From Primulina eburnea (taxonomy: Eukaryota; Streptophyta; Magnoliopsida; Lamiales; Gesneriaceae), in contig NC_133110.1 in NCBI RefSeq assembly GCF_022965805.1, positions 31,868,790 through 31,932,789 of the forward strand: a stretch of DNA of 64,000 nt, written 5' to 3'. Below, piece by piece: positions 1 through 64,000 of this stretch (position 1 is the first letter of the stretch; each line of letters starts with the position of its first letter). The position numbers and the translations under genes were made by a program. The notes under the pieces were generated by a model. That model worked only from the letters and a program-made list of their open reading frames with translations, searched no databases and was not told the origin of the DNA.

Positions 1-2
1 GA

Positions 3-2052
3 AAGTTCGTTGAAGGTTTCTCTTCAATCGCCATACCACTGACTAGACTCACGCAAAAGAATTCCAAGTTCATCTGGGACGAAGGTTGCGAGAAAAGTTT
101 TCAGACATTAAAAGAAAAGCTCGCATCCACGCCAGTACTAGTCTTACCCACTGAAGACAAGGAATTCACCATCTACAGTGACGCTTCTAAGGAAGGTTTG
201 GGATGCGTACTAATGCAAGAGGGAAGAGTGATCGCCTACGCATCAAGGCAGTTGAAACCGCACGAACAGAACTACCCTACTCATGATCTGGAACTAGCAG
301 CGGTTGTCTTCGCCTTAAAAATCTGGAGGCACTATCTCTATGGTGCTAAGTGTGAGATTTTCACATACCACCAGAGCCTCAAGTATCTGTTCACCCAAAA
401 AGAACTAAACATGAGGCAGAGGCGGTGGATTGAACTACTGAAAGACTACGACTTGACTATAAGCTACCATCCGGGTAAAGCAAACAAAGTGGCTGATGCG
501 CTAAGTCGGAAGGGCCCAGGAAAAGTGACTCTAGCTTCCCTCTCAGCCCAGCCATGTCTGCGAGAGATCATCAAATTAAACCAAGATCAGGACCCAACAC
601 TGACCAAACTAAAAGATCAAGTCAGAGAAGGAAAGTCTCAAGATCATCGGGTTGATGACAAAGGAACCCTATGGATAAAGGGAAGACTGTGTGTGCCCGA
701 CAGTGACAACCTTCGTCAGGAGATAATGGCAGAGGCACATAAGTCGAAGTTCTCAGTCCATCCAGGCAGTACGAAAATGTACAGGGACCTCAAGAATAGC
801 TTCTGGTGGAACGGCATGAAAGGAGATGTAGCTGAATTCGTCTCCAGATGTCAGACATGCCAGCAAGTCAAAGCAGAACACCAGCGACCTGGAGGATTAC
901 TGCAACCCCTGGAAATTCCCGAGTGGAAATGGGAGCATATTTCCATGGACTTTGTGGTGGGATTGCCGAAGTCCAGGCAAAGCCACGACGGTATATGGGT
1001 GATCGTAGATAGACTCACAAAGACTGCAGACTTTCTACCCGTTCGTATGAATTACAATCTCGATAAGTTGGCTTCGCTGTATATGGACAACATTGTGAGA
1101 CTACATGGGGTGCCAGTGAGCATCCTGTCTGATAGAGACCCGAGGTTCGTCTCGCGTTTTTGGAAGAGCTTCCAAGGGGCCATGGGAACGAAAGTCACTC
1201 TTAGTACGGCCTATCACCCTCAAACCGATGTACAAACTGAGAGAACAATTCAAACCTTGGAAGACATGCTGCGAGCGTGCGCCCTAGAATTCAGTAACCA
1301 TTGGAGCACTCACCTGCCATTGATCGAGTTTGCCTATAATAACAGCTATCACAGCAGTATTGGGATGGCTCCATATGAAGCTCTGTATGGAAGGAAATGT
1401 CGGTCACCCCTATATTGGGATGAAGTGGGAGAGAAAGCCATAGTGGGACCTGAGCTTGTACAGATAACCATAGACAAGGTTACAGTAGTCCGAGAGAAAC
1501 TCAAGGCAGCTCAAGATCGACAAAAGAGTTGGGCAGATCTGAAAAGAAGGCCAGTAGAATTCAACGTTGGCGAGAAGGCCTATGTAAAAGTGTCGCCTAT
1601 GAAGGGAGTTGTCCGATTCAGTAAAACTGGGAAGCTAAACCCTCGCTATGTAGGACCCTTTGAAATTTTGGAAAAAAGTGGGCACACTGGCATACAGACT
1701 GGCTCTACCGCCAAACATGTCCAGAATTCATAACGTCTTCCATGTATCCCAACTACGGAAATACATCTCAGATCCAAGCCACGTGTTGGAAGTAGAGCCA
1801 CTCGTAATCGAAAGTAACTTGGGAGAAGAGCTGAAGTACGAAGAAGTCCCCATCAGAATTGTGGATTCCAAGGACCAAGTACTAAGGCAACGAGTCATTC
1901 CATACGTCAAGGTGCAATGGTCTAACCACACTGAAAGAGAAGCCACGTGGGAGTTAGAAGAAAATATGAGGAACCAATACCCGTATCTTTTCTTAGACCA
2001 AGCCAACCCAAGTTTCGAGGACGAAACTTCCCATAAGGAGGGAGAGATGTAA
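3..2052 (+). pseudogene. Ty3/gypsy (chromovirus-type) pol, 3' part: RT end, RNase H, integrase, chromodomain-like tail
   Basis: The reading frame is open from base 3, so the element starts outside the window. In order it holds the end of the RT thumb, RNase H ([10 protein letters not shown], then HDLELAA, later ADALSR), the integrase zinc finger (H..H, then CQTCQQVK), the integrase core with all three acidic residues (SMDF, LSDRDP, QTERT) and a C-terminal tail (VPYVKVQW-like, then EATWELEENMR) like the chromodomain region of Tekay/Del-type chromoviruses. It has two defects. The usual DH of the RNase H motif reads YHQSLKYLF, so an acidic residue expected there is lost. One extra A in the A-run near 1673-1678 shifts the frame, so the end is read from about 1660 to the TAA at 2050-2052. 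The stop overlaps the LTR start. Family assignment is firm; the lineage within gypsy is likely. Confidence 0.93.
2035..2047 (+). other. Polypurine tract of the gypsy element
   Basis: A 13-base all-purine run (AAGGAGGGAGAGA) lies immediately before TGTAAAATCCCGG, the start of the 3' LTR. This is the expected primer site for plus-strand DNA synthesis, and it fixes the plus orientation and the LTR boundary. Confidence 0.88.
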
Positions 2053-3682
2053 AATCCCGGATTTTTTTTTTATTTTATCACGATAATGTTTTGTACCAGG
2101 ATTTGCAAAGATTTTCGAATTGGAATGGATAATTTTATTTTTACATCGTGTATATTTTTCGAAGTTTGGGATATACAGCATTATACCGAATATAGATATA
2201 AGATTTAATATACCTGGATAAAGATTTTAAGCAAGAAGATTATTCAATCTTGGAACTAAGGAAAAAAAAAGAAATCTTGAGGATTTTAGCATAGGATTTT
2301 CGAAAATATATTGGAGGATTATCAAGGAATTTTCGAAAATAAAATCAAAGATAGAGGGAAAAGTCTTCACGATAAAATGCAGCCTTGGGAAAAAGTTAAA
2401 AGTTTAACTACCAAGATTTTAAGATAATAATCAAAATTTGAGTTGTGGAAAAATACCACTAAATTTTGGGTTTAAGTAAGCGAATTTTTGGGATTTAAGA
2501 AATATAATTTTTATTATTTTAGGGATAAATGTCTACCGGATATTGAGAATTAGACACAAAAGTCAAAATTTTTGCAGGCTGGGTAAGACATAAATTTCGA
2601 AATTTATCCTTGGATATATCATAAATTTCGAAATTTAGGTATAAGATAAAAGATTTTGGATTCGAATTTGAATCACGGATATATCACGATTCTGGATGAA
2701 GATTTGACGAGCGGATAATGTCTATCGAGATAGCAGCCAACCCCTATAAATAGGAGGGCCCTATAACTCGAAATTCACACCATTTTCTACTCCAAATTTT
2801 CGAGTTGCTCTCCCTAGGTTCCTTAGGATTTTTCGAGTTTTTGCTCAGCCGAGTAGCGAAGCGCTGCCGTCCCGCCGCCGAGGAGGAATTTTCGAAATTC
2901 CAGTGTTGGGATCCATACGCTTTTCACGTTTTTCAGCAAAGATCTAAGGTAAGTGAGCTTGTTTTAAATGTGTAAATTTCAGTTATGCATTTCGTGTGTT
3001 TTATAAAAATTCGGTCGAGTACAGTTCTTCTTCTACCCCTTCTGGTTATGATTTGTGCATAAGTTTTATGTTGACACTGTGAGGATCCAACTGGATATGT
3101 GAGGGAATCCCAACTATGATATGACCCTCATACGGTGGGGATATAACCGATTCGGCCTCGCCCCCTTAGAGGAATAAAAATTAGGGACTGACGTCAGTAA
3201 ACCATTGAAAGTAGAGGAATCTCAGTGTCAAGTCAATGTTGTGAATATAATATGAGTCAAGATATGCATGGTGTGTGTGTGTGTATTTCGAAGTTATATA
3301 CATATTGTTGTGTACTCGAACGGCCCCCACTTGCTGAGTATTTCCCAAAATACTCACCCCTTACAACCTTCCCAGATAAATCCGAAGAGCAGGTGGAGGA
3401 AGAGGAGCAAGAGAAATTTTGGGGATGGTGAAGTTATTTAATTTTCGAAGATTAACGTGGTTGGATATTTCGAATTTTTTTTTTTGTAGATTAAATCTCT
3501 TTTATTTGTAAACGCTTCCGCAATTTAGTATTTTTTTTTTCAGTTGTAAAGACAATGTTTAATTTTGCGAATTTATGAAAATAAACTGGTTTCGGTTTAT
3601 ACTGTACTACGAGGCTGGTTGTTTTTCGATTGTGTGATCGATGAACAACGCCGGTGTCAATCCCGTGTTTCGGGGCGTGACA
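2048..3682 (+). repeat. Gypsy 3' LTR (1635 bp)
   Basis: It starts TGTAAAATCCCGG directly after the polypurine tract and ends CGGGGCGTGACA, where TRIM internal sequence begins abruptly. TATAAATA at 2745-2752 is the probable promoter, and the transcript would start about 30 bases later. The LTR is unusually rich in TTCGAA-type words (see findings). The 5-bp target duplication cannot be checked because the other end is outside the window; from the right flank it should read AGAGC. No gene is seen inside. Confidence 0.85.
2745..2752 (+). promoter_or_regulatory. TATA box of the gypsy LTR
   Basis: TATAAATA between a C-rich and a GC-richer stretch, about 700 bases into the LTR, where the U3/R border is expected. 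Inferred from sequence only. Confidence 0.6.
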
Positions 3683-3884
3683 AGAGCCAAGACCACGGGT
3701 TCGATTCCCATTGATTGCATGGAGTGAAATTTTTGGGAGGGAGATTGTTGGTTGCAATAATTGTCTCTGTTTGGTAGAACGATCGAACCGTGGTGCTTGA
3801 GCTGCTGTGCGTTTTAAAATATTTAAGTTATACCATAACTACTAGTTATAGCTTTTGGTAAAGCATTAAGCACTCAGTCCTACA
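3683..3884 (+). mobile_element. TRIM remnant (internal part and 3' LTR)
   Basis: It begins AGAGCCAAGACCACGGG, which is the rest of a tRNA-Met-type primer-binding site region, then a purine tract (GGGAGGGAGA), then an LTR of about 136 bp from near 3749 to TCCTACA at 3884. It matches the complete TRIM at 42272-42621 throughout, with scattered changes. Its 5' LTR is missing because the gypsy element inserted between the primer-binding site and this point; the missing part should lie beyond base 1. Confidence 0.8.
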
Positions 3885-4352
3885 GTATGTCCCTGGTAAA
3901 AAATCTCTTACATAAAATTGAACATACTCCAATATAATAAAAATGGATTAACTGGAAGACTTCAACCTTGAAACAGAGAAATCCTATCTCACTCGTGAAC
4001 TTCACGGGCAGAAACTCCGTCTGGTGCTGTAAAACTACTGGGGTGACCTACCATGGTATCCAACAATCATAGTAGTACCCCCAATATAAAATACTGAAGT
4101 TATGATTTTGCTATGAAACAATTAAACAACAATAACGACAATCATAAATAATGCATAAACATAAATAAAATGAAATATGCAATGCATAAACATGACTTAA
4201 TAACAATAGGAGAATATTAGCCAATAAACAATACAATAACAACATAAATAATGCTCGAGCAACAACACATAAGGGAGCTATATTGTCATGCAGCTAAATC
4301 GTCCTGCCAAGTATGCGACATATGTCACTCCGTGTCAAATAAACACCCATGA
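3885..4352. other. Unassigned AT-rich sequence
   Basis: I see no ORF, RNA gene or recognisable element end. The text resembles degraded LTR-type non-coding sequence (TACCATGG words, many ATAA words). CATGA at 4348-4352 is the left target duplication of the following solo LTR. Confidence 0.4.
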
Positions 4353-4849
4353 TGTTGGAAAATTTCATGTTCGCAATATTAATTTTGATGTAACAAAACT
4401 TGTTATTGTGTTTCTAACAAATTTACTCAAGTGTAAAGTTATTAAACAAGAAGCAAGATGAAATAGAATTATGCACAAACTGAATTTCTGGCAAACTTTG
4501 GTATTTTGATGATATATCTCAACTGGATGATTCAAATGACAATCCGTCAACTGGAATGATCTGAAAACTCAATTTGGAACAAGTCATATTTCACATCAGT
4601 TGGGAAAATTCGGATGTTATCAAGGTCTAACCGATCGCTGAATTACCAAACTGATTGCACGAAAAACAACAATCAGTTGGGTATGAGCAGTTATGGTATT
4701 TTGGTCATATCTCTCAGCTCGGTTATTTGAATGAACCGATTCAGTATGTGTTAGAAATATAAGACGATGATCTAAAAATCATCTTCAGAAGTCAAAGTTC
4801 GGATCGAAGTGTAAGATGCTGATAAATGACGATGGAGCTACTGGTTCTG

Positions 4850-5110
4850 TACAAACTGCAAATCAGCTAGGCTGATTTCAGCACACCAGCTGAACTGAAC
4901 TAAATCAGCTGCTGACCAGCGTAACTGAACTGAACTAGCAGCTGACCAACTGAATTGAACCAGCTGCTGACCAACTGAAACTGAGCCAGACCAACTGAAC
5001 CGAAACCGTTTGCTGATCAACTGAACCGAACCAGCAGCTGACCAACTGAACTCAACTGAACCAGCTGCTGACCAGTTGAATTGAACGACCAGTTGAGTTG
5101 ACCAGTCGGG
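4850..5110 (+). repeat. Degenerate tandem repeat of CAGCTGCTGACCAACTGAAC type
   Basis: A unit of roughly 24-36 bp built from CAGCTG, CTGACCA and AACTGAAC recurs about seven times with many changes, inside the U3 part of the copia solo LTR. It gives short spurious ORFs on the minus strand. The words contain the YAACTG core discussed in findings. Confidence 0.7.
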
Positions 5111-5302
5111 AAAAAGTCCAGTAAGGCGAATTTGACCGTTGCAATTTTAGAAACAGTACATAAACTTTCCAAACAGTCATAAATTTCAGAAACAGTACAG
5201 AAACTTTCCAAACAGTCATATTCTTGTGTCTATCAGAAATAGTACAGAAACTTTCTAAACGGTCATATTCTTGTGTCTAATGTATATATCATTGTTGGAG
5301 CT

Positions 5303-5310
5303 TATAAATA
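5303..5310 (+). promoter_or_regulatory. TATA box of the copia solo LTR
   Basis: TATAAATA, placed in the LTR as in the related plus-strand copia LTRs (TATATAAA at 9937 and 39309). It lies just before the region holding GCACAAAGACAATAAACTTGTG, which is shared with those LTRs. Confidence 0.55.
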
Positions 5311-5759
5311 CAACATCTTGAAGATCAAACAAGAGCTTTAGAAGAGAATTCAAAGCATGAGCAGTTAGCATGAAAAAATCAGCTAGTTGAGAGCACAAGC
5401 CCTTGTGTGAGGATACATTTGAGAAACTGATAAATTCCTCATACACAATCACTCACACATATACAAGAGATTTGAATTTCAAAGATTAGTTGAGTGAGTC
5501 TTGCACAAAGACAATAAACTTGTGTATGTAGTCTTTGCATATGAGACATTAAACAATATGCTGATTGTGAGATGATGCCTACAATCTTGAGTGCTAGGAA
5601 TTCAATTAGGCAGTAGCGTAAGTCCTAGCTGAATGGGTTTGTACAAAGAGTTGTATAAATCAAAGTCTTCTATTGAATCCTTCCCAAGGGGAAGAAAGGG
5701 TGACGTAGGAGCGTTTGAAGTCTCCGTACATCCATAAACAAATTCGTGTCTATTTGTTC

Positions 5760-8708
5760 TGAAATGGCCCGGAAAATCCGAGTTTGAAAATTGCGGAAAA
5801 ATTTAAAATTTTCTTTTTAAAATAATTAAGGTGCCTCATTCACAAAATAAACTGATAAATCAAGTTTAATGTTTAAAAATAGCAGCAGAAGAAATTATTA
5901 CTCGCCAAAATAACAAGTTAAAGTATCCAACAACTGATAAAAATGTTTGAGCATAAAAATGGCAAGTGCTGTAAATGAGGTCCTCGGGTTGCACTACTGC
6001 CGGCCCAAGCTAGCTCACTGGTCCCCGCCCTCGGCCCCGACATCATCAGTACCTACAACAATCAAGTCTAGTGAGTCTAAAGACTCAGCATGCATATATC
6101 GTAAATAACATGTAAATAAATAATAAAGTCGCATGCAAGTGAAAATATCCTGTAATGATTTGTAACGTAAAATATCATTTCAATGGTAATTATAGTACGT
6201 GCATAACTGAACTGAAAATATCATGGTAAAAATGTTTGCTCCTTGGAGCCCTGTAATGAAATAACTTGTAATGATTTTCTTGGTGAGATTATGGTCTACG
6301 CAAGTGGCCCCTGAACTGAACTGAACTGACCGGTAACTGGCGACCGGACCGGTAACTGGCATCTGGATTTAATAATGTACGTCTGATCAGACTACTGCCA
6401 TAGTATACTGGGTGAAACAACTGAACTGACCGTTAACTGGTGACCGGATTTGATAATGTTCCCATAACCGGTAACTGACGACCGGACCGGTAACTGGCGA
6501 CCGGATTTAATCAAGATAGTAAAGTGACCACAAGCAATATCGCATAAATCTCAAAAATGAATATTTTATATGCACGTAATATAATTAACCAACATAATTA
6601 AATATGAACAATTTCGATCTTCTTGCATTAAAATCATGTACTTGCGATATTTAAAAATACCTATATGGCTTGATTGAAGAGTGAAAGAAGATATAAACAT
6701 GCCTTGGTTTGTTTTGACAGAAAATATATGAAATAACGACGCGGCGCGGCGGAGACGGGGTGCTCTTCACTTTCTTACTTTTTCTCTCTTAATTCTTTTA
6801 AACCAAGCATGCACCATAATTATTATAATAGCGTAATAATCATAAACGTGATGCATGAACATTTAAAAATATCATGATTTGTGCTCAGGGCGCTGCTAGG
6901 ACCAAAATCTCCCCCCAATGCAAAATGACCATTTTGCCCCTAGAAATCCAAAAATTACCGCTTTACCCCTGGACCTCTAAAATTGACCTGAAGCTTACCA
7001 AACTCCTTAAAATGTTCCAAAACATATTTAAAACAATTCTTAGACGTAAACCCGAGCCCATTTCATAACTTAACCTATTCGTTTTAAAACTTGGACCGAG
7101 GTCCCGGTTTTAACCCGAATCGAACTGAAACTCAATCAAATTATTCCCAACTTTTTACCATATTTAGAAATACTTAAAAGTCCTAAAATAATGACATTGG
7201 ACCCCCCAAATGCACTACTGAAAATTTCAGAACTTGGCAAAAATTTCGGTCCTCTCACAAGTCACCACCTCATGCACCCTTTTTCCCAATTTCACTCCAA
7301 CAACTAATCACCGATGCACCAGCTCTTAACCCACCTAACATGGACCTAGATTAGACCCTAACAAACCTATCTTAACCATACAATCGACCCCATGCAAGCT
7401 ACAGCCTGTGAAGAGCCACGCAATACCCAAATCCTCACCGCGACTACCCCTTAGTGTTTGCACCAGCTCGAACGGTTTGTGGGCAGACCAGCAGCTGTCC
7501 AGCCTTCTCAAGCCGTGTATCCAGCCCACCAGGGCCTAGTACATGGCTCGGTTTAGCCTTTGTGCCGCTGGTTCGACCCCTCGCCTGATCCCTACCCCAA
7601 ACGAGAAAGCCCATCACTCCTACTCCTCTCGGCCCTCTCCCAAAACTGTCCAAACCTTACGCCAACTTCACAGCCTCACTCTACTCTCCTGTATGTTCCC
7701 TTAACATCAAAAAACCAGCGGGCCCTTGCACAAAACCAGTAAACGTGAGTTGAGAAAACATATGCAAAGATTACATCATTTCATGCCAAACTTTATGCAC
7801 AATTGAAGATATTAGGGAGATCGGTAGATTCACATGCATAACATACATTTGACATAAATATGGCGTGAATGCTACATAAAAGAAAATACATGCGTGCCCT
7901 AGATGACAAAGAAGCGAGGAAATCGAAGAACGCGCGCCGGAGGAATTATTCAAAGCAAGAAATGAAGTGGCCGATGAATCCTAGAATTTCTGCCGTGAAA
8001 CCGAGGAGAAAAGATGGGGGAGAGGGGTGGTGTCGGCTACAAAGCTCTTAGGTTTAGGTTAATGAATAATTTAGGGTTAATTATATAATATAAAATGGTT
8101 AACAACCAACTAATGGGTCCTACGTTGATAAATTAAAATTTTAAAAGGGTTTTAAGTCCAATAAGCTTAAAAATATGCCCAAAAAAATCCAAACACGTTC
8201 TCGAAAATATTTCGTGTTAGAAAGTTTTTGAAAATATTAGCCGAACCCTTAAAAAGTCATCCGATTCGATAAAATCCACGTACCGTTAAAAAAATAAAAA
8301 TCCTGCGGGTAAAAATACCCAAAAATTCTCATTCTTGAAAATTACACTTAAAAACACTTTAAATTAATTTATAAAAATAAATCACGTAATAAAATAATTT
8401 TCCTGAAAATTCTCCGGTCTCCGATCTTCGTTCGAACGTGAAATGCACCTAGACACCCTAATGCGTGAACTTTTAAAATTTCATGAATTAAATCCTATCA
8501 TGCATGAATTATGCATAAAAATAATTAAACACATAATTAAAACAAAAATCCTAGATTGCATGAACTTTAAATGAAGAAGGAATTAAAACACAATTAATGA
8601 AATAAACATGCATTTAAAGCTTTAAAACAATTTAATAAAATAGCAAATAAATTTAATAACTTGCATGCATGTGGTTTACGTGGACTTTCAAATTTTCGGG
8701 ACGTTACA
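5760..8708 (-). mobile_element. Gypsy solo LTR (2949 bp)
   Basis: It is bounded by the 5-bp target duplication TGTTC (5755-5759 and 8709-8713). On the minus strand it starts TGTAACGTCCCGAAAATTTG and ends CCGGGCCATTTCA. The orientation is inferred from a shared R/U5-like block (AAGTCTAGTGAGTCTAAAGAC on the plus strand, near 6065) seen in the same direction at 27088. No coding interior is present. The short ORFs inside are not genes. Repeats rich in ACCGG fall at 6306-6505. Confidence 0.85.
6306..6505. repeat. Self-complementary ACCGGTAACTGGCGACCGG array in a gypsy LTR
   Basis: The motif ACCGGTAACTGG followed by CGACCGGA occurs about five times, singly or in pairs, around a less similar spacer. 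ACCGGT is a perfect palindrome, and neighbouring CCGG words allow alternative hairpins. It lies in the same LTR that carries the TGTTC target duplication. Confidence 0.65.
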
Positions 8709-9301
8709 TGTTCATTGCATTTGCTTATCATTTCCATTGTTTTTAAAGAAGCATTGTTGAAGCACTTTATGTGTTCTTCAAATGCCAAATTATTGCATAC
8801 TAAGTGTTTGATAAAATGCTTCAACCAAAATATTTTTTACTCATTCAACTTGCATATATTTTAAATGCTTTACAAAATGTTTAATTGGTTTCTACGAAAG
8901 ATTATTTCGAGTGTCTTCCGCTTAGTTTGAAAATCAAACTCGATTTAATTCATCGGTGTTCAATATTCAAGAACCAAGCTATTGTAGCTCAACGATTAAC
9001 CCCATAATCAATCCCAACACATGACTTGGTCTCCATATAGCTGATAACAATACAACAAAAACACACAATAACGTATGACGTGTGATGTCAATATTTCAAA
9101 GGCATATCACAGAGAAAATGCATTAAGAAATAGACAATTATATTTTCGGTCTCAAAGAGAACTAAGCTCAAAAGTCACTCGCTGATTCCGAAATAACCAC
9201 GTGTGCCAGGAATACTGTAAGGAATATTGCTTGACAGATGAACATTAATAGGATAACAGTAGTGTAAGGTTATGAATTTGTGTTTTGTCAGAATTAAGTG
9301 T

Positions 9302-10444
9302 TGTTGGAACATTTCATGTTCGCAATCTTAATTTTGATGTTAACAAAACTTGCTATTTTGTTTCTAATGGTTTACTTAGTGCGCAAGTAGCTAGGAACTG
9401 ATCAGGCTTCTAACTGATCAGTTAAGCGAGGTAAAACTGAAGCTGTCGAAGACGCCAACTCAAAGCATCGACTGATCAACCAAATTGAACCAATTCAACT
9501 AATGTATCGTAAAAGAGTTCAACTGATTGTTCAGTTGATAGGTGGTTCAGCAGGAGAACCTCAGAAGCCCGGCCAGCTGAAGGAGTGTTCAACTGATGAA
9601 AAACCCAACTAAAGATCAGTTCAACTGAACAATAGTGAAATCAGTTCATTTGACGAGTCAACTGATTTCACCAGCCCAACTGAAGACCAGTTCAGAACAT
9701 CAGTTTGGAGAAATTAGTTGAAGATCAAGACAAACTGATTTAAGTGGATTCTAGCTGTTCATGAAGGTACAAAGCCATTGTCCAGACAAAGGACAATAAT
9801 GGTCGTTGCATCAGAGCATTAACGACAAAGCGCTTCAGAAGAGCAGTCAAAAAGACGAAACACAAAGTCCAAGGAGCCGATTCAAATGCAACATATACAT
9901 TAAATGAGTCTCACTGTACGATCAGATTTTCCCGCCTATATAAAGAGAAGATCATTGAAGACTCAATCAAGTGAAAAGATACGAGAGTGAAAATAATTGA
10001 GAAGGAAAACCGAAAGGGCACGCTCAGTTGCATATCAGCTTTCAGAAGCACTTAAACATAGAGGGAACTCTTCATCGGTGTATCAGCTTAGTTTAGAAGC
10101 CACTTTCTCTCAGTGTGTGAGAACATTCTTGTTCAGTTCTCACACACACACTCACTCTCAAAACCACTCAAATACCATTTTGCACAAAGACGTTAAACTT
10201 GTGTATGTAGTCTTTCTCACATAGACATTAAAGAAGTGTTGACTGGAAGGTGCTGCCTTCAGTCTAGTCTAGGAGTTTAGTTAAGGCAGTGGGTAAGGCC
10301 TAAGCTGGGTGAGTTTGTACAAGTTGTTGTATAGATCAAAGTCTTCTAGTAAATCCTACCCGAGGTGGTAGAAGGGGTGAGACATAGGAGCAGTTGAACT
10401 CTCCGAGCATCCATAAACATATCTTGTGTATTTATCTAATTAAC
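9302..10444 (+). repeat. 5' LTR of plus-strand copia, left piece
   Basis: It matches the 3' LTR copy from 38677 along its length, including the TATA region and the block of shared text ending in AGACATTAAAGAAG. Its last five bases, TTAAC, are the target duplication of the minus-strand copia inserted here. Short CACACACA runs near 10141 give ORF 9997-10224, which I do not regard as a gene. Confidence 0.88.
9937..9944 (+). promoter_or_regulatory. TATA box of the plus-strand copia 5' LTR
   Basis: TATATAAA follows CCCGCC; the same text occurs in the 3' LTR at 39309-39316. It is the probable promoter of this non-coding element. Confidence 0.6.
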
Positions 10445-11483
10445 TGAAAGAATCGGTTAAAAGGTGTTAAGTATTTAGAATGGGGGGTTGAATAAACACT
10501 CACGGATTATATATATTTTTTTCAAATAATGGGTTCAGTTTAGTGACAAACTGACACTCGGTATCTCGTCAGTCGATAAAAATCAGTTTAACTGAATTAC
10601 AGTTGCGGAAGTACACTGACTGAAAGATAGAATAACTGATAGTAACTGAAATAAAGTGCACACGATTTGTTTCTGGATGTTCAGAGAATAGAATAACTCC
10701 TACGTCACCCCTTCTATCACGAAGATAGGATTTTCACTAAAAGACTTTGATCGAATACAAACGTTGTACTGAACCACTTCAGTTTGGACTTAACACTGCC
10801 AAACTGAAATTCTTAGTTCACAAAAAATTTTACAGTACGTGACTGAGTATAACACAACTGAATGAATCTAACAAAGATTTCAAAGTGCTAACAAGCTCGT
10901 AAATATATCTTTGATTGCTATTGATATATCTGATAAGAGTGAGCTCTTGATATTCGAATAAGAGTGATGATTTTAGCAGAGTAACATCAAGCTTGAATAG
11001 AATAGTAGTGTGCGTTATATTCTTCTCAGCTGCCCTCTTCACCTATTTATAGGCTTCCCTCTCAATGGTAATATTAAATAATATTTGAATCTTTATATCC
11101 GTTGATTATCACGTCAATATTCTCTGAAATTCGTACACTGCAATCTCTGAAATACGGCATTCCACTACTAGTTGCAGTCTGTTGTACTATTTGTCGGTTG
11201 TCGTTCTCAACTGATGACATGTACAACTGAGAGATCAGCTGAAAGATACTTTGCTGGAAAACTCATAACTGATTGTTTCAACTGATCAGTTCCCAACTGA
11301 TCAGTCAATTAGATTCTGCTTCAACTGATACGTAGATAAGATTTAGCTGGTACGCATTAATCTTCAGCTAAATGACAACTAACCGTTGTTATATAATAGT
11401 CAGTTAAGCTCGTTGCCTTTGATCAGTTATTCTAATATGTTTGTTGCTTAGTTTGTCAAATCACTGAAATTTAGTTTCCAACA
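10445..11483 (-). repeat. 3' LTR of the outer copia (1039 bp)
   Basis: On the minus strand it starts TGTTGGAAACTAAATTTCAG and ends ACCGATTCTTTCA. It pairs with 36328-37363 with only scattered differences. TATTTATA at 11044-11051 is a TATAAATA box on the minus strand. The small minus ORF at 10830-11042 also occurs in the partner LTR (36712-36924) and is most simply LTR leader sequence, not a gene. Confidence 0.9.
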
Positions 11484-11484
11484 A

Positions 11485-11497
11485 TTTCCCCTTTTTT
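11485..11497 (-). other. Polypurine tract of the outer copia
   Basis: Reading the minus strand, AAAAAAGGGGAAA lies immediately before the LTR start TGTTGGAAAC. It corresponds to CCCCCTTT at 14731-14740 in the inner element. Confidence 0.85.
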
Positions 11498-11658
11498 GGT
11501 GATTGACAAAACTCAGAATATAATAAACTGATCAGTTGAAGTAAATAATGCTTTGAATCATTGTAGATAAAATAATTTCTAGTGTACAGATTCGTACAAA
11601 CAAAACAAATAATCTTCAACTAATAACTGACAAAAAATCTCTTCAGCTGTATCCTCTC

Positions 11659-13692
11659 TTATTCTTTCATCAATCTAGCTGCTTCCACCTTTTTGTCAAG
11701 CACACCGACTTTGAGAGATAGAATCCTAACATCAGCTGCAATGTCTTTGACAGCAGTTAATACTGTAGTCTGCAGCAAGTCGATTTTCTTTGAGACAGAT
11801 ATCTCCATGGATTCAACTCTCTTGCTGCTTGAGTCTTGAGTAAGGGAGAGACTCTCAGCTAGGCCTCTGTTCTTTTTAAGCTCGTAGATCGAAAAGGAGA
11901 TAGAGGTCATAACTATTTGAATAGATTTCAGTTTCCCTGAGTTGAAATCACTGGAGGAGTTCAGCTTCAGAGAGTGAGCAAGTTGAGTGCTTTGAATCTC
12001 CTTTATTTCTTGCATTATCTTTGTCATATTGAGCTGAATGTCCTGAATTTCTTCAAGGGCTAAATCCATGTCCGAGGATGGATGAGGAGATACTGGTCCA
12101 GACGGCCCTGGTTCCTGTTCCTTGCTAGATTGATCAAATATCACCAAAGTCTGGTCAAAAACCTCTGTTTCAGCATGTGTCAGTTCTGGCACGTCCTGCA
12201 CACTGACTTCTGGTTGAATAGGAGGAGAAGAAGATAGATTTGGATCAGCAGATGGACTGTCCTGCTGATTGATTTGATGATCTGTGGAAGTTTCAGTTGG
12301 AGGGTCACTGACTGCTGGTTCTGATTGTTGGTCAACTGAAACTTGCTGCGGTTCGTCAACATGCAACTGAGCCTCCTCAGTGACAACATTTTCTACAGTT
12401 GGCTCAACATTTGATTGAATTGACACATCAGTTTGAGCATCTGTAGCTGCCTGATCTGTTGGAATATCAACTGATTCCGTTGAAGGCACATTTGTTTGAA
12501 ATTCTCGGGCGACTGACTGAATGATCTCATCGATATTGGCAAGTGTCAAGTCAGTCTCTGAGTAAAGTTGAGGATCAGCAAAAGAAGATGATGATGGCAC
12601 ATCCTGAGTTGGCTCTACTGTTGTAGCAGCAGCTTGTTTTGGGGATGGATTTTTATGCTGAGATGGCGATTCATCTTTGGAAATACCTTCATGAATGATT
12701 AATTATTGATCCATTTCCCAAAACTTTATTTGCGATTGCAGAGCAATAATATCGTTTTCTAGCTGAGTGAGCACAGCTCGATCATTGTAAGCAGTTGGAC
12801 TTGTGGGAATGTAGTTCCTTTTTAGCTTCTCAATCAGTTGACCCAGCTTCTTGGCTCTGATTTGATCAAAGAAATAGTTCTTTCTCTCCAATGCCTGAAC
12901 AATTGTACAGCTTTGACCATTTTTAGAACAGTTGCTTCCAACTTGATGAATGTATCCAGTTTAGACTTTTTTTTCAACTGTTTGGCATATGTGTGAGTTC
13001 TGAACTTCGTCCAAGCATCATATACTTTCAGTTTGGACTCAGAAAACGCATTTACCTGTTCCTAGATAAGGTCAATGTGATGCATTTACCTGTTCCCATA
13101 TAAGGTCAATGTGAGTCTGAATGACATTTGATGGCCTGGGCTCTTCGATCAACTTGCCCTTGCCTTTCTCATCAGAGAGAATGTGCGCAATGTTCAGTCC
13201 AGAGTGAGTAACGTCCACTCATTCCTGAATTATGATTCCTTTGGGTCTAGCAGGTGCAAAGATGGTCGGTCAATTGATATTGATCAAAGGAGCTGCAACT
13301 TTTGCTGATTCCTTCTTTTTATCAACTGTAGTGACGATCTTTTTGGATGGATCAATTGGTGGAGGTAACTAAGCTTTAGCTGAAACATCAGTTGGAATAG
13401 CTTTCAAAGGAATAGCCTGAATAGGCTGTTGAGCATCTGATGGCTTCAATCTATCAGCTGGGAAAGATGCCAACATTGCTACTGGCTTTGTTTTCTGTGT
13501 CCTTTGTTTCTTTGTGATCAACTGAAAAGGTGTTTCCTCAGAATCTGATCCACTGACAATCAGTTTTCTCTTGATGGTTTTTAGTGGAGCCAAAGTTCTT
13601 CTCTTCTTCCCTGACTTGGGAACAACCTGCTGCGTCCCAATCTCCTTTTTGATCTTTATAAACTGATCAAGAGAGATATCCAGTTTAGTTTT
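11659..13692 (-). pseudogene. Accessory ORF of outer copia, C-terminal piece
   Basis: This is the last of three pieces of a roughly 910-codon ORF downstream of pol. Open stretches are 13593-13369, 12891-12703 and 12600-11659, with stops or frameshifts between them. They match the inner element's ORF in order: a basic region with SGSDSEET, a segment with TAYNDRAVLTQLENDI, an acidic S/T/P/Q-rich region (ETDLTLANIDEIIQSV), then a heptad-like region rich in L, I, M and Q (LEEIQDIQLNMTKIMQEIK) that suggests a coiled coil. The ORF stops at 11659, about 170 bases before the polypurine tract. It was cut at 13692/13693 by the inner copia and resumes at 26424. No catalytic motif is visible and the function is unknown. 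Confidence 0.8.
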
Positions 13693-14727
13693 TGATAGGA
13701 TCGATTAACGTATCAAGAATGTTTAGAAGGGGGGGGGGGGGGGGGGCGCTGAATAAACACTCACAATTAAAACTGATCTTTTCGAATTTTGAGTTCAGTT
13801 TGGTGACAAACTGATTCTCAGAATCTTGTTGGTCAATGACAATCAGTTAAACTAAAGTAGTTGCGGAAAGTAACTGACTGAAAGATAGAATACGAAACTG
13901 AAATAAAATACACAAGGATTGTTTCTGGATGTTCGGAGATTTCAATTACTCCTACGTCACCCCTTCTATCTCAAGGATAGGATTTCCACTAAAAGACTTT
14001 GATCAAATACATGATTTGTACTGACCCACTTCAGTTTGGACTTATCACTGCCAAAAGCTGAAACTCTTAGTATTACAAAATGTTCTCAGTGCGTAACTGA
14101 TCTTAGCACTATCGAATTTAACGATTATTACAAAGTGCTAGTGAGCTCAAATTGTATCCTTGACTGCTACGAATAAATCAAGTAAGAGTGAGCTGAGATT
14201 TTAGCAGAGTAACATCAAGCTTTGAATAGAGTGATCTCTTCTTTTTCTTCAGCTGTTCTTCTGTCATATTTATAAGCTTCCCATTCAGTGGTAACTTGTG
14301 ATATATTTGAATCTTTGTATCCGTTTATTGCCACTTCATTATTCCTTGGTAATTGTTTGCTTCATTTATTGTAATGCGGCGTCTTAACTGCTTTAGCCGA
14401 AATGCGTTGTTCTAAGCTGTATTGATTGAAGTGCGGCGTTTCACATTCAGTTGCAGTCTTCTATGTCTCTTTGTCGGTTGAATGTTCTTTCTCGAGACAT
14501 GTTTAGTTGAAGGATCGGCTGAATGTATTATTTGTCGGTTGACGTGTTCCAGATTTGCTGGTGAGGAGAATAACTGAATTGCATTTCAGTGGCGTCGATT
14601 AGTTTACTAAATTCAGTTGCTGAGTTCAGTTTACTCGATCAGTTGCTGAGTTCAGTTTACTCGATCAATAGGTTCGTATTTTCAGTTGGTTCATATTTTG
14701 TCAAACCCCGGAATTTAGTTTCCAACA
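13693..14727 (-). repeat. 3' LTR of the inner copia (1035 bp)
   Basis: On the minus strand it starts TGTTGGAAACTAAATTCCGG and ends GTTAATCGATCCTATCA. It differs from the partner LTR (25428-26423) by point changes, a much longer G run (13729-13746) and an extra copy of a short GTTGCTGAGTTCAGTTTACT unit near 14620-14660. TATTTATA at 14267-14274 is the minus-strand TATA box. Confidence 0.9.
13729..13746 (+). repeat. Run of 18 G
   Basis: The partner LTR has only six G at the same point (25465-25470) and the outer LTRs have five or six. The expansion is either replication slippage or a sequencing or assembly artefact. Confidence 0.9.
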
Positions 14728-14912
14728 ATTTCCCCCTTTATGGTGTTTGACAAAACTAAGTAAATAATTACTGAACGTCTGAACTCATTGTAGATAAAAT
14801 AAGATATTGATCAACTGAATAATGGAAACTCATTGTAGATAAAATAAGAGATTGATCAACTGAATAATTGACTACACGAATCTGTAGAGATTTTTCTTCA
14901 ACGAGAAGATTT

Positions 14913-17649
14913 CTATTGTTGTTCTAGAATTTCTTTGATCTCTTCCTCCTTTTTGTCAAACAACTCCATCTTCGTAGATCCTTTTCGAACGTCAGTGAAA
15001 AGAATTTTGACATCTGAGGAGATACTTGAGACAGCAGATTGTAAAGAAGTCTGCAGCAATTCCATTTTATTAGAAACATAAGTTTACAATCGCTCAACTC
15101 GTTGACTGATTATATCCTGAGTTGTAAAGAGACTTTGAGCTAGACCTTTGTTATTCTTCATCTCATCCACAGTTCGGGTAAGAGACTCCATGTGTGCTTG
15201 AATGGCTTTCAGTTTTGCTAAATCAAATTCAATTGAAGAATCCCATTTGACTGTATGAGAAAATTGTGTGGATTGAATTTTCTTGATTTCAGTAATCATC
15301 TGCTGCATATTGTGCTGCATATTCTGGATTTCTTCAAGGACAAGATCCATTTCTGTGGATTGAAGAGGAGGTGACAGATCAGATGTTCTTGGTTCATGTG
15401 AGACTTGATCAAAGACCACCATGGTCCTATCAGATAGTATCGTTTTAGAAACAGTCTGTGCTGGAACATCTGTTTCAGTTACTGCTACTTGGACTGGAGG
15501 AGATGAGGATTGATGTTGATCAGCAATTGGGCTTTCCTGCTGAATAAGATCTTCAGTGAGAAGGTCGTGAACTGATACATCTATTTGATAGTCCTCTGAT
15601 ATTCGTGCTGGTTCATCAGTTGGAATTTTTTCAGAAGAAAATAAAAATGCCTCCATATTCTCAGCAATCTGTTGATTTGGTGATTGAGTAGGAACCACTG
15701 TTTGCTCCTTTAGTTCAGAAACAGCAGGCTGAACTGGTGCTTCTGTTGAGATGGGAACCTCTTGAGTGATTTGATCAGTTGAGTGATCAACTTCTTCAGA
15801 AATGGGTTCACTAATAATAGATTCTGTCACCACTGCTTGAATAATTTCATCAATGTTGGAAAAATTCAACTCGACTTCAGAGTACAACTGATGTTCCACA
15901 GCAGATGATTGTGGCACATCCTGAACTGTTTCTTCAGTTGTAACAATAGTTTGTTCAGAGGGTGGCTCTTTCTGCTGAGAGGAGGGTTCTTCTTCTTCTT
16001 CTTCTTCTTCTTCTTAATCTTCAGAGGCTTCCTCAGGAAGAACTAACTCTTGATCCATTTTCCACACTTTTATCTGAGCTTGAAAGCTAGTAAGATCTGT
16101 ATCTAGCTGAGTGATCACAGCTCGATCATTATAAGCAGTTGGATTGGTGGGAATGTAGTTTGCCTTCAATTTTTCAAGCAGTTGAGATAGCTTCTTAGAT
16201 CGAATTTGGTCAAAAAAATAGGTTTTCCTTTCCAAAGCCTGAACAATTATGGCAGCTTTGGCCATCTTGAGGACAATTGCATCCAGTTTGATAAACTTGT
16301 TCAGCTGGGATTTCTTTTTCAGCTGCTTAGCAAAAATCTGAGTTCTATAAGCGGTCCAGGCATCATAGGATTGAAGTTTTGATGCTGCAAATTATTAACA
16401 TGTTCCCAAACAAGGTCAATATGAGTTTGAATGGAATTGGATGGCCTGAGCTCTTCAATCAATTTGCCCTTGCCTTTTTCAGTACTGAGGATGTGTGGAA
16501 TTTCCAATCCAGTACGAGTAGTATCCACCAGTTCTGTAATCTTTAGACCTTTGGGTCTGGCAGGTGCTAGAACAGTAGGACGATTGATATGGATTAGAGG
16601 AGCTTTGATCCTAACTGTTTCCTTTGTTGCATCAGCTGAGATTTCTGGTGGGATGATCTCCAGAAGAATTGTTTTGATAGGTTCTTGGGCATTTGAAGAT
16701 TTCAGCCTTTCAGTAGGAATAGATTCTACTGTGGTTGGTAATTTTGTCCTTTGTGTTCTTTGTTTGGTTTCTTGGAAACTTTTGGAGAGGGTGTCTGCTC
16801 GGAATCGGATTCACTGATAATCAGTTTTCTTTTAACTATCTTCAGTTGAGCCAATGTCTTGGCCTGTTTAACTGATTTGGGAGCAGCATGTTGCGTCCCA
16901 ATCTCCTTCTTGATCTTTACGATTTGATCAGGAGAGATATCTAATTTAGTCTTGGGTGGCAGAACATTCTTCTCATTGAAAATTTTGAATTTAGATAATC
17001 GTTCCGAATCATCAGCCAACAACCCTTTGAATTTCATCAAATAGCTTAGCGGCACTGCAAATCCTTTGGATTGCTTGGTGGAGGAAAACATATTCTTCAA
17101 GATACTGAAAATAAGTTGTTTCCAGTTGAATTTTCTTCCAGTCACAATAATCGTAGTAGCAGGAAACTTTTCCAAAGTCAGGGCAGCATACGATCCTGCC
17201 TTAGCCAATAGCCCTTTGGCTACGATATCAGCTAGCAACTGAACCTCATGCTTCAGTTCCTTCTTAGGATCGGAAACTTTGATTTTCCGTCCATCAGCAG
17301 AGAGTGCAGTTTGCATTTCTTCAATATCTGATGCTTTAACATCAGCAAGGTGTACTAGTCCATCAGAAGGTAATGAAAAGATTTCTCCGAAAGAATCTTC
17401 AGAAATGGTCATCAACTGACCATTTATAGTGGAAATGATGCTTCCATCAGTGTTGATATATCCATTTGAGTAAAGGTCCTGGAGTTCGTTTGGGTAAATC
17501 TCCTGCGGGTATTGCCCCAAGAATATCCTCAACCCAGCTGATTCAAGCTTCAGAAATACATTTTTCACATCGAATTCTTCGACTGATAAAGCTGATTCAA
17601 AGTTGATAGCCATAGCGTTCAATATATGATCAGGGATCTGTTTTGCCAT
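14913..17649 (-). pseudogene. Accessory ORF of inner copia (about 910 codons), downstream of pol
   Basis: The start at 17649 (MAKQIPDHILNAMAINFES) is chosen because the outer copy begins MANQILAHMLNAMAINF at 29810; an upstream in-frame ATG exists at 17688. The N-terminal part (about residues 1-90) reads FLKLESAGLRIFLG, then YSNGYINTDG, SIISTINGQLMTIS and FSLPSDGL. That pattern recalls the putative plant transposon protein domain found next to plant retroelements; this is my impression, not a search. A basic segment follows (KRKLIISESDSE), then TAYNDRAVITQL, an acidic low-complexity region with a Glu run, and a heptad-like Gln/Leu-rich C-terminus. Frames break near 16740, 16320 and 16014 (TAA), so it is now a pseudogene. 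A minus-strand TATA box at 17761-17768 suggests its own promoter. Confidence 0.85.
15988..16015 (-). repeat. TTC/GAA trinucleotide repeat in the accessory ORF
   Basis: About nine TTC units on the plus strand encode a Glu run on the minus strand, directly beside the TAA that breaks the frame at 16014-16016. Slippage here is a likely cause of length change. Confidence 0.85.
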
Positions 17650-18259
17650 TGCTGAGAGTAAGAAAACCTGAAATTTTGCGAAATACAAGCTCTGAGTGTA
17701 TGAATTTGCTCTGAAAGATGATGTACGCGTAAGAAAGAAAACTGAATTGAAGCAGGGAATTATTTATATGTATGTGACTGTTTAAATTCTGGACACGTGT
17801 CAGTCCATGAAAAAATTTGAATAAAAAAAATGTGTACGTGTGTTGTAAGCATGTGTACAATTTAAACGGTTCAAATGCTTCCACGTTTTTTTAAAAATAA
17901 GATACATCATTAGATAACAGACAGTCACGTCACTTGATTTGGAATATAATATGGTTAATTAGTTAACTTATATGAGAAGATTAGTGAAATACCCAACTGA
18001 ACGATCAGTAGTAAGACTGTGTCCTTTCAGTTGAGAGTTTAATAACATTTGTCTTCTCAGTTAACCTCTTAAAATCATAATTCCCCCTTAATACATGCAT
18101 ATAATAATTAAAGTGACGATATAAAATAAAATTAAAGATCAGAAAGATTATCGTTTGCTGAAACGTTGACGGCCCTTCAGCTTCCATGATTTTCGGCTAT
18201 AAATAGAAGTAACACGGTTAGTTTCAGTCATAGTGGTGAAAATATTCAAGACAAAAAGA
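17650..18259. promoter_or_regulatory. Divergent promoter region between accessory ORF (-) and antisense gene A (+), inner copia
   Basis: Two start codons face away from each other across about 610 bp. Minus-strand TATAAATA is at 17761-17768, about 110 bases before the accessory ATG. Plus-strand TATAAATA is at 18198-18205, 55 bases before the antisense ATG at 18260. Between them lie the palindrome GACACGTGTC (17792-17801, core CACGTG = G-box, a known bZIP/bHLH site) and a block with TGTCTTCTCAGTTAACC and ATTCCCCCTTAATACATGCA. Both also occur in the outer element's equivalent region (29811-30429). The role as promoter is inferred. Confidence 0.65.
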
Positions 18260-18657
18260 ATGGTAGATGCGAGTAGCTCGAGTGCTTCGCCGTTTGCTCT
18301 GGAGACCAGGAAGGCTGTTATAGAAGATTAAGTCTTCTATAAGAGTCTTCACTACTGGGAAAAGTTACAGAGACTTGAGTTCCTGTATAATACTGGAGAG
18401 GCTACCACTCCCGAACTGCTGGCATAGTTGAAAAAGGTGCGGGAACACTTGAACCAAGCTGTGTGACTGGACATCTTTAAGGATGGTCATATCTATCAGC
18501 TAATGCTTCGAAAGAAACTGAAATCCTTAAGCGCATAGCTGTTTCTCATAGCTTTGTCAAGACGTCTACCGCGCCTTTATCCTCTTGGTTGAAAATGTGG
18601 ATAATTGTTGTAGAGGAAAAATATGATGAAGTAATCCGTGCAAATGTTTATGGTTGA
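18260..18657 (+). pseudogene. Antisense small gene A, inner copia (broken)
   Basis: It lies on the strand opposite to the element's gag-pol. A TATA box (18198-18205) precedes ATG at 18260 by about 55 bases. The frame begins MVDASSSSASPFALETRK and shares YWEKLQRLEFL, ATTPELL and HIYQLMLRKK with the outer copy (30430-30849). Early TAA, TAG and TGA codons and a later frame change make it a pseudogene. The last codons (DEVIRAN, then TGA at 18655-18657) line up with the outer copy's DVIRTN end. The downstream text CTTTCCTGCAAATGATG resembles the 3' flank of gene B. The function is unknown and no known motif is visible. Confidence 0.7.
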
Positions 18658-18939
18658 ATGAAATATCTATATGAGATTAACTTTGTTCTTCTCTTTCCTG
18701 CAAATGATGAATTTCATCAGTTGTTATATATGAATTGCGAATTTAAACAGATGAACTGATGAAAGAATAACTTATATAAATTTACTATGAACTGAAATCA
18801 GTTAAGCATTAAGTAATAAATGACAAACTGATATCAGTTGATAATGAACAACTGATAAATAAGAAGCCTGGGTAAATGAGAAAAACGCTTCGGTTGACTT
18901 GAGACTCTTTGGTTTCTTCAACATTTAATGTCATCTGTC

Positions 18940-18947
18940 TATAAATA
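18940..18947 (+). promoter_or_regulatory. TATA box of antisense gene B1
   Basis: TATAAATA follows TCTGTC and lies 39 bases before the ATG at 18987, the same spacing class as for gene A in both elements. The second B copy (19811) lacks this box because the duplication begins at 18978, downstream of it. Confidence 0.65.
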
Positions 18948-18986
18948 AGACGAGAGAGATAAAATGTGAGACAATAACAGTTCAAT

Positions 18987-19418
18987 ATGTCGGATTCAAG
19001 TAATTCTGATGCATGCAGCAGTACACATATTCAAGTTACTGAACAATTAACTCCTTATTTAGAGGAGTTGAAGAAAACGATGGAGGAATATGTCTTAACT
19101 TAGGTGATGTCAACATGGTTCAAAATTCATGTTTTGCAGAGGATAAGTAGTGGTGGTGCTGCTCCTTTTCGTGCTCAAGCAGCAACATCAAGAAAATACA
19201 TTAATCATTTTGAAGTCAGGCATGTTACAAACCTGGTTGATTACAATGTTCTGTTACAAGCAATGCTATGGAAGGAATGATATGTGATTGAGAAGATTTC
19301 TACAACTGAATCATTTTCTAGAATCCGAATTTATGAGTTGAATAAATGGATTACAGAATGGCAAGATTCAGTTGGTTCTAAGTTATCTTTTGTAAGATGG
19401 AATCGATTTTATTCTTAA
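18987..19418 (+). pseudogene. Antisense small gene B, copy 1 (143 codons)
   Basis: ATG at 18987 starts MSDSSNSDACSSTHIQVTEQ, and the frame reaches TAA at 19416-19418, 143 codons on. It is broken only by an internal TAG (about codon 39) and a TGA where a Trp codon is expected. AATAAA (19417-19422) overlaps the stop. Aligned by eye with antisense gene A it shares spacing and residues: MEEYVL/MEDDVF, then KYINHFEV/KYRERLHV, VDYNVLLQAMLWKE/VDIFEYGYVYQLMLKKE and ISTTESF/IANSDSF. This implies a paralogous family. Predicted mainly helical and charged, with no recognised domain. Transcription would run antisense to RNase H and RT. Confidence 0.75.
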
Positions 19419-19498
19419 TAAAGTATCATTTCCAATTTGTTGTTGTGTTCTTATTTTCTGCAAATAATTTTATTAGTAAAACAGTATCAATAATAATT

Positions 19499-19801
19499 TT
19501 AAGACAAGTCAATTAAACCAAGAATATTGCGAAAGTAAGAAAAATTATTCTCGGGTAATGGTTTGGTGAAGATGTTAGCTGCTTGTTGCTCAGTTGAAAT
19601 ATACTCCAGTCTAATGTTTTTCTTCAAAGGATGATCTCTAATGAAGTGGTGCCTGACATTTATATGCTTGGTCCTTGAATGAAGAACTGGATTATAGGTG
19701 ATGGCAATTGTGCTCGTATTGTCGCAAAATATGGGCGATTCATTTGCAATTACTCCATAATCTCTCAATTGTTGCTGGATCCAGATCAGTTGTGCATGCA
19801 G
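19499..19801 (-). pseudogene. Duplicated copia RNase H C-terminal end (copy 1)
   Basis: The open frame from 19768 contains FCDNTSTIAIT, HINVRHHFIRDH and EYISTEQQAANIFTKPL, the standard copia RNase H C-terminal signature, ending at a stop at 19499-19501. It is separated from the rest of pol by gene B copy 2. It cannot be part of the polyprotein and arose by the tandem duplication. Confidence 0.88.
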
Positions 19802-19810
19802 CAGTTCAAT

Positions 19811-20241
19811 ATGTCGGATTCAAGTAATTTTGATGCATGCAGCAGTACGCATATTCAAGTTACTGAACAATTAACTCCTTATTCATAGGAGTTGAAGAAA
19901 ACGATGGAGGAATATGTCTTGACTAAGGTGATGTCAACATGGTTCAAAATTCATGTTTTGCAGAGGATAAGTAGTAGTGGTGCTGCTCCTTCTCGTGCTC
20001 AAGCAGCAACAACAAGAAAATACATAAATCATTTTGAAGTCAGGCATGTTACAGACCAGGTTGATACAATGTTCTGTTACAAGCAATGCTATGGAAGGAA
20101 TGGCATGTGATTGAGAAGATTTCTACAACTGAATCATTTTCTAGAATCTGAATTTATGAGTTGAATAATTGGATTATAGAATGGCAAGATTCAGTTGGTT
20201 CTAATTTATCTTCTGTAAGATGGAATCGATTTTATTCTTAA
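19811..20241 (+). pseudogene. Antisense small gene B, copy 2
   Basis: It begins at ATG 19811 with the same N-terminus as copy 1. It has a TAG in TATTCATAGG after about 25 codons, keeps Lys where copy 1 has a stop (VLTKVMSTWFK), and lacks one base near 20065 (GATACAATG against GATTACAATG), which shifts the frame and ends it early at 20110. The 3' end again has TAA inside AATAAA (20240-20245). Copies 1 and 2 are thus broken at different places, so the source copy was probably intact when duplicated. Confidence 0.72.
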
Positions 20242-20321
20242 TAAAGTATCATTTCCAATTTGTTGTTGTGTTCTTATTTTCTGCAAATAATTTTATTAGT
20301 AAAACACTATCAATAATAATT

Positions 20322-22067
20322 TTAAGACAAGTCAATTCAACCAAGAATATTGCGAAAGTAAGAAACTTAGTCTCGGGTAATGGTTTGGTGAAGATGTTAG
20401 CTGCTTGTTGCTCAGTTGAAATATACTCCAGTCTAATGTTTTTCTTCAAAGCATGATCTCTAATGAAGTGGTGCCTGACATTTATATGCTTGGTCTTTGA
20501 ATGAAGAACTGGATTATAGGTGATGGCAATTGTGCTCGTATTGCCACAAAATATGGGTGATTCATTTGCAATTACTCCATAATCTCTCAGTTGTTGCTGG
20601 ATACAGATCAGTTGTGCACAACAACTGCCAGCAGCAAGGTATTCTGCTTCAGTTATTGAGGTAGCTATGGATGTCTGCTTTTTGCTGAACCAAGAGATCA
20701 GCCTGTCTCCTAGAAACTGACAAGATCCACTTGTACTTTTACGATCAAGCTTACAACATGCATAATTTGCATCTGAATATCCAACTAAATTGAAAGTAGA
20801 GTCTTAGAATACCATAACCCAACATTTTGTGTACCCTTAAGATATTTCAAAATTGCTTTAGCAGCTGAGAAATGTTATTGCTTAGGATTTGCTTGAAATC
20901 TAGCACACATACAGACAGCAAATACAATATCAGGACGAATGACAGTTAAGTACAACAATAAACCTATTAAACCTCAATATAATGTCGCTTTAACTGATAT
21001 TCCCCCTTGATCAGTGTCCAATTTTACTAATGAGCTCATGGGAGTATTTGCAGCTGAACATGATTCCATGCCAAATTTCTTCATCAGCTCCTTTGTATAT
21101 TTAGTTTGACTGATGAATATACCAGTCTCCAGTTGCTTCACTTGCAGTCCAAGAAAAAATGTCAGTTCACCCATCATGCTCATTTCAAACTTATCCTACA
21201 TTAGCTTAGCAAACTTTTCGCATAATTTGGGATTACTTGACCCAAATATGATATCATCAACATAATTTGAACTACTAAAATGTGATCATTTTTAGCAAAT
21301 TTGAACAAGGTCTTATCAACTGTTCCAACAGAAAAATCATGATCAGTTAGAAATTTTGAAAGAGTTTCATACCAAGCTCTGGGAGCTTGTTTAAGACCAT
21401 ATAAGGCTTTGTTCAAATGATATACTTGATCAGGAAAGTCGTGATTTACAAAACCTGGGGGTTGTTCAACATATACTTCCTCTTGTAGTTGACCGTTTAG
21501 GAATGCACTCTTACATCCATCTGATAGACCTTGAAGTTCTTGTGTGATGCATAAGCAAGAAAAATTCTGATTGCTTCAAGTCTTGCAACTGGAGCATACG
21601 TCTCATCATAGTCAATTCCTTCTTCTTGCCTATATCCTTGTGCCACTAATCTTGCTTTGTTGCGTCAAACTGAACCATCCTCGTTCAGTTTATTTCTCTA
21701 TACCCATTTTGTACCTATAATAGTTTTTGAAATTGGTCTTCGAACTAAGTTCCAGACATTGTTATAAGTGAACTGATTTAGCTCTTCTTGCATTGCATTT
21801 ACCCAGTTAGGATCAGCAAGAGCTTCATCAATTTTCGTAGGTTCTAGTTGTGAAACAAAAGCTGAATAGATAAATAAATTTAGCATTTGATTACGAGTTC
21901 TTACTGGATCAGATGGATTTCCTATTACCAGTTCAATGGATGTGATTTTCTCCATCTGTACTCAATATTTGTTGTATCAGCAATTTCTTCAGTTGGTAAC
22001 TGAACACAGTTTTCAGTCTCAGTTGGTGTTTCGTCAACTGGTATTTGAATTTTATCATTATGCTCTA
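20322..22067 (-). pseudogene. Inner copia RT and RNase H
   Basis: RT begins near 21955 (LVIGNPSDPVRTRNQMLNLF, EALADPNWVNAMQEELNQF, GTKWV). It continues with [36 protein letters not shown] and the RNase H end (EYISTEQQAANIFTKPLPE) near 20420, stopping at 20322-20324. The catalytic YVDD text is present (TATGTTGATGAT on the minus strand, near 21255), but a missing base just before it shifts the frame. There are further stops, for example in the NKARLVAQ and RNase H regions. The protein would copy the RNA and remove the template; this copy is inactive. Confidence 0.9.
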
Positions 22068-23529
22068 TCAACTGATCATCAGCAACGACTTCCTGCACAT
22101 TTGATTGGTCCAGTACTTCTGGTTCAGGTGTTTGAAATATGTTTTGTCATCATCTTCTAAACTGATATCTGTAAATCGATCAACTAGCTCAACTTTATAA
22201 GTTGGCTTATCAGTTAGTTCAGTTTCATCGAAATCAACATGAGCAGATTCTTCAACATGTAGGGTTTTCTTGTTGAAGACTCTATAAGCTATACTAACTG
22301 ATGAGTATCCAATAAATATTACTTCTGCAGATTTAGCATCAAATGCTTTTAAATAATTTTTACCATTATCAAGAATAAAACATCTGCAGCCGAATATTTT
22401 GAAATAAGTAATTATACTTTTTCTTCCATGCCAGATCTCATATGGTGTTTTCATATGATTGTTATTAATCATTGATCTGTTCTGAGTGTAAAATGCAGTG
22501 TTTACTGCCTCTGCCCAAAATCTTTGAGAAATACCAGAATCAGCAAGCATGTTCTAGCAGCTTCTTTAAGAGTCCGATTTCTTCTCTCAGCTACACTATT
22601 TTGCTGAGGAGTTCTGGCTGCTGAGAGCTCATGCTTGATTCCAGCATTTTCTAGGAAATTTTAAAGAGTTTGATTGATGAATTCAGTTCCTCGATCAGAT
22701 CTGATTCGATCAATTCCAACTGATTTTTCATTTAAAAGTCTTTTGAAGAGCTTTATTAGTTGCGAAGCAGTATGGTCTTTAGATTTGAGAAAAATAACCC
22801 AAGTAATTCTTGAAAAATCATCTACGACTACCAAGGTGTATTTCATTCCTCCTAAGCTCATGGCTGGTATAGGACCAAAGAGATCCATGTGCAACAGTTC
22901 TAAGCATCGGGATGAAGATTTACAACCCTTGTTTTTCAAAGAGGATCGTACTTGTTTACCATACTGACATGCTGAGCAAATTTTTTCTTTTGAAAAGTCT
23001 ATTTTGGGCAAACCAGTTACAAGTTCATGTTTACTCAGATAGGAAATGGATTTGAAGTTTAAATGATTTAGTCTCTTATGCCACAACAAGTTTTTAAATG
23101 ATTTGGAAGCAATAAAACAAACTGGTGCATAAGTTTGATCATTCCAACTGACTTTATATGTGTTTCCAAAACGTTTGCCAGTTAGTATGATTTCATCAGT
23201 TGAAGTTTTGACTGAACATGATTTTTTGTCAAATTGTACTAAGAATCCACTGGCGCATAACTGACTGATGCTAATCAAGTTATACTTCAGGTTTTCTACT
23301 AATAGAACATCTTTAAAAGTAAAGTTACCATGGATAAGCTTACCCCTACTCACAGTTCTACTTTTGGTGTCCCCGAAACTGATGTTTGGACCACCGTATT
23401 CGATCACTTGATAACGCACTTGCATCTCCTGTGATATGTCGCGAACATCCACAGTCCAAATACCATATTGAGTTCTTGTTTGTACCTGTTACCTGCAATC
23501 ACACACATAATATAACTTGGTACCCATAT
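22068..23529 (-). pseudogene. Inner copia protease end and integrase
   Basis: Protease is recognised by WYLDCGCSRHITGD near 23455; the catalytic DSG reads DCG. The GAG-pre-integrase zinc finger (HKRLNHLNFKS, later CSACQYGKQV) lies near 23090-22965. The integrase core has LLHMDLFGP and IRSDRGTEFINQ, then stops at about 22661. Translation by eye continues in another frame with the PQQNSVAERRNRTLKEAAR signature to about 22560. The C-terminal part (FWAEAVNTAFYTQNRSMI, KTPYEIWHGRK, KIFGCRCF) is 22550-22068. The acidic residues of the DDE triad are recognisable, but the frame is broken. Confidence 0.9.
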
Positions 23530-25367
23530 CTATTTGGGTCCTGAACTGATTAGTCCATTAGGAACCCACACTTGAATTAGTCTAACAGACTTTACAATAG
23601 CTGTATTCCAAATGGTTTTTCTCGGCTTTTGTGTGCTTGGTGTGTAGTGTACAACTGATACAATATGTGTTTTAGCTTTATTCAACTGATTGTTCAGTTT
23701 ATATCTCTTCTGAACTGACTTGCAGTTATAGTAATTGAAATAGATATTCAAATAGTTCTTGTAAAACCTCTTTGATGACTGACTTTGTGAATCAGTTGAG
23801 AGTTTTTGACTATAACCAATCCCATATCTTTTAGCCTTGTTCATATTCTCAGTAGATTGCTCAATCAGTTTTCTGGGCTCAATTTGTTCTTGTACCACTG
23901 TTGCTTTGACAAAGTGAATGTATTTCCCTTTGTCTATTTTTAGCTTTGGTTGAGTATCATTTGGATACATTTCTCCTTGAGTGTTGAACCCTAAACTAGT
24001 TTTATCAGAGACTAATTTTGTGAATTCTGCATCTCATTCAGTGCAGTAGATGACTTGTTCCGAGACTGAATGAGCTCAGTCTGTTTTGAGTTTTCAAGAA
24101 TCAACTTCTGGATTAATGACTGATTTTAGTCTCTCTCTACTTTTAGATCAGCAATTTCCATTTTTAGACTCAACCCATCAACTGATTCATCAGTTTTGGT
24201 TTTATTGTCTGTGGGATCAGTTTGCTTTGCTTTGATTTTTTCAAACGATGATGCAAGCTTTTGATACTCATTTACCATGTCATGTAGTGTTAGAATGAGT
24301 TCTTCTCGTGTGAAATCAGTTGATCTGAAATCAAATACCTGTTGGCTAGATGATTCTTCTTCTGCATTATTAGCCATCAAGCACTTGACTTCCTCATCAT
24401 CACTAGAGCTGCATGAGCTTTCTGGTTCTGACTCTTCACTGTTAGTTTCTGTCCATTTAGATTTGTTTTTTTCAGCTAAGAGTACTGCATGCTTCTTTCT
24501 GAAGGACTTCTTATCTTCCTTGGGTCTTATTTTGTGCTCATATGATTTTTTTCTTCTATCAGTTGAGCCTTGACTGTCCTTCTTGGGTTTAGGACAATCA
24601 GCAATAAAGTGGCCTGATTTGCCACAATTGTAGCAGTCATTTGATTCATCTTTGGAGCTGTTCCTTTGGTATGGCTTCTGGAAGTTTCCTTGATTCTTTC
24701 TCATGAACCTTCCAAATTTTTTGATGAACAATGACATAGCATCACTGCTCAACTAATCAGCAGATTTCTTGACTGAACTGATTGGTTCTTTGGACTCCCT
24801 CATTGCCATGGTCTTGATATCCCATTCCTTGGGAAGACCTCTCATTACCTTCAGTGCAATCTCTTTGTTCGTATACACGTTTCCAAGTGCATTTAACTCA
24901 TTGATGATACTGGTTACTCTTTCATCATACTCGTGCATTGATTCTCCTGCTTTCATTTTGTTTTGATCAAACTTTTTAACAGCAATAGACAGTTTATTTT
25001 CTTTGTTTTGATCATTTCCTTCACACAGCTGAATCAGCTTTTCTCAAATTTCTTTGGCTGTCTTACACATCTTTATTTTGCTGAAGGTTACTTTGTCCCT
25101 CGTTTTGTACAGAATGTCTTTAGCCACATTATCAAGATTTGCTTTTCTTTTATCTTCAGTTGTCCATTCATCTCTGGGCTTTTCTATTCTTTGTGGTGCC
25201 TCTTCTATTATGGCAACTGCTGTATTTGTTTTTAGAATCTTCATGGGTCCATCAGTTATGACATACCACATGTCATCATTTTATGCAGCTAAATGAGCCT
25301 GCATTCTGATTTTCCAATCATCAAATTCTTCTTTGGAGAACACAGGAATTTTGTTGAATGAAGTCAT
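23530..25367 (-). pseudogene. Inner copia gag
   Basis: Start at 25367, about 45 bases after the primer-binding site: MTSFNKIPVFSKEEFDDWKI, the usual copia Gag N-terminus, with a TAA shortly after (LAA*NDDMWYV). The UBN2-like capsid region follows (GESMHEYDERVTSIINELNALG, LKVMRGLPKEWD), then a nucleocapsid zinc knuckle of CX2CX4HX4C form (CYNCGKSGHFIADC) that is intact, an acidic Ser-rich stretch (CSSSDDEEVKCL), a charged helical region and a linker to protease. Compared with the outer copy it lacks about 40 codons near the LHDLFADLKAYE segment. Frames break at 24755 and near 24010. Confidence 0.9.
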
Positions 25368-25413
25368 GCTAGCAAGTTTATAGATCAAAAGTATTCAAGA
25401 ACAAGATTCAACC

Positions 25414-25425
25414 GCTCTGATACCA
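25414..25425 (-). other. Primer-binding site of inner copia
   Basis: The minus strand reads TGGTATCAGAGC two bases after the LTR end. It is complementary to the 3' end of plant initiator tRNA-Met, the usual copia primer. Confidence 0.9.
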
Positions 25426-25427
25426 CT

Positions 25428-26423
25428 TGATAGGATCGATTAACGTATCAAGAGTTTTTAGAAAGGGGGGTTGAATAAACACTCACAATTAAAACTGATC
25501 TTTTCGAATTTTGAGTTCAGTTTGGTGACAAACTGATTCTCGGAATCTTGTTTTTCAATGACAATCAGTTAAAATAAATTAGTTGAGGAAAGTAACTGAC
25601 TGAAAGATAGAATACGAAACTGAAATAAAATACACAAGGATTGTTTCTGGATGTTCGGAGATTTCAATTACTCCTACGTCACTCCTTCTATCTCAAGGAT
25701 AGGATTTCCACTAAAAGACTTTGATCGAATACAAGATTTGTACTGACCCACTTCAGTTTGGACTTATCACTGCCAAAATTTGAAATTCTTAGTATTACAA
25801 AATGTTCTCAGTGCGTAACTGATCTTAGCACTATCGAATTTAACTATTATTACAAAGTGCTAGTGAGCTCAAATTGTAGCCTTGACTGCTACGAATAAAT
25901 CAAGTAAGAGTGAGCTGAGATTTTAGCAGAGTAACATCAAGCTTTGAATAGAGTGATCTCTTCTTTTTCTTCAGCTATTCTTCTGTCATATTTATAAGCT
26001 TCCCTTCCAACGGTAACTTGAGATATATTTGAATCTTTGTATCCGTTGATTGCCACTTCATTATTCCTTGGTAATTGTTTGCTTCATTTATTGTAATGCG
26101 GCGTCTTAATTTCTTTAGCCGAAATGCGTTGTTCTAAGCTGTATTTATTGAAGTGCGGCGTTTCACATTCAGTTGCAGTCTTCTATGTCTCTTTTTCGGT
26201 TGAATGTTCTTTCCCGAGACATGTTTAGTTGAAGGATCGGCTGAATGTATTATTTGTCGGTTGACGTGTTCCAGATTTGCTAGTGAGGAGAATAACTGAA
26301 TTGCATTTCAGTTTTGTCGATTAGTTTACTAGATTCAGTTGCTGAGTTCAGTTTACTCGATCAGTTGGTTCGTATTTTCAGTTGGTTTATATTTTGTCAA
26401 ACGCCGAAATTTAGTTTCCAACA
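25428..26423 (-). repeat. 5' LTR of the inner copia (996 bp)
   Basis: It runs TGTTGGAAACTAAATTTCGG to CGATCCTATCA on the minus strand and is flanked on its outer side by GTTTT (26424-26428). The minus-strand TATA box is at 25989-25996. It would drive gag-pol. Confidence 0.92.
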
Positions 26424-26833
26424 GTTTTTGGTGGCTGAACATTCTTGGCGTTGAAAACCTTGAATTTTGATGATCTCTCTGAATCATCAGCCACCAATCC
26501 TTTGACTTTCATCAAGTAACTCAGCTGTACTGCGAATCCTTTGGACTGCTTGGTGGATTGAAACATATTCTTCAAGATATTGAAGATAAGGTGCTTCCAG
26601 TTCAGTGTTCGTCCAGCCATGATAACAGTAATGGCTTGAAATTTCTCCTAGGTATGTGCAGCAAAAGATCCTGCCTTCGCCAATAGCCTCTTGGCTACAA
26701 TATCCGCCAGCAACTGAACTTCGTGTTTCAGTTCCTTCTTTGGATCGAAAACTTTGATTTTCCGTCCATCAGCAGAGAGAAGAGTTTGCATCTCTTCGAC
26801 ATCAGATGCCTTAACTTCATCAAGGTGTGCTAG
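26424..26833 (-). pseudogene. Accessory ORF of outer copia, middle piece
   Basis: It carries homologues of inner residues about 100-235: ADGRKIKVFDPKKELKHEVQ, LLADIVAKRLLAKAGSF, ILKNMFQSTKQSKGFAVQLS and VKGLVADDSERSSKF. It is cut on the left by the inner copia (GTTTT) and on the right by the gypsy solo LTR (GCTAG). One in-frame stop (CTCCTAG on the plus strand near 26647) interrupts it. Confidence 0.85.
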
Positions 26834-27423
26834 TGTAACGTACCGTACTTTTACTATTCAAAATTTGGAAAAAATTAAAAATTTTCTTAAATCAACATGG
26901 ACATTCAAAATTCGATAAAAGAAATAAACTGTACCGTCTGTACGTCTCACAAGTCGTTACAACAAGAGTCTTAAATGTTTTCATAAAACTTAAAACATGG
27001 CGGTCCAAGGGTTTAGCCTCTCGCTCAGTCCAAGCCTGCTCCTCGGTCCCCACCTTCAGTCTCCTCATAAACATCCTCACCTGCATCGATCAAGTCTAGT
27101 GAGTCTAAAGACTCAACACGTATAAACTGGAAGTAACAAGTACTACATAATAAAATCACGTACAACTTTAAAATAGAACATACATACTTAAAACCTGAAC
27201 TTGCATACCAAAACCTGAACATACGTACATACATACTTAGACGTGCCATCGACATAAACTTTTCTTAAACATTCTTGCATACTTAAACATACTTGAACAT
27301 ACATAACTTCATCATTTTGCGTAGAGGCATGTTTCAAAGAAAGTGATCCATACATAAAAACGCCTGATCAGACTAAACCATAATACTGGGCTGACAGGGA
27401 AAAATCCACTGCCACATACGTGA

Positions 27424-27545
27424 GATCCCCGTTCATAATTTAACAGGCTGATTGGTCCCCGTTCATAATTTAACGCTTTCCAATCTCGATCTAAACCCGT
27501 TCATAATTTAACGGGCGGATTGGTCCCCGTTCATAATTTAACACT
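27424..27545. repeat. CCCGTTCATAATTTAAC repeats
   Basis: Four copies of CGTTCATAATTTAAC, alternating with GGCTGATTGGTCC or CTTTCCAATC spacers, so the pairs form a compound unit of about 60 bp. They lie in the gypsy solo LTR. Confidence 0.85.
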
Positions 27546-27861
27546 TTTCAATCCTAAAAATAATTTGTTCACAAGACATTTAGCATACCTCAAAAACTTG
27601 AAATATTTTCTTGCACGTCAAACATACTTACTTGGCGTTGAGGGATTTGTTGGACTTCGATTGGGGCCGTTGCTGCACATACTAACATGAATTCCAATGC
27701 TTAACTTGCATAACTTAGACGTAAATATTATGCTTAATTACGAGCTCAATCAATTCCTTAGGACGTTCTAAAATTCTCATGACTCGACCTTGTAAATCAT
27801 TGTATAATAGCATGACGTCAAATCTCAAAGCATACTATAAAATTTTTCCCAAAATGTGAAA

Positions 27862-28122
27862 GACACGGACCCCATGTTTGGGTCCGTGTATGGGTCCGTG
27901 TAGTTGCGCAAAAGGAATACTCGAGAAGGAGAAAGGACACGGACCCCGTGCCTAGGTCTGGCTCCGGGTCCGTCTACGTGCGTGAAATTTATCGTGAAGA
28001 AAAGGGAAGGCACAGACCCCGTGCCCTGGTCCGTGTGGGGGTCCGTGTCAGATCGCAAAAAGGACAATCAAGAAGAAACGAAGACACGGACCTCGTGCCA
28101 GGATCCGTGTCCGGGTCCGTGA
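27862..28122. repeat. Four GC-rich hairpin units (CACGGACCCC ... GGTCCGTGT), period about 74 bp
   Basis: Units near 27862, 27937, 28009 and 28083 each carry CACGGACC, a short spacer, then GGTCCGTGT and a second GGTCCGTG. The arms can pair. AT-rich spacers with GAAGAAA-type text separate them. The pattern produces overlapping spurious ORFs on both strands. Confidence 0.85.
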
Positions 28123-29514
28123 ACCCTCGTTGTACGCGAACTCACGAAAATTCTGTACATGCCAGCTTATCGTCCTAGACTCGATTGTATGGACCGTGAA
28201 CCGACACCACGAACCCCTCCTAGGATGCTATATCATTGACTCAAGCCTATAAAATCATCCCAAAATAGCCACATATCACAAATAACCCAATAAACCCGTG
28301 AACACTACTTTTGACAACAACACGATTTATACGACCATTAAATCTCCCAAGTGCCTAACGACGCGAAACGAAAATACCATAACCAACCCAACATCATGCT
28401 AAACATACCTAGGCACAACAACGATCACCCGTCGATCCCCAAAAAAGACAGCAACAAATAACTTCAAGAACGCATCAATATCCTAGTTTTCTGAAAACTC
28501 AGTTTGATCAATCCCACGATAAACCTCATAACTCACTCAATTTTCATCCAAATATTTTGAATCTTATATCAAATCGAAGGTATCAACAATTTCTACGTTT
28601 TTTGTGTTGCAAGTTTTCTCAGAATCCCGACCGCAAAATCGTAGTATTTAAAAATACAGTAAAAACGTAAATTTTAGATCTAAAAATAGTTTCAAAAGTG
28701 ATATAGACATAATTGCTCAAACTTCTACATATCACACATGCATATTTACGCATAAATAACAACACAACGAATAATATGACGATATCGATGCAGAAATAAC
28801 AAAATATATGTGTCTTTTGATGATTTGAAATACAGTAATGACGACACCGATGCGGGAAGGATGCGAGAGACGATCTGGGACGAACATGCACGATTTTCTT
28901 GCAACAAAACTTTAGAAAACTTGCTGGAAAACGAAGGGAGAAGGGCGACTGCTCTTTCTTTTGAAACCCTAGGTTTTACTCTAAAATAAAAATAAAAATC
29001 TGAATAGTGAAGTGAGTGAGTGTGTGTGTGTTTAGGTGATTTTTAGTGTGTGTGCGTGTGATTAGTAAATTAGGAAGAGTAAAATTTGCTTAATTATTAA
29101 TTTGCAACAAAATTACTAACTCTCCCTCAACTTTAACAAAATCTCTAATTTAAATTAAAACACACAAAAATGCTAATTTTAAAAGTTACAAACTCTTAAA
29201 TCACTAAATAAATAAATCAGGCTTTTTAAGATACTAAGACTTAATAAATTATTTAAAATACCCCATCCTTAACTTAAAAATAAAATACCACGTTTACAAA
29301 TTGCCAAACTCGCCACCGGTCTCATTCCTCGATCCCGCATCGAATAATCGCCTGAAACATGACACTTGAAAAACATTTTAACGTGCATCACACAAACATT
29401 AAAATAATGCAATTTAAATTAATCATGCATCAATAAAATCATTTTAAATTAAATAAATGCTTTAATAATTAATTAAATGCATGAGTTATACGTGTACTGC
29501 ATTTGGGCACTACA

Positions 29515-29810
29515 GCTAGCCCATCAGAAGGCAATAAGAACATTTCTCCAAACGATTCTTCAGAAATGGTCAACAACTGACCATTGACAGTAGAGATGAA
29601 GCTTCCATCAGAATTGATATTCCCATTAGAGTAGAAGTCAAGAAGTTCCTTTGGATAGATCTCCTGCAAAGAATGCCCCAAAAATGTCCTTAGCCCAGCT
29701 GATTCTAGCTTCAGAAATACGTTTTTGACATCGGATTCTCCGACTGATAGAACTGATTTGAAATTAATAGCCATAGCATTCAACATGTGAGCGAGAATTT
29801 GATTTGCCAT
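29515..29810 (-). pseudogene. Accessory ORF of outer copia, N-terminal piece
   Basis: It starts MANQILAHMLNAMAINFKSV at 29810 and reads without a stop through FLKLESAGLRTFLG, YSNGNINSDG and SISEESFGEMF-type text to LPSDGLA, where the gypsy LTR inserted. It is closely similar to inner residues 1-95. The intact N-terminus and conserved start context support the chosen ATG. Confidence 0.87.
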
Positions 29811-30429
29811 TAGAACTGAATGATTTCCTGCGAAAAAGAAAGCTCGAATTTGATTTTGCTCTGAAAATTTTAGGTAAACGTAAGGAAGAATAACTGAAAT
29901 GGAGCGGGTAAAGTACTAATGTATGTGACTGTTCGAATTATTGGACACGTGTCAGTCCAGGAAATTTTGAATAAAGGACGTGTGTACGTGTGGTAAAAAC
30001 GTGTGTTGAAAATACATGGAATATAAGGGTCCACGTTTCAACCTATCATTTGTTGAAAGATAGCATTTGATGCTTTGATAATCAATCACGTCACTAAATT
30101 TGGACTAAAAAATGGTTAATTTGTTAACTTATGTGAGAGGATTAGTAAAATAATCAGCTGAACGATTAGTTGTGAAACTGTGTCTTTTCAGTTGAAGATT
30201 TACTAACTGCTGTCTTCTCAGTTAACCTTTTAAACCAATATTCCCCCTTAATAAATGCATATAAACATTATGAGAATTTAAGCAAGACGAATTAAATAAA
30301 ATCTTATGCTTAGAAGGTTAATCGTCTGTCGTAATGACTTTGTTCTTTCATCTTCGTTGACCCTGGGCTATAAATGAGAGTAGCTCAGTTAGTCTCAAAC
30401 ATATCAACAAATAATATTCAACAGCTATA
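29811..30429. promoter_or_regulatory. Divergent promoter region, outer copia
   Basis: It corresponds to 17650-18259 in the inner element. GACACGTGTC (29944-29953) and the surrounding GTATGTGACTGTT and CAGTCCA words are conserved, as is the TGTCTTCTCAGTTAACC block near 30211. The plus-strand TATA box (TATAAATG, 30369-30376) is kept, but the minus-strand TATAAATA for the accessory ORF is gone (TACTAATGTATGTG). The minus-strand promoter may therefore be dead here. Confidence 0.6.
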
Positions 30430-30849
30430 ATGGCAGGTGCAGGTAGCTCGAAGACTCCAAATATGGCTGAAGAATTTATGAACTCAGCTCTGGAGAAACG
30501 AAAATCTGATATGGAAGATGATGTCTTCCATAAAATCCTTTGATACTGGGAGGAGCTACAAGGACTCCAGTTTCTCAAGGAGTGTGGGATGGCTACCACT
30601 CCCAGACTGGTGGAAAAACTGGAGAAATATCGGGAACGCTTGCACGTTGCTGATACGGTGGACATCTTCGAATATGGATATGTCTACCAGCTAATGCTCA
30701 AGAAGGAAAGGAAGATCCTAGAGCGTATAGCTAACTCAGATAGCTTCCTTAAGACTTCCACTGGAGATTTAACCTGTTTGTTGAACAAGTGTAGGTCTTT
30801 TGTAGAAGAAGAATTTTTCGATGTAATCCGTACCAATTTCTTTAAATAA
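30430..30849 (+). pseudogene. Antisense small gene A, outer copia (139 codons, one in-frame TGA)
   Basis: TATAAATG at 30369 precedes ATG at 30430 by about 60 bases. The frame begins MAGAGSSKTPNMAEEFMNSA and runs 139 codons to a TAA at 30847-30849. One internal TGA (30541-30543, codon 38) is the only break. AATAAA (30845-30850) contains the stop, as in gene B. Key stretches are MEDDVFHKIL, YWEELQGLQFLKE, VDIFEYGYVYQLMLKKERK and CRSFVEEEFFDVIR. It is acidic to neutral, probably helical, with no known domain or signal peptide. Its strand is opposite to gag-pol, and it sits between RNase H and the accessory ORF. Lengths and spacing match gene B. This is the best preserved copy of the family in the window. 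Confidence 0.78.
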
Positions 30850-31067
30850 AATGTTTATTTCGTTTATCATTGTCTTTTATTTTTCTGCAAGATTTAATCT
30901 CATCAGTTGATAAGTAAATCACGAACTGAACATAATAACTGACAAAAGATTAATTGACATCAGTTGAAATTCAAATGGATAAAAGACGAACTGAATATAA
31001 TAACTGACAAAAGAACTGATAGATGACACAAATTAATTAACAACTGATATAACAGCAGTAAAACTGG

Positions 31068-32749
31068 CTAGGATAAATCAATTAATCCAAGTATATTGTG
31101 AAAGTGAGAAAACTTAGTCTCGGGCAATGGTTTGGTGAAGATATCAGCTGTTTGTTGTTCAGTTGAGACATATTCCAGTCTGATGTCCTTCTTCAAGGCA
31201 TGATCTTTGATAAAGTGATTCCTGACATCTATGTGTGGTCCTCGAGTGAAGAACTGGATTGTAGGTAATAGCAATGGTGCTTGTATTGTCACAGAATATG
31301 GGCGATTCTTTAGCGTCAACTCCATAGTCTCAGTTGTTGCTGAACCCAGAGCAGTTGAGCACAATAGCTTCCAACAGCAAGGTATTCTGCTTCAGTTGTG
31401 GAAGTTGCTATGGATGTTTGCTTCTTGCTAAACCAAGAAATCAGTCTGTCTCCTAGAAACTGACATGATCGACTTGTACTTTTACGATCAAGCTTACATC
31501 ATGCATAATCTGCATCTGAATATTCAATTAAATTGAAAGAGGAGTCTTTAGAATACCATAACCCAACATTTTGTGTGCCCTTAAGATATTTCAAAATACG
31601 CTTGACAGCTGAAAAATGTGATTGCATAGGATTTGCCTGAAATCTAGCACAAATACAGACAACAAATACAATATCAGGACGACTAGCAGTTTGGTACAAT
31701 AATGAACCTATTAAACCTCTGTAAAGTGTCGTCTCAACTGATATTCTCCCTTGATCAGTGTCCAGTTTTACGGATGAGCTCATGGGAGTACTTGCAGCTG
31801 AACACGATTCCATGCCAAATATCTTCAACAACTCCGTCGTGTATTTAGTCTGACTTATAAAAGTGCCTGTCTCCAGTTGCTTCACTTGTAGTCCAAGAAA
31901 GAATGTCAGTTCACCCATCATGCTCATTTCAAATTTCACCTGCATCAACTTATGAAATTTCTCTCATAATTTGGGGTTAGTTGACCCAAATATGATGTAA
32001 TCAACATAAATTTGAACAAGTAAAATGTGACCATTCTTTGAAAATTTGAACAATGCCTTATCAACTGATCCCACAGAAAATCGTGATCAGTTAGAAATTT
32101 TGAAAGAGTTTCATACCATGCTCTTGGAGCTTGTTTAAGACTATAAGGCTTTGTTCAAATGGTAGACGTGATTAGGAAAATGATGATTGAAAAAACCTAG
32201 AGGTTGTTCAACATAGACTTCTTCTTGCAACTGGTCATTCAGGAATGCACTCTTTACATCCATCTGGTAGACTTTGAAGTTCTTGAATGATGCATAGGCA
32301 AGGAATATTCTGATAGCTGGTGCATATGTTTCATCATAATCAATTCCTTCTTCTTGCCTATATTATTGTGCTACCAGTCTCGCCTTGTTGCGGACACTTG
32401 AACAATTTTCGTTCAGTTTATTCCTGTACACCCATTTTGTACCTATAACAGTTTTTGAAACTGGTCTTGGAACTAAGTTCCAGACATTGTGATGGGTAAA
32501 CTGATTAAACTCCTCTTGCATTGCATTTGTCCAGTTTGGATCAGCAAGAGCTTCATCAGTTTTCTTCGGTTCCAATTGCGATACAAAAGCAGAATGAATA
32601 AATAAATTGAGCATTTGATTCCTTGTTCTTACCGGGTCAGATGGATTACCTATCACCAATTCTGGAGGATGTGATTTCTTCCATCTGAGTTCATCGTTTG
32701 TTGCTTCTGTTTCAGCCATTACTTCAGTAGGCAACTGAATGTTTTCAGT
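31068..32749 (-). pseudogene. Outer copia RT and RNase H
   Basis: RT begins LVIGNPSDPVRTRNQMLN near 32660, then EALADPNWTNAMQEEFNQF, PVSKTVIGTKWVYRNKLNE and [11 protein letters not shown] long open stretch, 31948-31499, holds MSMMGELTFFLGLQVKQLE, LIGSLLYQTASRPDIVF and LKYLKGTQNVGLWY, ending at YSDADYA. The catalytic YVDD reads YVDY (near 31990), which would abolish RT activity. The RNase H end (HIDVRNHFIKDH, EYVSTEQQTADIFTKPL) stops at 31068. Several frameshifts occur, as near 32120 and 31360. Confidence 0.9.
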
Positions 32750-34317
32750 TTCAGCTGTTGCATCAGTTGGTAATTGAATATTCTCAATAGGCTCCTCCAA
32801 TTGATTATCAGGAACAGCTTCCTGTTCAACTGGTTGATCTAACACTTCTGGTTCAGGTGTTTGAAGATTATCTTGATTGATATGATTTTCTTCTTCATTA
32901 TCATCTTCCAAACTGATATATGTAAGTCGATCAACTAGCTCAACTGGATCAGTTGGCTTATCAGTTAATATAGTTTCATAAAAAACAACATGTATAGACT
33001 CTTCAACATTTAGTGTTCTCTTGTTAAAGACTCTATAAGCTTTGCTAACTGATGAATAAGCCAGAAATATTCCCTCTGCAGATTTAGCATCAAAGGCTTT
33101 TAAATGATTTTTGCCATTTTCAAGAATAAAACATCTGCAGCCGAATATTTTGAAATAAGAAACCACACTTTTTCGTCCATGCCAGATCTCATAAGGTGTT
33201 TTCAAATGATTTTTATTAATCATCGATCTGTTTTGAGTATAACACGCAGTGTTTACTGCCTCTGCCCAATACCTTTGAGAAATACCAGAATCAGCAAGCA
33301 TTGTTCTAGCAGCTTCTTTAAGGGTTTGATTTCTTCTCTCAGCTACACCATTTTGCTAAGGAGTTCTAGCTGCTGAAATCTCATGCTTAATTCCAGCATT
33401 TTCTATAAAATTTTAAAGAATTTGGTTGATGAATTCAGTTTCTCGATCGGATCTGATCCTATCGATTCCAACTGCTTTCTCGTTTAATAGGTTTTTGAAA
33501 AGCTTGATCAGTTGTGTAGCAGTTTGGTCTTTGGATTTGAGAAAAATAACCTAAGTAAATCCTGAAAAATCATCTATAACCACCAAGGTGTATTTCATTC
33601 CCCCTAAGCTCATGACTGGTATTGGATCAAATAGATACATATGTAACAGCTCTAAGCATCGGGAAGAAGATTTACGACCCTTGTTTTTAAAAGAAGATTT
33701 AACTTGTTTACCAAATTGACATGCTGAGCAAATTTTATCTTTGGTAAAATCCATTTTGGGCAAACCAGTTACAAGATCATGATTACTCAGATATGCAATA
33801 GATTTAAAGTTCTGGTGGTTTAATCTCTTATGCCACAACAAGTTTTTAGAAGATTTTGAAGCAATAAAACATACTGTGCATAAGTTTGATAATTCCAACT
33901 GACTTTGTAAGTGTTTCTACACCGTCTGCCAGTTAGTATGACCTCATCAGTTGCATCTCTGACTGAACAAGAATGTTTGTCAAACTGAACTGAGAATCCA
34001 TTATCGCATAACTGACTAATGCTAATAAGATTACACTTGAGATTCTCAACTAATAAAACATCATTAATGATAAAGTTACCATGGATAAGCTTACCCTTAC
34101 CCACAGTTTTACCTTTGGAATTATCTCTGAAACTGATGTTTGGACTAGTGTATTTGATCAGTTGAGATAACAAGTTTGCATCTCCCGTCATGTGTCGTGA
34201 GCATCCACTATCCAAGTACCAGTTCCTTGCTTGTACCTGTTTCCTGCAATGACACACAAGATATAATTTTGGTACACACAAGATATAATTTTGGTACCCT
34301 TTTCTATTTGGGTCCAA
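32750..34317 (-). pseudogene. Outer copia protease and integrase
   Basis: Protease: WYLDSGCSRHMTGDANLLSQ near 34220, with the DSG active site intact. Integrase: zinc finger HKRLNHQNFKS and CSACQFGKQV near 33830-33700. In the core the first catalytic Asp context reads HMYLFDP instead of the HMDLFGP seen in the inner copy, so an Asp is replaced by Tyr. The C-terminal domain (AEAVNTACYTQNRSMI, KTPYEIWHGRK) runs from 33301. An acidic linker rich in E, P and Q (EPEVLDQPVEQEAVPDNQ) leads into RT. Frameshifts separate the three open parts. Confidence 0.9.
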
Positions 34318-36272
34318 AATTGATTAGTCTTTTAGGAACCCAGACTTGGATTAGTCTAACTGACTGTCCAGTTGCTGTATTCCAGATGGTCATTCTCGAT
34401 TTGTGTGTGCTTGATGTGTAGTGTACAGATGAGACAACATGTGATTTATCTTTGTTCAACTGATTGTTCAGCCGACATCTTTTCTGAACTAGCTTGTTGT
34501 TATAGTATTTGGAGTAACCATTTGAATAATTCTTGCTGAATCTTTTTGACGACTAACTGCGTGAGTAAGTTAAAACTTTTGGGCTATAACCAATACCATA
34601 TCTTTTAGCCTTGTTTGTACTTTCAATAGGCTGTTCAACCACTTCACTTGGCTCAGTTTGTTCTTATACCACGACTGATTTGACAAAGTGAATGTATTTC
34701 CCTTTATCCATATTCAGTTTTGGTCGAGTATCATTGGAAGACATTTCATCTTTGTTACTGAACCCTAAACCAGTTTTATCAGTAATTGATTTCTGTGAGT
34801 TCTGTATTTCAGTTAATGCAACAGATGATTTGTTCCAAGCCTGAATAAGCTCAGCTTGCTTTGAATTTTCAAGCATTAACTTCTGAATCATTGATTGATT
34901 CTTGTTTCTTTCAGAATGGAGCTCAGCAATTTCCCCTTTTAGAGTCAACACATCAACTGATACATCAGTTTTAGTTTTATTGTCTATGGGATCATTTTGC
35001 TTTGCTCTGGCCTTTTCAAAAGATAAGGCAAGCTTGTGGAACTCGTTGACCATGTCATGAAGAGTTGAAATGAGTTCTTCTCTAGCGAAATCAGTTGAGG
35101 TGAAGTCAAATACCTGTTGACTTCTTGACTCCACTTCTGTATCCCCAGCCATTAGACACTTCACTTCCTCTTCACCATCACTGGAACTGCATGATGTTTC
35201 TGGCTCTGACTTTTCGCTGTCAATTTTTTTACATTTAGATTTACTCTTTTCAGCTAAGAGCACCTTATGCTTCTTCCTCAAAGGCTTCTTATCATCCTTG
35301 GGTCTCCTCTTGTGCTCATATGACTTCTTCTTTCTTTCAGTCGATTCTTGACTGTCATTCTTAGGTTTGGGATAGTCAGCAATGAAGTGAGCGGATTTTC
35401 CACAGTTGTAGCAAGCATTTGATTCCTCTTTAGAATTGTTTCTCTGATAATATTTCTGGAAGTTTCCTTGATTTTTCCTCATGAACCTTCCAAATTTTTT
35501 TATGAACAATGACATGGCATCATTGCTTAATTGATCAGCAACCTTCTCGACTGAACCACTTGGTTCTGTTCTAATAGCATCTAAGGCAATTGTGACTGCT
35601 GGAGTAGAGGGTTCTCCTTCTCGAGTTTGCAGCTCAACTCATAGGCCTTCAGATCAGCAAATAGGTCATGAAGCTCAACCTTGTTTAGATCCTTGGACTC
35701 CCTCATTGCCATGGTATTAACGTCCCACTCCTTGGGAAGACCTTTGATAACTTTTAATGCAACTTCTTTGTTGGTATACACTTTTCAAAGTGCATTTAGT
35801 TTATTGATGATACAGCTGACTCTTTCATCATAATCATGCATCGATTCTCCAGTTCTCATCTTGATATTATCAAACTTCTGAACAGAAACAGAAAGTTTAT
35901 TCTCTTTGGTTTGTTCATTTCCTTCACAAAGCTGGATCAGCTTTTTCCAAATTTCTTTAGTTGTCTTACACATTTTGATCTTGCTGAAAGTTATTTTATC
36001 CAGCGTTTTGTACAGTATATCCTTTGCCACATTGTCCAAATTTGGTTTTCTTTTGTCTTCAGCAGTCCATTCGTCTCTGGGCTTTTCAATTCTATGAGGT
36101 GCCCCATCGGTGATTGCAACTGCTGTGTTGGCATTCAGAATTTACATTGGTCCGTCAGTGATGACGTACCACATATCATCGTCTTGTGCAGCTAAGTGAG
36201 CCTACATGCTGATTTTCCATTCGTTGAAGTCTTCTCTGGAAAACATTGGAATCTTATTGAAGGAAGAAATGA
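34318..36272 (-). pseudogene. Outer copia gag
   Basis: The start codon is apparently lost: text equivalent to the inner MTSFNKIP begins near 36272 but reads ATT-type codons, and a TAG follows within 30 codons. The capsid region (PRDEWTAEDKRKPNLDNVAKDILY, then GESMHDYDERVSCIINKLNAL) is 36039-35785. LKVIKGLPKEWDVN and ELHDLFADLKAYEL are 35781-35581, and the nucleocapsid part is 35515-34664. The zinc knuckle reads CYNCGKSAHFIADY, so the last Cys is replaced by Tyr. It retains about 40 codons missing from the inner copy. Confidence 0.88.
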
Positions 36273-36313
36273 TGAGTAGTTTGAGTAGAAATATTCTTAG
36301 ACAAGATACAACC

Positions 36314-36325
36314 GTTCTGATACCA
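36314..36325 (-). other. Primer-binding site of outer copia
   Basis: The minus strand reads TGGTATCAGAAC after the LTR end, one base different from the TGGTATCAGAGC of the inner element, in the same position relative to the LTR. Confidence 0.85.
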
Positions 36326-36327
36326 CT

Positions 36328-37363
36328 TGAAAGGATCGGTTAAAAGGTGATAAGTGTTTAGAAAGGGGGTTGAATAAACACTCACGGATTATATATATTT
36401 TTCGAATAATGGGTTCAGTTTAGTGACAAACTGACACTCGGTATCTCGTCAGTCGATAAAAATCAGTTTAACTGAATTACAGTTGCGGAAGTAAACTAAC
36501 TGAAAGATAGAATAACTGATAGTAACTGAAATAAAGTGCACACGATTTTTTTCTGGATGTTCGGAGAATAGAATAACTCTTATGTCACCCCTTCTCTCAA
36601 GAAGATAGGATTTTCACTAAAAGACTTTGATCGAATACAAAAACTTTTTACTAAACCACTTCATTTTGGACTTAACACTGCCAAACTGAAACTCTTAGTT
36701 TACAAAAACTTTTACGGTGCGTGAATGAGTATAACACAACTGAATGAATCTAACAAAGATTTCAAAGTGCTAACAAGCTCGTAAATATAGCTTTGATTGA
36801 TAATGATATATCTGATAAAAGTGAGCTCTTCATATTCGAATACGAGTGGTGATTTTAGCAGAGTAACAGCAAGCTTGAATAGAATAGTAGTTCGCGTTAT
36901 ATTCTTCTCAGCTGCCCTCTTCACCTATTTATAGTCTTCCCTCTCAACGGTAATATTAAATAACATTTGAATTTTTATATCCGTTGATTGTCACGTCAAT
37001 ATTCTCTGAAATTCGTACACTGCAATCTCTGAAATGCGGCGTTCCACTACTAGTTGCAGTCTGTTGTACTATTTGTCGGTTGTCGTTCTCAACTGATGAC
37101 GGGTACAACTGAGAGATCAGCTGAAAGATACTTTGCTGGAAAACTCATAACTGATTGTTTCAACTGATAAGTTTCCAACTGATCAGTCAGTTAGATTCTG
37201 CTTCAACTGATACGTAGATAAGATTTAGCTGGTACGCATTAATCTTCAACTAAATGACAACTAACCGTTGTAATATATTAGTCAGTTAAGCTCGTTGCCT
37301 TTGATCAGTTATTTCAATAGGTTCGTTGCTTAGTTTGTCAAATCTGAAATTTAGTTTCAAACA
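36328..37363 (-). repeat. 5' LTR of the outer copia (1036 bp)
   Basis: On the minus strand it starts TGTTTGAAACTAAATTTCAG and ends ACCGATCCTTTCA. TATTTATA at 36926-36933 is the TATA box. The right flank TTAAC (37364-37368) matches the left one at 10440-10444. Confidence 0.9.
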
Positions 37364-37659
37364 TTAACCATCGTTTTCAAACTGATTTAAATAGTTAGAG
37401 CCTCCGTTGGTTCAGTTCTCGTCATAACTGAACGAATGAATGCAAAAACTAATCTATTCTTTTGGTTATTCAATTACACAAGATATACAAATATATCAGT
37501 GCATCTTAACGAAGTATTATTTCGAGTGTTTTTCGCTTGGTTCTATACCAAACTCGATCTAATTCATCGGTGTAAACATTCTTAGAACACGAGCTATTGC
37601 AGATCTTGGAGAATATTTAGTTTGAAGTACCTCAAGGTGCTATGTATCCGATCCTAACA
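37364..37659 (+). repeat. 5' LTR of plus-strand copia, right piece
   Basis: It continues the LTR interrupted at 10444, starting with the second TTAAC. Text such as TTATTTCGAGTGT, CGCTTGGTT and AACTCGATCTAATTCATCGG matches the end of the copia solo LTR at 8907-8966. It ends CGATCCTAACA, followed by the primer-binding site. Confidence 0.88.
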
Positions 37660-38676
37660 AGTGGTATCAGAGCTAGTTGTTTTAAGAAGGACATTTGAAA
37701 ACTGATATTTTAAAATATGTTTTAAAATGTTATTTAAAATGGATTTCAAAATCCTCTTTAAAATTTTATGCGTTTGTTATGAGGAGAGAGAAGGTTCCTG
37801 GCTCAGCATCTAACATTGTAGCCACTTCTCTCGACTCATTAACCTTGTTGTTTTAAGTAGCTTGCAGGGTTTAGAGTTCAACTGATAGCAGTTCAACTAA
37901 ACTGCTCTAAAGACAAAATTTCAGCTGCAAGTATACCAGTCCAACTGATCAACAAACGAAACCTAACTACCAGCTGAAACTGATGAGTTAAATGGAGCTT
38001 AATCATCAGTAGTTCCGCCGCTTCATTGCCATATCAGATCAAATACATATGATCAATGTGGTTCAACACTAGTTGAGTCCAATTTGAGTCAGCTCGACTA
38101 GTTAGCCAGCACAGAGATCAGTCCAAGGCAAATTAGATGAGCCTATGGAAAAAGAAACTCAAAATCTTTGCACCATTCAAATCATTCTAGGCGACTAGTT
38201 GTTAGTATATTCAGTTCGATTATGTGTAAAATAACTGATGTTGGATGTTATTTAAAGTCTGCTAGTGTAGTAGCATTTTCCCTTACATTGGTTGATAGCG
38301 CAGATGTATAATACAAGGAACGCTTATTTGGTTAAATAAACATCTTGTTCATCCAGTTAGCCTTTACATAACTGAACTGTTATTTTAAGATTTGTTGCTT
38401 AAAGTGCTTGATTGATACTAATCATGTAAATGATTATTTTTGAAGGGGATTTTTTTTAATTCAGTTTCTGAGGGGGAGTTTTGTTTAGAATTATCTCTCG
38501 AACTGAAAAACTGTTTTCAAATTATTTCATTCAGTTGTTGAGGGGTAGCGTTTTTTTCTGCTATTCCTCGAGCTGAAAAACTTTCCGTTAAAAGGTTTTC
38601 TTTATTTTTTAAAAAGGGGATAATTTCTTTTTAACTTTAATTGTTTAAGTTTTGTGATCATCCAAAAAGGAGATAT
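37660..38676 (+). other. Non-coding interior of the plus-strand copia
   Basis: TGGTATCAGAGC at 37662-37673 is the initiator tRNA-Met primer-binding site. About 1.0 kb follows with no ORF of note, only AACTGA-rich text. Near the end come two GAGGGGGAGTTTTGTTT and GAGGGGTAGCGTTTTTTT stretches and a purine run (AAAAAGGAGATAT) just before the 3' LTR. The layout is that of a non-autonomous element. Confidence 0.85.
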
Positions 38677-39706
38677 TGTTGGAACATTTCATGTTCGCAA
38701 TCTAAATTTTGATGTTAACAAAACTTGCTTTGTTTCTAATGATTACTTCAGTGCGCAGGTAGTTAGGAACTGATCAGGCTTCTAACTGATCAAGTCAAGC
38801 GAGGTAAAACTGAAGTTGTCGAAGAAGCCAACTGAAAGCATCAACTGATCAACCAAACTGAACCAGTTCAACTAATGTATCGTAAAAGAGTTCAACTGAT
38901 TGTTCAGTTGATAGGTGGTTCGGCAGGAGAACCTCAGAAGCCCGGCCACCTGAAGGAGTGTTCAACTGATGAAGAACCCAACTGAAGATCAGTTCAACTG
39001 AGCAATAGTGAAATCAGTTCATCTGACGAGTCAAGTGATTTCACCAGCCCAACTGAAGACCAGTTCAGAACATCAGTTTGGAGCAATCAGTTGCAGATCA
39101 AGACAAGCTGATTTAAGTGGATTACACCTGTGCGTGAAGGTACAAAGCCATTGTCCAGACAAAGGACAATAATGGTCTTGCATCAGAGCATTAACGACAA
39201 AGCGCTTCAGGAGGACAGCCAAAAAGACGAGACACAAAGTCCAAGGAGCCGATTTAAATGCAACGTATACATTAAATGAATCTCACTGTACGATCAGCTT
39301 TTCCCGCCTATATAAAGAGAAGATCGGTGAAGACTCAATCAAGTGAAAAGATACGAGAGTGAAAAGAATTGAGAAGGAAAACAGAAAGGGCACGCTCGGT
39401 TGCATATCAGCTTTCAGAAGCACATAAATCCAGAGGGAACTCTTCATCGTTGTATCAGCTTAGTTTAGAAGCCACTTTCCCTCAGTGTGTGAGAACATTT
39501 TTGTTCAGTTCATACTACACACACACAATCACTCTCAAAACCATTCAAACACCGTCTTGCACAAAGACGTTAAACTTGTGTATGTAGTCTTTCTCACATA
39601 GACGTTAAAGAAGTGCTGACTGGAAGGTGCTACCTTCAGTATAGTCTAGGAGTTTAGTTAAGGCAGTGGGTAAGTCCTAAGCAGGGTGGGTTTATACAAG
39701 TTTTTA
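38677..39706 (+). repeat. 3' LTR of plus-strand copia, truncated
   Basis: It starts TGTTGGAACATTTCATG and follows the 5' LTR text until GGGTGGGTTTATACAAG near 39700. The expected continuation (TTGTATAGATCAAAGTC) is replaced by gypsy gag sequence. TATATAAA is at 39309-39316. The last ~400 bp of the LTR are missing. Confidence 0.85.
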
Positions 39707-40367
39707 CACTTCTAAGGCTTCCGAGTTTCATAACTTGAAGCAGGGCAATATGTCAGTTGCGGATTATGCAGATACTTTTTATGCTATTCTGAGATATGCT
39801 CATCATGTTACTGCAAGCCAGGTTGCTGTTGTCGAAAGTTTCATTGAAGGATTGAACGATCATCTGCACCTTTTTGTTTCTATCGGTAAGCCACTGAATT
39901 ATCTTGAAGTAGTGGAAATATAAAAAATGGCTGAAGCTAGTCTTAAGAGGAGTGGCAATCGAGTGCCTACCCAACATCATCATTCGGGAAGGCAACAGTT
40001 CAATCAATCTGGTTCTGCATCTCTTCGTCCACGTGGGAAGCCGTTTAAGAAGCCCGGTTCTAGTTCTTTGAGTTCAGGGAGTTCAGGGGACCGTGGTGGA
40101 TATCGTTATAGTGGACCTTACTGTGATCACTGTGGAGGCAAGCATTTCAGGGGACCGTGGTGGATATTGTTATTATTGAACTGTTTCATAACAGAATCCT
40201 AACCTCATTTGTTTACTGTGGGGGGGGGGGGGAGGGGGGGGCTGCTGTGGTTGCTTTTGGGCACCATGGCAGATCTCCCGAGTCGTTTTGCAGTATCAGG
40301 CCGAGGTTCCGCCAGTGAAGCTCGAGATTGAGGTTGAATTGCTTGGTTCTGTTCAGCGGTGAACCTG
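39707..40367 (+). pseudogene. Gypsy gag fragment with partial zinc knuckle
   Basis: The reading SEFHNLKQGNMSVADYADTF, then VAVVESFIEGLNDHLHLFVS is the typical end of the gypsy Retrotrans_gag domain. A stop (ATATAA near 39919) follows, and the frame continues with a basic linker (KRSGNR, RPRGKPFKKPGSSS). CDHCGGKHF starts a CCHC knuckle but is cut off at about 40150, where GGGGACCGTGGTGGATA repeats text from 40085. After a long G run (40220-40241) the rest is unrecognised. It represents a gypsy element that lost nearly all of pol. Confidence 0.8.
40220..40241 (+). repeat. Interrupted G run (13 G, A, 8 G)
   Basis: A near-pure G run inside the decayed gypsy interior. A length error is possible. 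It could form a quadruplex if real. Confidence 0.85.
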
Positions 40368-42155
40368 TGTAATGTCCCAAATAACAATACGAGATTAATG
40401 GTAATTATTAGACCAAGTCAAAGTTATAAGAAAAATGTATAGTAGAAGAAAATGGAGACTTTGAATACACAATTAAAAAAATACATATACATATCATATA
40501 GACACACCCAAATTTACATTAAATAGAGAGAGAAGGAACAAGGAAGAAAAAGGGAGAAGCCATTTCCAAACCCAATTCATGTCACCATTGTAGCAGTTGC
40601 TGTAAAATCTTCATAACTCCTCCGCGCGAACTCGAAAATTAAAAATTCTTGAATGTTTGTGTTTCTAACATCCTAAGCTTCGATTCAAGCTATAAATCAG
40701 TAATTTTGAGAAAGTATTTAGCTAGATCGAAGCTGCTGTTTTTTTTTAACTCATTTCCCAGCTTGTTTCAGTTAGTTTCTGGTTAGTTTACAGCTTTTGC
40801 TTCTGATTTTCGAGTTTATGTATATTGTGCACTAAGAATCTCAACTTGTGGTTCAAATAAAACTTGTATATCCATTATTAGCTTTCTGCAACCGCTGGAG
40901 AAATGGAATTCCAATTAGAAGCGGATTTGATAAGATTTTTATACCAAACGGTGTCACAATCGAACTCTGTGTTTCAGCTGTGTAGAATGGCTACTGTAGT
41001 TCGAGGTTAGTACCATTTTGCATTTGGATTCTGGATATTTGGTTAAAATAAAAATCGTAGATCTATGTGTTATCTTTGGAATGAGACTTGAATCGTTAAA
41101 TTCCATTAAGAATTGAATAAGTTATGCACATTTTACTGAAACTTGCTCATTTATAGAATTCTCTCCACGAATTTCATGAGTAGCAGCATGTTCTTGTTAA
41201 TTTTGGGATTAATCTACTGAGATTCTAAAAATGTTTTCTACTAGTAAAACTTAGATAATTGATTTTCTTGCATATCCAATTTGCATATTTTTATTTGAAG
41301 CAGTATTGAATTAATTATGAATTTTGTACAAAAACTGCTTTTTTTGATAAATAATCTGATTTCTTGACTTATATATTTTTAGATTCGGTTGAAGTATTGA
41401 CTTGGGTTGGCTCAATATTATTTACTTTAAGTTGTTTGGTAGCAAATCGATGTTTTTTTACTGTTATATTATATTTTTATTTGGTTTTCGGTGGAATTCT
41501 TGGATGGAATAAGAATTTAATTGAGATTGTATTTTGTTGATATTATAGTAGAACACAACACCCCGTCCTGAGTGGATGAGTCGGTGGATGTTGCTGGGGG
41601 GTTCTCTTCTCTTGGTTACCCTATGACCAAATGATTCACTTGATCTTGAGATTAATTGATACCCTCCAGCTTCTGTTCATGCATTTAATTATATTACATC
41701 TTTATGGATTTTTTATGAACTAGTTGTCCTTTTAATTATCATATAAAATTGATTGTATCATACTAGGTTTATACTCACCGGCATGTCAGCTACCTCTTGT
41801 TTTCATGTGCTTGATGGTAGGTGAGAAGAGGCCTAGGATTCCAGAGTCCAGCTTCAGCGAGGATATGCGAGTTAGAATGTGATTCTCGAGTGTTATTAGT
41901 TATTTGATGATATTTGGATTATTTTGACTCACTAGTTTATTTTGACATGTTAAAAGTTATGTTTTAAACATTTGTGACTTGTAAATTATTTTGTCGATAT
42001 TTATGTCGGTCTGTGATGCACATGTTATGTGTTTTACTCAATCATTTGTTTTGTTAGAACTATAATTATTTCTTTGGATTTTGCTTGGGTCGGGTTTTTA
42101 CATTTTTGAATGCTTCTATTTTAGGGGAGATGCTGCCCGTTTTATTTTAGAAAAG
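40368..42155 (+). repeat. Gypsy LTR, truncated at its 3' end
   Basis: It starts TGTAATGTCCCAAATAAC directly after the gypsy remnant. It contains a block typical of plant gypsy LTRs (ACACCCCGTCCTGAGTGGAT, then TATACTCACCGGCATGTCAG) and the motif GGGGAGATGCTGCCCG near 42125. The expected ending with GGGACATTACA-type text is absent; sequence changes to an unrelated AT-rich text at about 42155. No ORF of note. Confidence 0.7.
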
Positions 42156-42271
42156 TTAAAAAAATTCCCTCATTTATAATTATTACAAATAGATGTTGGA
42201 CTCGTGGCCCCACAACCTGAAATAATAATCATGTAGCTACAAATACAAAAAATAAAAATAAAAATCACTAT

Positions 42272-42621
42272 TGGGTGCAACAATTGTCCTTGCTCGGTAG
42301 AGCGATCGAACCGTTGTGCTTGAGCTGCTGTGCGGTTTAAAAAATTTGAGTTGCATAATTACCATCATCTATAGCTTTTTGTAAAGCGGCAAGCGCTCGG
42401 TCCTACAGTTGGTATCAGAGCCAAGGTCACGGGTTCGATTCCCATTGATTGCAAGGAGTGCAATTATTGGGAGAGAGAGTGTTGGGTGCAATAATTGTCC
42501 CTGCTTGGTAGAGAGATCGAACCGTGGCGCTTGAGCTGTTGTGAAGTTTAAAAGATTTTAATTCCACCATTACCACCAGCTATAGCTTTTGGTAAAGCGG
42601 CAAGCGTTCGGTCCTACGACA
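42272..42621 (+). mobile_element. Complete TRIM element (350 bp)
   Basis: Two LTRs of about 136-139 bp (42272-42407, 42483-42621), starting TGGGTGCAA and ending TCCTACA or TACGACA. Between them are a primer-binding site TGGTATCAGAGC (42410-42421) and a purine tract GGGAGAGAGAG. Target duplication ACTAT at 42267-42271 and 42622-42626. An apparently empty homologous site with a single ACTAT exists at 48170-48182. The interior carries GGTTCGATTCC (42432-42442), a perfect Pol III B-box word, and the LTR carries GGTAGAGCGATCGAACC, which resembles a tRNA D-arm. There is no coding capacity, as in all TRIMs. Confidence 0.88.
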
Positions 42622-44912
42622 ACTATACTCAAGATAAATATGGCTTCAAGAAGAAGATAATAATTGTAAGATTCAACATTAAGACGACGTAATCTAACTG
42701 CATGCAACTCTAGGAAATATGAAAAATGAAAAATTAATTGATTTTAATTTACTAATTGATTATGTGACATGCTTCATTATATGTTAAATATGATATTATT
42801 ATCATTATACATAAAACTGTATTTTTAAATGATTATTCGTTTTACGATCGAGGAACGGAGACGAGGCTGAAAAACATAAAGTGTTTTTATTAAATCATTG
42901 TTTTTAATTATGTAAAATATGGTTGATGCTTTTTCATATTTTTGAAAATAAAGGGGGTTTTTAGGTGATTTTATACGCCGTGACGTAAATTTTATCGGTG
43001 TCAGTTTTTCAACCAAAATATGAATTTCTTGGCAAACCGGCTAATAAATTCACAAACTTATTTTAACAGAACTATTTTAATATTTTTATTAAAGATTAAT
43101 GGGCATAATTTGTATGCTTAATATTCCTAAGCCTTGTTAGTGTTTAATTAAGTATTTAAATTGTAAAACTCACCCCCAAACCCTACATATTCACGCCCCA
43201 AATTCAGATCTGCACACACAAACCTCTCCACTACAATGCACGACACACACACCTCAAGTTTGAGAAGAGAAATCAAAAGCTTCAAGGTTTTGTCAAAGCC
43301 TAGGCCCTCATCTTCATCGTTATTCGTCATCAACGGATAATCGTTCGTTTAAAACGTAAATACACACCATACTTCTCCTTTTCTCGTCTATCACATCGTA
43401 ATATTATTTACATGTGTATGAAAAGCATGAAGTCTTATGATTATTTTTGAAATATTGCATGCACATGAAGGAAACTTAAGATTCTTTTGGATGCAAATTC
43501 ATGTTTATTGTGTTCATATGAGGCTGCCATGGCTAGGTTATGATCAAGGTATGTTTACATGAGTTAAGGAGTCCTAAGTCATCACCATACACGCTGCACA
43601 ACAAGCAAACAAAAGCTGGAATCGATATTTTTTGTCATGGGGCCTTGGTGATCGATTTTCATGTATAGGTGGCTGGCTGGGTCATGGCTTGGGGCCAGGG
43701 CTCGGCTAGGGTCTGGTTCGGTCGAGGGTTGAGTCCTAGCCACGCTAGGGCTCGAGTCAAGAGAGCTAGGGCGAGTCTTAGCTCCCAAGAGCCCAAGTGC
43801 ATCGTGCAGGTTTGCGCGGCTCATGCAGGGAGGTGGGCTTGGTCTGTGGTTCAAGGGCTGGGCTAGGGCGAGTCCTTAGGGTCCTAGGTAGGTGCATTAG
43901 AGGTTGGTTCAGGAGCTGGGGAGTCGGCTAGGTCCTAGGCGTGTCAAACAAAGTCCTTGTCCCTAGGGAGTCTCGGCGGAGAGAAGTTGAGGGCTGCATG
44001 GCTTCGGCGTCGAGCCAGGGGCTGGTTCATGGAGTCACGTGGGTTAAATAAGGTCCATTGAAGGGTTATGAAGGAGCTGGCTTGGGGTGGCTCGAGCTCG
44101 GCTCTAGAGAATTACAAAGTGGCTCAAGGATGATCGAGCTTGGTCGAGTTAGGGTCTTTCGAGTGAAAAATAATTTAAACATGGCTCACGGGGGTCGAGT
44201 CGTGGTTCACGAGGGCCAAATAATTATTAAAAGTCTAAGTTTTAAATTTAGGATTTTTATTTTAAAGTTTGGGATTTCGGGATTAAAACGCCGTAAAAAT
44301 TATTGATTAAAGATTAATTAAAAAACCTAGTATTTAAGTTAAATAGAATTTGGGATTATGCTTAAATAATTATTTGGGACATGTTTAAGTCAAGAAAATT
44401 AAGAAAAAATCAAAAATGTGAAAATTTACGTCTATGGGTAAAATAATCTTTTTACACCTGGAAATTAGTAAAAGTAATGGCAGTGCTCTGAATGTGGTTT
44501 TTATGATATTTTGATTATTTCAAATGTTTATGAATTTTTATATGTTAAATTATGATTTTAAATGTTTGGGGAATGATATGATTATTTATGGAATTTTTAC
44601 GGTAAAGTTAAAAGTTATGTTGCATGCTTGTTTTTAAAGGAAAAAGATATTAAATGTATGATTTTTTAAAGTGATGAAAATGTAAAACATTGAAGGAAGT
44701 GAAATAATTGCGACTATTGAGGATATGAGGATAAGAATGATGATATTGTGAGGGAAAAGACCCCAGAGGGAGCCCATTTATAGGAGAAGGCCCCAGAGGG
44801 AGCCCGAACTCGTATTTCCATTCGATGAGGATAGGCCAAGGCTCAGTTGTCGAGAGATTGTCGCTGATGTCCCCGCCGTCCAGTACTGTGGTTACATGTA
44901 GATGGATCTATC

Positions 44913-45130
44913 CACTTCACTTCACAACAATTAAAATTTTTCTCACTTACACGATTTTACAACTTCACAACACTTAAATTTTTGTCTCTTCACGATTTTA
45001 CAACTTCACAACACTTAAATTTTTTATCTTTTACACGATTTTTTTACCACTTCAAAACGATTAAAATTTTTATCTCTTACACGATTTTATCATTTCACGA
45101 CTTTTAAATTTTTTATCTCTTACACGATTG
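44913..45130. repeat. Minisatellite CACTTCACAACACTTAAAT ... ACACGATTTTAC
   Basis: About four units of roughly 50-55 bp: TTCACAACACTTAAATTTTT followed by TCTCTTACACGATTTTAC, with increasing divergence to the right. It directly precedes the CACTA-like subterminal repeats and may be the other end of that element. Confidence 0.8.
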
Positions 45131-45180
45131 TCTCAATTGAAAACACAGATTTATTAAATTCATAATTTTTTTTTATTTTA

Positions 45181-45737
45181 CCTAAAATATTAGCGACGGA
45201 ATATATAAACCGTCGCTACATAGAGACGGTTTTGCACATGAATACCGTCGCTACATTTAGCGACAGTAAATAGTAAACCGTTGCTAAATTTAGCGACGGG
45301 ATTGTTGCCCGTCGCTAATCAGCGACGGTTATTATATTCAGACTGTCGCAAATATCTTTTGCGACGGTTGTCAAAACCGTCGAAAAATGTAGTTTCGACG
45401 TCACTTTTATTTTGCGACGATTTTAAAAACCGTCGAAAATTGTAGCTACGACAACAGTCAAAAACTGTTGTCTTTGAGCGGACCATTTAACAACATTGAC
45501 TTTAACAACAGTTTTAAAATAGCTACGACAACGGTTAAAAACAACGGTTTAAAACCCTTGCAAAATCGTTGTCGTTGTTAGAAATTATAACAGTTTAACA
45601 CTGTTGCAATACCGTTGTCGTTGATAGAAAAGACAACGGTTTAAAACCGTTGTCGTTGAAGACACTTTCAACAACACCCTCAGTTACAACAGTTTTAAAT
45701 GGCCTATCCGTTGTCGTTTGGCGTTTTTGTTGTAGTG
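45181..45737 (-). mobile_element. CACTA (En/Spm)-like transposon end
   Basis: On the minus strand it starts CACTACAACAAAAACGCC, the typical CACTA terminus, and runs into dense subterminal repeats of both orientations. These are ACAACGGTTT/AAACCGTTGTCGT first, then TTAGCGACGG/CCGTCGCTA further in. Several pairs form short hairpins. No transposase is present. The other terminus is not clear: CACTTCACAACAA at about 44918 is a possible degraded match, but no 3-bp duplication is evident. Confidence 0.72.
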
Positions 45738-46189
45738 AGATGATGGTGTGTTGAGCCTTTAGACTAACTAGGTGTGATGGATGCAGATAATGATGATGTT
45801 ATTATTACTGGAGGTCTTGATGGTTGACCTTGCTGGAATGTCGTTCCACATAACCCGAGGACCAGCGCTTCTACTTTTTCGTAGTTATGATTTATGTTAT
45901 GGTTTACGTTAAAGATTTTTAAGACTATTTACTTATGCTTTTGAGTGGTTTTTGAGAAGATGATGCTTTTAGCAATACTTGAAAAGATTATTTTTTGGTT
46001 GGAAAACATTTGACAATTTTATGACTTGAGATATTTCCTTTAATTTTCAAATACTAATTGGTTGATTTATTATTTTAAAACGGTGCAAAATATTTTATAA
46101 AAATATTTTTATGTGTATGTGAGGGTTAGGCCGAGTTCATGGTTATGTTTTTTTTTTAAAAAAAAAATTCTAGTACTTTTTAAACAATA

Positions 46190-46425
46190 AGAATAACAGA
46201 CGTTTCAATAATAATCAATTCATTCGATCCAGTTGAATAAATCAGTTTTTATATAGAATCGATAAGCTTTTTGCAACTTACATTATGTATATGCAACTCT
46301 AACGAGTTTAAACCTTCAAGATTTACAAAATTGCTAATTTTATGGATTTTCATATCTAACATGTCATGTTACTCCGAAACATGCTGTACATGTGTAAGCA
46401 TATTTACTTCATATTTTACGGATTA
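46190..46425. repeat. Dispersed direct repeat of about 230 bp, copy 1
   Basis: It shares CGATAAGCTTTTTGCAA, TATGTATATGCAACTCTAAC and ATATCTAACATGTCA with 48225-48460 in the same direction, with many small changes. The flanks (42160-42270 and 42627-42664 against 48120-48215) are related too, so an older repeat of unknown type is present twice. Confidence 0.75.
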
Positions 46426-48224
46426 TTACTTCACATTTACCATTAACTATTCAACAATAAACTTTCCACCACAACAGGTGGAAGAAACCACCTATATAAA
46501 TTGTTGACTAATTTTTCTTTTTAGTTCCGAGATCAACATCTATTACACATTTTAGATAGACAACTATGACACATCAATATTCTCGTCTGTATACCAAGTG
46601 GGTATTATTTGACATCATCATTCTTGTTTTCTGCACCTTTTTGGTTGAAAATTACCTCAGATGTTTATAATTTAAAATTATTATATTATTTATAACAATG
46701 TTCATTCCATTGACACGTGGCATGAACAGGTTATGACTAGATTTTCTAGGACATTACATGTGGCAAAAATCAACCAAATAATGTGATGACTAAGATTTCT
46801 GATTCAGAATAATAAGTTGTAACCTAACATCTCTCAATGATTATTAGTAACTAACCTACTTGTGTTGAAGTAGACAAAACCAGTCTTACCATTTATCATA
46901 AATTTTATGACTCAGCCTATCTTTCATAATATATTAATATATGAAAATTCAATTAGCTTCCTCTGTTTTACCTTAAATATACTTATGTAGTTTCTTGAAG
47001 TTAACATACTCACTGTGTTATAATTTTTCAGTACTCTCTCTTTACTAATTGCAAGTTCCATTTCAAAAAAAATTGCAAGTTCTGTTTATAAATCAAATCC
47101 ATTGGAAAACAATCCTTATTATACTTGTATCGGCTGTGGGCAATATCACTACAACTATCTATTCCAAAATAAAAAATCGAATAACTAATAAGAATATTTT
47201 ACTCCAACTCAGTATAGGCCTTCATCTTACGAACAATACTTAAGATGGAGTCAAATCTTTCTCTTTTGATAGAATATGCAACTGGTATTGAAGTAGAACT
47301 AGATATCAACGATATGCATCAAGATCAAAATGGAAATTCTTGTAGTATACAAAATGCTTAGTTGTAAAGCATATGTATAAACTTATTAAGAGCTTTAAAT
47401 TGTACTATATCAAAGCTATATATATGAACGTTGTTTTTCACTTCTCAGTTCTATGTATTTGCTTCTTTTTCTTTATAGTAAATCGCCACATTTCTGTAAG
47501 TTTCTTTCACTTATATCATACTTAACTTTACTTTCTTTTTATCACGTCGATCGAGCAAATTCTGTAATATCTCCTTTAATTTATTTTATTAGTCTCTTGT
47601 TGTAATATTCTTATCCGTTCTACGAATTGAATTCAAGTTCATATTTTCAGATCTTGAAAGAATGAAGTTATCAATTTCAAGAATCTATCAACTGGGTTCT
47701 CAAGTATGAAAACCTTGTAGCCGTTTCTATCCTTTCCATATTGATACGTTTTCAAATTTCTTTTGTTAATCTTTGGCTTTAGTGTTCTTATCGATTGTTC
47801 AATGGTTCGAATTACAGTTAATGTTCTAGAATCTTGAAAATTTGAAGTTACTAAGTTCATAAATTTATCAACAACGATAGTGTTATTTAGTATAACGACC
47901 TTGTAGTCATTGCCATGCTTTCAATATTGATAATGTTTTCGAATATCTAATAACTTACTTATAGAGTTGTCATCTGATTAGATTTTAATATGAGCATATG
48001 TTTCGTGTCCAATTTAAGACTGCTAATTAAGCTTCTTCCAATATTACCCAACTCAACCTTTTTCCTTATTATTTCCACCTCTATTAACTTCTTCCACTTT
48101 CGTCATTCTTATTTCTTTAAACACAATTCCAACATGAAATAATAATCATGTAGCTACGAATATAAAAGTAATTAAAAAACACTATAAGCAAGATAAATAT
48201 GGCTTCAAGCAAAAGATGGTAGTA
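46426..48224. other. Unassigned AT-rich sequence
   Basis: No gene-like ORF and no element ends recognised. ACCACCTATATAAATTG near 46488 has a TATA-like word but no reading frame follows. The pairs ATCTTGAAAGAATGAAGTTATCAA (47650) and ATCTTGAAAATTTGAAGTTACTAA (47830) show a weak internal duplication of about 180 bp. Confidence 0.45.
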
Positions 48225-48460
48225 TTCAAATCATTCGATCTGGATAGCTAAATCAATTTTTAAATATAATCGATAAGCTTTTTGCAAATTACAATATGTA
48301 TTTACAAATTATAATATGTATATGCAACTCTAACAAGATTAAACTTTCAAAATTTACAAATTGCTAAATTTATGAATTTCTATATCTAACATGTCAACTT
48401 GCACTCAAGCATGTCATACATGCATAAACCCATTTACTTCATTTTTTTTATAGATTTCAA
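48225..48460. repeat. Dispersed direct repeat of about 230 bp, copy 2
   Basis: See copy 1 at 46190. The text just upstream (48128-48215) is the apparent empty site for the TRIM and for the solo LTR at 42665. Confidence 0.75.
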
Positions 48461-49512
48461 TAATGCCTTTTTTCATACTTAACGTAGATAGAAGTTGTTT
48501 CCCATTTTTTATTTCTTTAACATTTGTACTTGAACAAATTGTTTGCACAATATCTTGATTTGCGGGCGTGACATTTGCAAATATGCACCAATTTGTGTAA
48601 AAACGATGAAAATCTAACTTCAAAAACTTGACGACTGTGGATACTAAATTTGACCGTTCGTTATGATCTCCTAAACAAATATGACGTTATAAACAAAGAA
48701 AATTAAAGGAAAACTATTGAAAATTGAGAAATAAACTCCTAACATGATTTATATTTTGAATAAATAACAGGAATTTACAAAATCTTAACATATAATAAAT
48801 AACGTTATTGAAATCTGAAAGAAAATGACTTGAACTAATGAAAGATGAAATGAAAACTATTAAAACAATTGATTAAAGCAATGAGAATTCTGCAGGGAGT
48901 TTGCTAGAATTTTTGCAAGAGATTGTGTGTGTGCTCTGTTGCTTTGGCCGATCATTTTTTTTCTGAATGCTGAGCAGTTCTCTCCACTCTCCCATGATCC
49001 AAAATCTTCCTCCCTTTCATCCAACGACCCTTCTCTCTTTTTTCCCACAATCTTTTCCTCTTTATGCTCCTCGTGATCAGTTCAAATTGATAGGAATTGA
49101 TTTGCTATTTTGATGGGCTTGCATAACTTAACTGGGCCTGCTTAATATAATTTTAGCCCTACAATTTCCACCGCAAAAATTGGCACATTAAGAAAAAATG
49201 CTTGCATATTAGCCCAGTCCCAACTCATTCATTTCTAGTGGCCCGTAATTGTTTTTCTGTAAATTGGGCTTGCAGTGGTGGGCCGAGCAACCCAACTTCA
49301 TTCTCCCTTGGACTTTAAATTTCTTATGTTGTCTTTTGGAATTCCCTCTCCCACACTTCACATTTGAAACGCTATTGTTCCCTCTCTTCTTCTTTCTCAC
49401 GGCCTTCATCCAATTACTCCCCGCCGCCATTGTGGAAGCCCGTCGCTTCGCTAGCCCTACACCTCAACTGCGGTCGCTCTTAAGATCCTTCCGACCGTTC
49501 TTTGCTGTCAAT
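48461..49512. other. Unassigned; right part may be the 5' leader of the decayed gene at 54726
   Basis: 48461-49160 is AT-rich with no gene seen. On the minus strand, GGTGGAAAT then TGTAGGGCTAAAATT at about 49165 looks like a purine tract and an LTR start, but no second boundary was found. 49300-49512 is pyrimidine-rich with CCGCCGCCATTG, like a plant 5' untranslated region, and continues at 54726 once the solo LTR is removed. Confidence 0.4.
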
Positions 49513-51617
49513 TGTTCTGTAAAGTCTGAGATTATATAATTTTAATCCGAGATTATTTAATTGACGAATTTTGGAATGATGAATTAGATTCCACGGTTTT
49601 TTTAATTAATTAAGATTGAAATTTAATTAAAAAGAGTCATTGAAGGCTGAATTGCAAATAGTGAAGAATTCAGGGGCTAAAGTGCTAATATTGAAATTTG
49701 AATGGGACACGTGTCTTGCCATGCATTTGAACGTGTAAAGCCTCCATCCAATTCATATTTTGAGCATCAAGAACCGAGAAAAACTCCATGGTTCGAATTC
49801 TCAAGCTTACATGCATCTTAAAAATTTGATGGTGCAAGATCCGGCCGCCCAATTTTCAATCCGAGATTAGTTCCGTGTTTCTCTCTTCAAGAGCTTCGAA
49901 GTGATGTAAGTGTTCTTATTTTCCGCATGGTTCAAAACTTAGGTGTTGGAGAAATCATAATTTGATTGATGATATATGTTCTTGAGTTTATGGTGAGCCT
50001 GTAATCGAAAACGGATCGAAGAACGGACAACGTATGCAATTGTTTTAATTCTCTAGCTTATGTTCGAAAATGGGGGTTGTGCAGATTTTGAATTGTGGTT
50101 TGGAAATTGTTGATGGTTATGAGTTGTTGGTATTAATCTATGGATGTTTGATTTGCCGGGTATCTCGATATTGCGCCGTTATGCCATCAAAATTTAACTA
50201 GATTGAATATTGAACAAACCAAATCTTGCTTTGATTGGTATGTTGATATTGTGCTTCTCGAAATCTCATTTCCAGATTTGGTATTGAAGGCTTCGAACTC
50301 GAGAATTCAACTTCGAAACCGGTAGAAGAAAGATCAAAGTTTCCAAGCTTTTGTACCTTGAAGATTGAGAGGTCGTTGAGCAAGACTTAGATCAGTTTTG
50401 AAAGCGGACCGGTTACGGTTGCCGGAAGCACAACGGAAGTCAAAATTTTTTAATTTTAAGCATAAATTTCGGCCACCTTGTTCTTGTGCAAGATTTACAA
50501 TTTAAAACACATTCATAGAGTGTTTAAGAATTTACCTATCAACCTCACAAGGTTAATGATGGCACCAACTTAGTTGACAAGCAACTAAGCTATTGAAAGG
50601 GATGACAATCTACAAGCTCTCCTCCTCCTTCAAAATAAGGCCCACCACTAGCAAGGTAAAACCCCTCTTGATTTGCACTGAAAATCAAGAGGATTTTTCA
50701 ATGAAAAGATTTTTATTCTCCAACAAAATTGAAGAACAAAAGAGAGAAAAATGAGAGAATGTGTGTGTGTAAAATTTCGGCCAAGTGAGAATGAGAGAGG
50801 GGGAGAAATTTTCTTGGTTTTGTGAAAAGTTGTCTTGCATGCCATGCAATATTTTATTCAAAAGTATTCTCCACCCTTTGATCTCCCAAGCATGCAAACC
50901 CTAGTGGGCTTGCAACCTTTTGCAAGGCCCATGGACTTTTAATTGTCTCAAACACTTTTGAGCCCAATTAGACTTTACTTGATTTTACTCAAGTCCACTA
51001 GTTAAATAATTATTTCCAATTGGGCTCTACAAGGCCCAATGTTATTTAATTAATCCAACACTTGAATTAATTTAATTATTTGAACTCTACTAGGCCCACT
51101 AGTGTTTAATTAATTCAACACTTGAATTAATTTAATTTAGTCCATAATAATGTTTATGAAAATCACAATTTTTCAAATACATTATTCACTTGGCCAAATT
51201 TTAATCTAGGAACACTTCCATAAATTAAAATTTATATTTCTCTCATAGAAGTCATACTTCTATTTTTCTTTACGCTTATAAACACATTTATAAGCCGTTC
51301 AACACATTGAACTATTTTACTTCTCATCGGGATTTACAAAGCTAGTACTTGTGTGGCCCTCAATGGTTCATTGATACAACTAGCCGTGGGTTCACATCTC
51401 CATGTGATTCGGACTAAACATGTCCTTATTCGAGCATACCCCAATTGCTCCATTCTTACTTATCAACTCCTTGATAGTAAGAACGTCAGAACTCAAGTCT
51501 GATAGTACCCAACCAATCACGTTAAACGCCTAGCAGCATCGCTTACATGATTCCCTAGGTATCACATGATAGTGCCTGCAAGAACCATTCAATTATGGTT
51601 AGCGTACAGTACGGTCC

Positions 51618-52955
51618 TGTAGTGACCCATTCCAGAATCACCTACTAATCAGAACTTAAGCATGCAAAATTAACATTTAAAACTGAATCAGGTAAACAGC
51701 GGAAAAACAGTAATACAACCCAATCGAATCTGTAAGTACAAAATACTTAAACAACCAGATCGAACTAAATACCAAGAATAAATACCAACAACTACAGGTC
51801 AACCTCTGCCAGCTCCCTGTCCACTCCCTCCTGGACCGTCCAACCTGAGACCTGCCCCATCGAATAGGGTGTCCAAAACAGAGATAAACCGAGGACGTGA
51901 GCATAAAACGCTCAGTACCGAAAGCATGAGTATACAAGACTATGACATGCATGTATGCAAAATGTACTGGATACAAGGATCTGGGTATAACGAAATACTG
52001 CTCAGACAAATGACGTCAAGGTATGTAGCACTCTGCGCCGTCGCACCAGGAGGTGGCTCCCATACCAAATGAACCTGTGGATATACCGGTGACCTGACCA
52101 CCGTCGGCCAACGGGGTCCAACCATCCACAACAAATGAGAGCTGAGCACCCTCTCAACAGGCTATCTCAAAGATAATCAGGCTCAACATGATTATGCAAA
52201 TGCCGCATAATAAACCATGCATCATATGACAGATAATAATGCAACATATAAACATGCAACACATAGTAAAGCATACTCAATCCTGCTATCTCGGATAGTA
52301 CTTTCGTACCTCAAACCAGTAGATCCTAGCAATCAGCCCTAGAATCAAGCCTACAATCCAAGTGATACCATATCACTAAACCACATCTAAAAGCCTTAAC
52401 TAGACTAATAGATACTCCCAAATCTCAAAGGGAACCCAGAACTATACCTGCGTCCGTAGTCAGCCCACTGATGCCGCTAGCCCCCAACTAGAGCACAGCT
52501 CCGCTACAAAACCAGTAGCTCCCCGCTAGTGCCCGAACCTCGGGAAAAGACTAGAAACCCATCAGAAACGACTAAAACGTTCTGGAACTCTCGGAATTGG
52601 CGAGTGAAAAGTGAAGCCTCGCGCTTCTATTTATAGACAACGATCGGACGATCCGATCCACTTCGGACGCTCCGATCCGGTACACTTCGGACGATCCGAT
52701 CCACTTCGGACGATCCGAACATTGCATGTCTTCCACGTGTCCAGCCACCTGTCTTCGGACGATCCGAACCCTGATCGGACGATCCGAACTCTGACATGAC
52801 ATGACTCGTCTGACTCCGAACAGAACGGACGATCCGAACCTACTTCGGACGATCCGAACCAACTTCGGACGATCCGAACCCGGTTCGGTCCTTCCGATCC
52901 CACCGAAATACAATTAATCCAATAATTAACTCAAATTAGGCATCGGGATACTACA
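51618..52955 (-). mobile_element. Gypsy solo LTR (1338 bp)
   Basis: Target duplication GGTCC at 51613-51617 and 52956-52960. The plus strand starts TGTAGTGACCC and ends GGGATACTACA. Removing it with one GGTCC rejoins the copia LTR text (TACAGTACGGTCCCTTCAAC). It holds the hairpin array at 52640-52890. ORFs at 51677-52009 and 52572-52913 on the minus strand are by-products of LTR sequence. Confidence 0.88.
52640..52890. repeat. Array of TTCGGACGATCCGAA near-palindromes
   Basis: Nine copies of CGGACGATCCGA (one with CGCTCCGA) and one degenerate copy (TTCGGTCCTTCCGAT), separated by short C-rich spacers. TTCGGA and TCCGAA are inverted arms around a 3-base centre, so each unit can fold, and units can pair with each other. 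Confidence 0.9.
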
Positions 52956-54725
52956 GGTCCCTTCAACTCATATATCCCGACCGATTCGACAACTATTGGT
53001 CTATCGAGAGTTGTCAATGAATCGATACTATGTGTCATGTTGTGGTTGCATCGATGGTGTAATCTATGAAACCCCTTTCATAATTACCACCATACTCTGA
53101 TCAGAGATTTCAACCCACACATACATGAAAAACACATAGGATATCCATACCCGTAGGTAAGCGGTGAATCCCCGACTACAATGCATCGACTCCTATATGT
53201 TTCGCCGTAACACCCAACCTTGCCACCTGATGACCCCATAAGAGTCGGTAAACAAGTCAAAGTGAAACGCTAGCACATAGAGTCTCAATGTTGTCCCGGG
53301 TCATAAGGACTAATGGTGTACAACCATAAACTAGGACTTTTCCACTCGATAAGTGAGAACCACTTGGAAAGTCCTTTATAGAGGGTTGTTCAGTGCACTC
53401 TACCATGAGCACCTATCTGCATACTCGGACATCACAATGTCCCCTACCAATGAAACATGGTACTCACATCGCAGATACTAGTCTCTAACTCGAGCGGCAT
53501 ATATCCTTCTTAGTTGCGGCTGAATCGACTAGGAACCGTTTAGAATATACAGTATTACAAATATGAGTTTCATGATACTCATCATATGAGCATCTCATAT
53601 TCTTTCTACTATTTGTATATTCAAGGACTTTATCTATGCAACTAGCATGGGTATACAGATAAAGATGCGCCAAAATTAATAAATTCAAATATTATTAAAA
53701 TAAAGATCGTTTATACATAGAGTTTCATTGTGAACACTCGGCCAACACTTGGCTCGACGTGCACCTACTCTAACAAGTTTGACACAACCAAGAACCACGA
53801 AAAGAAAGGTATAAATCGACGTTAATCCGGGATAGATAACTCGAGTAAGATACGAGTTGAGTTCCCAAAACCACATACTAATTGTTATTGTGTTGATATA
53901 TTCGAACTCCTTAGATTTATGTGCTTATTATAGAAAAGAATGAAATATGAGATACATATCTTGGAAGAGTCTTTGGCAGAAGTGCCAAGTCCCTGGACGT
54001 TTGGTTTATATCGATGAGCTTAGGAGAAAGATCGACTCCTAATGTAGACACTCGATATAGTGTGCCGAAGTTCGGGAATAAAAACGTACCACCACCTCGA
54101 ATGGGAGAGTAGACTTGTTACGTTCTTATTCAAATCGGGATCCCTAGATAGGAGTCGAGATGAAATTAAGAATTAAAGAGTTTGATTTAATGCTTTGTAT
54201 CGATTTATGTTTTCCTAGAATATGATACATGTTGTGGACAAATGCTTTATGCTTTTGTATATGCTTATATGAGGCGCATGTATATGTTGTTTATATTGGG
54301 AAATATATTTCTCACCGGATTTATCCGCATGTTGTTGTGTTTGTATGTGTGCATGACAACAGGTGGGACAAGATATGGGTTGAGAAGAGGATGAAAGATC
54401 GAGATTAGAGTGGTGATCCGGGCTTAGACATAGATCTGGTTGTTCAACACTTGAAATGTAGTTGATAAACACTTGTCTGTTATGACTTTATTTTGAACAA
54501 GGTGTGTATCTTTGGAGTTGATCATGTTGTAGATATTTAAACTTGATCACGTAAATTGGAATAAGAGGGAGCACATCTTAATGTAGTATCATGTACACTT
54601 TATTATGAGGCTTTTTATTTTTAAAAAACAAAAAAACAAAATGTCGACCTAGTTGATTTAATTGATCCATTTAATCCAATGATGATTTAAGAAAATGAGA
54701 TTAGCACCCGGGTCCTCACATGTTC

Positions 54726-57700
54726 TCTACTGTCGCCCGAAGATGTGGTATGGCTCAAGACTCCCCTTCGGCACACCCACCTGAATTTAGTGTTGCGGGC
54801 GCCACTACTACTCAATTCGTAATTTCTGCCCCGCTACCTGTCTCTTTTTTCGGCTCTGCTATTGGTCTTAACCCCTTCCTTGCTACTTCTGGGTCGTCGA
54901 TGAGCCTCTCCTCAAGTCCCAGCCCGGCCATTTTGACAGGGTCGACCGCTATTCTCCTCTCGAACCATGGTCTCGCGACTATTATGGCTCGCATAGACTC
55001 TCTTTCGTCTGCCTCTGATTTGTCTATGCTGACCCAACCATTGACGGTGCCGAGATTTGTGGAATCTCTGGCTCAACCAGTTGCTCCTATGAGTTAGCCG
55101 CCTTCTACTGCCATAGGTAATATTTTCTACTTTCTTGGATTTTACTTTGTATTTCTTGGCCCCTGAAATTGGTTGGATATCTTGGTCGAATTGGATATTT
55201 CTTTCATGCTTAGTATGATGATTTCTAGAGGTGTATGAAGGTTGAGTGTGAGTCCTTGTGTAAGGGCTTTGCTCTGCCCCTGGCCTTTTTTCGAGAAATT
55301 AAGGGATGATCCCTTTTACTCATTTACGCTGGATTTTTGTGGGGATTTGTGAATTTGATGATATCCAGCCATTAGTTAGCCTTTAAATTGTGGGTGTTAT
55401 GGAGTGGCCATTGTGTGGTTCTATTACATACATATGTAGTAATTGGCACCCACATTTCTTATGCGTGTAGTGGTTTTTAACTCCAATCAATATACTGGTT
55501 CCGATTATGTCCCTGCTGTCATCCCCACTTGCAGTGGAGAGACTAGTTATTTCGTGTATTTGCCCTAAGAAAATTTGGGGGAATTGCTTTTGTTTATGAT
55601 TTTTTGGTTCTCAGGTTGCCATCCACTGTATTTTCCCTATCTCTGACTCCTTCCGACACACCGCCTTATCCTCTAAAACAGTCGCTCCATCTGTGCCTTC
55701 CATTGTTCCTACCTTGGTGTTAGCCACTTCCGTGACTCATTATCTAGCGTCTACTATACCTAGTATATCTTTGGCTTGTATTTCACTAGTTTGACAACGG
55801 GTTTTGAGATGCCAACGTATTTTTTGTTGGGTCCGGAGTCTCTCAAAAATTTGCTATTGTTACTAAGGCTGGGTATGAACTGCTTTTCATTCATGCTTGT
55901 CAGTTTTCTTCATGTATTGAAGTGTTCTTACTTATTTGTTGTTCGGACTGCAGGACCAAAGCCTCGAGTTCCCTTGAGTCTGCTACCATTGGCCCTGTAC
56001 GACATCCTTCCTATCGGACAATCAGTTTCCTCCATCAATTCATCACTTGTTCTTTCCTCTGCCATCACACACTCTAGGGATTTGTTGCTCTCTCGACCTC
56101 TACTGCCTCACAGTTAGCCCGCTCAGTTTAAATCTTGGGCGCGGGTTGCCGAAGATTAGGTTGAATGAGTAAATCGCTTGGAACCTCACTTTGGGCGACA
56201 GTGGCGCCAACAAGGCTTAAGGGCACCGGTTATGATTTCTAATATGGAAATAAATAAACTGTCTGTTTTATTTGATTGCATTCTTAGGTTTTGATCACCT
56301 TCTTTCAATGTTTTCATCCTCCTCTTTGGTCCATTATCTATAACTTTGTTCCTGGGGTTACCTATAGAAGGGCCTGACTCCCCTTATTTTGTTGATGATC
56401 ATCTTTCCCTACCTTGGCTCTCTCTCGTTACTGCTATCCTTCCTATCGGGCCGTGGTTAAAGAATGGCCTTCGCGTTTTGGTATTCCCTCTGTCGTGGAA
56501 CACAACATGCTTATTTGAGTATTGGTCTGCCATTACATATTGTGCCCCTCGTCTGGCAAGCTATCCTCTGAATATCTGCCATTAGCTTGCTCTTTTATCA
56601 ATGTTCGAGTGTATAACTTGGCGGCATGTTTTTGGGGTCTGTATATCATGGTTTGAATAAATATGTTTGTCATGACCCTATTTCCGAACAGGGGTAATAT
56701 CGTGGTTTTTGCAAATATGGGCTTTTTCTAACTTTCCTGGCTTGATAGACTTATTTTCCAATCCTCTGACCATGTTGCATACTACTTCGCTGATGGAAAG
56801 CCATTTGACTCTTTCAGCCCCTGAGTTGACGAACTAATTGCAGCAACTGAAACTTGAATTACTCACCTAGTGTTTCTTGTCTAACACAGGCCTCTGGGTT
56901 GGTGTTTTTCCTGATTTTCATGGTCGCTCTCCTGACAAGGTTGCAGCTTTACTCTTGATTCAGTACATCCATCACAGATTGTTGGTATTGGATTGCTCTT
57001 ATACTCATCTGCCATACATTGACAAATCAAGCTGATATTTTGAATTTTATAACCCCTCCTTGTATGCATATAAGTTCTGGCTTTCACCGGCAATCCCTCA
57101 AGCTACTCTGTCTTTTCCGATAGACTTGACACACACTGCCTCAGAAGTTGTGTCTAGGATATTCTTTAAGGCCACCGAGCAACTCCTCTTTACGTAGTCC
57201 CAGAGATATATTAGCCTGATTGTGCAACTGGACCACAAAATGGCTGAGCAACTGGACCACAAAATGTCTAGTGGAGGTCTTGATACCTTGATCTGATTCT
57301 ATCAGTAGTCCGACACCCTGTATCTCTTCACATGCATTTATGTTTACACAGTTTATTTTTCACCAATATTAGCTATTTCAGTATCATTTTGGTGTTTCGA
57401 CAGGTGCTCGCAAGCGAGATTTGATTTTAGATGAGGACACCCCTATTGTTTCCAAACTTTTAAAAATAGACACCCAAGGTAGTTTGAAACTTAAGCAGAG
57501 TTTGGTTATTGTGTCACCAAAACCACACTCCTCAGATGCGAAGGTTGTACCTAAATTTGCCCCGACAGAAAAACATGTACCTAGAATTTAGATTGTGGGT
57601 CGGCGATACCCTACTCTTCATTCGACTAGGGTGATTTCTCGTCCTAGCAACACTTTTGATGATCCAATTGTCCTTGGTGAAGATGATTCACCTCCCGGCC

Positions 57701-58985
57701 CCAAGCAACTGAGTTACAAGGATTCTAGTGCTTAAGACTCCGATAGTGACGAAACCCTTGAAGTTGATTCCAGCTCTGCTATACCAGGAGAGAGAGCCCC
57801 ACAAGATGGAATTTCTAGTGTCAAACTTGATGATAATCCTTGTATTTTTTAGAACGAAAAAGCGATTTCTTAGCTGATTATGATGCATTTGTCTCACGTG
57901 TGTTTCCATCTACTACCTCGCTCAGCCCAGCTCCACCAAGTTCCCTACCTGCTGACGCTACTCATTTATTGGTAATTCCTTCCATCTGTCTCTTTTTCTT
58001 GGATATCTTTAAGCACTTGTCATGCCCAACTTTGACTTTGTTTATTCGACAGGATTTGAAATCTCGGAGGGCCCGACTCAATCTTATTGGCGAACTAGAG
58101 AACCAGATTGATATGGTTTCTCAGATAATGTTTCCTCTGTGACCTCCAATATTGAGAGGTGTGCACCATCTGTGGAGGCTCTTGCTAATGCCAAGATGGC
58201 AGTTTGAAACTTTCTCGACCTTGGGTTGCATCAGCTTGGGGAGTCTCGACGATTCGCAATGCTTTTATCATTCTCTATTTTCAAGACTTCTCCATAATTT
58301 GCTGCTTTGGGGTTTGATATACTTGAAGATCTATCGACCATATTCTCTCAGTAAGATGCAGCCTTTGCCACCAATGCATATATGATATCCCATCGCACAT
58401 CTTTCCAGATTAAGCATGAAGAGAAAGAAGATCTAGACAGGCACGACAAGGTCATCCGTGAGCAAAATTGTCACGGTACCAGCCAGTTATGACGTGGATG
58501 AGTCTGAAGTTAAGAGACTGGAGGAGGAGATCCAGAGGCGCCGAGCCAGAATGGTTACCTTGCTGGATGATGCAGAAACCTTGGAGGTTACTATGCTGGA
58601 CGACATGAAAAATTCACAGGTTATTAGTCAGCAACTTCTTGGCCTTAAGGGTGATTACAAAATTTGGACCACGAAACTTCATGAGGCTGAGAACGCCCAA
58701 TCAGAGTGTCTGGTCGAGTGGGAACAACTTCGCGCTTTATTTACGTTAATCTTCCTTTGTTTAGTTGATTGGCATGCAATGATTTGAACAGTATTTTTTG
58801 TTTGGTCCAGGGGACTTGTTTTGTAGAAATTTAATGATGCGTTTCCTCTTTTGGAATTTTTGTTCTCGTGTATCCTCTTTTACTGGTTTCTCTTTTTTGT
58901 ATACGTCGACATGTTTGTTCTTTGCAGGTAGCATGGGCCTGGGGGTTGTCACTGGTTGTCTTCGATCCCTTAGCAAACTTAACAT
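54726..58985 (+). pseudogene. Decayed multi-exon gene resembling plant mobile domain (PMD-like) genes
   Basis: ATG at 54750 (MAQDSPSAHPPEFSVAG) opens a Ser/Pro-rich region with a stop at 55095. Probable exon starts follow acceptor sites (TTCTCAG at 55611, ACTGCAG at 55952, AACACAG at 56889, TCGACAG at 57403 and 58052). Pieces include RLEPHFGRQWRQQG (near 56180), FLGLPIEGPDSPYFVDD (56346), HGRSPDKVAALLLIQYIHH and FYNPSLYAYKFWLSPAIPQA (near 57040), an acidic Ser-rich linker (DSDSDETLEVDSS), and a charged coiled-coil-like C-terminus (KRLEEEIQRRRARM, HEAENAQSE). GLP.EG-type text plus a C-terminal coiled coil suggests the aminotransferase-like PMD family, whose members often move with transposons. 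Stops occur in nearly every exon. Family assignment is by eye only. Confidence 0.5.
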
Positions 58986-59835
58986 CTAAGAATTGATGTC
59001 GGTTCGGATCATCTTGTAACGCAGGTAAGACTAAACCCATAAATGATCTTATATGTTGCATTTACTTGGGATAACTTCTTCACCACTAGGTATTCTTGCA
59101 TTGCACTTCAGTCGGAGCCCTTTACAGCATACAAATCTATGGATTACACTTCAGTCGGACCCATTTCCCGCATACACGTCTACTTATTGCTCCTGCATTT
59201 GGTGACTTCGCTTTAAATTCAGTGAGTGCTAGTTTGAAATTTGCTTGCTGGATGTTGGTTGGGGAATGAAGGGAGACTAAATGTGATATTGGATGTTGGA
59301 TGTATGTTGTTGGTTGGGTGTTGGTTGGGAAAGGAGTCTTCTGTTGGTTATTATACTCTGATCCAAATAGTCTCATTAATTTCACTAATTTTTCAGTAAA
59401 AAAATTAGTTGGCTTAAAAAACTCATCACTCTTGATTATTTACTCAATTTTCTCTCTAGCGAAAAGCAATGAACCTTATATGATAAAAGAGGCCTACTGG
59501 CCAACTTCATTCGATCATTTTATTTTTGAATTATAACAAACAAAAATTTACATTGGTGGCCCTAATGCCTACTTCAAATAGAATCTTACAACATGGAGCT
59601 AAACATATACAAAAATGGCTCATTAGCCTATTTATATACCAAAATCAACTTCTAGGTCCTTTTTTGGCTCGCATAACACTCTCATCCTATTCTGTTCTCT
59701 CTTTATTCTTTGATTTTTCTCGATGAGCTTAACTCCATGCTCTTTGTATTTCTTTCTTGTCATATTTTAGGTGGCCTAAAGGCTTACTTCATAGGTCTGT
59801 CACTGCACATGCAAACAACCAATTTATATAGTGGT
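58986..59835. other. Unassigned; TTGG-rich stretch and T-rich sequence
   Basis: 59240-59340 is rich in TGTTGGTTGGG-type words (imperfect short repeats). CACTTCAGTCGGA occurs twice (59105 and 59148). No ORF is supported and no element ends were found. 59831-59835 (GTGGT) would be the target duplication of the gypsy element that starts at 59836. Confidence 0.4.
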
Positions 59836-60301
59836 TGTGGGGACCCGGACGCTAATCCATTCCTTAATCGTCTTTAGGAATATTTAATCATTCATAATAA
59901 ACAGGGTCTAAAAATTTTTCTTTTAAAATGCAAAGCGGAAACGTAATGTAATTAAAATCAAATTACATGTTAAACATGAACATACAAATCTGATGTCATC
60001 TACAATAATCCAACTAGGTTCAACTACATGTCGGTGCTAAATCCTAAGTTGCTTCTGAAGCCCGGATCTCCACGCTATCTAATCCAGCCTCGTTCTCGTC
60101 TTGACCCCGCTCCTATCCCACCTGTTGCCATGCACACATACAGACAAGACAACAGCCGGATAACTCCGGTGAGAATTACATTCTCAGTATAAATCATGTA
60201 TACATGCAATCATATAAACAATATAAAAGCATATAACGGATAGTTCTAACATGTATCAAATCAGAACATGAATCCATACAATCCTAAATCAAGTTCTAAC
60301 T

Positions 60302-60595
60302 ATGTACCTTAATCAGGAACATACTCAATATCAAGAATAACTCCTATTCTAAACTTGTGCCAATGTCAGGAACTTAATCAATATCAAAAATAACTTCTAT
60401 TCTAAACATGTACCAAATATCAGGAACAAAATCAATCTCAAGAATAACTTCTATTCTAAACATGTACCAATCTCAGGAACATAATCAATAGTCAGAATAA
60501 CTTCTACTCTAAACATGTACCAATGTCAGGAACATAATCAATATCAAGAATAATTCTTATTCCAGACATGTACCAATATCAGAAACATAATCAGT
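60302..60595. repeat. Tandem repeat, period about 58 bp, about five units
   Basis: Unit: TCAGGAACATAATCAATATC, then AAGAATAACTTCTATTC, then TAAACATGTACCAA. Units are clearly recognisable with about 10-20 percent changes by eye, and sit in the gypsy LTR. Confidence 0.9.
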
Positions 60596-60689
60596 ATTAA
60601 TCAATACCACTCAATCTAGCTGTCACTCAGGCTAGTGACTCCACATTTTAGACTAGACTCAATCCTAGTCTAGGGATCCCGGTTTCCAG

Positions 60690-60885
60690 ATGTGGTATTC
60701 TTATATCGAATTCCGTAAAGGATGGAACCATAATCTCTATTACTCGATATAACCAGTGCCCTGGTATTCCTATATCGAATTCCGTAATAGAAGAATTCCA
60801 ATACCCTTTACTCGATATAACCAAATATGGCGTTCCTATATCGAATTCCGTAATAGATTCCATTACTCGATATAACCAAACATCC
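60690..60885. repeat. Tandem repeat TCCTATATCGAATTCCGTAATAG ... TTACTCGATATAACCA (three units)
   Basis: Each unit of about 60-75 bp has TATCGAATTCCGTAA near its start and CTCGATATAACCA near its end. TATATCGA and TCGATATA are inverted, so each unit can form a stem. Confidence 0.88.
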
Positions 60886-62042
60886 AGTGTCCTGACCTAA
60901 CCGTCAAGGACTGTAGCTCTATCGCTAATATCCTATCTTGAGACATCGTGCAATGTGCCGTGGCGATACCACCACTATCCGGCACTTCTGTCACAAGATA
61001 ACTCGTCTAATACCTGTCATCTAATATCAAGAGAACAAGTATATCAATCAACTTCATGCAAATATCAATGCAATAAGGTAAAGTATGTGATTTAGGGAAA
61101 CTCGAGTCAAACCTCCCTCGAGTTGTGCAATCCCAACTCAACATTAATTTATACCTTTATCTTCTCGCTCAGAAGAAGAAGAAGTCCCGACTCTATCTCG
61201 GTCCATTCTCAATCTGGAAATGACAATATAAAACAGGCACAATATCAATATCAGTTCTGAACTCAAGACTGTCTCTTTAAATCTGAAACGATATATCGAG
61301 AATCATAATATCAATATTCCATTCTCCATTCAACTCTGAATCTGATTAATCTGAATTAACTCAAATCAGCGGCATAACGGCACAATCTCAGTATTCCCGT
61401 CAATACCATATCACCAGATATTAATTACAAATCATAACCCATATTCGATACGATTTGTAATCAGTCTATAATCCAAATCTATTCAATTTCGATTAATATA
61501 ATCAGAAAATCATAGCAATTCCAGAATCAATCCGTTTTCTGATCTGACTTCGATTCTACGATGTCTAACATGTCCAGAACATCATATATGAATTATATCA
61601 AATTCTAACAACATCCTATTTTCAAATGATACCAAAACTCAATAAAACTTACGTTCAGTAGTAGTCCGTGTCGAGAGGAGTTCGGTACCGTGTCCGGATT
61701 TAAATTCTGATAGACGGATCTCGTAAAATCAAATTTCTAAGATATTCAAAGAAATTGGAGAAATTAAGCTATGGAGTCTCGGTTCCTTCCTTGAAAATGC
61801 TGAAATAAAATGAAGGAGTTTGTCATTTAAGTGCATGGCAAGACAAGTGGCAATTTCCCATTAATTGCACTTTAGCCCCTGAAGTCTTCACTATTTACAA
61901 TTTGGTCCTCAAAACTCTTTTTAATTCAATTTCAATCCTAAATAATTGCAAACATCTTGGAATATAATTCAACACTCCAGAAGTTTCCAATTATATAGTC
62001 TCGGATTAAAATAATATCATCTTTATTATCTCGGGCCTTACA

Positions 62043-62055
62043 TTTCTCCCTCTCT
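62043..62055 (-). other. Polypurine tract of the minus-strand gypsy element
   Basis: The minus strand reads AGAGAGGGAGAAA directly before TGTAAGGCCCGAG. Upstream on that strand, GATTTCGAGGACGAAATC resembles the C-terminal coding text of the plus-strand gypsy pol (TTCGAGGACGAAAC at 2013), so the pol end is recognisable as a trace. Confidence 0.82.
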
Positions 62056-64000
62056 AAGATACGATTTCGTCCTCGAAATCACAATCAATCAATTCGTGGA
62101 ATATAGATAATCATGTCATATCTCAAATCAGATATAAGAAGGAGATATACAAAACTGCAATAAACTCATATCCACGAAATCACTCGTGATAGAATCAACC
62201 TCAGAACAATGGCTATACAACATCCGTATATACCAATCACCAGTGCAACAGTTCCATAATAATTTAATATCATCATCTGTTACCAAATCTGTTAATCCCA
62301 GTCAAAGATATATTCAATCTTCGGTTTCAAATATCAACAGTCATCGTCCGACGTTGGCATATTAGTCTATGCATTCTGAGCTATCCTCATTTCTTCTGAT
62401 TCAGTCTCCTTTTCCTTATCAGATTTCTGATCTTAACAAATCAGCCCTCAAGCATTACTGCAATATCATTCCCATACGAAGGAAAATAGCAGTTCTCACT
62501 GTACAATACCTTGACTAGAGCTATTTCGATACTCATCTAATAGCTATTATTTTACAATAATTCACAAGCGACAATGAATCATGTCAATTAGTGCTAAAAT
62601 CCAGCACCACATGTCATGGATATCCTCCAGTACCTAGATAGTTCACTCCGACTATCTATCAATCTATAAATCATAGATGAACAATCATGCTGTACACTCA
62701 GCCAAAAGTACAAAATCAAACGAATATCACAGTCTGATAAAATCAACTTTGGCATTCAATACCATCTGACCCCCGTTTCTGACATACTTCTTAGTCGTCT
62801 AGTCATATTTGTACGTCATCCTGTACAATATAACATATGCAGATTTGACAATCGTTCAATCAGAACCACATCCTGGTACAGTCTTGGCAAGATTTCGGTA
62901 ATTCCATCATCAGATCCATAGAAATGTACTCCCATTCCTATTTAAGAATCAATAATCGATATAACCAATCTCCTGGTTTCTATCTTCCTGTCTTCATCAG
63001 TCAACGATTTAGACATTTCAATATAAATTCTGACATAACTGATTTCATCTGTTTATATCAAAACTGTCCATTCGAATTATCACACATTTCCTGTTACCAG
63101 AACAGTACTGAATCTACTACTGTGTGCATCTGACAATACCTGCCATTCAAATCCGAATATCTGACACAAACAAATCAGCTAATCATATAAAATAAAATAT
63201 TACCTACCTGGTATTCGGCTCTGACACACTGTTCTAACTATCAAAATCAAGTTCTGAACAGTCTGATTCAACTTCTGAACTGTTTTAATCTTCAAAATCA
63301 GTTCTGACTCGACTGAACTGTATATAACCTCAACGGTTCATAACAATCGATATTAAACACAGACTCAGAGTGATAATAATACCATATCAGATTCAGAATA
63401 TCAGTACACAATGCTGATCTAATGACTGCATAAGACACAATCTCTGACATTTCTGACATCTCGGAAATTCTACCATATTCAATGTCATTCTCAGTCACTG
63501 ATCCCTGTCTCAACAGTACTATAAATCAGTCAATATACTATCTTCAGATGTCATAGACTCTGAGTACAATCTGTCACAATCGAGATTCATATCCGAACAA
63601 TTCTGTATACCACAATCACAGTTCCCAGAATATTCAATTCAATCATACGCTGCGAATATATCAAAAGGTCATAGATAAAACGAGCATAATGTCTTCAGAA
63701 TATTGCTGAACACAGGATTTATCAATCCATCATTGGAACTGAAGTATTTTCCAAAGAAACATATATTCAAATGTAACTCTAACTCTCAGGCAATAAATCT
63801 TTCAACTGATATCTCAATTCTTTCAGTTCAATCAGTATCAGTCTATAAAAAATTCTAAAATGAAACCAATACCTGGAATCAAATCAAGGCTGAAATCACT
63901 CTTCCGGATACAGGACACCTGAAATCTCATCTGAAAGACTATAGCAAACTTCCTGCTATTAGTAAATCAATCCCTGGTAAGCTCAACTTCAGTCATCAAC
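62056..64000 (-). other. Interior of the minus-strand gypsy element, no ORF seen
   Basis: Nearly 2 kb next to the 3' LTR, where the end of pol would be expected, has no long frame on either strand. The text is dominated by short recurring words (ATATCA, TCAGAAT, TCTGA). Only the trace near 62080 resembles pol. It is either a very decayed pol or a non-coding interior of a large non-autonomous element. The window ends inside it. Confidence 0.6.

What the first reader, a model, noticed from the sequence alone, without database searches (positions are those of the whole stretch)
18260..30849. Opposite-strand ~140-codon gene family inside copia elements, each with its own TATA box and a stop codon inside AATAAA
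Four copies occur on the strand opposite to gag-pol: outer A (30430), inner A (18260), inner B1 (18987) and B2 (19811). Three have the layout TATAAAT(A/G), 39-61 bases, ATG; B2 lacks the box. The stop TAA lies within AATAAA in outer A, B1 and B2. A and B differ in sequence but align by eye over most of their length (MEDDVF/MEEYVL, KYRERL/KYINHF, QLMLKKE/QAMLWKE, NSDSF/TTESF). Conservation of a frame between paralogues suggests past selection on the protein. Extra antisense ORFs are known from Tat-lineage gypsy elements; I do not know of this family in copia elements. Every copy here has at least one stop, so the claim concerns the family.
Basis: partly seen in the sequence, partly recalled or inferred. 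Interest (0 to 1): 0.93.

Follow-up and report, generated by a model that had tools for sequence, protein, structure and literature searches.

The report
Antisense accessory genes in plant Sireviruses
Many copies of a jumping gene in the plant Primulina eburnea carry one or two small extra genes written backwards between their usual genes, and the pattern of mutations shows that natural selection has been preserving the proteins they would make, although nobody has yet seen those proteins or what they do.

Summary
The observation mostly holds, and its coding interpretation is well supported. Both carry antisense gene A between pol and the env-position ORF; the inner one also carries paralogue B. 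B2 is only half of an 823-bp tandem duplication that cut off the TATA box. A-B homology is real (score 108; best of 2000 shuffles 50). Intact frames exist elsewhere in the host genome: A in 18 of 39 inner-type copies and in 11 of 20 outer-type copies that keep the start codon; B in 6 of 36. A is under purifying selection: dN/dS 0.25 among 20 divergent copies, 0.33 among 20 outer-type copies, 0.32 between families (other frames 0.87-1.49). B is too among 12 divergent copies (0.42), but not within the inner family (0.86). A TATA box about 61 bases before the A start is conserved in 36 of 39, 17 of 20 and 15 of 20 copies examined. A stop inside AATAAA is not a trait of A. Antisense extra ORFs are known from gypsy Tat/Retand elements; ten literature searches found none described for Sireviruses. 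Transcription and function are untested.

The parts
10445..37363 (-). outer Sirevirus-type copia element (LTRs 10445-11483 and 36328-37363, 94.2% identical), interrupted by the inner element and by a 2.7-kb insertion
   Evidence: self-comparison; junctions
13692..26427 (-). inner Sirevirus-type copia element (LTRs 13692-14731 and 25427-26427, 92.5% identical), inserted in the env-position ORF of the outer element
   Evidence: junctions
30430..30849 (+). outer A: antisense gene, 139 codons, one stop at codon 38
   Evidence: dN/dS
30369..30376 (+). TATA box of outer A (61 bases before the ATG)
   Evidence: conserved in 17 of 20 outer-type copies
18260..18661 (+). inner A: broken by three stops and a frame shift; its family elsewhere is 132 codons long
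18198..18205 (+). TATA box of inner A (62 bases before the ATG)
   Evidence: conserved in 36 of 39 inner-type copies
18987..19418 (+). B1: paralogue of A, 143 codons, two stops
   Evidence: P0001; genome copies
18940..18947 (+). TATA box of B1 (47 bases before the ATG)
   Evidence: conserved in 32 of 36 copies
19811..20241 (+). B2: second copy of B, made by an 823-bp tandem duplication (18978-19796 and 19802-20618) that also repeats the end of pol; no TATA box
16726..17649 (-). inner env-position sense ORF (307 aa, weak match to PF20167 below its cut-off)
29516..29811 (-). outer env-position ORF, first piece (further pieces near 26423-26834 and 13507-13692)
30102..30270 (.). best conserved non-coding block between the elements (80-85% per 60-base window), upstream of the A TATA box; holds an internal polypurine-tract octamer on the minus strand at 30241 (inner counterpart 18081)

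Best explanation
A and B are paralogous accessory genes of a Sirevirus (SIRE-lineage copia) group in Primulina eburnea. They lie between pol and the env-position ORF on the strand opposite to gag-pol. Shown by sequence: the frame, the antisense placement, intact copies, purifying selection on the A protein, a conserved TATA box at a fixed distance, and A-B homology. Inferred: each is transcribed from its own TATA promoter independently of the LTR, and yields a small, mostly helical protein that helps the propagation of its own element subfamily, most likely as a regulator of the element's own expression or silencing, in the manner proposed for the antisense genes of Grande and Retand. B arose by an old duplication of the A unit, is kept in some subfamilies, is absent beside A in the outer type and is decaying in the inner type.
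For: Window: dN/dS outer A against inner A 0.36 (bootstrap 0.19-0.58), other frames 0.97 and 1.80. Genome: 20 outer-type copies 0.327 (control frames 1.19, 1.08); 11 intact of these 0.290; intact outer x intact inner 0.320 (0.87, 1.49); 20 divergent copies 0.249 (1.17, 1.07); inner family, all 40 copies including the window's, pN/pS 0.50 (0.94, 1.13). B: 12 divergent copies 0.417 (0.86, 1.21). TATA at 61-62 bases in 36 of 39 and 17 of 20, at 60-66 in 15 of 20, against 0.002 expected for a 3-base window. Pol end on the opposite strand in 34 of 34 inner-type loci where it was found, 40 examined; pol end at the expected side and env-position ORF, both opposite, in 27 of 30 outer-type loci each. 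Models all-helical, pLDDT 67 and 58.
Against: No RNA, protein or phenotype evidence. Structure models have low to moderate confidence and no structural match (136 and 261 hits up to E 10, none at or below 0.001). No family match in Pfam up to E 1. Proteins are acidic to mildly basic (outer A pI 4.9-6.8, B 6.1-7.9, inner A 5.9-9.0), which does not favour a strongly basic DNA binder. B shows no constraint within the inner family (0.86 against 0.66 and 0.82), and the same B stop is seen in up to 5 copies, so elements without B have multiplied.
Confidence: 0.6

Rival explanations
1. The region works through antisense RNA or promoter activity (for example double-stranded RNA that moderates the element), and the open frame is incidental.
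For: A TATA box is conserved, the non-coding block upstream is better conserved between the two elements than A itself, and antisense RNA roles are discussed in the review PMC7264820.
Against: Codon-frame-specific constraint, about half of all changes at third positions in frame 0 only, and intact frames at 62-98% DNA identity are not expected of a non-coding RNA.
Confidence: 0.1
2. A and B serve virion or replication steps (for example a particle component or chaperone) rather than regulation.
For: Selection is visible even within the inner family for A (pN/pS 0.50); the abstract of PMC9073684 argues that such a signal needs products acting preferentially on their own copy.
Against: No similarity to gag, pol or known particle proteins; a separate antisense unit uncouples its dose and timing from gag.
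Confidence: 0.2
3. Captured host gene carried along by the element.
For: No similarity to retroelement proteins.
Against: Hits examined lie beside pol or the env-position ORF in nearly all loci long enough to tell; the protein search found no host protein relative.
Confidence: 0.05
4. Relic: selected in the past, with present copies only hitch-hiking on active elements.
For: All four window copies are broken; B is unconstrained within the inner family; singletons in A are near neutral (ratio 0.72, control frames 0.68 and 0.74).
Against: 18 of 39 inner-type and 11 of 20 outer-type A frames are intact, and within-family pN/pS for A is 0.50.
Confidence: 0.15

Closest known systems
[quoted passage not shown]
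   Same: Placement between pol and 3' LTR, opposite strand, conserved across copies; for gene23 the review reports its own promoter and a nuclear protein (PMC7264820, parts 1 and 2 of 3 read)
   Different: Those are gypsy elements (bean ORF2: all 15 families gypsy, 211-939 aa; passages of PMC4093653); here copia, about 140 codons, in part two tandem paralogues, plus a sense env-position ORF downstream. The letters of those proteins were not held, so homology was not tested.
Retand antisense ORFs with the TRP28 domain (PF04195)
   Same: Antisense, pol-3'LTR region, widely conserved, proposed regulatory role (passages of PMC11963269)
   Different: No Pfam match up to E 1 for A, B or P0001; different superfamily of elements
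SIRE/Sirevirus eORF-3'F (env-like ORF)
   Same: Same element lineage; this ORF is present here too, on the sense strand
   Different: A and B are a further, antisense and shorter gene set; the survey PMC6317226 scored only extra ORFs of at least 250 codons (passages and section 10), so genes of this length lay outside it
Retroviral antisense genes such as HBZ of HTLV-1
   Same: Antisense accessory gene with its own transcription unit (from the review, and titles and abstracts)
   Different: There transcription starts in the 3' LTR; here the candidate promoter is internal. No sequence relation was tested.

Membership tests
Sirevirus (SIRE lineage of copia) | gag-pol with CCHC knuckle and copia-type reverse transcriptase (RVT_2) | tested here: met
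   zf-CCHC in 24126-24752, above cut-off; SH3_retrovirus above cut-off and RVT_2 just below its cut-off at the ORF end in 32363-33301
Sirevirus (SIRE lineage of copia) | Terminal polypurine octamer AGGGGGAG (A as last letter in ToRTL1 and Tnd-1), AT/TG attachment site, inverted repeat around it (PMC2829016, passages) | tested here: met
   Inner element AGGGGGAA, then AT/TG, with inverted arms; outer element differs by one base of the octamer
Sirevirus (SIRE lineage of copia) | Further copies of the octamer in the linker | tested here: met
   Minus-strand octamer at 18081 and 30241 before the env-position ORF; also at 21000 and 33598, outside the linker
Sirevirus (SIRE lineage of copia) | Primer binding site fitting tRNA-Met next to the 5' LTR | tested here: met
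   TGGTATCAGAGCGG (inner) and TGGTATCAGAACGG (outer) beside the 5' LTRs; that this fits initiator tRNA-Met is recalled
Sirevirus (SIRE lineage of copia) | Position in a reverse-transcriptase tree | not tested
   No named reference set was held
[quoted passage not shown]
Antisense extra ORF between pol and 3' LTR (a kind, not a homology group) | Antisense transcript from an own promoter | not testable with these tools
   TATA box conserved, but no RNA data
Retand TRP28 antisense proteins (PF04195) | PF04195 match | tested here: not met
   No Pfam family up to E 1 for the full A and B readings or P0001

The most novel reading that the evidence does not exclude
A and B are the first antisense accessory genes recognised in Sireviruses: self-promoted regulators that can be expressed while the LTR is silenced, act preferentially on their own subfamily (for example by counteracting its silencing), and have duplicated, diverged and been lost as subfamilies evolved.
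Probability: 0.25. Interest if true: 0.82.

Novelty: new variant of a known kind. Interest (0 to 1): 0.62.

Why it matters
Antisense genes in plant retrotransposons are known mainly from gypsy Tat/Retand elements and have no settled function. A short, fast-evolving but clearly selected antisense pair in Sireviruses shows that the arrangement also occurs in the other superfamily, and that surveys limited to ORFs of 250 codons or more would miss it. Subfamilies with A alone and with A and B, and many intact copies in one genome, make the old question of what antisense accessory genes do directly testable.

Tried and rejected
Rejected: chance frame; overlapping sense gene as the source of constraint (antisense frames of A carry 3-9 stops in the inner copy, dN/dS 0.49-1.70; not repeated on the genome set); B2 as an independent gene; stop inside AATAAA as a family trait of A. 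Led nowhere: protein search with A (0 of 10 candidates scored); IMG/VR scans with A, B, the env-position ORF and P0001, and a prokaryote-genome scan with P0001 (no relatives); Rfam on 9000-40000 (no match at gathering score); PDB sequence search (best E 0.13); Foldseek. Upstream similarity of A and B1 is weak: outer A/B1 matched by 18 of 1000 shuffles, inner A/B1 by 127 of 1000; downstream 2 and 1 of 1000. A run with four loci on the wrong strand (dN/dS 0.42) was thrown out and repeated with strands taken from tblastn.
Full report
Setting. The window is part of an 812-Mb assembly (G000:C10:31868790-31932789). Two contig lengths of that assembly (29,615,798 and 45,357,081) equal those given for Primulina eburnea proteins P0002 and P0003, so the host is taken to be Primulina eburnea (Gesneriaceae). 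Two copia elements are nested on the minus strand: outer LTRs 10445-11483 and 36328-37363 (94.2% identical), inner LTRs 13692-14731 and 25427-26427 (92.5%). They carry Sirevirus marks: the primer binding site, the polypurine octamer with AT/TG junction and inverted repeat (marks from passages of PMC2829016), further octamers in the linker, and a sense ORF in the env position. A reverse-transcriptase tree was not made.

The antisense frames. Outer A (30430-30849), inner A (18260-18661), B1 (18987-19418) and B2 (19811-20241) lie on the plus strand, between the pol end and the env-position ORF. A and B1 align over 100 residues without a gap at 27% identity (blastp E 1.7e-10), and the Smith-Waterman score of 108 is never reached in 2000 shuffles (best 50). 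B1 and B2 are the two halves of an 823-bp tandem duplication that includes the end of pol. The outer element has A but no B. A-B divergence is much greater than the divergence of outer A from inner A (27% against 49-55% protein identity), so the A-B duplication is likely older than the split of the two families, with B lost from, or never joined to, the outer type (inference).

Relatives elsewhere. The protein search found nothing for A (10 candidates) and one for B: P0001, 103 residues, open throughout, from a 722-base ENA contig of unstated kind (78% identical to B1). In the host genome inner-A DNA gave 717 first-look candidates, of which 40 were scored, all 93-100% identical. The A protein piece gave 4289 candidates with 150 scored at 64-100% identity, and P0001 gave 4456 with 150 scored at 74-98%. 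Candidates that were not scored are not confirmed copies. In one search I counted by eye 62 listed rows with a stop in the matched piece; the rest, more than half, had none.

Intact copies. Of 39 inner-type loci other than the window's (L009-L047), 18 keep the A start and a 131-132-residue frame; B is found in 36 and is full length in 6. Of 30 outer-type loci (L048-L077, the first being the window's own), 20 with the start in place were used. L054 was left out as a repeat of L053, and the row for L076 had picked the neighbouring copy of L077. Eleven of the 20 are intact. None of the 30 outer-type loci shows a B of more than 50% identity. Of 20 more divergent copies, 14 have the start and no stop over 139 codons, but 18 of these 20 rows had been listed as stop-free when I picked them, so this is no estimate of frequency. 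Mean stops per copy in the inner family are 0.40 for A against 10.9 and 9.5 in the other frames, and 1.08 for B against 9.9 and 15.9.

Selection on A. In the window, outer against inner A gives dN/dS 0.36 (bootstrap 0.19-0.58), with 0.97 and 1.80 in the other sense frames. Outer A against each of the 18 intact inner copies gives 0.29-0.43, median 0.35 (other frames median 0.93 and 1.72). Twenty outer-type copies give 0.327 (1.19, 1.08); the 11 intact ones 0.290 (1.37, 1.04); the 18 intact inner ones 0.480 (0.99, 0.81); between the intact sets 0.320 (0.87, 1.49). Twenty divergent copies give 0.249 (1.17, 1.07), with 48% of changes at third positions. Pairwise values share history, so the number of pairs is not a sample size. 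Yardsticks from the window pair: env-position ORF 0.136 for each of two pieces, gag 0.147, pol pieces 0.19, 0.23 and 0.45. A thus evolves faster than the other genes but under clear constraint.

Selection on B. Twelve divergent copies (10 listed as stop-free when picked, as confirmed) give 0.417, with 0.86 and 1.21 in the other frames. Within the inner family B shows none: pN/pS 0.86 against 0.66 and 0.82, with changes spread evenly over codon positions, while A in the same loci shows 0.50 against 0.94 and 1.13. B1 against B2 is 1.04 on 15 changes. Some B stops are shared by up to five copies. B is therefore kept in some subfamilies and relaxed in the inner one.

Within-family variants of A by frequency give N/S ratios of 0.72 for singletons, 0.52, 0.27 and 0.41 for rising frequency, but on counts as small as 3 to 3 in the upper classes; the control frames do not fall in the same way in frame 2 (0.74, 1.18, 1.71, 1.14) and are 0.68, 0.59, 0.42 and undefined in frame 1. 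This is weak support at best.

Promoter and end. A TATA box lies 61-62 bases before the A start in 36 of 39 inner-type and 17 of 20 outer-type copies and at 60-66 in 15 of 20 divergent ones; before B at 46-47 in 32 of 36. Background for a 3-base window is 0.002. Relatedness of copies inflates these counts, but the distance is kept between families that differ at a synonymous distance near 1. The stop inside AATAAA is kept in 6 of 6 full B frames, 4 of 11 intact outer-type A and 0 of 19 full-length inner-type A frames. A-B similarity downstream of the stop is modest (2 and 1 of 1000 shuffles reach it), upstream weak or absent (18 and 127 of 1000).

How it may work (inferred). The models are all-helical but of low to moderate confidence and match no known structure. 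The abstract of PMC9073684 argues that selection on transposon proteins is visible only if they favour their own copy. An antisense message is not obviously tied to the genomic RNA, so a product recognised by, or acting at, the element's own DNA, RNA or subfamily is the simplest reading; hence a regulatory or anti-silencing role is preferred over a general particle role. The moderate or acidic charge speaks against a strongly basic DNA binder. None of this is shown.

What is known. [quoted passage not shown] passages of PMC11963269, and PMC4093653). For SIRE the survey PMC6317226 reports a sense extra ORF in 74% of elements and counted only extra ORFs of at least 250 codons (passages and section 10); its supplementary tables were not seen. 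Ten searches of the held library listed no paper that describes an antisense gene in Sireviruses; subscription papers, such as the 2011 survey by Steinbauerova and colleagues cited there, were not available. So the kind is known, and the superfamily, size, pairing and protein family appear new.

Noticed in passing
18081 and 30241 (minus strand): An internal polypurine octamer sits at the matching place in both elements, inside the best conserved non-coding block (80-85% per 60-base window), 110-270 bases upstream of the A TATA box; Sirevirus linkers are reported to carry extra octamers (PMC2829016).
   Followed up: partly
26835-29515: A 2.7-kb insertion of unknown kind splits the outer env-position ORF; the flanking pieces overlap by 5 bases in the inner counterpart, like a target-site duplication.
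   Followed up: no
9301-10328 and 38676-39705: A third pair of LTR-like repeats (92.8% identical) brackets the outer element, suggesting that it sits in yet another element.
   Followed up: no
L076/L077 (G000:C8:9785551-9786214): Two A-type matches lie head to tail 361 bases apart, apparently a tandem duplication of A.
   Followed up: no
protein P0002 (Primulina eburnea): A gene model named LOG3-like ends in a piece of the env-position ORF (93% identical), probably a gene-prediction fusion or an insertion into the gene.
   Followed up: no
20320-24752 against 31068-35560: Synonymous distance between the two elements is lower in the pol pieces (0.33-0.48) than in gag, the env-position ORF and A (0.74-0.88), as if pol had been exchanged between subfamilies.
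   Followed up: no
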